A DNA stretch of 64,000 nucleotides from Cudoniella acicularis. Its lineage: Eukaryota > Ascomycota > Leotiomycetes > Helotiales > Helotiaceae. Shown one piece after another: positions 1 to 64,000 of the stretch (positions are counted from its first letter, which is position 1; every line of letters begins with the position of its first letter). Where the stretch lies: NCBI GenBank assembly GCA_013054445.1, contig JAAMPI010000032.1, positions 26,016 to 90,015 on the forward strand, read 5' to 3'. The notes beneath the pieces are model-generated. The model was not told the DNA's origin. It was given only the letters and a program-made list of their open reading frames with translations, and ran no database searches. The position numbers and the translations under genes are program-made.

Positions 1-2271
1 CAGACGACTACAATGAGGATGACAGAGAAGGGATGTTGAAGTACATGAAAGAGAAAGGGTTCACAAAACCAGTCGATGTGTGGTTTGACAACATTAAGGG
101 TATTCTTGACTTGAAGATGGATTACCGCTTGGAATGGGTGGAGAAGTTGCAAAAACGCATCTATCCTGATGATGCGAGATGGTTCATCAGCAATGTCCAG
201 CAATTTTATATGGCCCTCGTCACTCCAACCAAGAATGAGGACGAATTCCTGCTCACTGAGAATGCATACAGCATATATGAAGGTGCAACAAGCCATCGAA
301 TCAATCCAGCAAACGGTAAAATGGAAATTTCAGCCTGGACGGAATTCCACCTGCTTGCCCCTGTGCACCACGTCTGTTGATTGTGCTTCGGACCTTCATC
401 CTCCCAGTGCCTGAGGAAGATTTCGATGCTATAGGAGAAGAAGAGAGACAAGCATTTTTTGACGCTGCCGTGGCCCCACACGACTGTCCTGAACAAGCAG
501 GGTTTTTTCTAAGAGACCTCCCTATCACTAAAGCACTTAACTCCTATTCCAAAATTGTGGATGGTAGACTTGTTCTCATCAATGGAGGTCCAACTGGGAT
601 AAATGACCGGTTTGGCTTCCGATTCTTCTCTATACCAGAGGAATATGTCAACAAAATCAACAGTATTATGCTAGATCAGAGTTACCGTATTACTCTGATT
701 GTTTTTAACAACAAAGCTGCTGCATACAAGGCACTTGAGAACTATTTTGCACTTCGTGGCAAGTTTGTGATTGACACTGAAGTTAGTCGTGTTCTAGCTA
801 TTGTCAAGCTCAAGCAGGCGGCGAAGCTGTTGGCCACCACGTTGCCAATGCAAAAGGATACCGATCAGCGGGAAAATCTATTCAGAGAGGAGAAAATGCT
901 AAGATTACAAATGCCACAAATTCTTGAAATGCCTGAAGACAAAGTGTATGCTTTGTTTGTTCAAGATGAGAAAGCAAAGAAGCTTTACTCCGAGCTCAGT
1001 AAGTAATCTTACCACTCGCGGCCTCCAGACAGTGCTATCTAACATTTCCAAGGTGGGAAGAAAGCTCTCGATACAAAAGATTTTAATCAAGCACGTGGAT
1101 TGCTCTACATGCGTATCAAACTCGACACCGCTACTCGCGGCCTTCCCGAAAAAAAAGCGAATAGATGCACGCAAAAAGTTTCTGGAAACCTATGATAGCT
1201 TTCCGGTACAGGTTGTTTGGATTTATTTGAAACGGATACGCTTTATGGAGCACGGTGGTACCACGATTACTTCTCGAAACATGTTAGAAGATAAAGTGTT
1301 ACCGGCAGAACATTTGCATGGATTCGAAGATGTCATTGCTGCTTGTACGTCGCCCTCCTCCCTTCCCTGCCCCCCTTTCTTTTTTGTATATATATTTCTT
1401 CATTGTATTTCCAGGTTTCTCATGTGGAGTACAGCAAGAGATTTGTTTCGGAAGAAAGACCTTTGCCGTGTGATGCATCATGCTTCTTTCAATGGCTCCT
1501 TATTAGCGAAGCCACTATGGGGTCTGGTGAGCGAACTGACTCTTGACGACAATGGGATGAAGCAATTGCACGAGGAGAAGGGCCTGGTGTTAGGCACTCA
1601 AGGCAAGTGATCATCCATAGCCCATATCCCTTCGACCGTTTCCAGGCCTCTACCACGATACAACTCATAACACTTCGAATAATAAACACTCTGCTACTGT
1701 GAGATATTATTATAAGAAGGCGATATGGATCCTGTTTTGCCTTGTTTCAGTTCGTACGATTTGCTGCCTTAAAAAATGAAGTATTTATTCGGGTAATTTC
1801 AAGTGTTTCGAGTAGTATCGTAGAATAGGTCTGGAAACTGTCGAAGGGGTATTCATCGCTTGATCGTGCGGAGCTAATACTTTGTGATTACAGGCAGCAT
1901 TTGCAATTGCGGTATAGTCCTTTACACCTTAACATTTTTGTACATGTATAAAACTGACACCCGTACCAGGAATTCCAAAACTCGAAGAAGCAGCAAAATT
2001 CTTACGTAAAACCATCGAGGCCAACCCACAGGACTTGCCCAAATCTCCTATAAACCCTATTTTTACGATGGATGAAAGGATTGAGCTCGCAACACGTGCG
2101 CTTGTGAAGGGATATAATGGAGCGGTGATGGGGGATGAGAAACTTATTGAGAAGCCTGAGTTGGAAAAAGTTTTGTTTGAGGTTGTGTACCCGTCGTTTG
2201 GCTCTCGGCAGAAGGCAAAGGTCGCTGAAAGAGAGAAACCTGCCGATGAGGGTTCGAGGTGCGTGGTGTAG
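1..2271 (+). pseudogene. DUF4238-type protein gene, 5'-truncated by window edge, frame-broken
   Basis: The reading frame is already open at base 1 and continues past the left edge. The text around WFDNIKGILDL, YPDDARWFISNVQQFYMAL, ENAYSIYEG and later TFILPVPEEDFD resembles fungal DUF4238 proteins (function unknown; my assignment is from memory of the family). An intron at 999-1052 (GTAAGT...AAG) joins YSELS to GKKALDTKDFNQARGLLY. Another probable intron is 1345-1414, and a last exon from about 1970 (GIPKLEEAAKFL...) ends at 2271. The frame breaks twice without a splice signal: near 364, where ...FHLLAPV must move one frame to reach PRLLIVLRTFILPVP, and at an eight-A run at 1149-1156, where ...RGLPEKK must move to RIDARKKFLETYDSFPVQVVWIYLK. 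The middle exon after 1414 is unclear. It could be a pseudogene or a functional gene with sequencing indels. Confidence 0.6.
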
Positions 2272-2444
2272 TGAAGTAATCTTATTCTCTTAGAAATACT
2301 CGAACGACGGTGGCGGCGTTGAATTTTAACAAGTTTCTACGGTATATCTTAATGCTAGCCAATTCGGAACCTTTACATTCCCCTGAATCTGAGTCTATCG
2401 ATACATATTTATCATACATTTCAAAGAAAAAGGTGAGATGTTCA

Positions 2445-3277
2445 TCAGTCAAAAGCAAGAGACATATCAAAAACTGGTTGCCATGGCACCACATCCGCCA
2501 CAAAGGGGGTCAACACCAAAATCTCCCTCTCCTCACAATTCAGCCCAACAACCCATTCCCTCCTCCCCATCCTATTCACTCCCTCCCCGAACTTCCCCTC
2601 CTCGGCTCCTAGAGGCAGTACCTCCTTCAAATCTTTCCAAGTCTGCAAAGATTGATTCGCTTCAGGCTTCATAGCAACCACACACTTAATCCTCTCTTCC
2701 CCAAGCCAGCTTCTCGTTAAATTATTCTTTTGCCCAGGAATAGAAGTGTCGAGGTGGAATTGGTATTTCCACCAGTCATGCCATCCCCTATTTTCATTTT
2801 TTCGACACATATTTCGAAAATGCAAGATCGTTGGGATATGAATCTTTTTGAAGGGTCGATTAACGAGGGCTTTCAGCTCAGTGCGGAAAGTTTGGTTCTC
2901 TTCAATAGACCAGTTGTCATTTAAATAGCTTCCTAGTCGTCTTTGTACTTTAGGTAGGGGTTCTAATAATGCGGCGGCTTCGAGGCGGATATTTTTGAGT
3001 GCTGTGTCGAAGATTGAGGGAACGTAGATGGATGGGAAATTTTCGGAGCTGGGAGCGAGCCTGGAGAGAGCTATTGAAAGATGAGTAATTGGTTTTTTTT
3101 TTCTGAGCTGGAGAATAGGGATTGCTACGAACCGGCGATATGTTTTGCGAGCCATGATTTCAAGTCTCCTTGTCTTATATTTTGGATAATGAGCGACAAT
3201 TCGGTACTGGTATCAAAGACTTCTGAGCAAATTTCCGCGATAGGTTGTAGAGCTTCAATTACTGCAGAGGCTTCCAT
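2445..3277 (-). CDS. Small hypothetical protein, two exons
   Basis: I do not recognise this protein. The main frame runs from about 3155 down to 2445. A better N-terminus starts at the ATG 3277-3275 (MEASAVIEALQPIAEICSEV) and joins ...LAKHIA to ALSRLAPSSENFPS. The splice is uncertain: removing 3071-3132 keeps frame but needs a weak GTTCGT donor, whereas the better-looking GTAGCA donor at 3128 puts exon 2 out of frame. The frame-keeping form gives about 256 aa. It is rich in Trp and basic residues (WHDWWKYQF, FRNMCRKNENRGW), with no signal peptide or membrane segment. It is convergent with the DUF4238-type gene, about 170 bp apart. An alternative is a single-exon protein from the ATG at 3155. 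Confidence 0.45.
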
Positions 3278-3799
3278 ATTGAAGATATACTATGGCCAAT
3301 GCTTGAAGTATTTGTGCGCAAAGATGAAGTCGGCTTTAGGGTTTTGAAAATTTCACTTAGTTTTTATAACTCATATTATTCTTTCTATGGCTTTTGCTTA
3401 ATTATATAGAGATCTTATTGTCTTGCCAAAGCTCACGAGTGTGCCCTCCACCGAGCCTTCTCCATTAACACGATGCTTCGCCTCAGAGGCCCCCCATGCC
3501 AACTGTGGGCAGGTACTTCTGCACAGCCACCAAGTCGAATAGCAAGATATGCGGAAAAATCTTCTACCTATATTATCTCAGTGGCAATAGACAAACTTCG
3601 GAAGACGGATCGATGGATGGATGGAAAAGTTGCAGTTGGATTTTGGTGGGATGTAAGATTACGTTTTGATTTTTATCTCGCGCAAGAGATCTTAGGTATC
3701 GGTAGGTTGACATGCTATGATTTAGCGATCATTAGGTGCACTATAGACACAGAACAGAATAATAAGTTATTATAATTTAAATTATAATTATAATGACTT
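3278..3799. other. Intergenic, no supported gene
   Basis: Presumed 5' flank of the minus-strand gene at 2445-3277, becoming AT-rich towards the adjoining inverted-repeat element. The open frame at 3473-3775 has no recognisable motif and runs into AT-rich DNA; I do not call it. Confidence 0.5.
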
Positions 3800-3802
3800 T
3801 TA

Positions 3803-4640
3803 CGGTTAAAGACTCAGGTGCCCTTATTGTAATAGCTTTTAAACTGCACTACCCTACCTAATTTTTAAAGACAGGAAGACTCTATTTAAATAAATTATAG
3901 TTGCGCAAATGCCTTCCATATCTTAAATAATTGTTTTTTCAAGTATATAGGCTTCTTAGAGTGACGTAGAATTGATTCTACTCGTAATTCAAGTGAGCTA
4001 TGCGACACAAAAATGAGGCTATCGCGAGTTTTAGAGGCTACACTGATAAACTTCGCGATATTAGTACTTCGCACGCTATATTCCCCTATTTTATAGAAGG
4101 GTATGACTCGGACTTAATTATTAATTGTTGGAGGTAAAGGGTATAGCCGTAGTACGCGGTATATAGTATATAGAAGATATATCTATATAGTCGTTGGTAG
4201 GCGGCTAAGGTGGATAGCGGAAGAAGAGTTGACTGTTAGGTCGAGAGAGATTCAAGTATATGGAATAATAATATGATTTTGACTTAAAGACTTATCTATC
4301 TACAAAGGAATGAGCGGACTATATATACTACGAGTGTAGTTACTAGAAGCTTCTATAGCTTAGAAATCAACGCTTATAAATCAAAGAACAACCTAGAAGA
4401 TTCTAGTAAGGTTTAAACCTTAAGCTTAGAATAGTGCTTATTACCTAATAATACAACATTAATTGACCCTCGAATTGTATCGCGATAATATAGTTATAAT
4501 ATAAACAGGCGATAGTGAGGTGCCAATAGTGTAGGTAAGGAGGGTACGCTGAAGCGTTAGTGTGCTTTAGGGCCTTTAGGGTGTAGAAGGACGCTCTAAT
4601 ATAAAAGCCATTGCAATAAGGGCATTCAAGTCTTTAACCG
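3803..4640. mobile_element. AT-rich element with terminal inverted repeats and TA duplications (Tc1/mariner-type, non-autonomous or RIP-degraded)
   Basis: The left end reads TA-CGGTTAAAGACT and continues CAGGTGCCCTTATTGTAATAG. The right end, reverse-complemented, reads TA-CGGTTAAAGACT and continues TGAATGCCCTTATTGCAATGG. The inverted repeat is about 40 bp with few mismatches, mostly C/T or G/A transitions. A TA dinucleotide lies immediately outside both ends, as for target duplications of the Tc1/mariner superfamily. The roughly 840 bp interior is strongly AT-rich, full of TA-containing stops, and carries no open frame. Transition-type decay suggests repeat-induced point mutation, which is an inference. 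Confidence 0.7.
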
Positions 4641-4852
4641 TAAGCTTTAAAAATTAAAAATTAATTTTTCATAACTTTTATTTAAATAGATTATATACGA
4701 TAGACTTTATTGTTATATTTTAATATAACTTAACTATTCTTTACATAATATCATATAAGACTATCTTCTATATAAAATTATAGCTTAGTATATAGCTCTT
4801 CTTAATATACTAAGTTCTATTGTCTTGATAAAGATCTATTGCGACTATTACT

Positions 4853-5258
4853 TCAAATTTTGACCTCAAAAGGCTCGATAGGATCCAGCAACCGTGATAT
4901 AACTGCTGCTACTAGAACAGCGATCATCAGACTCACATTATGCCTCGAAGCTATCACTGATACAACTAAGACACTGCATACGAGGGCAAAAGTCACTAAA
5001 CTTGCGATGTACAAACAAAACTTAACCCAGCTCACCTTCAAGAAGTAAGATTGTATCTTAGGCATCGACTACTTTAACTGGAAGTTTCCCAAGCAAATAA
5101 TATTCGTGTGTATTGATGCTCTTATGAATTGAAATTTTCAAGTCTCTCCTGATTGTTCTGAGATATTTAGGCCCCCGAATTCGAACTCTTTGAGGCAAAG
5201 GCATATATCGATTCAACATTGCTACAAGTTTCAGCCAACGATAATGAGAGTTTGTCAA
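4853..5258 (-). other. Possible small two-helix membrane protein or gene remnant
   Basis: Two overlapping frames could be parts of one decayed gene. The first (5258-5058) is basic (RIRGPKYLRTIRRDLKIS). The second (5065-4853, MPKIQSYFLKVSWVKFCLY...) has two hydrophobic stretches, CLYIASLVTFALVCSVLVV and SLMIAVLVAAVIS, that look membrane-spanning. The join would require a frameshift around the GATGCCTAAG overlap. It lies just downstream of the extended AAA+ ATPase frame. I do not recognise it. Confidence 0.25.
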
Positions 5259-5271
5259 CTGGCTTCATCAC

Positions 5272-5763
5272 CACGGATCAGTACCTCCCGTCAGCTTGGT
5301 ACCCTTCCTCGTCTTCCACATAAAGCTGTTCATGGCTGTCCAAATGGTCCTGATACTCACCCTGCATATTCTCTGAGTATTCATCCTCCCCTAGCACAGC
5401 GGAAGGGTCTGGAGTGCTAGTGCTTAATCCTGAGTACCCCGAGTCCTCTCGCCATGCTCCAGTCGGCTTGTACTGGGGCGGTACCCTTGAAGGAGAAACC
5501 CATGGTGTAGATCGAGTGTTGCCTGCTCTTTGAGGCGTCCCTTGATGCCTTGGTCGCTGCCTTCGTTGCTGTGGCGAGTCTGGCTGGTACTCCTGTCGGG
5601 AAGCTGGGTAAGGGCGCTGCTGTGGAGACTGTCCATGGCCTCTCTGTGACGGGCTGGGGCCGGGCCGAGTTGTACCGGATCCTCGTTGGGATACACGAGG
5701 TTTAGGCGAGAAGTTTGGTCGCTGAGTTCTCGATGGCGGGGGATGATAGACATACTCATGTTC
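5272..5763 (-). other. In-frame open extension downstream of the AAA+ ATPase stop
   Basis: Directly after the TAG of the ATPase the same frame is open for about 160 codons. The translation is Pro/Gln/Ser/Arg-rich (HPPPSRTQRP, SPSQRGHGQSPQQRPYP) and ends in an acidic Tyr-rich tail (DSHEQLYVEDEEGYQADGRY) before TGA. Fungal ATPases of this type often have a disordered C-terminal tail, so this looks like former coding sequence cut off by a nonsense mutation, a read-through extension, or a sequencing error at one base. No GT-AG intron that removes the TAG and keeps frame was found. Confidence 0.6.
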
Positions 5764-8716
5764 CTACTCATGAGCATCATGGTCGTCGGCTCGAAGGCCT
5801 TGATTCCTAGAGTTGTCCATGTAACTTCCAGCGATAGCATCGTAGAGGTAAGCGTCGAACTTCTCGATAGCCTTAGCAACAAGAGCGAATTGACGATGAT
5901 CCAACTTAAGAGCCGGTAAAGGATTATTTTCTTCACCAGCATTTTCATTCTTAGCGGTCAAATCGCCATTGTCCTCGTCCCATTGATCAACCGAGGTCCT
6001 CTGGATATCAAAGTGTGCAAGCGAGTAAGCAATCTGGAAAGCGTTGCGGATCTGTCTTCCATTCCATCTCTCGTGGGCTTCGTGAGTATCGTAGTGCCAC
6101 TCTGCATAGCCTCTGATGGTAGCCTCGTCGATTACTATTATTGGTCGTTTAAAGGCGTCCGAATCCGAAATCTGCTCAGCAGCTTGAAATTTTCGTTTTT
6201 CCTCTTCAATGTTACGCAGCTTCCGGATATTGACCTCGAAGATCGCTAGCGTCTGTTCCTTGCTCAGCGGTGGGTAGTACAAGCTAACGTGAATTCGAGA
6301 TTTGAAGGCTTCATCCAAAGCTCTCACGCGGTTTGTGGTGAGGAAGAGAATGCCGCTATAATACTCAAGGACGCGAAGAAATACTGCAGAAATGTTAGTG
6401 AACTGGGGACATATCAAGAGAAGCTTAAGCTAGGCACTTGCCTGACACAAGAGCATTTCGATGCAAGTCGCTCACTTCTTGGCGAGACAAGAAGATATCG
6501 GCCTCGTCAAGCAGCAGCACACAGTCCCAGAGATGGGCCAGACGGAAGATATCCCGGAGAGAGGTCTCGACGTCTTTCGGTGTAAACCCAAGATTGCCAC
6601 AAGTGATGGCAAACAGCGGTTTCTTGTTGGCCTGGGCTACTGCCTCAGCCGTAGCGGTTTTACCCACACCGGGCACGCCATGTAGGAGGATAACCAAACC
6701 AGACCCCTTACCTCGAATCAAGTCCTGATTCAAGCCAATATTTGGCTTCCGTCTCTGCATGTTTTGCTTTTCAAAGTGCGTCTTCACCAATGATTTGACC
6801 ATCCGCTTGTGATCTGGATCAATCTTGAGGTCTCTGAAGACATTCTGGGGAGTGGGGACATCCTGGGATGCTTCGATGTCGAGCATGACAAATTTGCGCT
6901 CTCGGAACGCATATCCGACGACCCGGCGTGGCAATAGGATGAGATCTTCAACCTCGAGTCGCTCCAAATAGGATGTGGCTTCCCAAACCTCAAGAGACTT
7001 GCTGTTTTTCTTGTGGCGGCTGGTCAGGTAATCGCCGAAAAATTCCCATCTCTGTGTGATCTCTCTGATCTCTCCAAGCATTTTGGATTTGGGTCCACTT
7101 GCCCAGTGTTGGATTAGAAGTTCGTCATCTCCTTTTGGCCAATTTGCGTCGGTAAATGAATCCAGGCCATTGAATGGCGGGGGATTGAGAGAAGAGTCAG
7201 CCTTAAACCCCTCGACGAAGTCAACGATCACTTCGCCGTCGATGTGTTCCGAGTTGCTTCGATGCCCTGGTTTCACATCCTCGGTAGGCCCTTGGGTGAG
7301 CGTCCATCTATCGTAGTAGACATGCTTTTCTCTCACGACAGTTTGGAATCGTTCTCCCCTACTTTTCAGGTTGGCCTTGATCCTCTCGGAGTCCTTGACA
7401 AACCGCATTGGGTATACCTCGCAAGTGCTGATATCTTTCTCGCCTTCGTAATCAGTGATTTCGAAGCAGTGACTAACGGGCCCGTACGAAGTCCCATTGT
7501 AGTCCCAATAGTATGCGTAGACGTCGAATTTTCGATCGGAATTCATTTGTACGTCATCGGGATTGTGATCCTTGATCTTACCTTGAATCATGGCGTAAAC
7601 TCTCCACGCGGTCTGATACATCTTGATAAGGGGTCGCTTAGCCATCTCAGAGATCTGAGAAGAGTCGGAAATGGGGGGGACATAGAGCAGCTCGCCGGGT
7701 TGGAAGAACATCCACAGGTCTAGAAAGCGAACCTTGCGATGGCTAGTGCCAGCAGCGCGCTTCCAGAGCGGCATGATATGCTCTTCCACGAATTCAACAT
7801 ACTTTCGGACGTGCCGTAACGCTGTGATTGAGTTCGCGACTGGTCCAGCGACGGCAGCTTCTGACTCGATGGGTTTAGACTCATCGTCGCCGTCACTACT
7901 GTCTGAAGAGCTATCGTCCTCATCCGGGCTAGCATCTTTGGCGGCTCGAGGGTGAACTATGACCTCCTTCTCGGTATTGACCACCTGTTCCTCATCTTCC
8001 TGTGCATCCATTTCTGAATGGGCCCATCTTTCCTCGAGGATCCCAAGGCATTGCTTCATTTGTGGTAGGTAGTAGTTGAACGCCCTGAAAGGTCGGAAGA
8101 AGACTCGCGGTCTATTGATGGGCCAGCTGTCGCCGTGAGCCGTCAGCCGCGACAGCAAAAGAATAATCTGTGGAGACTGGATGCGAACACGCTGGATCCA
8201 GGTGGGGTCGGCCTCCACGATGTCATTTGTTGCCTTTGAGCTTGTGTCTCCTCTGCTTTGAAGAAATTGATATTGTCGTCGCCCGCGTTCTTTTGTGATC
8301 TCTTGGGCGGAATTTTCATGGCCTCGGAGCACTTCGATGATCTCCAGGCCCTCTTCTGGGCCGTAGCGGTTTTTGAAGTGTTGAAAATCCAGCCATTTGA
8401 CGTCGACAACTTTGGGCATCCTCTGTCGCTTGTCCTCCCACGACTCCCCTTCCTTTTCAGCTTCTTTGTTCTCTTCATTCTCCTTATTCTCCTCGTCGGG
8501 TTTTTTGTCACTCGCCGTCACACTTGAGTTAACTGGTGTATCCCCTTTGTCCAAATTGACAGAGACGTTCAAGGGACTTGTCTGGTGGGCGGGATCCGCC
8601 TGTGGGGTATCTTCTGGAGGATTTGCCACCTTGTCGGCGGCCTCGTGAATGGCTACACCGTCAGGATCCAATTCGATAGCGGCATCCAGGGGATTTACCG
8701 GGGGGGGTGTGGCCAT
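5764..8716 (-). CDS. DUF7025 / AAA+ ATPase domain protein
   Basis: Predicted 964 aa from two exons, 8716-6442 and 6383-5764. The N-terminal 120 residues are acidic and low-complexity; the middle matches the fungal DUF7025 region that precedes an AAA+ domain (family knowledge). The ATPase has Walker A GVPGVGKT at about 680-687, Walker B LLLDEADIF (D737, E738), a sensor-1 stretch LFLTTNRV, then RIHVSLYYPPL with a candidate arginine finger and an AAA lid. Such proteins probably use ATP hydrolysis to remodel a partner; the substrate is unknown. The intron 6384-6441 has a GC donor (AG|GCAAGT) and a clear CTAAC branch site. Splicing restores NALVSVFLRVLEYYSGILF, which is typical of the family. A TAG at 5766-5764 ends the frame, but the same frame then stays open to a TGA near 5272 (see separate entry). 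Confidence 0.9.
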
Positions 8717-9725
8717 ACTTTAGGGGGGGTTGCTGGGGTATAGGCCATCTCATTAATGGCTGTAACCTTATTGTCTGAACTATCCATGATTATATTTGAC
8801 GGCCAGAATGGTAATCCAGCTATAGCTGACCGGGAATGAAGCACAGTGGCTATACGTGCTGGGCAGCAGTTATCGAGATAGTTTAAGCACTGTCTGATGT
8901 TTTTGTGATGCTGTGCACAGTTTCAAAAAAGATAGTGCACCAAATGTTGGGAGGTAATGGTTCTGCTATATACAGTAGCGTGACCTTGAAATAGCAGAGC
9001 CGCTAGTAAGTCTTGATTCTTGAGCTGAATCGAAGGTGGCATCAAGGGATGCAAGATGCCCGGAAAGGTCAGGCTAGAGCCTCATTTCTCACACACCTTG
9101 AATTTCTAGAGCTCACCCAGATGATTTACACGGAAGCGGGTAAACTCTAAAATACTCGTATTGAATAATCAGATTTTAGGTAATTGGGGGCATTTGGATG
9201 TTCTATTGGCACACCTTACGAATATGGCTTTATCGACTTTCTTATTCCGCACGTCGTCACCCGAAGGATTCTAAGGAAGTGGCTATGATGATTATGCCTT
9301 TAGATCCTACGGTGTCATCGATCACATAGACCAAGGCATAAGCTATTACTGTAGTTTATGCGTAGGAAGATGAGCAGGAACCTCGGTAGCATGTGGGCAC
9401 CGGAAGCCTATAAATAAGGGACACAGCTCCCACCAAAAGCTGTTCTGTAGACTAGACTAAGCAATTCACACTCTTTTAGCAACCCAACTTCACTTCATAT
9501 ATCCTCAGTCGTAACATATTTGCTCTATTCTCTTCTAAAAGAAATTTCCATCTATAGTAGAAAGATATAGTCTAGCCTTAGTAACAAAGTTACTCTAGCG
9601 AGTAAGTAATAAAGCGTCTAGCTATATTCGCTATTATCATTCGTATAGGATCATCGACGCCAGCGGGGTGCCTGCCTTGAAGGCTGTAGCTATAGTATTT
9701 AAATCTTTTCCTACACTTTAAATAC
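8717..9725. other. Intergenic between ATPase and HET gene
   Basis: Promoter side of the ATPase and 3' side of the HET gene. The moderately AT-rich DNA has no supported frame. The bases from about 9420 to 9720 (ATAAATAAGGGACACAG, then ACTTCACTTCATATATCC) look leader-like but lead into no coding region I can support. Confidence 0.5.
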
Positions 9726-11774
9726 TTATCCTAGGATAATAACTTTCCAAGCCGGCTGAGCATCCACCCACCAACTTTCTTGTACCTGATGCGAGACCAA
9801 CTGCACACGATAATGAATACCCTGTTTACTTTCAACAAGCATTAAGCTAATACCCTCCTGTACTCCCTTTTCACCAGATAACCCCTTCGATATCCTCCGA
9901 TGGATCAAAATAAACTCAAGGAGATCCGGTTGCGCTCGACGCCAATCCTCATGGAGATAGATGCCTGTAAACATCTTCAAGTCTCCATCCGCGTTTCGGA
10001 CCCCGACTGCATAATTGTAGCAACCATGGCCACTGATAGATCCCCTCCAAGTGGCGTCGGGTTCACGACTAACGAACAAGTGGGCGGATTGTGCCCAGAA
10101 CAAAAGATGATGATTGTTTAATGCTGCTCTAGGAGTTGGTAGGTCTTTGAGCTCTGGAAGCTCAAGGGACGGGGTGGGAGGTTGTCCAATAACTCTCACC
10201 TCACCCTCAGCAGTAACTTGATTCCACTGTATGACACTAATAGTTTTGACATGACGGTGATGATCAAAAGCAAAATTCATGTCCCCTAGCCGTTCACTTG
10301 CCCTCCAGCCAAGCCAACTCCAGCTGGGAAATCCCTCTCTTCTTTGCGAAGCTTTTTGGAAGACATACCTCCATGATAGGGCATCATCAAAGGCGGACGC
10401 AGGGAGGCCCCAGATGAAAGGCGTGTTGAGCTCTTTGCTTAGGTCAGTTAATGCCCCAGCAAAGGCGTTTAGAGCATCGCTCTGATAAGAAAGCTGCCGC
10501 GTAATATAGCCCTTCACAAGATAAGTGTATTTTTCAAAGCCAGACAAACTGTGATGCGGCAGCCCGATTTCGCGAAGACCTGGACTCATTGCGCCCCAGC
10601 CTGGTTGTAGATGGAAATAAGGATCTTGAGACTCCCAGCTTGCATCCTCACACCATGTAGCAGAGTTACAGTGATAAAACAATTGATATTCGGCGAAGAG
10701 TATGAGTCGTTTCGAGAGAACCTTCTCTTGCATCGTCCAGCCGCGCGACTCCCAGACGGATTCAGAGATAGCACTAGCAAAATCGGGGAGTGAAGCAATG
10801 AGAGAAACCCCCTGGATTTCTCTAGCAATAGAGAGTACATCCCTAGATTTTGGATTTAATCCAGGCAATCCCGCATTGGAGTCACTCCCGGCGGCCGCAA
10901 CAATTGTCAATGTAGCGCAGCCATATACAACGTTCATATGCTGAATCTGGATATTGAGATCTGCTGGATCGTCTTGAATGATACATAATGCATCAACCCA
11001 CAAGTACCGTTCTCGGAGCCGTCCAGTGAGATCCATTGCATCGTAAATTGTTCTGGGAAGCTTATTGACTTGACTTCGCAAACCAAATTCTTGTGTAAAG
11101 TCTTTGTAATTTTCCTGTAGCAGGCGAAGCTGTTCCGTAGCCCCCCAAACGTAGCTAAGTGCAACATAATCTGCCCTTCCTGGTAGAGTAACAATGCAGA
11201 GTCTCTCGATATCAATAACTCTAATCATCAAATCATCCACCTCCTTACTCATATGGCGCGGAGTACATACTATCCCATGAGACTCACGGCAAGTCTGTAT
11301 CCACCTCGAAACGAGCTCCATATCAACTACCTCACCGACCTCTCTCCCTCGCAAAACAGTCAACCGGCTGTCCGACGAGTCTGGAGATGCCATTTGCAAC
11401 CCGCAAGGCAGGGGGATCCGCAAAGGCCTATTGGCAACATCGACTGAAAGTGAGAGTCTCGTAACTGACTCATAGTTCTTCGTCCCGTCATCCCCCGAAT
11501 CCCCCGGGTTTATTATTCCGCCTGACTTGTTGGAGATAATCAAGCCGTAGTCACCCACCAACAACCGGTACGCCCGGTCATTAAGATGGGTTCCAAGGAG
11601 GAGCCGATCGTGAAAGTTGATCAATTTTAAAACCGAGTGGCATAGATCGCATGTTTCTGAGGATTGTTGAAGCGATAAAGGCGACCATGTACGAAGAACC
11701 TTTCCATCTGATCCTTCAGGCCACTTGAATAGCGATAGAAGATCAAGGTTCGCGCAGGATTTGCAGAGAGGCAT
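9726..11774 (-). CDS. HET-domain protein (heterokaryon incompatibility type)
   Basis: An uninterrupted 682 aa frame from ATG 11774. The N-terminus has paired cysteines (CKSC..., CDLC), common in this class. From about residue 205 the hallmark blocks of the HET domain (PF06985) appear in order: YVALSYVWG, then KLPRTIYDAMDLTGRL, RYLWVDALCIIQDD, and QIQHMNVVYGCATLTIVAA. A long C-terminal part follows with a WESRGWTMQEKVLSKRLILF block and PSWSWLGW, also typical. HET proteins trigger cell death on fusion of unlike hyphae or mediate related nonself responses; the partner here is unknown. It is single-exon with no signal peptide. It looks intact. Confidence 0.92.
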   Translation of the reverse strand: MPLCKSCANLDLLSLFKWPEGSDGKVLRTWSPLSLQQSSETCDLCHSVLKLINFHDRLLLGTHLNDRAYRLLVGDYGLIISNKSGGIINPGDSGDDGTKNYESVTRLSLSVDVANRPLRIPLPCGLQMASPDSSDSRLTVLRGREVGEVVDMELVSRWIQTCRESHGIVCTPRHMSKEVDDLMIRVIDIERLCIVTLPGRADYVALSYVWGATEQLRLLQENYKDFTQEFGLRSQVNKLPRTIYDAMDLTGRLRERYLWVDALCIIQDDPADLNIQIQHMNVVYGCATLTIVAAAGSDSNAGLPGLNPKSRDVLSIAREIQGVSLIASLPDFASAISESVWESRGWTMQEKVLSKRLILFAEYQLFYHCNSATWCEDASWESQDPYFHLQPGWGAMSPGLREIGLPHHSLSGFEKYTYLVKGYITRQLSYQSDALNAFAGALTDLSKELNTPFIWGLPASAFDDALSWRYVFQKASQRREGFPSWSWLGWRASERLGDMNFAFDHHRHVKTISVIQWNQVTAEGEVRVIGQPPTPSLELPELKDLPTPRAALNNHHLLFWAQSAHLFVSREPDATWRGSISGHGCYNYAVGVRNADGDLKMFTGIYLHEDWRRAQPDLLEFILIHRRISKGLSGEKGVQEGISLMLVESKQGIHYRVQLVSHQVQESWWVDAQPAWKVIILG

Positions 11775-14605
11775 TATTAAGGTCGGGTTAGGGTACTCTA
11801 TGTAGGAAGTAAACTCTCTTAATTATGAGGGTGCTCATTGAGTTGCTCAGGTTACTCAGGTTGCGCAGGCGAGTTTGCCTGAGCTGAGGGTGAGCCGAGA
11901 GTGATTAGCGCCTGGGCAAGAACGGCAAGCTTACTAACCTCATACGACGAATAAGAAAGAGAAAATTGATTCATGGTACCTATGAATCCATGATCTTTTA
12001 TATTACATGTGCGCCAGTTAGAAACTGGATCACTTCCAGACCCTCAAAAATTTCCCTACCCTTTTGCACTTGCTTTTAACAAATTTCGTTTGCGAAGAAA
12101 AAGTTTCTTTCGTATTATTGTTTAACTTTTACTAAAGATCACGTTCTGAATGTTCCCTCTACCGGAGAATTCAACTTGATTATCATCGGCATCATTAGAA
12201 CTATAATCTTCAATTTCAGATCTCCTCGAATCCTTTTTAGTCTCAAATTGTAATCCTAGTTCTAGTGATCTTAAATCCAATTTAAGTATGTCTCGCTCAG
12301 GTTACAAAGTAGGCGAGAGCACGAATTACGAGGGGACAGAATAGACTCGAAGGGAAAATTTAGCAACATTCACTCCGAGACTGTGCCTCTCGTATGAAAG
12401 CCTAAAATTATTCCTCCAAGAAACGGGGAAGCAAAGGTCGTGACTCGTTTGCCCAGCTATCAGAAAGTATAAATACTTCTACAAGAAGTATAATATTGTA
12501 GGGAAGCAGACAACATGTTAGATTCCTGGATGGTATAACAATGTCGTGGAGAATGCAGGTCTCTTCGCGGGATGGCGTGTAATGGATGACTTAACTGGAC
12601 CTTAAATTGAGAAAAGAGAATAGTTTTTTTTCTTCTTGCTGTAAAGCTGGAAAATTGACTGTATTTAAGTCTGTGATATAAGGATGGAAAGTGTTAATAT
12701 ATACATGTCTGTTGTCATTGACACAGTAGCTGTTAAATCTATTTTATTCTCACATTTAGAGATAGTAAATTACACTGTTTAATTACAGCATGTCAACTAT
12801 TTTCCAAACACTCTTTTTAGAGTTCTGGTTTCAGTTATGGTGACTTTAGATCCAATTTATAGGTGTTGAAATTCTCAAGAGTCCTTCCTCGGTCCTTCGG
12901 AAGTGTCGTTTGATCAATTGTTGCGGATGGCAACCCTGGCTTCACCGCAGAGCTGGTCCGGAATTCTTTTTATAAGTGTAACTTTCCCATTTTGGGAAGA
13001 AAGCTGGATGCTAAAATCTAGTGCTCAACATTTAGAATTCAGGAGTTCGCAGAATATTAATGCTAACCTGGAAGGTTACCTACCCATGAAATCAGTGGCG
13101 GCAACAAGCTCTGCTATTTCGAGACCTATCGCATGGTGGTGTACAAACACATACTCAAAAGCAGTAACCAATTTTCTCCTCCTAAGTACTCACAAGCACC
13201 TCACGGCTCCGTCTATAAAGATCCTTCGATTGCTCCCATAACAGAAAAACAGCATCCGAAGCACCGCTACCAACCGCGCCGCAGAGCTCTGGAAAGTTGA
13301 AACGAGCGGGCAGGAGGCCATTAAACAGGCCAGAAGAAAGAAAGTCTTTTGGGGCCTACATCACCGAGTACTTGAACTAAATTCAAAATTCTATTCAAAG
13401 ACAGATTTTCGGCATTGGAGATGAACAGTGCTGCCAGTATTGTATTTACTGTTAGTCAGCGACAGGAACAGTTGATGTCAAGGAAAAAACAAGACTTCGA
13501 AGTGAATAGTTTGATTTTAATTAACTTGAACTTTGAATTCACACCTCAGATGAGGTAGCAGGCTACTTCAGGTTTCCACACGCCCAAGATCAAGGAAAAC
13601 ACTTCCTGATCGCTGACGAGAGTGTAGAGGCAGTGTCAAAAAGGATGTTTTGTTGTTTTTTCGGTAATAGAAGAAGTCGAATAAGCCGTCTACTTAGATA
13701 TATATATATACCATGTCAAAGGCCAAACGCTAAAAGATTACGCTCTTCTCGGGAACTCCGTCAAGAAACATCAGGAAACCTTCCCAGGTAAAGCGAGTCC
13801 GAACTTCGAAGCTGGAGCTAAGGGCACTAGAAATGTTCAATCAAAGAGGAACTAAAGAAAAAGAGCAGGAATAGCTTCGCACATGAGCTCGAGAAGCACT
13901 AGCTTACTCGCTTACATTACTGCCTTGTAGAAATAGTTCGCACAATTACATTTAAATGTCAACTTTCAAGACTGACACAAACGGCTTTTGGAGATAGAGG
14001 ACATTGGATCCCATGGAATGTTTGCGTTCTCAATCCTCCAAAATATCAACTACACACGAGTAGACTGCAAAACAAATTCTTTTCTCAGCAGCTTGATGTT
14101 GAAGGCCGGGGTGTGAGGGGTATTTAGCCTTGAGGTTTAAGGCTAGAGTGTTGTCACTGAAATTCTTGCTATCGCTGATACACTCGCTGTCCTTTAGTTG
14201 GGTTTTCACACTTGTGGAAAAGGGGGGGTTGATGTGGAGAGCGATTGTCAGACTGTGAAGCATTGACGTGATAAGAGAGTATTGAAAAAAGTTGGGTAGA
14301 GGGAGAAGAGTAGTGACAGGAATTCCTGAGAACGCTACTCCATAATTTCTCTTAGTTGAGGAGTGGACTCAATAGAGCTAGATTTGTTTACCCTTGATAT
14401 AAATATGTTGTAGAAGACGCCTGAAGCAAGCGCTTAATTTTTAGTTGCTTTTCACCCCTCACCAGGAGACATCGGTGTTCAGCGAGATCAAACGAAGAAA
14501 CGACATACTACTATGCAAAATTCTAGTTCATACATTATTCAAGGGCTATGCCACTAAATGATCATCAACCACCAGCGCCATTTTCGTGTCTCCATGTCTC
14601 TCCGT
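11775..14605. other. Gene-free interval
   Basis: About 2.8 kb with no convincing coding sequence. The longest open frame (12903-13241) has no motif and no codon pattern like the real genes. A (TA)n run lies at about 13696-13710. The left part is the HET promoter side; the right end is the 3' flank of the nitronate monooxygenase gene. Confidence 0.5.
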
Positions 14606-15895
14606 TTACAACTTCGCGATCATTTTCTCGCCCTTGTGGATCCATGCAACTGCATCGTTGACCAACTCATCAACCACTGCCTTGGCACTCTTTTTCTCGT
14701 TCACTACTGCGGCGGCTTTGCCCATCAGGAAGGGTCGTGCGTTGTCCATTGTCTGGAAGGAGAGTTAGCAACAAGATTTTGGGAAGAATAAAGCGATTTC
14801 ATGCGCAAAACGGAGATTGGAAGTTCAGGCATCAGTACTAACCTCATCATCAATATCATCACCCAAAGTTTCAAAATCGTGCTCAACGGGAATAACGCCC
14901 TTGCTTGTGAGCTCCTTGATCTCGGTAGCTCTGTTCTCCTCCCAGTTTTTAATGTATGCATTTGTTCGTACTCGCAATGGTCTTCCAGTGAAAATGATTG
15001 TTCGGACATTGTCATCGTGGCCAGCTGTTCGGACTGCCTCCTGGTGTGCCTTCGGTGCTCCGGCTCGTCAGTCAAGATGAAGCGGGTTCCAACCCATACG
15101 GCGCTGGCACCCAACATAAGGGCTGCCGCAACAGTTTGTCCATTGTAAATACCACCGGCTGCGACAACCTGCACAGGCTTTCCAGTCATAGGACTCGTCT
15201 TGCCCTTGCAGAGTTCTACAACTGCTGGGATCAAAACGGTTGTTGGCACATCACCAGTGTGTCCACCACCCTCTCCACCCTGTGCGCATATAATATCAAC
15301 ACCGAGATCCAGGCATTTCTTAACATGTTTTGGGTGTCCAATCATGTTCATGTATAGCACACCGGCCTTGTGGAGACGTTCGACAACATGCTTCGGGGGT
15401 ACGCCGACGGCAGAGACGAAGAGCTTAGCGCCGCTGTCAATAATTATGCTAACAAGCTCGTCGAGTTTGCCTTTCGTATAATCGTAGCTGTGGAGTGGAG
15501 AGGATCGAGTCAGCACTTAGCCCAATGGATAGTAATCAAACTCGGTACCAGCTTGTGATGCTTACTTGGTCTTTCGCGCACTGCCTCCAACCTGTGGAAG
15601 CAGCAAATCAACGCCGAATGGGGCATTCTTGTCTGTAAGGAATGACTTCAATTCTGCGACTTGTTCTCGGAGCATGTCAGGTGTGTATCCCACTCCTCCG
15701 ATAACACCGAGACCTCCTGCATTTGTGACTGCTGCGGCAAGCTTGGGGCCAGCTGCGACATTCATTCCAGCGAGCAACACTGGATGGTTGATCTTGAGGA
15801 GGTCGGTGACCGTTGTGCGAAGTTGCTCTGGGTGTAATTGTCAGTTTGAGCATGGTTTGAAATGCTGGCATGTGATACTTACGAGGCGAAGCCAT
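14606..15895 (-). CDS. Nitronate monooxygenase (2-nitropropane dioxygenase family), one-base frameshift
   Basis: Flavin-dependent enzyme that oxidises alkyl nitronates to carbonyl compounds and nitrite. Four exons: 15895-15883, 15827-15566, 15487-14843 and 14752-14606; introns 15828-15882, 15488-15565 and 14753-14842 all have GT/AG ends. Family blocks are visible: HPVLLAGMNVAAGPKLAAAV, NAGGLGVIGG, QGGEGGGHTGDV, VVAAGGIYNGQTVAAALMLG and ASAVWVGTRFILTDE. After TDE the frame must shift by one base near 15061-15066 to continue AGAPKAHQEAVRTAGHDDNV...; the exons sum to 1067 nt, one short of 356 codons. A missing G in GAGGCC fits exactly. The last exon ends WIHKGEKMIAKL. It is divergent from the folate gene. 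Either real disruption or a sequencing indel. Confidence 0.88.
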
Positions 15896-16377
15896 CTTGG
15901 GTTTGTTGTTTGGAGAGGACTTGTGGTTGGTGAGGGCTGATGACCGAAAGACTCCCGTTCCTGTGGGCGAAGCAGAACAAATATGAAAATGCGAAGGATC
16001 AAATAGATGGGGAAGTGAGGAGGTGATTGTGGGAGAGGCAATTTATGAGGAGCGTGAGAAGGAAACTATCTCGGCGTTCTAGAGACGCTAGTGTCCGGCA
16101 ACTCCTCTGAATCTGGGGAACATGCCTCGGCCTGTTTTCAGCGCTCAGCTGATTGCTTAGGTAAGAAGTGCCCACCGCCACCGCCCAGGTGGGCTGGTGG
16201 GCTGGTGGGGCACCTGACTAGGGTTTGATACGCACGTGACCATTGAACAAAATATAACGCATGTTTGTGATACAAGCTAGGGATCTATAAAGAAAATCTT
16301 GAGGCTTGTAGAAGTATAAATGAAGAGAGAAACTGCTTACTTCTTTCAAAGATCTGTTGGGAGTTACTCAAGTAACC
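15896..16377. promoter_or_regulatory. Shared divergent promoter region
   Basis: About 480 bp between the nitronate monooxygenase and folate genes, which are transcribed away from each other. It contains the E-box-like CACGTGAC at 16233-16240, a motif bound by bHLH factors of the Cbf1/Pho4 type; its use here is inferred. A GGTGGGCTGGTGGGCTGGTG repeat lies just upstream of it. Confidence 0.45.
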
Positions 16378-16527
16378 ATGCAACCACCAATCACGGATAT
16401 TCCCGATAGACCGGCCGGGGTTNCTGGGCAAGGCGACGTGCTCCGGGTGCTGACAAAGCATATAATTTTATCTCAACCTTCTCAACTCACCCTTACCTCA
16501 TGAACGCGCCGGCAAAGGACACCGTCG

Positions 16528-18284
16528 ATGAAGATCTTAATACCAAGGCCTACTGTGGGGGTCAATTCCTCCTGCCTTGCGTCTCCGGCTCGGCGACCCA
16601 ATGTCTTCATCCAGGTATTGAAGGCTTCAGCCGGAAGGCGATATCGAAGTTTTGAAGATAAGGAAAGCCCATTACCATGGACACCACTCGTTCTCAAAAA
16701 ATCGTCCCCGATCAAGAAACTGTCTCCCTTTCCCTCAGAACCTGCTGGATTGAGGCAGCCACGGCAAGCTTACATTGCTTTTGGGAGCAATCTTGGGGAC
16801 CGCGTAGGATGGATAGAAAAAGCTCTCGCGGAAATGCCAAAACACGGCATCAACGTTGTAAGAGCAAGCAGCATGTGGGAGACAGATCCAATGTACTTTC
16901 AGAAACAAGAAAAGTTTTTGAATGGGGTGTGCGAGGTATATTTTCCCCATCCCTTTCAATTAACCCTTATTCGCTCATTCTCAAGTGAGGCTACATGAAA
17001 TCAACCAACAGCTGACAGGTGCTGCAGGTGACAACTCTGCACGAGCCTATCAAGCTCCTTGATACTCTTCAGAAAATTGAAGAGCTCTTAGGTCGAGAGA
17101 AGTTCATTGACAAAGGCCCTCGCAATATCGATCTCGACATCTTGCTTTATGGAGATGAAATTGTCAATCACGAAAGACTCAAGATCCCTCACCCGGGCAT
17201 TCCCGAACGAGAGTTTGTTCTTCGCCCACTCGCAGAGTATGTTCAATGCTCCTATAAATGTCCAGAACTGATTCGCCCTAGACTTGCACCCACGAAATCA
17301 ATACATCCTTCTTCGCCATGGAAAACTGTCCAAGACGCTCTCAATGCCCTTCCCGACTCCATCCCTCTAACTACTGTCACTGCCCTAGGACGCTCCGAGG
17401 AGCCGATTCGTGCTCTTCAATCGAATCGGAAGACGCTGGTGATGGCCATTCTGAATGTTACGCCTGACTCCTTTTCAGATGGAGGTGTTCATCTTACGAA
17501 GCAAAATTCACCGAATAGTCCGAGTCACCATCCGTCGTCGTTACCTCTGACGATAAAGTATGTATCAGAACGCGGTGCATCAATAATTGATGTTGGAGGT
17601 CAGTCGAGTGCTCCGGGCGCCATCAATGTGACCGACACCGAAGAAATATCTCGAGTTGTTCCCGCTATAGAATTGATTCGAGGTTCTGCTGAATACCAGG
17701 GAATAATCAGTATCGACACGTATCGCGCCTCTGTGGCAGAAGCCGCCGTGAAAGCTGGTGCAGATATTATTAACGATATTTCAGCTGGTCAGCTCGATCC
17801 GGATATGCTCCCAACGATGGCACATCTGGGGAAAACTGTCATTTTAATGCATATGCGTGGAACTCCAACGACAATGCAATCAATGATAGAGTATCCTGAA
17901 GGATTGATTCCTACCATAGCGAAGGACTTGCTGAAGCGTGTTGAAGAGGCCGAAGCAGCAGGCATCCGTCGTTGGCGGGTTATACTGGATCCAGGGATTG
18001 GTTTCGCGAAGACTGGCGATCATGCTCTTGAGATATTGCGCCGTTTGGACGAGTTGCGAGACTGGCCTGGCTTGAGAGGCTTGCCTTGGCTAATAGGATC
18101 TAGCAGAAAATCGTTTATTGGGAGAATTCTTGGAGTCCAGAAGGCGGATCAGAGGGTTTGGGGAACAGCTGCAACAGTGGCGGCAGCTATACAAGGAGGC
18201 GCTGATATTATAAGAGTACATGATGTTGGACAAATGGCTCAAGTGGCCAAAGTTTCTGACGCAATCTGGCGAGTTGAAGCTTAG
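16528..18284 (+). CDS. FOL1: Fused HPPK-dihydropteroate synthase (folate synthesis), aldolase module not recognised
   Basis: Two exons, 16528-16935 and 17028-18284 (intron GTATAT...TGCAG), about 554 aa from the first in-frame ATG. HPPK, which pyrophosphorylates hydroxymethyldihydropterin, begins at about residue 78: QAYIAFGSNLGDR, ETDPMYF, FLNGVCEVTT, then GPRNIDLDILLYGD and IPHPGIPER. Dihydropteroate synthase, the sulfonamide target, begins at about 275: AILNVTPDSFSDGG, IDVGGQSSAPGA, ISIDTYRASVAEAA, INDISAG, ILMHMRGTP, LDPGIGFAKT, IGSSRKSFIGR and IRVHDV. All catalytic blocks appear intact. Fungal FOL1 proteins normally also carry one or two dihydroneopterin aldolase domains at the N-terminus; only about 78 unrecognisable residues precede HPPK here. 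A longer 5' start at ATG 16378 (MQPPITDIPDRPAG...) is in the same frame but separated by a TGA at 16501. An N lies at 16423. Confidence 0.93.
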
Positions 18285-20753
18285 AGCTCGACGCGGTTCC
18301 ATGTACATTGTGTAGTATTATGCTTGTGCATCTCAGTTCCTGCACCCTTTCCCCGCGTGCCTCTGTTTCCGAATTATTCCTCGTTGCGTGCATTTTTAGT
18401 TTTCCTGCTTCTTCTTGCGTCTATGTTCAAGCCATGAAGAAAAATATGTGCCGCGATTTCCACCTCGTCACAAGCTTTTCAGAACCCGAATGGCATTATG
18501 TTTAAGATATCTAATGTTGATATAACGGACATCACGCGTTGCATCGATTTGGAGTTAGTTCCTTTTGATCAAATGCTTTTCGAGAGCTTTACACAGCCAT
18601 AGGAAGACGCTATGGGCGGAATGGACCTTAAAACCAGCAAATTAAGAAGAGGGAGAACGAAACTAGAAACCGTGTACATGCATTTACAGAATTAAAACAT
18701 GTGAAAGGCTTTACAACTTTTACCATACCATCCCCACTCCAAAACATTTCACAGCGAGGTCCCGATGGGGGTTGTGGACTTCGACCCCGGAACTTCACTA
18801 GGACACTGTGCTGGGGATATTTGCAACTCTACGAGGCGCGGCAGAAGGGCCCATGCAAGATCCAAATGGAGTTGGGCATGGGGGTCGCGAATGGTGGCTT
18901 ATGGAGTACCTGCTGGATCACAAACTGTGGCCATCCAGAACCCAATTTTATACAAGGCTTGGTCGCTGTTCACAATTCTGTCTTTCACAATTCTGTCCAC
19001 GAAACTGGTGGCGCTCTGGAAAGCGGGTTAGAACAAGGGTTAGCCGTCATCAACGCCTGGAATTTCGGTCCACAACCCTGTTTTTTGTTTTTTGCACAGC
19101 ACTCTACACTTTGTTCCACAGGATAGCGGCACGGTTCGGATCACATCCTGCGGCCGTCTGAAGATCGATTTGCAACAGGGTTTAGCTCCAACAGCCTATC
19201 CACACTTTACTCCACAAGGGTCGCAGTACACTGGCACCCCTCATAAAAAAAAAATTTGTGCTTCGAGCACAGGATGAGTATGCCTTATAGAACCACTGTC
19301 GTATCCCACATAACGCAATAGTATAACTACTACAAGTGGGTAGAGTAAGTGCTATATATACGGATTAGGGCTAGGCTCAGGGTTAGTGGTATATGTTTAA
19401 AAAGTCGGCGTTCTAGGAGTCTGGCGCACATAGTATATTTTGGCGTGGTGCTGTGCTCGCGATTAATTCGCGATCTGGGGGGGGGAAGGGGGGTGGTGAG
19501 TGGGGGTGCCAGCATGCTAGGACCCTCCACAAGAAGGTGCAGCAGCATCTTGAAGCACTTAAAACACTTGAACCAGATTGGAACATTTAGGAGCAGTTTG
19601 GAGCGGCCCAATCTGCGGCACCCATGGACCTGCATTGGTCCACAATCATCCAAGCGCGCCTACCCATGCTTCACTCCACAAGAAGGTGCGGCACAGTTTG
19701 GATTACAGCACGCCGCCTTCCAGAGCCCGATTCTCGCGGGCGTTTGGCACCCATGGACCTGCAGTGTCGACACTTTGGTCCACAACACATTTTCGATGAC
19801 AACTTGCCGGCTTCCATAGACCGATTTTCGCAAGGGTTTGGCAACCGTGGACCTCTCCTATCCACACTTTACTCCACAACTAGTCAAAGCTCCAAAAAGT
19901 CTCTTTTGTGCAGGGCATAGTGAATCTGCGATTCTGTGGGCACGCATCGGGCAAGAGTATTCCCCATTTTAATTTGATTCCCCGGTGAGAGTTTGGTGGG
20001 CCATGTGTATGTATTTCCCGTGCTTTATTATTAAACACATACTTCTACTAACCATGAATGGAAATAAAGTGTTCACGTCCGCCCCCTGGCCAGAAGTGTT
20101 GGCATTAATCGATTCCATGTCAGCTGGCACTGTGCTCACTGCTCATGAAATGGTTACGAAGTCACTGCTGGTCTCAGAGGGTAGATGCATTCATTCCCTG
20201 TTGAAAACCAGGTGTCTACACTTTTTTTTTCCCGCTCCCCTTGTCTTGGAGTGGGCTTCATAAATGAATCTTGTTTTTAACTTACAGCACCCTCTCAGTC
20301 AATATGAAGGCGAGGTGGCCTCCTTCCTGCACAGAATGCTTTTGCATTGGTGAATTTGTAATATTTTCAGTGCCATTTCAAATATACTCCTCTTTGGGTT
20401 GCGTCCGCGAAATGATCCGGAAAGCCTTGAACATTAACACTACGATTTTTGCATCTCAAGCATTTGCACAAGGCGCCATCGTCTGAACACTTCCTGCACA
20501 CCGAATATCCATTTTCGATCTGCCATACGACAGCTCAGCAGCTTCGGCTTATTAATATCGCTTCTCTGGCATTGATATCTGAGTTGAATGTCATTATCAC
20601 ACCTCTTCCTGCGACTCGCAACGCTTTTGCCTTCCTCCTCCCCTCCCGTCAAGTCACCACACAACTTGGAACTCTGTCTGAGCTTCGAAAGATTGGCATA
20701 TTAGGTATCTTATTCACACGTTTGATACAACATCTCCCTTGCAACGAGACAGA
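18285..20753. other. Intergenic with diverged repeats
   Basis: The first ~450 bp are the 3' flank of the folate gene. From about 18750 to 19890 the DNA is made of diverged repeats (separate entry). From about 19920 to 20753 there is the 5' flank of the first Cys-rich gene with no supported frame. Confidence 0.5.
18750..19890. repeat. Diverged tandem-like repeat block
   Basis: Recurring blocks of roughly 100 bp share the order: GGCACAGTTTGGATCACA-like, a GC-rich CCGCC/CCGTC segment, CGATTTTCGCAAGGGTTTGG-like, CCATGGACCTGC-like, then CCACACTTTACTCCACAA-like. Clear anchors are CACTTTACTCCACAA at about 19200 and 19865, CTTCACTCCACAAGAAGGTG at about 19670, and ACCCATGGACCTGCA near 19620 and 19750. 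Copies are incomplete and substituted. No coding meaning is seen. Confidence 0.6.
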
Positions 20754-22023
20754 ATGAGTGGCTCAGTCAGTGCAGAGGATCTTCGCCATGCCGTTCCATA
20801 CCTGAGGAACAGGTTGGCAGGCTTAGAGAGAATATTATCGCTCTCCATCTCCGCCTCGAGTGAAGTCCAATCCATACCCATGAATGACGGAGATGGCACA
20901 TCAAAGTCTCCATCAGCAGATGATGATGGTGATGATATAATATCAATTATCCCATCGTCCGCAACTGCAGCCTCCACAGACTCGGACAGAGTCGCACAAG
21001 CAGAGTACCTATCTGAAATGCCGATCGGCACCGAGAGAGATCTAATCGAAACTGCTTTCGAGATATGCAAGAGAGTACAGTTCGATTCCTTTATGGAGAT
21101 TTGGAATGGAACCCAAATAGAACTTTCAGAAAAGGCATTGGACTGGTTCCGCCCAATGGCATTAGGTCGATGTCTGAAAGACGAGAAGATGGTCCACAAA
21201 TTCGAGGAGAATAGACGATGTGTAACGTGCTTGGCTCAATTGTGCAAAGTAAGTATCTACCATCAGCTACTTTGTTGCTCTCACCCATGATTTATAACGA
21301 GCATGTTTTCAACAGGCGTTATAACTTGGGTTGAAAATCTTTACCTAGTTATTTCAAAAAGTTTCAATATCTCACAGATTTTCAGTGTCCAGGCTAACAT
21401 CTCCTAATATAGATCTGCGAACATTGTCCGATCGCCGAACTCACTGTCACCAAACCACCAACGCCGACTGACCCAACTCAATGGACTAAAAGAGACACAT
21501 TGGCAGCATGTCGAGTTGCGTCGCCCTGCTCCAAGGAAGTTTGTACCCTCCCCTTCAAAAACCAACAGAGATTAGCTGCTAGGTGCAGGTGTATGGACTT
21601 CCTACTCGCACCAAACCACAACTGCGAGGAGGGACACGGACACCAATGTGAGGGATGCTTCAAAATAACTTGCGAGTTGCTATCTGTGGAAAGCACTCAA
21701 ATCGTCACATTGACACGGAGAGAAGGGAACAAAGAAGTCGTCGTTGTAAGTACAGTACCTTCTAACCATCTCCTTTTCACCGTGTCTGAGTAATCAGAAT
21801 CCTTTGCTAACACATATAGGCCTCCATATGCAACTGCGGCCTTCCCTCGGCTTGGAATACACCGAGGGCGTGCAAGATCTGCGGCAATATTTGCATGCCG
21901 TTCACGCTCAATGGACCGGAGATACGATGGAGAGTCAATGGTCCTAGGGAGGGACGGCCGGGAGCTGGATGGAATAATGGCGATTGTCCGTATTTCCTCC
22001 CTTTAGCGGAATACAGATATTGA
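20754..22023 (+). CDS. Cys-rich family protein A1 (unnamed putative metal-binding family)
   Basis: Intact, 343 aa, exons 20754-21248, 21413-21745 and 21820-22023; both introns are phase 0 with CTAAC branch sites. I cannot assign it to a named family. Order: an N-terminal helix (DLRHAVPYLRNRLAGLERIL), an acidic Ser/Asp linker, a helical region (ERDLIETAFEICKRV...ALDWF), then RRCVTCLAQLC|KIC-type cysteines spaced C-x2-C-x4-C-x2-C-x2-C that straddle intron 1. Exon 2 adds AACRVASPC, CRCMDFLLAPNHNC and GHQCEGC. Exon 3 has CNCG, CKICGNIC and the conserved ending WNNGDCPYFLP. Paired cysteines suggest zinc binding, which is an inference. There is no signal peptide or membrane segment, so an intracellular site is likely. 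It is the best intact type-A member. Confidence 0.85.
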
Positions 22024-22176
22024 GACGCTTCAGATCGGCAGCGGTCACGATAACATGGGCGGAAGTTGTTAATATGAGTTAGGATTTGAGTCAGTAGCGA
22101 ATTTTCCATAAAACTAGAACGATTATTAATTTATCACCTCTATCCTGTCAGCAAAAGAATCCGAGTCCGATTCTTC

Positions 22177-22896
22177 CTATTCTTCCTCCAAAATGGCTTT
22201 AATCCACCACTCCAGTTTCGTCCGCATATCTTCCCCTTTCTCCACATCACCGCTCTCGCATTCTTTTCTCACTTTCCATGCCGCACCCTCTATCACTTGG
22301 CGCCAACCTAACCGCCTTCCAAGTATGAAAGAAGCAGGTAGCGATACGACAACAAGGCCCCAGATTATAAACTGATAGGATTTCGGAAGAACATCCGTGC
22401 AGGAAACTCGAAGCAGTACATACGAGAATCCAAAATCGATCATCACTGGATAAAAGGCTCCTCTTCCAACAAAGTGACGTAAACCAGCCAGGTACTCCGC
22501 GAACACCTCCTTCTCATACTGCATCTTCTTCTCCAATTTTCTAAAATATAGTATACATCTTAAACAGAGATTATTTTCTTGAACCCACGATTCGATATTG
22601 GAATTCACGGTGGCGAGCCATGCTTCTCGGGAGTCGGGGTTCTGGAGGTCAGCGTATTTTTTGGTCCAGGTGGACTATATCCCGATATTAAGGGGCCAGG
22701 CCATGATGTTGAACAGAAACAGGACCGTGCTCCATTGATTCCAATCAAGCTCGATTGCTATATGTATTTTATAGAGGCAAAACGATAGAAGGCTGATTAG
22801 TAATAAATAACAGATTATACAGTCTTTGAAACTATAAATTTTTGATGCCGTGTCCGTGGGCGTGAGTTTGCAAGGAGTTTCTGGATGTGCGCCCAT
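22177..22896 (-). pseudogene. Membrane protein paralog M1 with one in-frame TAG
   Basis: A continuous 240-codon frame from ATG 22896 (MGAHPETPCK) to 22177, interrupted only by TAG at 22677-22675. Hydrophobic segments: IICYLLLISLLSFCLY, STVLFLFNIMAWPL, FGFSYVLLRV, and FIIWGLVVVSLPASFIL. A charged tail ends KGEDMRTKLEWWIKAILEEE. A 51-nt GTCCTG...ATATAG segment would remove the stop in frame, but the donor is weak and a hydrophobic segment would be lost. It is clearly related to the neighbour at 23178-24013 throughout its length. Function not recognised. It lies on the strand opposite to the surrounding Cys-rich genes. Confidence 0.6.
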
Positions 22897-23177
22897 GATT
22901 AGGTTTTGTGGGGTTGGTAAGGCGATAATCAGAGTTTGGGGGAGGTGTAGGAAGTAAGGAGGAAGTTTCAGTGAACTTTTTCTTTAGGTAAATAAGATTG
23001 GTAGTGCCTGATGTCATCCGGAACCTAGAAACGTATTTTTAGGACCGGGCCCAATTCGTACTAAAATTATAATCTAGGTCTGCCATGAAAGTGTGACAGT
23101 TCGAAAATTGTTAAGCCGTCTACTCGACCGAGTTTTGTTTAATTATGGCCGTTAGGTGATGGATTCTCCGCCTTCGA

Positions 23178-24013
23178 TCAACAGCGGATATTCCTCAAAA
23201 TCGGAGCAATTATCACCTCCACCCTCTCCTGAGTCAAAGCCTCCGAGTCCGATTCTTCTTCCAGAATAGCTTTAATCCACCACTCCAACCGCGCTCGCAT
23301 GTCTTCCCCTTTCTTCACATCGCCACCATTGCATTTCTCTCTTATTTTCTCCGTATTATTAGACATATTTGAGTACCAGATTCCATTCACTGAAATTATA
23401 AAAGAAGTGGGAAACGCCAGAAGGATAGTACCCCAAATTGTAACCAGCCAAAAAAATGGAAGAATTCCCGCATAGGCAACCCGAAGAAGCACATAGGAGA
23501 ATCCGAAAACAATTGCCGTCGCATAGAAGAAAGAAAAAGGTTTTGTATTCCCTGGCATGAACCTGTAAGGTACGCTGCAAACATCTCTTTTTCGTAGTGT
23601 ATACTCTCCTTTTCTAAACATTTGGATAGAAGCATCAAGCTGGACCCCAACCTCTTTGCTTTCACCCACGTCGAATAGTTGGTGTTTATGGTGTTGAGCC
23701 ATGCTTCTCTGGTGCCTGATTCCTCCAGATCAGAGCATTTGAAGTAGATGAATATTATAGTAGAAAACAGGCCGACTATAGCGAAGAACCCCACTAGGTC
23801 GAAGATTCAAATATACACACTTGATTATGAGTCATCAAGAGTGATTTCTGTGAGTGTCTTATAAAGATAGAATGCCAGAGCGGTAGTGGGTAATAACTGA
23901 TAGTAGATAAGAACTTGGTAATTTGGAATTTTGGATAATTTGTTCAATGGCTTGTGTGATAGGTGTTGGGATTGGCGCCCCTGGTTGCGTTGTGCGGGGT
24001 TGTGACAGCGCAA
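23178..24013 (-). pseudogene. Membrane protein paralog M2, frame-broken
   Basis: Three pieces together parallel M1: 24013-23825 (YYQLLPTTALAFYLYKTL, ends TAA), 23794 onward (GFFAIVGLFSTIIFIYFKCSDLEE, REAWLNTINTNYSTWVK, HYEKEMFAAYLTG), and then, one frame over, RFMPGNTKPFSFFYATAIVF down to 23178. Shared blocks with M1 are REAWL, YEKE.FA.YL.G, FGFSYVLLRV and KGEDMR.(K/R)LEWWIKAILEEE. The frame change falls where M1 has a few extra bases. Both 5' flanks keep a common segment ending GGACCGGGCC (23042 and 24158), so the duplication included upstream DNA. Probably a pseudogene. Confidence 0.6.
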
Positions 24014-25231
24014 CTCTGAATGAGAAAGTGGCCGAGATGTTGGGGAAAATATAGAAGAATTTTTAAATAGAAATTCGAAGACTGGATCATTTATGATCGT
24101 ATTAAATAATCTTGGTACTAACTGACATCATATAGAACCTGGAAATGTTGTTTTCTGGGACCGGGCCGCTGACCGACGATATCCACCAGTAGCCACTTTT
24201 TTCATTTTTGTGTTAATTGTCACCAGAGTTATTGTATGCGTAAGGAAGGTTATAATGCGGATGGATCATGTTGAGTTCGGGAACTTAATTGCAGTATTTA
24301 TAATTACAAACTATTTTCTGCTGCGGTTTCTCGACGAGGAAAGTTCAGTATCTACTTGAAGATGCTTCTACTTCTTGGGCTTTTCCACCTGAGCTCTAGT
24401 GCCCTACTAGTATTCTCACTATATCAGAAAAGTGGGTTTGTGTGTGGAAGATGTAGTGGGACCAAGGTAGCGTGGAGGAGGTGGAGCCTTGGGAAGGTGG
24501 CAATAGAGTATAAGCGACGCTACAGAGCACGCCCTCCCCCCCCTCTGTTCCTTCCCACATTAACAATCCTCGCTTGGGGCTCAGGCCAATCTTAAGCGCG
24601 CTACTCACTTTCAATAAGTTTTTGGGAAACTACCGTGTTATAGCGATGCCTCTGATGCGCGAATTGCTGAAAATTGTTGTTCTGTTAAGTACAAGTCCTT
24701 AATTTTTCACCACTAGCTAGAGTTAGCGCGGCAGGCCTCCAAATATTACACACTTTTATTTCTCTCATAAATAATGGAGTTTGCTATTCCACTTACCGCT
24801 GTTTTCAGAAGTCTTGCATGCCGAGAGCGCATTTTCTGGTTGATGGTCTATAGATATCAAAGCGCGTATCTGGATGGTGGACACATGAGATTCACTAAGG
24901 GTGGTAAGCGAGCAGCAAACTCCCCCGCCCAAGTCGTGACGGTTATTAAAAACCTCGTAGAAGCTGAAATTCACTCAGGGTCGGAGGAGGAATCGTTTGA
25001 CAGACCCACGATCCTCATTACTTAAACCCCCAGCAGTTCTTTTGACCTACTTTGCAACTCCAGTTGATCAGCAGCCTTCACATCCCCACAACATCCTTCA
25101 AGCTTCCCATCTCTGCGAGGTAAGGCGTCTTACTTTTCAGAGATCTATCAACTCCGTCGTTTGGCGCAAATTGTGATATCATCACAGAAAACCTACAGCC
25201 GACTCGTCCCTTTTCGCAAAAGACAATCATC
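24014..25231. other. Intergenic, 5' side of A2
   Basis: It contains the M2 upstream segment with GGGACCGGGCC and then about 1 kb without supported genes. A short frame at 24774-25025 (MEFAIPLTAVFRSLACRERI...) has no relatives that I can name and is not called. Confidence 0.45.
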
Positions 25232-26466
25232 ATGTCATCTTTACAGGAACGGCTTCAGCGCGCGGTTCCTTACATTACGAATACGTTGGCAAATGAAATC
25301 AGGTACTTGTTGGAGCTACCCCTCATTGATAAAGCACCAGACTTGGAACCAGATCTTGAACCCGATTTTGAAGACTCGGAATCTTCTACAAAATCTTCAA
25401 ATGATGACCTCAAGTCACACCCTTCGACGGAAACTGCGCTTTCAACAGCTTCCGATAAAGCGACAGAAGAAGAGTATCTTTCCCAGCTACCGGTATACAC
25501 AGAACGAGACTTGCTAGAGACTACTGCAAAACTTGCGCAACGAGTTTCGTGGGATAGGTTTCGATTTTTATGGAGAGTAACCGGACTTGACATATCTGAT
25601 CACGTAGCTATGTGGTTCTTTCACTTAACACTCAATGTGTGTCCCAAGAACAAGATGCAACATGCCTTCGAGGAGGATCGGCGATGTGTTACATGTCAAG
25701 TCCAGTTGTGCAAAGTAAGTAATTCCTTCCTGAAATCACATGCATATGAACTCTCATCGTTTCAACTCCCCTTTTAACGATTCTTACTAACGCTTTTCTC
25801 AACTAGGAATGCCAGGTTTGTCCCATTGTTATGTGGACTGCTCCGACAGCTGGGGGCCAAGAGAAAGTCTTACCAAACCCGTCTCGAAAAGACACACTGG
25901 CTGCATGCCGCATCACAGCTCCCTGCTTTCGAGATAGCTGTCGTTCAGTACTTGTAACCCCTATGAGATCCGGATTTAAATGCCAATGTCCCGAATTTCT
26001 CCTAGAGCCAAACCACTCCTGTGAAGACGGAAAGGGACATCAATGCCAGGATTGCTTCGACAAAACACTTGCAAAACTGACACGCAGAAACAGCAAAAAT
26101 GTCACCTTCAGGAGCGCGGAATATGGAGATGAAATCGCCACTGTAAGTAAACCTCACATCCGCTCTCCTCTAAAATGAGCTAATGAAAATAGGTGTATCT
26201 CTGACGACTGTGGCAGTCTTTCCGAGCCAAGACTCCCCAAAGTCTGCAAAATCTGCGGGAACATCTGCCAACCCTTCACTTTGAACGGTCCCAACGTAAG
26301 CATTCCAGTCAGCAGACCAGATGAGGGAAAGAAGGGTATTTGGAATAATGGAAACTGTCCTTACATCGTCGACCCCCCTCTATACACCGATAGGGTGATA
26401 ATCCCAAATAAACAAGGTCGTTCTTGGCTTTTTGGATTGTTTTCTCGGGGGCCTGGCAATCCCTGA
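25232..26466 (+). CDS. Cys-rich family protein A2, frame mismatch at exon 3
   Basis: Type-A paralog of the gene at 20754. Exons 25232-25714, 25807-26142 and about 26193-26466. It begins SLQERLQRAVPYITNTLANE, followed by an acidic linker and ERDLLETTAKLAQRV. The intron-1-straddling cysteines RRCVTCQVQLC|KECQVC have exactly the A1 spacing. Exon 2 has AACRITAPC, CQCPEFLLEPNHSC and GHQCQDC; exon 3 has VCKICGNICQPFTLNGP and WNNGNCPYIV plus a longer tail. Using the AG at 26191-26192, the frame needed for CISDDCG...CKICGNIC is off by one relative to exon 2, so the spliced message would hit TGA after three codons. A one-base deletion next to the acceptor explains this. It is nearly full length and may be a very recent loss or a sequence error. 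Confidence 0.75.
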
Positions 26467-28075
26467 ACTCATCAACGAGACTTGGTATTGCGGCTTTTCG
26501 AGACTTTTCTTTGAATTTGGGGTGGGATTTTGGGATAAGTGTGCCTGAATAGGGGAGGCCGGGGAGCCTAGGAGTTTGGCTTTGGATTCACCAGCATGTG
26601 TTATGGGATTTCTTTTACGGGGACGGTATGTGAGTGAGGGACTAAGTAGAGGTGATTCTTACTAAACGTAGGTCTTTTTCCGTGTATATAAGAGATGGTT
26701 CCGGTACATGTAGTACACGACTTTTAGAATTTTGCTAACTCAAATAAAACACTTCAACGACTTTTGTGCTAACACGAGATATTGTGAGAAGAACTGCAAT
26801 ACATAGTCGCATATCCCTTTATATCCATATATAAGTAATGGTTCTTCTAATTTCGTCGTTATTTAGCTGTTTTTAAGTGCTCTCTGCGATTTCGCGAGAG
26901 GCTGTTAAACAACCGAAGGAAATTTTCCTACAATACACTTCGAAGTTTTGAGAGCTTGCTGTTCCCTCTCTAAATTATACGTTCTATTTTCTCGTAACAT
27001 TCCCGTATTATATTCTGTACTGTCCCTGATACTATGTAGAAGATGTTAATACTAACTTTTATACAGAACGCTGTGAGGGGTGCACTGCATCCCCTCTCTA
27101 ACTGCCGCGAGAGCCCGTGCGCACGCAACCCCAACAGCAAAAGGTCCAGGGCGCTAGCATGGTTCTCTTAGGCGAACTCAGCGTGCTTCATGCTGGCGTA
27201 CAGGGCATACTCGCTAAATCTACAACACTCAAGGCGCTGAAGCACCCGCTGCACCCTGAATACGATTGCGCGATCCCCAAACTCTTGCAGGAAAGCAAGC
27301 CGCAAAACAAATATAAAGATTCCACGGCTCCAGAAAATATCCTCGTAGTTCTCATCCGTTGGCAAAATCCGGCTTATTCTCGGCTTTTTTGCGCATGCAA
27401 GCATCGTACGAAGCATTTCAGCGTGATATAACGGATCTTCATCAAATCTCGCGACCGCCTTAACACTTCAACATTTCGGCGACTTCTAATTACACAAACA
27501 CGATCGAATTTAGGATTAGAGATGTTATTAAGCCATCCCTATTTCACATCCATTTCGGAGAAGTTAGACCTTATAGCTAGTTTAATGTCTTGAAGTGTTC
27601 TGTTGCAGCATCGCAAGTTGTCGGCACAGGAAACTTAGCGATTCAGAGCCTAAGTCCTATATATTGAAGGACCCTCGCAGCTCTTGTCGCTTATTTTCTT
27701 ATTGAATTAGACGGAATTTCGATGCTTCATCTGAGGCTCTTGGCCTCCAGCGGCTACCCAGTATTGAATACCATGTTGCCAATGCATTTCAATAAGTATT
27801 CGATTAAACGTCTGAAATCTTCCCACCGCCGTCCTACCCAGGGATTTCACGCATATCTATTAAAATCTAGACTTTCAATACCGGATAAACTGCAGATCGC
27901 CTTTATATACCCACCAAGAATCTAAAACAATTCAGGATCGCACTCCATCTCCACTATCAAGAGAGGCTTTAACACGCAAGCAATGCTCCAAACGAACCTC
28001 ATCAGGTCGACAAGACTTTTGGTCTCACAGAGAAACCACGGCAAAGTCTGCTCTTATCTCTCATCAACTTTCAAA
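26467..28075. other. Intergenic between A2 and A3
   Basis: Mixed-composition DNA with AT-rich stretches. It holds AACACTTCAA at 26748 and 27462 and its inverse at 27590 (see repeat entry). The frame at 27117-27431 lacks motifs and is not called. Confidence 0.45.
27462..27599. repeat. Short inverted-repeat element, MITE-like
   Basis: AACACTTCAACATT at the left end faces the reverse complement of AACACTTCAAGACATT at the right end, about 138 bp apart. The ends match over about 15 positions with a 2-base gap. The same decamer recurs four more times in the Cys-rich gene region. It could be a small transposable remnant or a shared regulatory or terminator-side element. Confidence 0.35.
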
Positions 28076-29359
28076 ATGGCATTTGGGCCTGCGCAAATCC
28101 AGATACTCACCGAATACTTCAAGAACAGACTCTTCGTGGTCCGGAGGGACAGGGAACTCATCAAATATCCAAATCTCCAGGAAGAAGTTGATGACCAACC
28201 TATTGATGAAGGAAGTGAAACACCTACGAGATCCACAACTAGCTCGTGGAAACCAGATGTCTTCACACTTACGAAGTCTGTTTCTGCCGCCTCCACGGGG
28301 TCCGATGAGAGCAATACAGCTTACGACGTTCTCGAAGACCTGGACTATAGCGCTGATTACCTTCTCGATTCGATGGTAGAGCTTGCCTAAAACACGAATC
28401 TACTACATTTCATCAGTATCTGCGAGCCCTTCCAGAAGGAGTGAGCGAGTGAGCTGATCAAATCATTTTATGAGATAACACTCAACATCTGCCCAAACAC
28501 ACTTGAGCAGCACGAGTATGAGGAGAACAAAAAGTGTGCAACACGCATGGCACAGCTTTGCAGGGTGAGCAAGAGCTCCTTGTTTTCGAACTTGCTGTTT
28601 CTAAAGTCTCCGATAAGGTCCAACTATGTTTAGCTGAAACCCAAATACGAAGCAAGCCTATTGAAGTTAACAATCTCTGGTTAGCTAACTTCCAGTTGTT
28701 TAGGCGTGTTAACACTGTCAAATCTCGAAGTGCACAATCGTCCCTGAATTTGAAATCCACTCTCCACAATGGGTATGACACGAGTCTCTTGCTGCACGAC
28801 GCATTTTCGCCCAGTGCTACGATTGTCTCCCAGAAGTAGAATCTTTCGATCCAACCGCCCTGTACAAGTGCTCCGAATTCTTAATGAAGCCCACACACTC
28901 CTGCGCAGATGGAATTAGTCACCAATGCCGAAAGTGCTTCAACAAGCATCCAGGCTTCTGGGGATCGCCAACTCGACGGATTTCATTATGAGAAGTCCAA
29001 ACGGAGAGGCAGAGAAAGCCACTGTGAGTAGAATTACCCGACACTTTTAAATCACCGTTTCCCGACACACTATTTAGGCGCACACATGTCGATGCAAAAA
29101 TCCCTCAGAGCTGGGGCTCATCTGTGTATGCATGATCTGCGGTGGCAGGTGCAAGAGAGTCACCTTGGATATTCCAGCCGTTACACATAAGCTTTACGGG
29201 GAAAACGAGGGTCAGCCATGCACATGGAATAATGGCAACTGTTTTTACTTCCTAGAACAAATCCCAACTCGTGGAAGGAGTTTCTTTACCGACCTTGATC
29301 ACGAAGATAACGCTTCAGAGAGGCTGGCACGGGCAAGAAGAAACTCAAACAGTATCTGA
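28076..29359 (+). pseudogene. Cys-rich family pseudogene A3
   Basis: Type-A relic. The 5' frame from ATG 28076 (MAFGPAQIQILTEYFKNRL, acidic linker) ends at TAA 28388-28390, just where the family helix begins (DSMVELA*). The exon-1 end is still readable (FYEITLNICPNTLEQHEYEENKKCATRMAQLCR then a GTGAGC donor), but the second cysteine of the conserved C-x2-C is now Arg. Exon 2 keeps KCSEFLMKPTHSC and SHQCRKCF, with TGA before and after. Exon 3 (TCRCKNPSELGLICVCMICGG ... TWNNGNCFYFLEQ) is open to 29359. Several independent lesions make a pseudogene the clear reading; exon 3 is the best preserved part. Confidence 0.75.
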
Positions 29360-31679
29360 CTGTCTCAATGTGGTGATATTTGCATTGGTGGTTGTTTTGT
29401 CGAGTTTTACTTATTGGATATTTTGACTATGGTCTATATTGTATATTTTGATTGTTGAATAATGGGTTGGCTGGTTCTTAGATGTTAGGATACAGAAATA
29501 CTACTAGCTGGGGATACTGGGAATGGGAGATGCGACTATATTCTGTTCGCGGCTGTGGGCACATGCGGTCTGGAGTCCTTCTAAACATAGACCTGATGCT
29601 AGGTCTGGGAGAATGTAATTCAAACGTTTTCTCCAATTTCCAGTGGCTTTTAGGTCCTTTTTACGAAGTCATTCAAACACTTCAAAGTATCTAAATAGGT
29701 ACTCGGTCTTTCAAGAATGTAAACTACATACGTGGAGGAAGAGAGGAAAATATTTATAATTCCTCTTTGCAATAATAACTCAGAGTAGTAAAACGTCTAT
29801 TCTTCGAAGTCTTATGAGTCAACTCGTAGCGCAGGCCCAGAAACCGTCTAAGGAATAATATATTCTGTGTATTAGGTGTTGGGTGCAACTTTGTAAGGTT
29901 ACTGGATTATCATGCGTTGGTTCGAAAGACAGGAGAAAGGTCGAGTTCTGTGAAGGTGTCACGACAAGATGATGGATTTCAAATGCACGTGAGCATCTCT
30001 TCTCAAGACGACAAAGATTAGTTGTGGCTGAGAAATTATTATTTTTTTCTGAAGGACACACGTAACAGCGATGGCCAAACAAGCTTCAATTTTATTCTCA
30101 CATCACTTCTACTCAAGAATGACTTCAGTAATACTAGCCGGGCGTCTCAAATTTTACCCCGCAGTTTACCCCGCCATTTTCCCCTCGCCCACCGACTGCA
30201 CTAAAACTACGATCCTCAGAACATTGAAAAGTCCTTTTTGTCTCAAAGAAGTTCCCGAAATTCCTGATAATTATTTTTTTTCCCGCTGAAATTCTAGGTT
30301 GTCACTTCTTATATTTTGCTCCAAACTTTGTTCTAGTGGGGTTGTTTGGAAAAGGGGCTCGCTTCGGAGAGAACGTTGCTGACTAAGCTTGCCGACGAAT
30401 GAAGGAGTAACTTCTCAAATCATTCTGATAACAAGGATAACTTGTCTTCTTATCTCTGTAAGTCATCTAAATCACTAAAAAGTTGACCCAAAGTTCGATA
30501 AAATGATTGCTTTCGTACTACGACTTTCTGTGCGAGGCAAAACTTGACCCTGCGGGCCTAGGACCCGTACTCAAACCGAGTTCTAGAGCTAAAAGACGAA
30601 CATTTCTTTATGTGCGGGTTTAAAACTCGCGGTTTGATATTGTTTCCCCGAGACTCGCTACTAGTTGACTTATTATCCACCGAAAAAATTATGAAAGAAG
30701 TTTCGATCGATTTTGAAGATGCAAACGCGGATTTCATATTCAGCAGGCAGAACCTTTTCCAGCGCCTTCGTTTCTTAACTTCCATCTATACATGACCCAG
30801 TAACTGCATAGAAAGTTTGGATTGACGGTACTGTTTTTGCAAAGCAAGAAGCTTCCACAACAATAGAAAATATATCAATGCCTGATACATTACCGGTTGA
30901 GCTACCTCTCAGCCTTGCCCGGAAAGATATTGTCGCAATCAAACGTGAAAAAGAATTCTTGAAGCGGCGCTTAAGTAATTCTCGGAAATCAAGGTATTTG
31001 AGCTCTGAAAGCCCCTTAATCATGCCTAGTGAGGGTACAAGCTACCCGCTACTCTGGCTGAGAAAAGCCCCCGGGCGGGCTTCGAGTAGCCTAAAAGCTG
31101 GGGTTTTAAGCTTTCTAAACTGAACACCCGCTAACGTAGGCGAGGCTATTCCTAAGTGGACTAAGATTTCTATAGACTTAAATAGACCTTATTCGGTTGG
31201 AAAATTGCTTGACGGACGTTAGTAAGGTTAGTGCGTTTATCTGAGCAACAAATGACCACACTGCTGGCCAAGAATTGAGTCAAAAAACGGGTTGATCCGC
31301 ATTACTTTATTCATTCTTTTTTTTTCAAACCCAGCTGTGTGTGTTCAAAGGCGGTAAACACTCGAGGTTAATGTGCAAGAACAAAAGCCGATTCAATTGC
31401 CCCCAACATTGATTGCTGGAGCCTTTTATTTCGAAACCCTTCAAACGCGTTCATATATTTAACATTGACTCTGAGATGGCCTCCGAACCGTTTCTCCTTG
31501 AATTCAACTTTTCTATTCGTACCACGAGCTCTTTTTAACTGCCTTTTCCACCTCCAATGCATTGTTTCCGCAGTCACGTACAACAAAGCAGTCAGCTCGG
31601 ATCTCATTTCTCCGCCAAGATATCAAATCTTTGAACCCTGCAATACCAATCATAGCAACCAGAAATCGTGACATCCGTT
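29360..31679. other. Intergenic between type-A and type-B blocks
   Basis: About 2.3 kb at the transition from type A to type B genes. AACACTTCAA occurs at 29676-29685. The short open frames (for example 30610-30795, 30878-31123) show no family motif. It is moderately AT-rich, with a T-run at about 31316-31327. Confidence 0.45.
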
Positions 31680-32659
31680 ATGACTTCCGACGCACTTATT
31701 ATCATGAACAGGATTTAGCAGGCAGTCGATGGACTTGAAATCATTAACGACCGCCTCGACGAATGCGTGAGGAATCCACCAAAAGCAACTTGCGTTGAAG
31801 TGGAAGATTTGGATTCGGATTCGGATTCCGATCGATCCTCTGTCTGCAGCAGAAAGTCCTCATCGCCTTGTTCATCAGCACCAGATGTAAATTTTACTGG
31901 ACCTCCGCAACTCCTTTTCTCTCCATCTGGGCTTGGAGATTCCGGTGAATGGGTTCCATTGCCACAAGCCTGTGTTATCATGGGGGCATTTTTCACGGTC
32001 GGCGAAAAGTGGACTTGGAAGCGTACAATAGAAATCCTGGAACATTATCGCCTCAACCACCGTCTCCCACAAGAGTATCGAAAGCAACTCTTTTATATCG
32101 CAAAATGCGACTGTGGCCCAGACTACGAAAGTTATGGACGGTGCATCGGATGTACCCGCCAAGTCTGCGAGGTATGCGGTCCTGCTCGCTTTCATTTGTA
32201 GATTTTGACTAACATGCTGAAAAGAGATGTGCTAGCACTTACACAATCGAGATTTTCCGGAACAACTCGGACTTTCAGAAAGCGGGAAAGAAGCAGCTTA
32301 CTGATACTTTGTTGAGCCGGCGTGTTGTGGGTGCATGTCTTACGGAGCATTGTCCCTCGCTTAAGTTGAAAATGAAGCATAACGAAGTCTGTTCTTGCCA
32401 TCAATGGCCGAATCTTCCAGGCGAGAGCAAAAAGCTTGAGATGAGCTACTTTTTCCCAACGCGTATCTAGAAAACTTCTCTCCGGCGGATACCGCTAAAC
32501 AATGTGGATTTCCGGGCTTTTTTTAATCCGGGAATAGCCTTTGATGATGAGGAAAATTTGGACCTCCAGCTTCTCCGCCCTTACGAACACGTGACAACCA
32601 ATGAGGCCGATACATACTGTCGGTTTTGTCTTAAGTCTTGCGGGCTACGGGACGTGTGA
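31680..32659 (+). pseudogene. Cys-rich family pseudogene B1
   Basis: Type-B relic, exon 1 31680-32171, exon 2 from 32225. ATG 31680 (MTSDALIIMNRI) is followed by TAG at 31716. The same frame then continues through an acidic DSDSDSD linker, the helix WTWKRTIEILEHY, and CDCGPDYESYGRCIGCTRQVCE|RC with the intron in the family position. Exon 2 keeps VVGACLTEHC and VCSC, then meets TAG at 32468. Beyond it the same frame still shows LRPYEHV, TYCRFCLKSC and a terminal TGA at 32657, matching the third Cys module of B2. The exon-3 boundary seen in B2 is not evident here. Two nonsense codons and lost cysteines indicate a pseudogene, although a start downstream of the first stop is possible. Confidence 0.7.
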
Positions 32660-33358
32660 GAATTATGGAAACAAAAATAGGCTTGCAAAAGTTTTTCAAA
32701 ACAACTTGAAAGCCTTACTAACTTGAGTAGTAGTCTTCTGACATCAGAAAATGCTGATAGGGCTCTTCGATATTTCATGGCCTCTTTCACATTCAACAAG
32801 GTGGATGTTAGGTCATGCTATGCGTGCGCCGTTGATATGTTATATTTTGAAGGGGAGATAATGGAAGAGCAAAGGTATGCATAGGGAAATATTCACTCAA
32901 GGAGAGGTCTCATGTGAGAAGTGGTACATGGTATAGAAGGAATACTCGTGCAAGGAGAACTATTCACAGAAGGGAAAGCATTGATACTATATGAAATAAA
33001 ACTTTATGTTTTCTTAAAAACTGGCACAAAGTTGCATTCTTTCTCTCTTCGAATCCTAGGTTGAATGTGACTATTAGATTAAAGGGGGTATACTTGTAAT
33101 CACAAACCTGCAATCTTTAACCGAAGTGCTTCCGTTAATTCCTTTATCTCTTAGTTCCTGATAATAAAGTGTCTCCTTGCCTAAGGCGTTAGTAGATTTT
33201 CGAGTTGACAAGTTTTCGCGTCTCTACGCGTCAACTCGAAGGCCACTCTCTGAAACATTTCCACCGCAGCGCCACAAAACAGAGATTGTTTTCTTTTCGC
33301 TCCGACTTCACTTGAAATTCATTTTTTACAGTGCAAAACACAACCTAAATAAATTACT
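32660..33358. other. Intergenic between B1 and B2
   Basis: About 700 bp without a supported gene; presumed 3' flank of B1 and promoter of B2. Confidence 0.5.
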
Positions 33359-34463
33359 ATGGCAGAAACTTCTCCCCTAGCAGGGACCATCCTTCGCCAG
33401 TACATTCGAGAAACCCTATACAAACTACGAGAGATCGCTTCAACATATGACAATTGTCAAAGAATAGAAGAGGAAGGGCTATCTTCAGCTACTATCACAC
33501 ACAACGAGGACGCTACCCAAAGTGATTTTAGCTCAGAGAGCTCAGCTGAAACAACATCGACAAGCAGCTCCCACTCCTCCTTTACAGCTCCTGACCTTGA
33601 CGTCTATGATCCCCAAGTACACCCGCTAATAAACCCTTCTCCGCTACGCCCCCTACTGGTCATTGAAGGCCATGAACTTACCCAGTTGGAAATAACCCTG
33701 GGAACATTGTCTCAGGTAGCGGCGGAATGGACGTGGAGACGGACGAAAGAGGTCCTCGATTCTATGGGCCTAAGAGTTCAACTACCACCACAAGCTCTAG
33801 AACGCCTACGTATTATTTCGGCGTGTGATTGTGGACCAAACTTCGAAAGCCAAGGTCGTTGTGTTGGTTGCATCCGCCAGATCTGCACCGTAAGTAAAAT
33901 TACCCCAATCGGCTTCCGGAGGCAGTTGAAAACTCGAATGCGGTTCTTTTCAGCCGATATCCCCCCTTTACTCCCAAGATACACAAGCTAGATTGTGCGC
34001 CGTTCTATGACTAACTATCATCATAGAACTGTTGTTCGGCCGCGGTATCGCTCAAGCGTGACTGCCCATTGACCGAATCAATTGTGGGAAAACGGATTGT
34101 CGGAGAATGCAAGGCTCTTTACTGCCCTTGCGATTATATCGAACCCGACTTTGATCAATTCTGCGAATGCCCGGAAATTCTTGCTGGCTCTGCTGTCATG
34201 GACGATAACACCAGATATTTCTGTCGCGACTGCGCAGAGAAAGATATATCCGAGGCAATCCCGGCTAACAAAAGAGAGATTGAGAACGACGGAAATATGG
34301 TGACAGTGAGTATCCCGGAATCGCCTCGAGGTCAGAATTGAGCTGACTTCTATAGAAATATTTGTGCCCATACGAGACACCAGTTGCAGATACCAACTGG
34401 CTCTACTGCAGAGTTTGCTTCAAAGCCTGCATTGTATATGAAGGAGCCGAGAGGGGAACATAA
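33359..34463 (+). CDS. Cys-rich family protein B2 (unnamed putative metal-binding family)
   Basis: Intact, 305 aa, exons 33359-33889, 34027-34305 and 34356-34463, with two phase-0 GT/AG introns in the same places as type A. Order: N-terminal helix (ILRQYIRETLYKLREIAS), Ser/Asp-rich linker, helical region (EITLGTLSQVAAEWTWRRTKEVL...PPQALERLRII), CDCGPNFESQGRC, then VGCIRQIC|TNC straddling intron 1. Exon 2 has GECKALYC, FCECPEIL and YFCRDC; exon 3 has YLCPYETP and YCRVCFKAC. The layout of three cysteine modules matches type A although overall sequence has diverged strongly. No signal peptide. Zinc binding is inferred from paired cysteines. It is the only intact type-B member. Confidence 0.83.
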
Positions 34464-35707
34464 ATTGATTATACCTTGGCCACGGCCTCTGATATTCATG
34501 AAGTTTTGTTTGCGGTGTCTGCGTGGAGGCTGGTGGGGCTGTTGGAGCTTTTGGTGGATTGGGTCTGGAGTACATGTTTGATTATTATGATAAGATTACG
34601 CAGATACGGTATGCAATCAAGTGATAGCTTTTTCTGTGCGGAAAAATGAGCAGGGATAATAAATTAGATTTCTTTCGGTTTTTTAAAATGCAAGTACATT
34701 GGCCAGTCTGCGAATCTGCGGCCTAGCGGAAGTTGGAATGGTCCGATATTGTCCGAAAAGGAATAACCACGAATCTTCTGTGTGAGGGGGCTCTCGCACC
34801 TGGGTGAGTGTTTTGAAATTTAGCATAGAAAAAACGCTGGAATCAGAGTTGTAGGGGCAAAGAAGGTTGATTTGTGACGGACGGCTGAAGCCAGCTATTT
34901 AAGTTCCATAAACGAGATACGCTAACCTAAAATAGCTCGCCGAATCAGGCAGCTTCTCAAGCATCGTTGTTGGTCACGTTGCGGCGCCATCGCTAAAGAT
35001 CCAAAACCATCAGGGATCAACCAAATAACTTCAAATAATCAAATCAGCAGCGAATTGAAGTAATATGCTATTAATATCCCTCAGTTTACTAACAGGCGTG
35101 ATACCAGATTTCGCTTTCTTATGGAGGTCAATCCAAAAATATAATGTCGAGATCTTGAAGTGTTTCACGCGACTTGAGGAGGGTTGCGAGACGTTGGCAC
35201 TTCCATAAAATGTAGATTGAAAGTTTCCACGAGGCTTATTAGGAGGCTGCAAAATATTTGCTATCTTAATTGCTAAAATTAAAGAGCTCAGAAATACCAT
35301 TTTGGTGGATGGTATTATTATGACGTTATAATGAACAACGCTGCACTAGTCCTGATTTAGTTCGTTATCATCAACAATTTTCTTTTTATCTTCCTACACA
35401 GCTAGATTCGAAAAAGCGTCTGTTCTTAATTTGTAAAAGAAAAGACTGTCCTGTAAATTTCTAATCCTTTGTCCTCACAAGGCTAGTAAGCAAGGCAACT
35501 AATTAAAGAGACTTCCCCGAGCAAACTAAAACCTTCGAACCGAGGCTAGATCCAAAATTCACCCCGAGTCTCCAACTTTCTCCAGGGCTCTCTCAGCTTC
35601 TTCAACTGTGAGAATTTTCACGTAAGAGCAACCTCAAGGTCAGAACCACAATATCGCAGCATCAATGAGCCTATGAGGATTGACGCTCTTTAGGAATCGC
35701 AGTCAAT
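34464..35707. other. Intergenic between B2 and B3
   Basis: About 1.2 kb with no supported gene. The open frame at 34384-34581 is a shadow across B2 exon 3. A minus-strand frame at 35031-35300 has no recognisable motif. Confidence 0.5.
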
Positions 35708-36940
35708 ATGGTGACTACTGCCTGTCCAACAGGCCAGCAGATCGAGGAGCAAATCCAGCAGACAATCGAATATCTGGAATCAATCAACAGTCGCTTCCAA
35801 TCCCTCAAATGAAGCAAAGAAGAAGAGGAGAAAAACAACATCTTCGACGACTCCAATACCGATATCAGAGATACCTCTTCAGTGTCCTCAAGCTGTACTA
35901 GCAATTCCGATACTTCTACCTCAACCACAGTAGACAACGTGCCGGACCTACTAGCCCAGGCCTCGCTCGTCGGAAACACATATTATAGCCACCATGGAAT
36001 TGGGGATCCAGACTGGGTCGAAGGGCAAGAAGAGAAGATCTCGAAGGAATTGCAATTCACCATGGCAGTGTTCTTCGTCGCTGCGGAAAACTGGACCAGT
36101 TCCCAGCTCACACATATAATCGACTACCTCTTCTTCCGTTCTCGCCTGCCAGATGAGTTCGTTACTACTCTCTTCCATATTACATGTTGCGACTGCTCCG
36201 CCGGTGAGGCTTCCGGTGTTAGTTTGGCAGACCGCTGCGTCGGTTGCGTCAAGCAAGCCTGCGAGGTGAGTTCGTCCCGCCTTTCTGTGCTCATAAATTT
36301 GTGTTGTGGAGTAGTGCTGTCATAACTGAAATATTGTCTGCTGTCAAGATTCCGTTCTGTTATTATTCAGTTTGGATTGTTGCAGAAAGAACGAGAAGTG
36401 AAGATGACAACATATTGATTTCTATTTCATCTCTCCAATCACTCTATCAAATTTTTGCCATCTTATACTGGAACTCACTAACAATCCAACAGAAATGGGC
36501 CGATTCATATGAACTCGTTTCGTCCAGCTCCACCCAGCGCCCAGATAAAAACAAGCAAATGAGGACAACGCTTAGGAACCGCCGGCTAGTCGGACGGTGT
36601 AACGAGACTTTCTGCCCAGCAAACGCTCTCTATGTTGATCTAGAGGGCTACTGTGAATGTGATAAGCATTTGGCAAGTACTTCTGGGAGTACGGTATTCG
36701 TGGTGGGGAGCATTTGCAATGATTGTACGACTTTGTCTTCTTCTGATATTCTTCCGCCTAATACTCGCTTTGCTTTTGTTGATGGAGTTCACACTAGGGT
36801 AAGAGCTTCGTTCTTGTTTGATAATTTGGGAATGGGCTAATAGGAGTCAGGAATACCTTTGCGCTTTTAGTCACGATGCCTGCACCGATGTACCCCTCTT
36901 TTGTCGAATCTGTCTCAAGAAAGCTCGCTGGGAATCTTAA
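35708..36940 (+). pseudogene. Cys-rich family gene B3 with one early stop
   Basis: Type-B paralog with exons 35708-36265, 36493-36798 and 36851-36940; introns are phase 0 (227 and 52 nt). The frame starts MVTTACPTGQQIEEQIQQTI and meets TGA at 35810-35812 (codon 35), then remains open to the end: Ser/Thr linker, helix, CCDCSAGEASGV, RCVGCVKQACE|KW (the fourth cysteine of the cluster is Trp here), GRCNETFC, YCECDKHL, ICNDC, YLCAF and FCRICLKKA. Everything except the single TGA looks functional. A downstream start or a sequencing error cannot be excluded, so the pseudogene label is provisional. Confidence 0.65.
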
Positions 36941-39900
36941 ATAATCGGCTTCAGGAGTAATGGGAATATCACGTGGTTTAAGTTGGGATTTGGCGATTTC
37001 TCTTGCATACTTGGTGTTCATGACTGGGCGATGACTATTGGGGGGGACCTTGGGTATTGGCGCACATGGAGTTTCATTGCGAACCTTTGGGAGATGATGT
37101 TCTCGCTGTGTACAAACCACCATTTCCATCTTCGTAGTAATAGTGGATTGCCAAATTGTAGATCACGAATACTGCATATGGGTGTGTTGAGTCTACGCTT
37201 TCCGGTGGACTAAATTTACAAATGCCTCATGAGCACTTGGGATTTATAAGACTACCGCAGAACATTATATTAATATCGTTAGCGAGGAAAAGCTAGCTCT
37301 TTGCTTGTAGAAGTTCGTACATTTTGTGTTTTCTATTAATGCCGAAATTCGAAAGATTAGCTTCTTCGAACCCATTTGAGTTACTTCAAAACCTGACCTG
37401 AAACACTTCAAAATGAAACAACATTGTAGAGTAGCAGACAGTTAATAAATCTAATTATTTAGTGATTTTGATGGGAAATATGCCGCTTCAGGGTTTCTTT
37501 CTGAATTCAAATAACAGCTTCACTCTGGAGCCCCGAGTTTCCAAGTCTGAGGCATGAATTTTCAGCCCCTCTCTTACAAATACACTAAACACTTCAAAAT
37601 TACTAAACGTCGTCTAATAACCTAAAATGGTAACCGAAGACTTAATATAAGATAAACAGACTATTTGAAAGGTCTCTATAACTGTTAAAGATTTATCGCA
37701 GTTGCAGGGCATTTTTTATTTGAGGTATTAGGGATGAATCTACAGTAAGATTACTACGAAGGGATACCCTACTCGTTAGGAACTGCTCCCTGAAATACAG
37801 GGACCTTCACACTATAATTTAGCGATTAACCGCTAAATTTCAGCAGCATGATCTCTATTCTTACACACATTAAATTAACTTTGAAAATGATCCCATTTTA
37901 ATTGTCCAAACCTTATCATAGACGCAACCAACTATTACCAGACATTTTCTCAGCTTTTAAATGTAGAAACCCCAGAGGTTCTTATCAAGCAGTGTAAGAC
38001 TGGTACTCGTTACAGCGACTTGTACGCTAAAGCTCAGCGACTTCGCACTGAACTTCAGGGGCATGTGCGCGCAACTCTAGTGGACATCCCCTGAACTTCT
38101 GTAGGTTGCATGTTTATCACTGTGCACTGCACATCAGATGAAATATTTAAATCAAAGTTTAAAATTCAAAGAAAACTAAATATAACCGTAACGACGGTTT
38201 TGAATGATAATTTAACCAAATTTAATTCCAATGGAAAGCTGGTAAGACTTACACCCTCCCGTCCATAATATTTCATTTTAGCAAGCTTCTGCCAAGCAAT
38301 GTATAAGGACCCTCTCCCAGAAAACCAACGAGCTATCGGTGAAGAGCGGCCTTCCTACACGAATGGGTATAGTGTCGTAGGATGAATAGCTTGCTTCTAA
38401 CAAACTAGAACCCAACTACCGTAACTCGCCTCATTTCTTTAAACATGTCCCGACGTTCCGAAGTGTGCCATCACCAGTACCGCCCCAAAGGCCTACAAGC
38501 CTCCTATTGCAAAACCTAATCCCAAGGCTCGATCTTAACTTCCACTTCACTAGCGAAGACCTTCCCCATGCTGCCATCTAACTTATTGTCCAACCCGGAT
38601 CTATATTGCAGAGTGTCTCCAAACCCGCGCTCTCGACTCCGCAGCCGCCATAAATAGACTTCCGAAGTATTTCAGCGCCTTCCCTTCTTAGCCAAGTCCC
38701 CTCCCTTCCAAGTTCCTTCCTTCCTTCCTTTCCCTACCCGGCAATCAATTATGTCCCCCTTTGTACCCGCCCGATCTGCCGTACACAAATTCGTAGCCAA
38801 CAAGCTGGTATAGAGAAGGAAGGAAGGTCTTGTATTCGAGAGACTCGGCATTTATGTTGTTCTTCGGAAGTCGTAAACCACAAGTTCAAAGGAGTTTCTG
38901 CCGATTGAATACACTCAAATTAGCTTTTATCGGCATTAAAGCCAGGAGCTTGGAGAGGCTGAATGATTGATTAGGAAAGGAGGCACGAAGAGTGAGAAGG
39001 AAGCTCACCTCTCCGTCATTCATCGATCTACGCATCCACTATTCCCCAACAGCCAGCCAACGCCAACCTTCGCCATTCTCCTTCAACCCCCATAACCCAC
39101 CGAAGGACAGCCAAAAAGCCCACTCACCGTATTCCCAGCAAAACGCCTGGAGTCCAGAACGAATCTTTCAACCCGACAACCACCCAGCAAGCTGCCAGTC
39201 CCTCCTCTTCAGCCCAGCCCCTTAACAAAGCCTCTCTCCTGTCCAAACCTGGAATCAATCGCTCGCAAGCTATTTGCAGAAAAAGGCCAGCCTACCTACC
39301 TACCTACCCTCCTCGCCAAGCCTCCTCGCCGAGCTGAAAACCCCCCTCCCTCTCAATTTAGATCTTGTACCGCGAGAGGAAAGCCCCAGCCTCGATCGAA
39401 GGCAGGCACCCGCTCGCCGACTGCAGCATCGCCAGCCTCTCCAGCGATCGCCATGCAGGTGAGAAATAGGGGTAACCCCCATATACACCATTGAATCTGC
39501 GATAAGTTACAGAATCCGCAAGGAGGATTTAGAACTGAAGTGAATGCTGCTGTTGTTTATTTGCAGTTTGCTTCCGAATCAGCCAACCGACCATACACGA
39601 AAACCCCTGTCTCGTTAGCTCGAGCTCCTTGGGGTTACACAACGCTATGCACGGCTACGGTTGCGGCGTAATTTGTTTATCGTGCCTATTATTATGATGA
39701 ATATTTATTGGATAACAATTATGCGGGAATTGCTCAAGGAGTTGAGATAAAAAGTGCTTTGATAAATGATTGATGAAAAAGGGGAGGAATTTGAATTTAC
39801 GTACGGAATTAAGACAAGATTTGTATGACATAAGGCTTACTTATTCCCATGCAGCGAGCATGTTGCCAGCTTAATGCGCAATTAGCAGAGCAGAGGAACT

Positions 39901-42264
39901 GAATCACCTTAGTATATTTTATATTCTTCTTAAGAAAAAACATTTTTCTCTTTCTTATTAAAATTTAGACAAAACCAATCAAAGTTTAATAAATGTTAAT
40001 AAAAATCTCGGACCCAAAACGTACTGATCGCGTACTGCGGAGCAAAATACAGTAAGGTAAAGTAAAATTTACAAAGCAAGTCGACCTTTTTTCCTTCTGA
40101 GGCACACCTAACCACGATAATGACAGATCGATTAAGCTCCCCCTTCAATTAGCGACAGCTGAGATGCAGAGAGAGGAAGAAGCAAGGAAGCAAGCAGACA
40201 AGTAAGTCATTACCTGTACCGTACGCTCTGCAAGCCAAGCCTGCGGATTCCACCTTTTCCACCATCTCCTATTCAGCGAGCCATCCAACCAAGCTTCACA
40301 GACCTTCCATGGCACCTTATTTACACCCACCATGAAAAGCTTGTAAGCAAAATATCCTTCCAATACAATTGCGAGAACGAGCAAGAGAGCCGCTAATAAA
40401 ATAATCAAAACCTAACCCTCAGCAAGCTTCAGGTTCCATTCCTCCCTCCGCGTCCCTATTCCCTCTCTCTCCACGCCCATCATCGCGATAAGCCACCACT
40501 CCGAACTGCCGAATAAAAACCAAGACTCTACGAAAGCAAACAGGGTAAAGGTACAAGTAGGCGGCGACCAGACGGGTAAGGCAGGAAAGGCAAGGCGGTA
40601 TCGAAGATAGAAGTTATCATGTCATGACTAGCTAGACCAAAGATAATACAAAACATCATACAACATACGTCCTGGCATTAGCAAATTGGCAAAAGATCGC
40701 AATGATCTTCCTCCTTATCTGCAGATAGAGTCTCCATCCATGATCCATCCTCCTCGGCTCCTCTAATTATAAATACCATTATACCACATGCACACGTATA
40801 TAAAAACCGCAGACACATATTGCTATTTCTCCTCTATCCAATTTAAGAATTCCAATCAACAATTGCCAATTCCAAGCCAGTCATTAAATCACATTACACA
40901 ACATAAGAACTCGAAATATATATACAAACGAACACGAACAAGAAATCAAAGGTGTTCTCGACCTTGATATTGACATGGACATTGACATGAGGAACGGGTG
41001 CGGGGGTGGACCGCCTCCCAACTACCTACCCACCTCAATTTACCTGACTTCTTCCCTATCCACGCTTTCCTTATTCAAACCCCTGATATAAATAGGCAGG
41101 AGAGAAAGTAAGGAGATGGAGAGCATAGGTAGAATCCTTTAGGTTAGATGTGCATGTACATATATAAGCATAAAATCATCATGTCACTATTCAATTTATC
41201 AAAAACACTAATGGTGGCCAAAATCAATTAAACATCTCACAGCACAGCATCAAGTCAAAACTTACCACTTTTAAAAGCCAACTTTCTGGAACCAAACAGG
41301 CAAAGACATAAAATCGGGCACAGCAATGAAGCTATTAGAATTATAAAGAAATCTACGCGATTAACTGCAAAGTACAACTCAACTTGAACATCTATGATAT
41401 GACAGACAGACAGACAAGCCCCAGAAACCAAAATAGAGACAGAAACCGAAAAACCAAAAAGACAATGGGTATCAACAAATGCCTCCGGTCAATTGAACTG
41501 ACTACTGTTCTGCTCTCTCCAATATCTCGCGAGTGCCATCATTTCTTCCTTGCTCATTTCTCCATTGATTTCATCCCCACGCCCTTGTGTGGATCTTGCT
41601 CCGATTCTCTTCTCCTCCCAATCTAGGTTGTCAATCTACTCAACTCAACGACAGCAACAACAACAAACATAAAACACACTTCTACCGCCCTCGCAGGAAG
41701 ATACAATTGGACTCGACAATATCGAACAACAACAATAACAAAGTCAGCGCAACGTCGCATCGCATCGCAGCTCAACTCGACATCTCGAAGAAAAAGTCAA
41801 AACAAACAAACAAATGCCTTTTTCATCCACCGATCAGAGAGCGAAGATGGCAAATCCCATCTCCAACTCTCTCACATCAAATAATAAAAGTATGCGTAGA
41901 CGAAATTCTGGTTTGCGCCCTTCCCAAGCGACAGCCAGGAAGAAAAAGACGGTCGAAAAATGATGATTAAGAAATGACTTTTTGCGCTCGCCATGCCATT
42001 TCGATAAATTATGGCGAGCCATTCCGTTCCGTTCCGTGCCAATAAATGCCCAAAGCCCGTTTCCCTATGCTAAATCCCGAACTGGTATCTTGTCCTTGCG
42101 CCGTGTCCCATTTCCGAATGTCCCAGTGAGTACCAGTTTCAATGTTTTTTCGCGATAAAATTTATCATGTAACAAGAGCCAAGTCGTCAAGTAACCATGC
42201 AAATGAGCTCAGGCTCGAAGCCTATCTCCGTGAATTTGTTGAAGCCGATGAAGTCCTCCATGGA
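36941..42264. other. Long gene-poor interval downstream of the NDT80/PhoG gene
   Basis: About 5.3 kb. AACACTTCAA occurs at 37402 and 37588. 37560-38220 is AT-rich. Pyrimidine-rich CCTTCCTTCCTTCC tracts lie near 38718, TACC repeats near 39293-39308 and GACA repeats near 41402-41416. The only coding-like piece is a hydrophobic frame around 40200-40560 (separate entry). Parts may be transcribed non-coding DNA. Confidence 0.45.
40199..40560 (-). other. Possible fragment of a membrane-protein gene
   Basis: One minus-strand frame reads FVESWFLFGSSEWWLIAMMG ... EEWNLKLAEG, a TAG, then VLIILLAALLLVLAIVLEGY, FAYKLFMVGVNKVPWKVCEAWLDGSL, RRWWKRWNPQAWLAERTVQ, followed by CAG|GTAATG, a plausible intron donor. 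The strongly hydrophobic stretch and Trp-rich basic part look coding, but no start, clean splice or downstream exon was found. It may be a remnant. Confidence 0.3.
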
Positions 42265-44593
42265 CTAGCTGATATTTAGCTCTTGTTGAATTAGAGCTGT
42301 CGGGAAATATCCCTTCGATTCGGTTGTTCCTTCCCAGCGCCCACAGTGTCTTCCTAAACCTTCTTGGGTGTTTGTCAAGCTTGGCAGAACGTAACCGCTT
42401 GAACCATACTCTGATTTAATCTTGGACGAGTTGAATTCCGCCATTGATGGGAGTTGGAAGCGTGCCTCGTGCCCTTCGTAGATCGCACCAGGATAATAAA
42501 GATAGCAGGGCGACTCTTCGATGCTCTTTGCGTCTTCAGCAGATATGATCGGCTCCAAAGGAATTTGGAGTGGGGCAATGTTGCCTCTGTAGTGATGTGA
42601 CCGGTTGTCATAAGAGCTCCCATATCCCGATCCTGGGATCATGGAAGAAGTGCCTGACATGCCAATGTCACCAGGTGTTCGCGAAGTCCCCGCGCTTGGA
42701 GTATAGGAACCGGCACCACCGGCGCCTCCAGAGCCAGGTCCAGTGCTTGCGTTACTGCCGCGGCGCTCATTTTGGTAGTGTCCAGGAGAACGCCCACGCA
42801 CAACCATTGGAGCTGACATTCGGAGGGCAATCTTGATGTACCGATCAGGATGTTGAGAACCCACATCGGCAAAGAGCTCGACGAGCAGGTGGTAGTATTG
42901 CTGCGCGGCTCGTCGTTTTCCGTTGTTTGCGGTCGCATTTTTGAACTGGATCCGCTCAAAGGTAGCCTCGACAGCCGGTTGGTTGGGATTTTGACCAAAT
43001 CCTGTTTCGTACAGTCCTCGAGATGAGCCACCAAGGGCACCGTCACCGTACATTCCATGGGACGCTGGAGGTCGTGGGGCCAAAGCAATTCTCTGCGGCT
43101 TTTCTTGTGGTCCCTTATCTCGTTTAGGGGTATGTTGAACGAGCTCAATAGATTTTCCGTCACGGCCATCAACAACTGCCGCTATTGACATGGCAAAACC
43201 ATAGACCTGAGGACCAAGTCGGCCCCCACTTTCGACCAAATGGACTGTTCCAGTCGGAACAGTTGGTTGAATTGTGTATGAACAATTCAGGGAGAAGTAG
43301 TTTCTCCGATAGCAGGTCCAATCGTTGTCTGCCATGAAAAACCCTTTGTCGATCCTTCCAAAAATTTCAGGTCTCAGATTCTGCCCATCTGAGTTCTGCA
43401 GTTGGTAAATCACATCTGTTGCACCTAATGGAGGGCATGATGCGCCACCGAGAGGATTCTCCATGTTCGTTGGGCTGGTGAAGCCACTGGCTGATGATGG
43501 TGATAATGGCACGCCCCTCACTAACCCAGAGAGTGAAGGAGATCTCGAGAGGAGATCGGAAGTCCGCCGCAACTGTGGAGTTGCACCTGTGTATAAATCT
43601 CGAGTTGTAATTGGGGACCCTGGGTGAGGCAGGGCCGGTGAACGAGTTGGTGGAGCCAGCCCAGGGGTTGCGTTACTGCGTGGATATGTCATTATTTCTG
43701 ACCACTGAGTAGGAAGTGGATCATGCCACAGATAGAAGATGATTGACTTACAGTGAGCCCAAGCGTGGTTTAATATCGGGCATAGAGAAGAGCGATGAGC
43801 TCGGCGAAAAGTAAGAGCTGCCCCCACTTGAGTACGTGGAGTTGCTCAAGCTAGGCTGGTAGATATTGGGATAATGCGAGAAGGCTAACGTCGATGACGA
43901 GGAGGAGCTCTGTACTGCAGGTTCAATTGAATATACAGGGCTGTGCGAAGTACCGGAATCAGTGAATCTGACATATCATCAGCCACAACACTACATGACT
44001 ACATGACTGCAAGACAGCATTTAAAGTTGAACGGGAGACGCCAGAATGGCGGCCACAATGGACCCTCGTGGTAATGATGTCCAGTTGGACTGCATGCGTA
44101 GGACAGCCAACTCAACGGTTCGTGGCACAGGAGCGGGGACTACTCGCGTGATCCAAGGTGTTGACGGGAGTAGATTGTCCACCCGCTGGGAGGCTTAAGC
44201 CGTGCAACGCCGACTAGCATCTGCAAAGAGGGTAAATTCGTGGCATTCCGTGCACTCTCCGATAGCTTAGGCGGCGAGAATTTCGCGATTAGATGCAGGA
44301 GTGTGTTGAGAGCGCAAGAAATCCAAAAAAGCACAGAGGTGGGCGCATGTGCCTAAATGCAGGCGGCTGGGGCATCACGAGAACGCAGACCAATGAAGGA
44401 TGGAGACTCACCGAACATCATCTGTTGTAGGCAATGTCATGTATCGCAGCCCCATGTCAGAGGGTAGAGAGGGCGGGTGTGCGTATTCCTGTCTGGACGA
44501 GCTGTCAGGCTCTGCTTCCGACCCGATTATACAGGAAGAAGAATGGCCAGAATATGCGGCTAGGTCTTGGGTATTACCAGCTTGCGAGCACAT
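42265..44593 (-). CDS. NDT80/PhoG-family transcription factor (VIB-1/XprG-like)
   Basis: Three exons: from ATG 44593 (MCSQAGNTQDLAAYS) to 44412, 43967-43752 and 43675-42265; introns 43968-44411 (444 nt) and 43676-43751; about 602 aa. Splicing joins TTDDVR to FTDSGTSHSPVYSIEPA and MPDIKPRLGSL to NATPGLAPPTRSP. The DNA-binding domain of the NDT80/PhoG type (PF05224) covers roughly residues 230-420: LRPEIFGRIDKGFFMADNDW, CYRRNYFSLNCSY, VYGFAMSIAAVVDG, ERIQFKNATANNGKRRAAQQ and YYHLLVELFADVG. Flanks are Ser/Pro/Gly-rich; the end is GYFPTALIQQELNIS. Relatives VIB-1 (Neurospora) and XprG (Aspergillus) regulate protease secretion, nutrient stress and incompatibility genes. The frame is open upstream to an ATG at 44728, so the start is uncertain. 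Confidence 0.88.
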
Positions 44594-46624
44594 GAAGTGA
44601 TTGACCGTTAAATTTGCAGGTGAAAGAACTATTGGGTTCTGGTCAGTAGCAGCTCTCCAAAGCCCGCGAGCCGCTGCCCGCGAGTAGAGCAACGCAGCGA
44701 AAGAAATTGCGAATAGAAGAGAGCGCATTGCCGGGTAGAGAGGGAGGTGTGGAGAGAGAAAGCGCCGCTATTCGGGCACCCTCAAACCAACCACGATGAC
44801 TCTGCCAGGATAGCCGTCGCACACGGGATCTGAGAACAGATGCCGTTGCGCAGAGCATACACTTGATGCTCTGGTGGAGGAGAAGAAAGGCCAATGGGGC
44901 CTGCTTGGGGGGAGATGGGGAGGAGTGCTGTACCACGGCCAATTGCGATACCCGCGCGACAAAGACAAGATGAATGACGGATGGCAGACTTTTTTCACAA
45001 CCAGACGCCAGAATCGATGGGACACGGCGTCTGGGCTGAAGCCGCATCTTATATATAACGGGCCGCTGGAGGAGGAGACATCAAAGGATTGCACTTACTT
45101 TCTGTCATTTGCAGTCCGGTGCAGCCCCCTCATTCGTCGAGTGAGGAGCTGTGCTGTGCTCTGGGGCTCAACCTCAAAGTCGAGACTTTGAAGGTGCGGG
45201 TGTGTAGCGTGTGCCGCTGGGAAGTGCGGGCAGGCCCAAGGCAGGCCTTCGAGATCAGATGAAAGGAGCGAAGCGCGTCGTCTCGACGGGACTCTCGACC
45301 AGCCAGAGCCAGCTGGTGGGGGTGCGATGGGATGGGACAGTCGTCGTAAAAAAAGGCTGCGCTGGGCTGGCAGTTGACCCTATGAGGCCTCCCCGCAACG
45401 TGAGGGGAGGGGAGAGGGGTCGGTTTGGGTAGGGGAGGAGGATTTAGCGGAGGATATAGTGTGCGGTGCAGGCAGGATAATCGCGAAGGAACGCCAGGCC
45501 CGTCGTCTGATGCACAGGCCACTGGGCGGCGCTGCGGGCGCGGGTGCGGGGATTGGCTGGGTTAGATTGCAAGAGTGGCTTTTGCGTGCGCGGGCGCCTC
45601 GACAACCTCTGCTCAGAGCTGGTGGAGCTGGTGGAGCCGGTGGAGCCCTCTACCTAGGTAGCTAAGGATATTCTCGCCGCTCGAGTTTTGACTCCTGAGC
45701 TGCGAATCCCTCCCAAACAAGAACACCCCAGCCCTATCGTCTCCAAGCCGGGCAACCGATCAATCTCAGATCCTCGAAGAGGATGTCGTGCGTCGACCGT
45801 GGTGTGGAGCGTCTCGGGGCCGCGGTCGCAGTCGCAGTCGCAGTCAATATCTGCAAATGCGCGGCGATCCTCCTGCGTCTGTCTCCTCTGCTGCTGTTCC
45901 TGAGACTATTTCGTTGCCTCCCGCCTGCTTCTCTCCGGTGCTGAACGGCACTGCACTGCACGGCACACGCCTTGCTCTGCCTCCCGATCGCAGGTTGGAG
46001 TCTCAACGCTCGTGATGAGGGCTGCCGGCTCCACGAAGTGGTGGCTGGCTGTGGGGGCCGAAGTGCGTTGGTGAGAAACTCTGGGAAATGCCCGTAGGTG
46101 TGTACTAGGTGATGGCCTGTATCTATTTCTGGGCGGCGGGAAGGGAGCTAGTGGAACCGGATCACAGCGGCTTCTCTTCCAGAGACGCCAGAAAAAGGGG
46201 TGTTGCAACGCTGAGCCCACAGCCGGGTTCGATTGGGTGTGTTCGAGGGTCGAGGGGGTGGAGAACTTTGGGGGTGGATACTGGATCGAAGGTGCCACGC
46301 CCAAAAAGGCTGTCGTTCCTCTGGCAAGGGCCAAGGCTGAGCGACGATGTTCTGCAGAAAGACCTCGCGAGACAGGCAGAGGGAGAGGCAGCTGGCAACT
46401 GGCACCTGGTTGCAGCCGGGCAGAAAGCTCCAGCTCCAGTCGTGTGCTGTACTGTACTGTACTGTACAGTCCTGTCAACCTGGATTGCGATAATCAAGCC
46501 TCGCAGAAAGCGCGTGGAAGATGCGGGACCGGGTTTGCTGCGTATGCGCGAAAGTCCGAGTTTGGAGGCCTGTTTCGTTGTACGGCTGGGGAAGAAGTAC
46601 CGGGTTGGTACCGTTGCTGTAGGT

Positions 46625-46663
46625 AGTGTGGTAGTGGTAATGGTAGTGGTAGTGGTAGTGGTA
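46625..46663. repeat. GGTAGT hexamer microsatellite
   Basis: Repeated GGTAGT with one GGTAAT variant, about six units. Confidence 0.7.
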
Positions 46664-48708
46664 GCTGATGTGATATGCTATGCTTCCTGTCTGATGTTGG
46701 CCAAACGGCAACTTCACGAGGGCGCGGCTCCGGCTGGACAAGAGCTCTGAAGGGGGAGACTAATCTCGACGAGCGACACGGGAACAGCAATCTAAGCTTA
46801 ATTGCTCACTCCAACGGGCAGATTCTCTCGCCGAAGCTTGCAAGTCTGACGCTGATGCTGAGGTGATGCGTCTGGAGGTGTCTTGTGTCTGGGTCGCAGC
46901 TGGAGGCAAGCGAGCAGGCAGCACAAGCGATACTGTTCGGAGCTGAAGAATCGGTGATGTCCTGGTTGCTCTGGTCCTTGTCTGTGGTCAGGATGTCGAG
47001 CAAGCAATTCGAATGGATGACCGGCGAGTTATAAGAAGTTGGGATGCTGGGTGTAGGTAATGGTACCTCGACACTTCTTGACGCTAGGGCCGGCGAGGTC
47101 GAGGGCAGGCGTCTTGCGGTCTCTTGCACGTGGATCGTCAAGACGTCTCTCGGGTTGTACGCATCAGCTCTTCCAAGCTTCCCCCTCTTTCTATGGAGTG
47201 TCGAGTGTCGAGTGTTCTCCGTCGCCGTAATGTTCGCACGATATTGGGGTTCCGTTCCCTTGGGACCAGCAGCACCAGCAGCACCAGCAGCAAAATTACC
47301 GAAGTCGGAAGGACCGAACAGAAAACTCGTACAAAGGTCAATAATGTGTCCGATCAGCAGTACAGCAGTACAGCAGTACCTAGACACTGGTAGTTGCGCA
47401 CCCCAGGTACAGCTCAGGCACGGAGCAGACACAGAGCAGTATCGGTACTGGGACTAGCTCGCGGTTCTTGGGACTCGAGTCGAGGAGCTAGGACGCGTGA
47501 GGGAAAGACTCGGGGCTGCTCGAGCTCTTGCCTACTTTTTAAAGTTTGATTGACATGACAGCACGCAGCACAAGACCCAGATCTGTCCAACACGAATATG
47601 AAGGCGAGGGCTGCTATTTTGCGGCAGCTGTTGCTAGCCAATAGACTGCGAGCGCTGGAAGACGTCTGTGAGAAAAACACGCATGGAGCCGTTCACTCGG
47701 TGCCTGCATAGGACGGTGAGTCTGAATGCCTGTTGGAATGCCAGTGCCTGTGCAAAGTGCCTGTGCCTGTGCCATTGCATCGACAGAACAAGCTAGGAAA
47801 CTTCTACTGCTGGGCCTCATGTGGCAGTTCATGGGGGAAGCTCTTCCCCATCCAGTATATCTTCGATCCAGCTATGCTCAATGAGAAGCCCACGACGCCG
47901 GCTGATCTGCAAAATGTGAGCTGTCATTTCCTTCAGGTACCGGTCCGGAAGGCGTCCGAGTCCTCACGAGAGCCGCAAAAGCACATCGAGATCACATCAG
48001 TGGCGTGCCTATGGCCAGCCTATGGCCAGTAAGGACGCTACGATCTGGGCTTGAGACAATGCAATTGTGCAAGCCTTGCAAGCCAAAGAATTAGCGTGAG
48101 TGTGGCAATGTGCTTAGGTTTGATGAGCATTGAGCACCTCCTCAGCGACCGCGACCTGCCCTCTGCAGCCAGCTGCCAGAGCCAGAAGCGCAACGAATGA
48201 ATTGTGCAGACGGACCTCTGCCTTTGCCATTTTCAAGAGAGCGTACCTTCGCACTTGATGTGCGCCACCCGCTTTTCGAGGTTAGAGTCCGTACAAACCA
48301 TTGGCTATAAGCAGTATTGAAGGCTTCTATTTGCGTCGATTGATAGGACGCTCAAGAAGGGCAATCAACCCGCACGGTGGCGGCCACAGAGCTTCAACCA
48401 TTGGTGACACTACACAACGCCTTCGCCCACTCGAGCTAGACTAGCAAATGCTTCTTTTGAGTTTACTGCACCGCGCTGGTCTACCGTCTACCGGCGTTGC
48501 GTGCGGGAAAAGAGCCAGAAGCAACGACTCGATGTCCAAGGACTGCCAATGGGAGAATCCCCAGCAAGCCACAACGCTCCTTTTTACCTCTGCTCCACCT
48601 TGGCAAGCCGCTCTCGAGTCGTAGGGAGAACTCAGCTTGTCTGCTAACACTGGCTCGTGCTCTCCAAGCCGGCCAAATGCTCGGGGCCCGGCAGAGACGG
48701 TTGTGAGC

Positions 48709-48742
48709 CATGGCCATGGCCATCGCCATCGCCATCGCCATC
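48709..48742. repeat. GCCATS hexamer microsatellite
   Basis: Alternating GCCATG and GCCATC units, about five to six in a row, non-coding. Confidence 0.7.
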
Positions 48743-51700
48743 TCACAGTCTAAAATAAGTAGGGAGCTTCGGGCCTAGTGGGCTTTAAGCTTAAGTGTCT
48801 CAGCCAGAAGAGCTTCGACCACTCTGCGCGCTGGAGCATTATCGTGAGAGCCTATCGTGCTCCAGGGGATGGGCTTTCCTGCACTCGCCAATAAAAAGGT
48901 GGCTTTGTTTTCGTCGTCCAATGATTCGGCCTTTACTCATGCTGCAGCGGTGCAGCATGCCATCACCTGGCGGCGTCAGCGAGACACTCCCGCTGCGCTG
49001 TTGTCGACGAGAGACATTCTCTTGCAAGTGCCATACCTGGATAGGTTGCGCTAATGTGCAGAGGTAAGGTAATCTTTAGCGATATGCATCAAGGGCTTGC
49101 CAACGAAACGAAGCCCCCCCCCCCTCGCTGCAGGCCGCCTTGCCGCGTGCTCGTAAGCTCAGGGACCTTTTATCTTCTATCTACTGCCTACCTAGGTACC
49201 TAGGTACTGTCCTACCCAAGACTTCTGATACTTCTACATACTTGCCCAGAAAGCGTCAATGACCCGCTTCCTCTGCAACGTGACGTCTCCCAACCTAAAG
49301 AATTGACCCTGGTGGCCACCCCTTCACCCCCAAATACTGAATTACTGAGACTGGACAGGTGTGACATTCAGACTCACCTAATCGCACCCACGACTACCAT
49401 TGGGGAGCAAGATCACGCTTTGGAGAGGGCGTTCCAAAGAACCTTGCATGGTTGCTGCACACTTCTCAATTGACTGCGTCAACTCAACCTCAACGAACTC
49501 GCTGGCAAGCGCAGCTTGAAATGCATCCTCTTCCAACCATTTTGCTGCCAACGGAAAAACAATCACTGATGTTGCATGCCAGACTCGACTCGCAGCCAAT
49601 CAGCTGGTGCGAAGGCTCACAATCCCAGATCTTATTTAGAGCAGAGCAGAGCTGTTCTGCAGGTCTCCTTTTCAGAGCAGGGACCCAAGGGTCTTGCTCG
49701 CAGCCTTGTAGCAGACAATGGTCACGCATGCCGGCCACCATCTGCACGAAGCCGAAACTCGAAGCATCATCTCCTCATACACCCCACTGCCACGTGAATT
49801 TAGCATTGGGCCATGGGCAGTGGATGCTACTCTTCTGCTTTTTGCTGGAAAGACAAAGTTCTCGCTCCCATGGACATTGGACGCAAACCATCAGAGGTGC
49901 CAGCGCAAAACCGGATTCTGCAAATGCGAGGCGGTTGCGACGGATCAATCTCCTAGCGGCCGGTCGAATGGCGGGCAGTCATGGCAGCCAGCAGTCGATG
50001 GAGCACTGCGAGCTCGATCCAGGACTCCTGGAAGGCAAGGCAAGCCGGATACAGCCCAAAGACAAATCCGATATTTTCTTCTTGCCTTTGCGCTGGCCGA
50101 GCAGCCGGCTGGCCGAGCAAACACGGCCCGGTACGGGACCCACGAAACCCGACCCATCGGGCCGAGACGCCTCAGTTTTGTTTCGCCGCACCGACGAGGC
50201 GCAGTGGCTATGGTGATCGATCAATCTTCAGCATCCAAAACACTGTCGGCGTCGACGATCATGTCGTCGCCATGCCGAACAAAACAGCGATGCAGCAACC
50301 ATCAGCAGCAGCAGTAGCAGCAGCAGCAACAGTGTCACTCAGCTTGGCATGGTCCCCAATATGTGTTTATGTGCTCTAATAGCTCTCCCGGCCCAGCAGC
50401 ATCCACAGGTGTTGCACAGCAGCGGCAGCGTCTCGGCTACGATGCTGTGCTGATTGCGATCTCTGTGGCATGTGATATATCAACACCGTCTTCGTATCCA
50501 TGCGGAGAGAAGCACCATCTGTTACACCGTCACTCAGCGAGCCAATCGAGCCCTCAACACCACGCCGTGGCAAATGCGCGCTGCACGAGTTCCCGAAGAG
50601 CTCACGATCGCATCAAGGTTCGCGCAGCAAGTTGGTGTGGAAAAAGGCATCGGAGTCTGGCTTCAACCATCACCTACACATCCATATTCTTGTGATTTGA
50701 ACGCCGCGAGTCCACCACAACAACCAGAGATGGATGCTGGCGCCAGGATAAAATCACTCAACCTGCCACGCTGATGCAAACAGTCGGAGACGGGAGCGCC
50801 AAGGCTGACATACTTCCTCTGTCTCTCCAATAAAGTGCCGATGCAAGACATCGAAAACAATGGTCTTCTCCACGCTCGGGAGCATGCTCTGGATGCTCGA
50901 GGAAGTGAAGTATGCTGCGAGTTCGATGTTCGGACAAGGGGGTTACTAACACGACACAAGGAAGCTCTCCATCGCAATCTAGACTCGTCCAAGATGGGTG
51001 ACGAGCAGCAACGGGCGTCGACGCCACTTTGTGCGTTCGTTCTTAATATCGGCTTATATCATGAATGTTAAAGGGCTGGCTTCTGGCTGGTGGTGGACAT
51101 GGTGGTGTCATGCAGACAAGGTCTCGAGAACCAGGAAGGAGAGTCTTCATTCCAAAATCCAGCGTTGAGAACGGGTAGAGAGTACTTCGTACGTTGGTAC
51201 AAGGTTGAGGCCAAGGAGGCTGCCCCTGCGCACACGCTAGCCTTTCCCGCTGGGATCAGTGCCGCTATGCCACATCCTCGCTGGCCTTCAGGGCTTGCTG
51301 GGGTGCTGCGCAGCCTGTCAGCGTTCACTGTTTCAGGAGGCCCCGGACCCTGAGACCTCACCACAGCGGAGCCCTTCAAGTCACGTCCTTACTCGTTAGC
51401 GAAAGACACGAACGCCTCTCAGCAAACTCACGAACCACTGGGCCGCATTGTATACACTGGCACAGCATCAATAGCTTCATTTCGCGCCCAAACTGGCAGC
51501 TGCGAACACGCCCGTCTCGCTGAGCCCATCCGTTGTCTCGGGTACTTCCAGGTACATACACGAACCGGCGAGTCCCAAAAGCTTCCTCTCTCGAAGCAGC
51601 GCTACGTAAGGCAACGCAAGATGGCGAGATACAGATCTACCTTCCCGCCAGCCATTGTCCTCGTTTGTTTCCATTGTGTTCGCTGTAGTCTGCGACATAT

Positions 51701-51990
51701 CACGCGGCTATCTGCGGCGTAACCAGTACACCACATCTTTCTTCAACCGGACTCCCCTCGGCCCTCCTTGGAAATCCCACGCTTCGAGCCCCACGAATCT
51801 GGCCGCCTTGTTGTCGTCCAGCTAACCCTCCCGCCGGGAGCCCATATACAACAATGAGCCTAGATACGCGGACGTCGTGGATTGGTTTACCGGCAACCTC
51901 TGCGTTATGAGGTCCCTGCAGCTTTTGACGTCGTTCTCTCCTGATAAGCGTCTAAGAGGCTTGGATCCTGAAGTGGCCTCCCGCTTGCTA

Positions 51991-52050
51991 CCCTTCTGAC
52001 AACCCTTCTGACAACCCTTCTGACAACCCTTCTGACAACCCTTCTGACGA
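51991..52050. repeat. 12-bp minisatellite, five copies
   Basis: Five head-to-tail copies of CCCTTCTGACAA, the last ending GACGA. No coding frame around it is supported. Confidence 0.9.
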
Positions 52051-52999
52051 GACGTCAGGTGAACACGTCTGAGGCAGAGTGAAGTGTCTGGCCGTTGGGC
52101 AGACGCACATGCACTCTTGACTTGGGCTGGAAGATCAAAAACCCTAAGGGTATGAAGGAGGCGCGATGACGGGCATTTGCTCCGAGACTGCAGATCGGGA
52201 TTCCCTTGGGCTCGCTGTCAATAAGTGGCTAAGGGTCGGAGGAGACGGCACTGGTTCCACGAGGCTGACAAGTTCCTGACCAAAGCCCTAAGGAGGAGAT
52301 TTGGTTGGCCGTCTGACTGGTTAGTGCTGGGTGGGGCCTTGTAGCGCTCCGCTACAGTCGATGGCCTCATTTTGAGGCACTAAATGAATCCCTAATATTG
52401 TCACATTCAAAGGGCAGCTTTAGTTTCCAAAACAGTTTTGATCGTCGACGGTGTTTATCCAGATAGTTTCCAAGTCACTCGCAGTGCCGCGACTACGATC
52501 TACGCTACCGGCACGGAGGAACTAGAGTTAGTCACACATAGCGTGACTGAAACGGCTCCCCATCAACTGAATCATAAATCGAAGGCTCCAGCACGGCAGA
52601 GAACAGCTAGTTAGAGGCTAGAGAGCTGCCAGTCTGAACTCTAGATTAGAAGAATGTCACTGCTCTCTTTTCGGCCACCCGGAAGCAAAATATAAAAGTC
52701 AAAGAGTATCCCAACCATGGTTTTGGGACTTCCCTCTCCTCGTCTCTAGCCTCGAGACGCGTGTGTTCCGGGAGATCCTTAATCGAGCCTGGATTTTGAT
52801 CGCCTGATACTCATTACTAGGCGTGATCCGGGAGGGGGCAGTCCTCGCTCAGCTGATCATTCAAGCGCCCTGAATATCGGCGAATTTGTTCTCCTTTCTA
52901 ATTCTAAATCCGCTTTCGTGAGATTAGTTTTGAGTCTCAACCCAGTCCCCGCTTTGCATGAAACGTTGCATTCCGATTCTCGTCTCCGTTCTCATCAAA

Positions 53000-55252
53000 A
53001 AGGAGATAAGAGAACCTTTACGCCACTGCCCCTCATTGGGTGAGTGGGAATGGGAGCTAGTTTTTCCACGGCAGTTGTATTTCGCACTTCAGTTTCGATT
53101 TCGATCCTGAATCCTTTCTCTGACATCTCTCTGGAAATTTGTACGATGCGAAGCGGCGTCTTCTCCGTATCTTGCGTCTCCTTCCCTAGCAAGGCCATCC
53201 CGACCGCCTCAATCAAGCTCAGATGACTCCTCCCACTGCTGGAAAATTAAATCGTTCAAAATTTTGTTGAGGAATATTGTTTCAGCATTCCAAATTCGTT
53301 CAAAGCTGGATCCTGACAACAATCTACTTCTGGAGATCGGTCCGACAATGCTGCTGTGCTCACTGCACACAAACAGTTCAGCGGCAATATGAGCTGGGCT
53401 TGGCTTGCCCTCGGAAACCGGCAAACTCATAGCCGTACACAGCAGGTGTTGTGTTGGCGTCGTGTTAAGGTGTAGTATCGTGGCCTCAGTATGACCTTCC
53501 GCTTCCCCAACAAAGGCGTTCCCAGGATGACATCGCCATGTTTGAACCAGTGGGGTCTTTTTTTCCTTCCGTCTCTGTACTGCTACGAGCCTGCAATGTG
53601 GGGGGACCTTCCCTGGGATACCTGTGTGTTGGTCACAGAGACTGACAAGCAGGCAATCATGCATGCAGGAAGAAGGGTTTCGGAATTCGGAACGCATCAG
53701 GGGAGAAAGGGAGGCCGCGAAGGCTTCAAGGCTCTCTGCGAGAAGATTCAGGTGAGTAATATGCCCTGGGAGAGGCATTCTTCCCTGGTCGTCCGACTCT
53801 TCCCTCCCCGTTCAGCTGCAGGGCGCTTCTGACCTTGCCACGACTTGGCACCAGAGTTATTGGAAATCTCACCACTTTGAGACACTCATTTTCATCTTGC
53901 CCGATGCTGGATCGGCAGTTGTTCTCTTCTTATTTGCAAGGCGTTCATCAGTAGATCACTGGAAGTCCTGCAGATCTGCTCGTCATCCTCTCCTCCACCG
54001 CGACCCAGCAGCTCTATTACGTTCTCGTTCTCGAACAGGATCTTCCGATTGACTGTTTGTTTTCAGCAAAAGGTCGAAATAATCGAATGCAGTTGCATGT
54101 AGTCTATGCGTCTATGCGTCATTCAAGTAAGCAACAGAAGTAACTTAGGAGACTTTCCGATATCCAGGCTGCAATTCGAAATATCACTCATGAGCCAAAC
54201 ATACTTCATTACCTCTTGCGTGCTTGTGAGCCTGTCCTCTAGCATATTAGGCGAAGTCGTCCAATATTATCTACATTTTATTCTTATCCCACACCACAGC
54301 GTGTATGTTCCAAATATACAACTTGTGTTGCATTGGGCTGAGCCGCAGTAAGTGGCGAGGTGCAGCAACGACCACGCCAATGATCGCTCTCCCGGCAGCC
54401 AGTCGCATTTCTAGCCGAATCCAACGTCATATTCTTATTTATTAAGAAGAATTTACGAGTGTTCGTCTCCTATAGGTTACAATCGTACATGCGCGTTCTC
54501 GTCGTGTAAGCACTCTCTTTTCGTGGGAGTGGTGAGGGAGCCTCATGTACATTTTGAGGAGAGAGGCTGCTCGCCTCATTAAATACTCGTGTCCCATTTA
54601 AGCCCCTTTCTGCACATATAGATCCAGAAAAGGAACTTCAAAAAATGTAGCACGACATGAAAGACTAGCTACCCGCTAGTTGGCTGGCCACAGCCTAGAA
54701 AATTCCCCTCTATGATGTATAATTCGTATATCTCATCTGCTATAAATAATCTTACATGAATGCACTTCTGTTTATAAACACCTCTCTCTCCTGTAACAAA
54801 ACAGTGAAAGTCCCTCTCACCATGGATACTTAATTCAGACTTACGAGCGCTTTATCCTCCTGTATGCAAGACGAATTATAAATACCATTTTCTTTGATTG
54901 TAAAATAATAAGATTACCTCTTGAGTTTTCTATAGATTTTTATCCTGTAGCTGAATAGTTAATTAATTCAGAATTTTGACAGATGGCTAGCTGGCAATAT
55001 ATATCTGATTATCTTGACTATTCTGTGATATACAAAGGTCGTTACTTAGATTTATCTATATAGTATCTAAAGTTTGAAATTTCAGCCTATTTACTTATTA
55101 ATTATTAGCGTAACCTTCTCTTATTCTGTCTATCATTAATCAAAAGCTATCAACCATTATTGAGTTTGTCATGCTATTTATATACATATGCTCGGAGTAA
55201 GCACATAAGCAGGTAAAAGATCAGAGAAAGAAACTAACGAGCCTGCTCAGTA
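53000..55252. other. Gene-free interval turning AT-rich
   Basis: A minus-strand frame at 53209-53778 is open for 189 codons but has no motif and is not called. From about 54560 the DNA becomes AT-rich up to the Tc1/mariner copy, consistent with a degraded repeat nest. Confidence 0.45.
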
Positions 55253-56484
55253 AGTCTGGGTTTTCAGGCTATAAGGCTTTCAGAACACGATTTTAAAGTG
55301 TAATACTAATAATTTAATTAGGAGTTGACCACCCACGACGCTCTATTAATATGGTAACCTAATGCTCTTGCTTCCAAATCAGCTTATTTATCTAATCCTG
55401 TAGTATCCTGTTCTATTCTTCTAAAATTATAGCTTCTATTTCGGCCTTAGTTGTCGGCTGCCTACGGCGTCACTGCAATGCCTGCTTGATCCGCCTCTAG
55501 CACTTCTCAATAGGGTTCATATCAGGGCTCGTAAAAGGGTGTGGCATTAATATAATCTCATGTTCCGTACGCTATCTTACGCAACAGTTTCTTGCTGATT
55601 TATAACTGTGAGTAGAGTTCCCACCTTCTATAAATAAAGGCTGTGCGAAAGGCCGAAGAAGGTGAGTTTGTGCAGCAAAAGCCTAAGCCTCTAAAATACC
55701 CTGGATATACGGCGCGAGGATTTGCGACAGGTAATCGGATTGTTTAAAGGCCCCTTTCTTGCCAGAACCATAGAGAAATAGCAAAGGATTCTTGTATCCA
55801 TATCCAATTGCCCCCTAGGCATTAACAGGTGTCGTATGGCCGCGGTAGAACTGATATTAGATACACGTTTCGTGGCATCGTTCGCCCTTTTTTCTTGTCG
55901 CCTTCTACTTTACAGTCCTTCTACCAACTAGAAATGTGACCTCGTCCGACCAGAGAACCTTAAGCCGCTCTACCGCCCAAAATATATGTGTAATTTCCCA
56001 GAGAAAGTGTGCGAGGACTTGTGCTGGGGTGAGGTAGGGCTTCTGGCAAGCGACACATCGATGGTAGCTTTTTTTTGCTTCAGTCGTGCCGCAAGCGTCT
56101 CAGCGTGTAAGAGAGCTTTGACTCGTCGCGCAATTGTACCCAGTTTAGGACCCGATCATCCCAATTGCTAGAGAGATACCCTGTAGCCTCGTCCACCTGT
56201 CGGTCGCTGAACTTTTTAGGTCTACCTGTCCTGGTAAACGTTTGCGCTCTGGAGCGGGGTAGCATAAAATGTGACGGATTGTCGATTTACTCAACGAATA
56301 TCGCACCATTCACTTTTCAATTGGCATCTTTGCGAAGCTATAAAGCTGGCGTATCGCTTCCTTATGTTTAGTTGGTATTTCGAAGCTAGGGTCGTGAATA
56401 AACTCGAGTGTTGGGAGGGTGTTGGTGGCATAATTATTTGATGTGTGCGGGTCGCTAATGCCCTAGAAACGCAGACCCCAGACT
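55253..56484 (-). mobile_element. Tc1/mariner-type transposon, RIP-degraded
   Basis: The ends are TA-AGTCTGGG at 55251 and CCCAGACT-TA at 56477-56486, giving short inverted repeats flanked by TA; about 1.2 kb, the normal size for this group. The minus strand carries a broken transposase: an N-terminal piece (GRPKKFSDRQVDEATGYL, LNWVQLRDES, ends at 56080), then out-of-frame pieces recognisable as LWSDEVTFLVGR, RGHTTPVNAWGAIGYGYKNP, FLYGSGKKGAFKQSDYL, FIEGGNSTHSYKSA and PHPFTSPDMNPIEKCWRRIK; these contain the DDE-type catalytic neighbourhood. Many TAG/TAA stops fit repeat-induced point mutation. It is inactive. Confidence 0.8.
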
Positions 56485-57417
56485 TAACTCGTAACCCCTA
56501 CTTATTAAGCTAGATAAGCATCCATCCTCTTTCTAGGTAAGTAAGTAGCTATAGTAATCTCACATGGGGGAAAAGTCACCACGAGATGAATCTAACAGCT
56601 TATCTTCTGATTCTGCTTTATTTCGGCCAGTTAATAGCAAAGTTAAAAATTTAAGACATGTATATACATATACATTTGCGTGAAAATTATAACTAATTAC
56701 CTACCTTACCTAGATACCTTTAATAATTTATTTATTTATACAGTATACTTTTCTCATCCTCGCCCTCGCCCTCAAAAGACGGAAAAAAAGAAACAAAAGA
56801 AAAACGAAGACTCGGTACGTATACCGTAGTGAAACTCAACAAATTTTCAAGAATTAAGCTCGAAATTATGTTCATTTGATAGTTTAACCCAGGTTATTCC
56901 AAAGGTTCGGTTAGTAAATTGATTGATTCCCATAAAATTAAGTGGCAATGAGGATAGGAGTGTGATTATGCAATGCGCGGTGCTGTGACCTATATATGTA
57001 TGGATGGGATGGAATGGAAGAAAACAACAATTTTAGAGACTTGCTTTAATTTTTGCTTTGGTTTCACGTGGAGAGGTAGACGTGGTCAATATAACTAAGG
57101 GTATCTATCATTTCTATCATTTAAAAGCTTTGCGTTTCCTTTCGTAATCTACATCGTTCTATGAATTGATTCATGTGCATGCTTCTCACTCTCACCACTA
57201 CCATCTAGAACGCAGCTGAACGAAAGCTCTCAACGTTGACTGACTGCATGCTGAAAATGCCGCAACAAGGGTATCTGAGAAAAACAAGCATGCTTGCTGT
57301 CAGACATTCGGATTGTTCCTCTGCTTACCTCAGAACGTCATATTAATCCTAATCGTTCAGACAGCCACGAGGTGACACCCCTCCCCAGTCAGTCAATGAA
57401 ATATATTAACATCGACA
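56485..57417. other. AT-rich intergenic sequence
   Basis: AT-rich stretch next to the transposon, then the 3' flank of the gene at 57418. No gene seen. Confidence 0.5.
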
Positions 57418-59405
57418 TCACCAAGCTGCATCACCTGTCAAAGTCCCTGCCACATCTCGCTCATCCTCCACATCGTAAACAATTGGAGCACGCCACTGTT
57501 CAGAATCAGTAAGGCCTTTCCTCTGCAGCGAATCCAATGCGTATCTCTTTCTTTTCTCCTCTGAATCACCGCCCCGCCATAGCCCGTCAAAGACCTGATA
57601 ATCATCCTTCTCAATCTCAACCCACTGTTTTCTTCTCTTGGCGCCGGCATTTTTGCTGATCCACCAAGTGAACATTTCCTCGGTGGCAAGTGATTCTTTG
57701 TACCCTTGGATGAAGCGGACCACATCGGCAAAAATACTCGCCTCAGTGAGGTCGATGCCGCTGTAGATCCTCAGCGTTTTCATCCTCACCCATTGACTTC
57801 CCCATTCGAGACCCTTGTCACCGGCATCCTCACCGGTCCACCGAAGAGCACGTAACCATTCCGTGCAGCCGCTCAGATCCAGGTATTCGAGATTGCAGGC
57901 CTTCGCCGCAAGTCTGCGAAGTACATCGGCAGCCTCACGGAAGTCATTGTCCAGCGAATGAGAGTAATGGTTTGTGCCACCATACTGGACGTCCCTTGCA
58001 TATTTGGAAGATACAACGGTATTTTTGGCATTTGGTGTGAGCGATGGGACAGGCCAATATGCAAGTGATAGATAGGTCAGGTTCGGGAGGTGTTTTGTTA
58101 GGGATATGAGCCTGGGCCAGGATATAGTATGGGGTGGATGTGATATTGAGAGATGGGTCAAGTGAGGTATAGGGGCGCTGAGGGAGCGAGTGAGGCTTTC
58201 TTCCCAGCTGAATTCGGAAGTGTCGTCTTTGTCAGATGTGATAGGTTTCTCGACGAGCTCGGTGAGCTGTTTGAACGAAATCGATCGGCCAATGGAACCA
58301 GAAAGGTCAAGACGATGGAAGTTTTCATTACGCTCTCCGGGGTCGATCATGGCACAGTCAGCCTGGTGACCAGTCGCGCCGTCGGGAGTTGGTGTGATGA
58401 GCAAATTGTGCAAGGCTTCATAGCCCACCCCCTCTTCAGGACCATGCAGCGAGATAATACTGAGAAGCAATACCCTCAGCCTTGTCGGCAGATCGGCAAG
58501 ATTATTTCTCTCATATCCTTTGATAAACTCCCAGTTTTGCGCCATAGCCCTCAGGCACATATCCTGGAGCCGCATACCTTTATTAGCCGCATCCTCTGCT
58601 TGCAGTCCTGGGAGATGAGTCAAGTCCCCAGGAAATAAGCGCTCAGGCAGCCGGGTTCTCAATCCAGGCGGAGCATGCCTGGATCCCTCGAGCCACTAGA
58701 TAGCAGTTAGTCAGAAAATTTCCGCATTTAGTAGTTAACGAGGGTTTATCAAAAAAAAAGGAGAGTGTTTCGGGGTGAAGCAGGAGTATCTCGTATCTGC
58801 ACAGCACTGCACTGCAACAGAAACTTGGGGACACCAAGAATCAAGAGAGTGGCTCAATCCTACACTGCGGGGTGGCGCGGGGCCTGCTGGCATGCGCCTG
58901 CCATTTGCATCATGTAGTCGTCTTCGACCGCGGGCTCGGGGCACAGGCGTTTCGGGCTGTGATAGCAATTGTCGAATCTGAGGAGGAAGAGTATGGGACG
59001 GAGCTGTCGAATTAACGGCAGATGCAGAGGGTGTAGAGGAGATGTTCGACTTTCGCAGAGAGGAGATGAGCTCGTTTACAGAGGGTGGCGCATCGCTATC
59101 TAGAGAAATTGTTAGGAGTGCGGGGGATAAGTTCGAGGTGGTGGTGGGGTCAAGGCATACTGGTTGAAGAGGATTCTGCTGCAGGCGAACGGAGAGACGG
59201 ATGAGCAGTTGATTGCGGCTTCGTATACTGAGATGAAAATCGTTTCTTTGGCATGGAGGAGGTTGTAAAAGGTTTTCCGTGAAGGAGATGAGGAGAAGAG
59301 CTTGGAGAGGAATTTGAAGCAATCGAGTTGGATGACGCATCGGGTGCACTCCGGGACTCTGCCTAGCGCATAGTCACTGGTGGGGTCTATTCTTGCACTG
59401 GACAT
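57418..59405 (-). CDS. Leucine-rich conserved fungal protein, two exons, likely frameshift near start
   Basis: Exon 1 ends at 58864, exon 2 is 58695-57418; intron 58696-58863 is phase 0 and joins PAGPAPPRS to WLEGSRHAPPGLRTRL. From ATG 59340 the frame is open (585 aa). However, ATG 59405 opens a more gene-like start (SSARIDPTSDYALGRVPECT, then RCVIQLD) that would join LLQIPLQALLLISF if one T were present at GATTGCTT, giving about 606 aa. The C-terminal half has leucine-rich blocks (LTHLSISHPPHTISWPRLIS, LPNLTYLSLAYWPVPSL, NLEYLDLSGC, MKTLRIYSGIDL) resembling the ladder of F-box/LRR proteins, though no F-box was seen. Function unknown; an adaptor or scaffold role is possible but unproven. Confidence 0.72.
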
Positions 59406-59989
59406 CGGCCGTTCTTTTTAATGCTGCAAAATTCATTGAAAATTCACAATGTTAATATTTTCTTCCAATATCTATTCTGTCGAGTCGCAGAACCATTAAG
59501 GGATGCTGTCATGCTCTGTTAGTCTCTAAATGTTATGTTTGCGGGACCTGCTAGCTTTGTGCAAATACAGCCCCCGAACAACATTCCTCGAAGTACCCGA
59601 AGCGACACTAATGTGAACGATATTGTAGTTTTCTCTCTCGCAAACTACACCAGACAATATGCTGAGGGAGGCCTGCTGGATATCTCTTTGCGCCAAGTTA
59701 TCAATTGATAGCCCACTCCATCGATGAATTATTCATGTACGGAGTTGCAAGGCAAACGACAACAAAAAGAATCCGAAAAATTAGTCTCCCGCCTTCCCGC
59801 AAAGCTTTTCCCAATTTGGGTCATGGCGTCCATTTTACCTTCACAGCGGCACAACGCGGCTTGGGATACGCCAATCGGTTTTGACGATAATTCCCCTCAT
59901 GATCCATGAACCGCTGGCTTCCATCTTCTCCATTTCTTCAGCCCTTTCCAACGTGCTGAATGCTCCTGACCACCTTGCCAATCAACACC
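59406..59989. promoter_or_regulatory. Divergent intergenic region before the P450 gene
   Basis: 580 bp between two genes transcribed away from each other. A small frame at 59724-59909 has no motif. No specific binding site is assigned. Confidence 0.35.
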
Positions 59990-61937
59990 ATGACTACTCT
60001 ATATTCATTCATTGAGTATCTGTACACCGCAAGATATCAGATCCTTCTTTTAGTCGTTGGGCCAATTATCTGGCAACAATGGAGATCGTACCGGCGCTTG
60101 TCCCACTTCAAAGGCCCCTCGTTCGCAGCCTTTTCCAACCTGTGGATGTCTTCTGCTATAGCCACAAATAAACAGTACCTCGAGTTGTATCGTGTTTGTC
60201 AGAAGTATGGTACTGTTCGCTTCTTCCGCGATTGTTTTGAATTTAGTCTTATCATGATCAAGGGGAACTGGCACGCATTGGGCCCAATCTTCTCCTCACC
60301 AGCGATCCGGATCTTATTCAGCGAAGTGAGTTTTCAAAAAGCTGGCCCTTCAAAAAAAGCGCAATCATTGACTTCATCCAGTGAGTTCAGCAAGATCAAC
60401 TTACACCAAATCCGAATGGTATATAGGACAAAAGATTGAAGTGGGTCGAGATAATATGTTCTCCACCATTGACGAGAATTTGCATACTCATCGGCGCGCG
60501 CAAATGGCCATTGGAGTAAGTTAAGAGATGTAACGATATTGACAAATATTAATCTGGAAAAGTATTCTGGAAAAGAAATCGACGGACTCGAAGCAATGGT
60601 CGATAAACATATTCTTTCTTTCGTTGACCTGATTCGGAAAAAGTATATTACAGTTGACAGTGACCTGAAACCCCTTGACATCGCAATACGCGCTGGATTC
60701 TTCACAATGGACGTTATCACGGACATTGCATTTGGACAAACTTGGGGTTGCTTGAGTAAAGATGAGGATGTTGGTGAAGTGAGCGACTTATTCCTTTGAC
60801 TCTTCCCCTGAATGCCCTGCAGTAAGAGGGTATCTCATCCTCCTGGCTTCGTCCTGCTCTGAGGAAAAATTACAGTGCTAATTTGTTGAAGTGGTTTGCA
60901 ACCCAAGAACTCGTGATGCCAATCACAATCCAAGTTTCTACACTTCCTTGGTTGGCGAGCCTGTTACGCATACCATTCATAGCTCAATTCATTATGCCTT
61001 CCGAAAAAGATAAAACTGGTGCTGGAAGGTTATTGAGGTATACATGAGTGGTTTTTGGTACTTCAGTTGATGTTTCTGACTCCGGTTTAGGATTGTAAAG
61101 GAAGTTGTCGAAAAACGCTCGAACTCCGGTGGCTATGAAAATCAAAGGGACATGATGGCCTCATTCTTTCGGCACGGCCTTTCCAAATCTGAAGCAGTAA
61201 CTGAAGCAGGTCTACAAATGTAGGTGTTGCAATTATCTTGAAGAAATCCTTGTTCTAATTGGAAATAGAATAGCAGGCGCAGATACCACAGCAACAGCAA
61301 TTCGAGCCACACTGCTCTTTGTGATCACGAATCCACCTGTTTACAGAAAGCTTCAGGCCGAAATAGATGCAACACAAATCAACAATCCCGTTATTACCGA
61401 CGAGCAAGCAAAAACCCTTCCATATCTTCAGGCAGTTCTCAAAGAAGGGCTCCGAATGTGGCCAATAACGACTGCTGTTCTGCCGAAAGTCACACCTCCC
61501 AACGGAGACACTTTCAAAGGAAGATATATCCCAGGCGGCACTGAAATTGGACTGTGTTGGTGGGGGCTACAACGCAACAAGGAAATATACGGGGAAGACA
61601 GCGCAGTTTTCAGGCCAGAGCGATGGCTGAGAGCAAGCGGTCAGAAGCTGGAGAACATGGAAAGGACAGCAGCGCTTGCATTTGGTTACGGAAGGTATCA
61701 GTGTTTAGGGAAGAATATCGCTCAGTTGGAATTGAACAAAGTGTTCTTTGAGGTAAGCCATTTGGTTTTTTTTTTTTAACCCAAATACGCCGTCTGAGAG
61801 CTAACTCTCGGCACCTCTAGCTATTGAGAAATTTTGAGTTCACTTTGATTGATCCAAGTATGCCGTGGGAGAGTCGCAGCACCGGTTTTTGGCTACAAAA
61901 GGGGATGTTGGTCAAAGTTACAGATAGGCTTCACTGA
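59990..61937 (+). CDS. Cytochrome P450 monooxygenase, eight exons
   Basis: Exons 59990-60209, 60263-60325, 60382-60515, 60563-60778, 60892-61037, 61091-61219, 61269-61752 and 61821-61937 sum exactly to 503 codons (502 aa), so the gene looks intact. An N-terminal anchor (ARYQILLLVVGPIIWQQW) places it on the endoplasmic reticulum. Splicing restores YGELARIGPNLLLTSDPDL, QRMSSARSTYTKSEWYIG and MAIGYSGKEIDGLE. Catalytic signatures: I-helix AGADTTATAI, ExxR in KEGLRMWP, PERF-type FRPERWL, and heme loop FGYGRYQCLGKNIA with the ligand at about Cys448. It resembles the fungal pisatin-demethylase-like group (general resemblance; substrate unknown). No backbone synthase lies nearby, so detoxification is as likely as biosynthesis. 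Confidence 0.95.
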
Positions 61938-62280
61938 GTAATTCTCCTGGTGTGATGCACTGAGGCTACCGGTAAGCCCACTGGTTCGTCCTCTTCACAA
62001 TTCTAGTGGTTTGAATTAAAAGTAGTGTAGCGTACTTTCCATCCCACTCGTAACTTTGCCTGAGCATCGTTCACTGGCCCTTTTTCGTGCTAGTCCCGGA
62101 TACCTTCAAGTGCGGTGCTACTTTAGCTATTCCACAATTCAGATTTCTACAAACTACGCTCTTTCAATTTCTCCTACAAAGGCTCGCCCACATTCTCAGA
62201 CGATCATTTTTCACTAGAAATTCACACCACACTGTGTATTCCCAGCCGTCATCTCCAATTTACACCAAGCACACCTCAAA
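61938..62280. other. Intergenic, P450 3' side and next promoter
   Basis: No gene seen. The last part before ATG 62281 is pyrimidine- and CA-rich (TTTACACCAAGCACACCTCA), typical of fungal leaders. Confidence 0.5.
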
Positions 62281-63131
62281 ATGGTCTACAAAACCACTTC
62301 GCACCCAACCACCGATTCCAAAATGCCACAATTCCCACACATCCCCCACGCCGACGCCTCACCCGATACCGTCCGCGCCTATTTCACCAATATCCTTCAC
62401 GGCTATCAAGGCATTCACGAAACCCAAGCTCGAGAGATCGCCAGCAGATGGAAATACGGAAAGGGTGCTGATATTTTATATTATGACGCGAGAACTTTCC
62501 AGGGTATCTTTGGTGCCGAAGTAGGGTTTCTCTTGTATGGATATATGAGGGGTGATATGAAGGCTGCTGCTGCTTCTTCTTCTACCTCTTCGCTGACTAC
62601 TGTCGCAAAGTGTTCTTCGCTCGGTAAGGCTAGAAGTGGGTTCGAGGATGCTTGGACTGAAATCAAGAAGGTTGGGGAGGGAGTCGTTGGAAAATTTTCT
62701 GGTCGTATAACTTGTGGTAAGTTCTTTTCTGCACGATTGTCAAATGGCATACATATACTTGCTCCGTAAACAAATGGCAATAGCCTGTCTCAAACAGAAA
62801 ACCTAGTTTATTTAGCTCTAGAAATCAGTCTCATTTCCCGCTTTATCCAAGGACCCCGGAGTGGGAAAGATATTTTTGGGCTTGTTCCAGGTCTTAAGTT
62901 CAATCTTCCCTTCCAAACCGTCCATCACTCAACCAAACTGCGTCTAACATAAAATAAATCACAGTCGGTTTCCTATATGCCCTTCTCGGAGTTCACATTT
63001 ACACAGTAACAAAAGCATGTAAAGGAGGCTATCTAGCTGGTCCAGATGACGATATTAGCTTTCTGGCTGTTGGTGGCGGGGTAGCTTTTCTTGTGGGCTA
63101 TTTCTTGTTTTACTTTTTCGTGTCTCTCTGA
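62281..63131 (+). CDS. Small hypothetical membrane protein, two exons
   Basis: Exons 62281-62716 and 62965-63131 (603 nt, 200 aa); the intron of 248 nt is unusually long for this window but has GTAAGT and CACAG ends and keeps frame. It starts MVYKTTSHPTTDSKMPQFPH. The N-terminal half is soluble (RAYFTNILHGYQGIHETQAR, EIASRWKYGKGADILYYDA) with a Ser/Ala-rich stretch. Exon 2 carries two membrane segments: VGFLYALLGVHIYTVT and FLAVGGGVAFLVGYFLFYFF. I do not recognise the family. It lies tandem to the P450 gene, about 340 bp downstream. Confidence 0.65.
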
Positions 63132-63502
63132 AATAAGCGTGTGAATATTGTTAGGGGAGAGTAGTATACTTTTTTGAATTATATAGTTAATTATACTCAG
63201 CATAAGGGGTTCTCTTTTCGTTTCTTCCCTAGAACCTATTAGACTTCAGACAAATTTAAAATCGAATCTAATCACCCAGAGGGCACCAGCCAATTTCTGG
63301 AGAAGTTTCATCACCATTAGAGCACTGTTTTAGATGTTTATCGGGTATTATAAATATAGCTATTTATCAAACATTTATAAATCTTTAGGGTTATATTCTC
63401 TTTCTCTATCTATATCTCTCAGAAAGGAGGAACAAAACTGTATATTGTTTTTGTTCTTCTCTTCTCTCCTCTCCTCCCCTCTCATCTCGAGAGCAGTATT
63501 CT
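63132..63502. other. Convergent intergenic interval
   Basis: 3' flanks of two converging genes. AT-rich around 63330-63420, then a CT-rich run at about 63450-63490 next to the stop of the following minus-strand gene. Confidence 0.5.
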
Positions 63503-63797
63503 CTAATTTCTTAGTAAAGAGCCGTGCACATATAAATACAAAAGCACAAAACCCAACGAGCCAAAAACGCACACGAGGAAAGTAGCAGTTGCGTTATCGC
63601 CATCCCCTTTCCCGGTAAAATATACCCATTTCTGGACCAGGAAAACCAATGCACTGAATGCGATCCATAAGAGACCATCTATTTTCTTATTAGCAGGGAT
63701 ATGAAATGTAGAGGACAGGTAGGTAATGCTTACAGCCTGGCTCCATCCCAAACATATCTTTCTTCTTGACCGACGTATCCAGCATGTTTCTCAACAT
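63503..63797 (-). CDS. Small two-helix membrane protein
   Basis: Exons 63797-63734 and 63678-63503 joined by a 55-nt intron (GTAAGC...AATAG, branch CTAAT) give 79 aa. It starts MLRNMLDTSVKKKDMFGMEP, then two membrane segments: GLLWIAFSALVFLVQKWVYF and ATATFLVCVFGSLGFVLLYLY, with a short polar loop GKGDGDN. The tail is VHGSLLRN. The layout (basic N-terminus, two helices) resembles small ER-type membrane proteins, but I do not recognise the family. An upstream in-frame ATG at 63875 would extend into the repeat-rich edge and is less likely. Confidence 0.65.
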
Positions 63798-63820
63798 AGG
63801 AAGACCTAGGCTGCTCGATG

Positions 63821-63895
63821 GGTACCCGTGGGTAGGAGTAAGGAGAGTTACTCCTACCCGCGGGTAGGTGGGCATACCCGTGGGTTGCCAAGAAC
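63821..63895. repeat. Inverted repeats with ACCCGYGGGTA motif
   Basis: A perfect 12-bp inverted repeat GGGTAGGAGTAA / TTACTCCTACCC (63830-63841 and 63848-63859, 6-nt loop) is flanked by three copies of TACCCGTGGG or ACCCGCGGGTA palindromes. Subterminal clusters of this kind occur in some fungal DNA transposons; that origin is only a suggestion. Confidence 0.7.
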
Positions 63896-63929
63896 CCGTA
63901 TAAAAATGAAGATATACTTTTATTTAATC

Positions 63930-63977
63930 TTTTAATTATTCTCCTAATTATTCTCCTAATTATTTCTCCTAATTACC
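63930..63977. repeat. AT-rich 12-bp tandem repeat
   Basis: About four copies of AATTATTCTCCT, the third with an extra T, in strongly AT-rich DNA at the window edge. Confidence 0.65.
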
Positions 63978-64000
63978 TTTCTTATACTCTACTAGTATAT

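Follow-up and report, generated by a model that had tools for sequence, protein, structure and literature searches.

Results

The window, a 64,000-nucleotide stretch of the draft genome assembly (53.2 Mb in 1836 contigs) of Cudoniella acicularis (Leotiomycetes, Helotiales), contains six related cysteine-rich loci of two types, A1 to A3 and B1 to B3, all on the plus strand between positions 20754 and 36940. They form a real gene family, of which we found no description. Two of the loci are intact (A1 and B2), two carry one defect each (A2 and B3), and two are degraded (A3 and B1). Since only two of the six copies are fully intact, the cluster reads as partly decaying, and, instead of six working genes, it looks like an old set of loci whose proteins probably bind zinc. 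The original prediction of six same-strand paralogs is thus correct in that six related loci lie on one strand, but "six genes" is too generous, since A1 and B2 alone are intact from end to end.

Gene Models and Introns

Splice sites were placed by eye, guided by reading frame and by kinship among the loci. The six loci are as follows.

20754..22023, plus strand: A1, intact, 343 amino acids; exons 20754-21248, 21413-21745, and 21820-22023
25232..26466, plus strand: A2; exons 25232-25714 and 25807-26142, with the conserved exon-3 frame from 26194
28076..29359, plus strand: A3, a type A pseudogene; interrupted by five in-frame stops, with exon 2 also mismatched in frame
31680..32660, plus strand: B1, type B, degraded; disrupted exon 2 and a TAG at codon 13
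33359..34463, plus strand: B2, intact, 305 amino acids; exons 33359-33889, 34027-34305, and 34356-34463
35708..36940, plus strand: B3; exons 35708-36265, 36493-36798, and 36851-36940

The three exons of A2 are each open, but the only good GT-AG intron 2, with its canonical acceptor AG ending at 26192, shifts exon 3 by one base relative to the conserved frame, and a plain reading stops a few codons inside that exon. The defect in B3 is a single in-frame TGA at codon 35 in exon 1, the remainder being open. Because the assembly is a draft in many contigs, the defects of A2 and B3 could stem from assembly errors instead of decay. Of the five stops in A3, two fall in exon 1 and the rest in exon 2, and the first Cys module of this copy is damaged, while B1 retains an exon-3-like remnant (~32570-32660) whose first Cys is missing. 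Both B1 and B3 have in-frame ATGs 3′ of their stops, which might permit shorter proteins retaining the block that precedes the Cys clusters.

A public entry was found in protein searches for one of the six loci only. This entry (G7Y89_g896; P0001, 250 amino acids) agrees with our model of A1 up to residue 209 of 343; it then omits residues 210-276 in exon 2, and its exon-3 reading frame is not kept by the paralogues.

Intron 1 falls at a matching alignment position in all six loci, and a comparable intron 2 was modeled in all but B1. Phase-0 introns at matching positions, as predicted, are seen for intron 1 throughout and for intron 2 in A1, B2, and B3, but not for intron 2 in A2 and A3. All 11 modeled introns have GT-AG ends, and in 10 of them a branch sequence of the CTAAC, CTAAT, or CTGAC type begins 13 to 20 nt before the intron end, the exception being A3 intron 2, from which a branch-like sequence is absent. 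As modeled, the A/B introns look like typical fungal introns.

A Cysteine Framework Shared by Both Types

The encoded proteins share a layout in which an N-terminal segment is followed by a Ser/Asp/Glu-rich linker, a block of ~50 residues, and three Cys clusters located at the end of exon 1, in exon 2, and in exon 3. Judged by eye, the N-terminal segment looks helical, as does the 50-residue block. In a core alignment of A1, A2, B2, and B3, from which A3 and B1 were left out, the Cys clusters are the most conserved parts, and Cys accounts for 12 of the 17 invariant columns.

The RC-x2-C-x4-C motif, present in five of the six loci (A3 is without it), had been predicted to cross intron 1; instead, the motif is contained entirely within exon 1, its end one residue 5′ of the intron. 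For exon 2, the predicted combination of C-x(4,5)-C, CxC, and CxxC is borne out, each element being found in five loci: A3 has C-x2-C in place of C-x4-C and no CxC, and B1 has no CxxC. The predicted exon-3 CxxCxxxC is likewise found in five loci, its last Cys missing in B3. The position of intron 1, RC-x2-C-x4-C, C-x4-C, CxC, CxxC, and the exon-3 CxxC, by which we define the family, are thus each found in at least five of the six loci. A1, A2, and A3 all retain the A-type ending W-N-N-G-x-C.

Across the 18 exons, CxC-x(8,20)-CxxC occurs in nine and the looser C-x(8,20)-CxxC in 15. When residues were shuffled within exons, the chance per exon was 0.000-0.058 for the strict motif and 0.010-0.460 for the loose one, so that such motifs would be rare by chance in some exons but not in every one. 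An internal triplication of one Cys module was considered and rejected, since the pattern recurs but profile comparison (A1, A2, B2, and B3) does not clearly beat shuffles. The real module score was reached by 21 of 40 full shuffles for modules 1 and 2, 9 of 40 for modules 1 and 3, and 2 of 40 for modules 2 and 3, the corresponding numbers being 35, 18, and 2 of 40 when Cys columns were kept.

Fungal secreted small cysteine-rich proteins are rich in Cys, arranged in tandem, and poorly conserved, and the A/B loci resemble them in all three respects. However, the intact A/B members are 305 and 343 amino acids long, their Cys residues are paired as CxC and CxxC, and no signal-peptide-like start was apparent by crude hydropathy, the only measure used, with 12-residue means near the N terminus not exceeding 1.33. 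By the same measure, none of the six loci has a strongly hydrophobic segment, their highest 19-residue Kyte-Doolittle means ranging from 0.95 to 1.36. Pairs of the CxC and CxxC kind occur in metal sites.

Kinship Between Types A and B

In BLASTP searches of a database of four sequences, A1 and A2 matched with 40% identity (E 2e-82) and B2 and B3 with 28% identity over 211 residues (E 1e-24). Matches between A and B sequences are weak, the best being that of A2 with B2 (E 6e-5). We then compared a profile of A1-A3 with a profile of B1-B3, both including the broken copies with stops entered as gaps, which gave a score of 54.4 with a probability of 96.75. This is above every shuffled control, in support of the earlier claim of A-B kinship. 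Full column shuffles of B reached a maximum of 9.2 (58 of 60 gave a score), and shuffles keeping the Cys columns a maximum of 21.4 (60 of 60 scored). Since the real score exceeds even the latter, the kinship is more than shared Cys. Judged from these profiles, types A and B are homologous.

Age, Selection, and Decay

Within-type pairs have amino-acid identities of 0.27-0.42, pS values of 0.72-0.79, and pN values of 0.41-0.55, as computed from protein-guided alignments at 27 to 42% identity, a kind of alignment that favors low pN. Because synonymous sites are saturated, the duplications would be old, or else the clock is fast, and the original suggestion of a local expansion, in the sense of a recent one, is not supported. 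Neither is the suggested diversifying selection: pN is lower than pS in all six within-type pairs, including those with the broken A3 and B1, in pairwise comparisons where saturation puts single sites beyond reach. Overall, these estimates support past constraint on the family but are no proof of present constraint on A1 and B2, since pN is below pS even in pairs with A3 or B1 and so fails to separate living copies from dead ones. That copies have been lost suggests a dispensable or redundant function.

Repeat-induced point mutation was considered as a source of the stops and rejected: TpA/ApT is 0.58-0.80 in the six loci vs. 0.78 in the whole window, which gives no clear signature within the genes. 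Two intergenic stretches, 29400-31600 and 37000-38700, have values of 0.99 and 1.02 vs. the same 0.78, with a lower GC content (0.41), which may reflect repeat-induced mutation outside the genes. A mobile-element origin was also rejected: among the copies, the only repeats of at least 25 nt are short stretches of exon, 30-70 nt long, in A1-A3, and inverted pairs are absent. The sequence at 26470-28070 is single copy. The gap between A3 and B1 contains a dispersed repeat (29648-29862) for which at least 11 other places in the genome are listed, at 67-83% identity.

Other features of the window are listed below.

6425-8719, minus strand: DUF7025-AAA ATPase gene, upstream of the cluster
9726-11822, minus strand: HET-domain gene, upstream of the cluster
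17016-18284, plus strand: folate enzyme with HPPK and pterin-binding domains
22177-22674 and 23253-23740, minus strand: two paralogous ORF regions between A1 and A2, no Pfam match
42265-43845, minus strand: NDT80/PhoG-like factor
61201-61779, plus strand: cytochrome P450

The two paralogous ORF regions align in two stretches, at 50% and 45% identity, and have a further partial relative (42%) at C1232:21087-21257 of the same assembly. Since the first ORF contains a hydrophobic segment (19-residue mean 1.92), they may encode membrane proteins. Scans of the window for tRNA and Rfam families returned nothing.

Searches for Relatives and Known Domains

When the genome itself was searched with A1, B2, A2 (exons 1 and 2), and B3 (the part after the stop), matches were on this contig only, apart from those with E values of 3.9 and 0.077. 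Neither A-type nor B-type queries found loci of the other type, so that an additional distant type elsewhere in the genome would escape detection. In the protein database, A1 matched one of 1857 candidates, its own entry, which was also the single match among 3389 candidates for a four-sequence profile, and B2 matched none of 1662. This search requires shared five-residue words and covers annotated proteins only. A1 and A2 share 13 such words, A2 and A3 two, B1 and B2 one, and B2 and B3 one, the other 11 of the 15 pairs sharing none. Hence, the search would likely find relatives as close as A1 is to A2 but be blind to those as distant as A is from B, and since it is also limited to annotated proteins, restriction of the family to one lineage is unproven.

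For Pfam, we scanned A1, B2, A2 exons 1-2, A2 exon 3, the exon-1 and exon-2 pieces of B3, and the exon-1 piece of B1, A3 being left out, together with the four core members. No match was shown at the cut-off for these seven sequences or the core members, in agreement with the earlier statement that the family fits neither RING, B-box, PHD, or MYND nor another named family. RING, PHD, B-box, and MYND are also absent among the matches listed up to an E value of 10, a range in which HMMER filters drop most matches above ~0.1. A weak FYVE_2 (PF02318) match, overlapping the first of the A2 Cys clusters at residues 142-165, is at chance level, with an E value of 0.91 and 10.2 bits vs. a cut-off of 27.2. 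NCBIfam gave no match for A1 or B2, and among viral contigs, 31 pattern matches included no confirmed relative. In the parts available to us of the literature on Cudoniella, Helotiales, and fungal tandem cysteine-rich or orphan genes, we found no description of the A/B family.

Discussion

On balance, we lean slightly toward reading these loci as an old tandem cluster of one undescribed family, shaped by duplication and decay and encoding intracellular zinc-binding adaptors, where zinc and function are what we infer from the sequence. Duplication and decay would have left A1 and B2 intact and A2 and B3 with a single disabling feature each. The proteins would remain inside the cell, where each Cys cluster, of the form C(xC)-x(8-20)-CxxC, would hold zinc and the acidic linker would stay flexible. 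As adaptors, they would bind a protein or nucleic acid partner via their modules. A bolder proposal, in which this intracellular zinc-binding family has a fold unlike known zinc domains and belongs to one Helotiales lineage, where a single tandem cluster of it persists through birth and death, is doubtful and put forward tentatively.

The fold might instead be a known one in disguise, the cluster being a divergent branch of a described zinc-finger or zinc-ribbon superfamily that lies beyond sequence profiles and whose function it would follow. We regard this as possible, if short of probable. The sole lead on the fold of the zinc module points this way: zinc_ribbon_6 (PF14599) matches weakly over the Cys cluster in the exon-1 piece of B3 (E 0.013), and the CxC...CxxC spacing is zinc-ribbon-like. 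However, this match scores 15.8 bits vs. a cut-off of 27, nothing else is common to the two, and only one of the four core members matches the profile (best E 0.0013), A1 having no listed Pfam match and B2 a single one at E 0.54. Moreover, PDB searches by sequence gave chance-level matches, the best at E 1.3 for the core profile and 1.4 for B2, and Cys patterns fit many families by chance.

The preferred reading also has to be weighed against two accounts of how the cluster evolved. It would be unlikely, in our view, that this is a fast-evolving family engaged in an arms race, such as mobile-element defense or non-self recognition, in which rapid change explains the missing relatives. Tandem birth and death, the strong divergence between A and B, and the failure to find relatives would fit, as would the HET-domain gene ~9 kb away; but no excess of amino-acid change is seen in pN and pS, HET genes are so numerous in such fungi that proximity to one says little, and the missing relatives are partly a limit of the searches. 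No PADLOC model matched the four core members, in a library made up of anti-phage systems only. Less likely still is that all six copies are non-functional, A1 and B2 being open by chance or because their loss is recent. Disabling features in four of the six copies, a public entry for A1 only and with a different end, and pN below pS with the broken copies too would fit such a graveyard. Nevertheless, open frames of 343 and 305 amino acids, spanning two introns that carry splice signals and retaining the conserved Cys, are unlikely to survive long neutral decay; the third type A copy, A3, has five stops.

Tandem clusters of this kind are easily overlooked by annotation: the protein searches found an entry for one of six loci, and that one is modeled differently. 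If the A/B proteins have a new zinc fold, the cluster would offer a clean example in which to ask how taxonomic restriction of a multi-exon protein family is possible. If instead there are unannotated orthologues in related species, it would show how "orphan" status arises from missed gene models.
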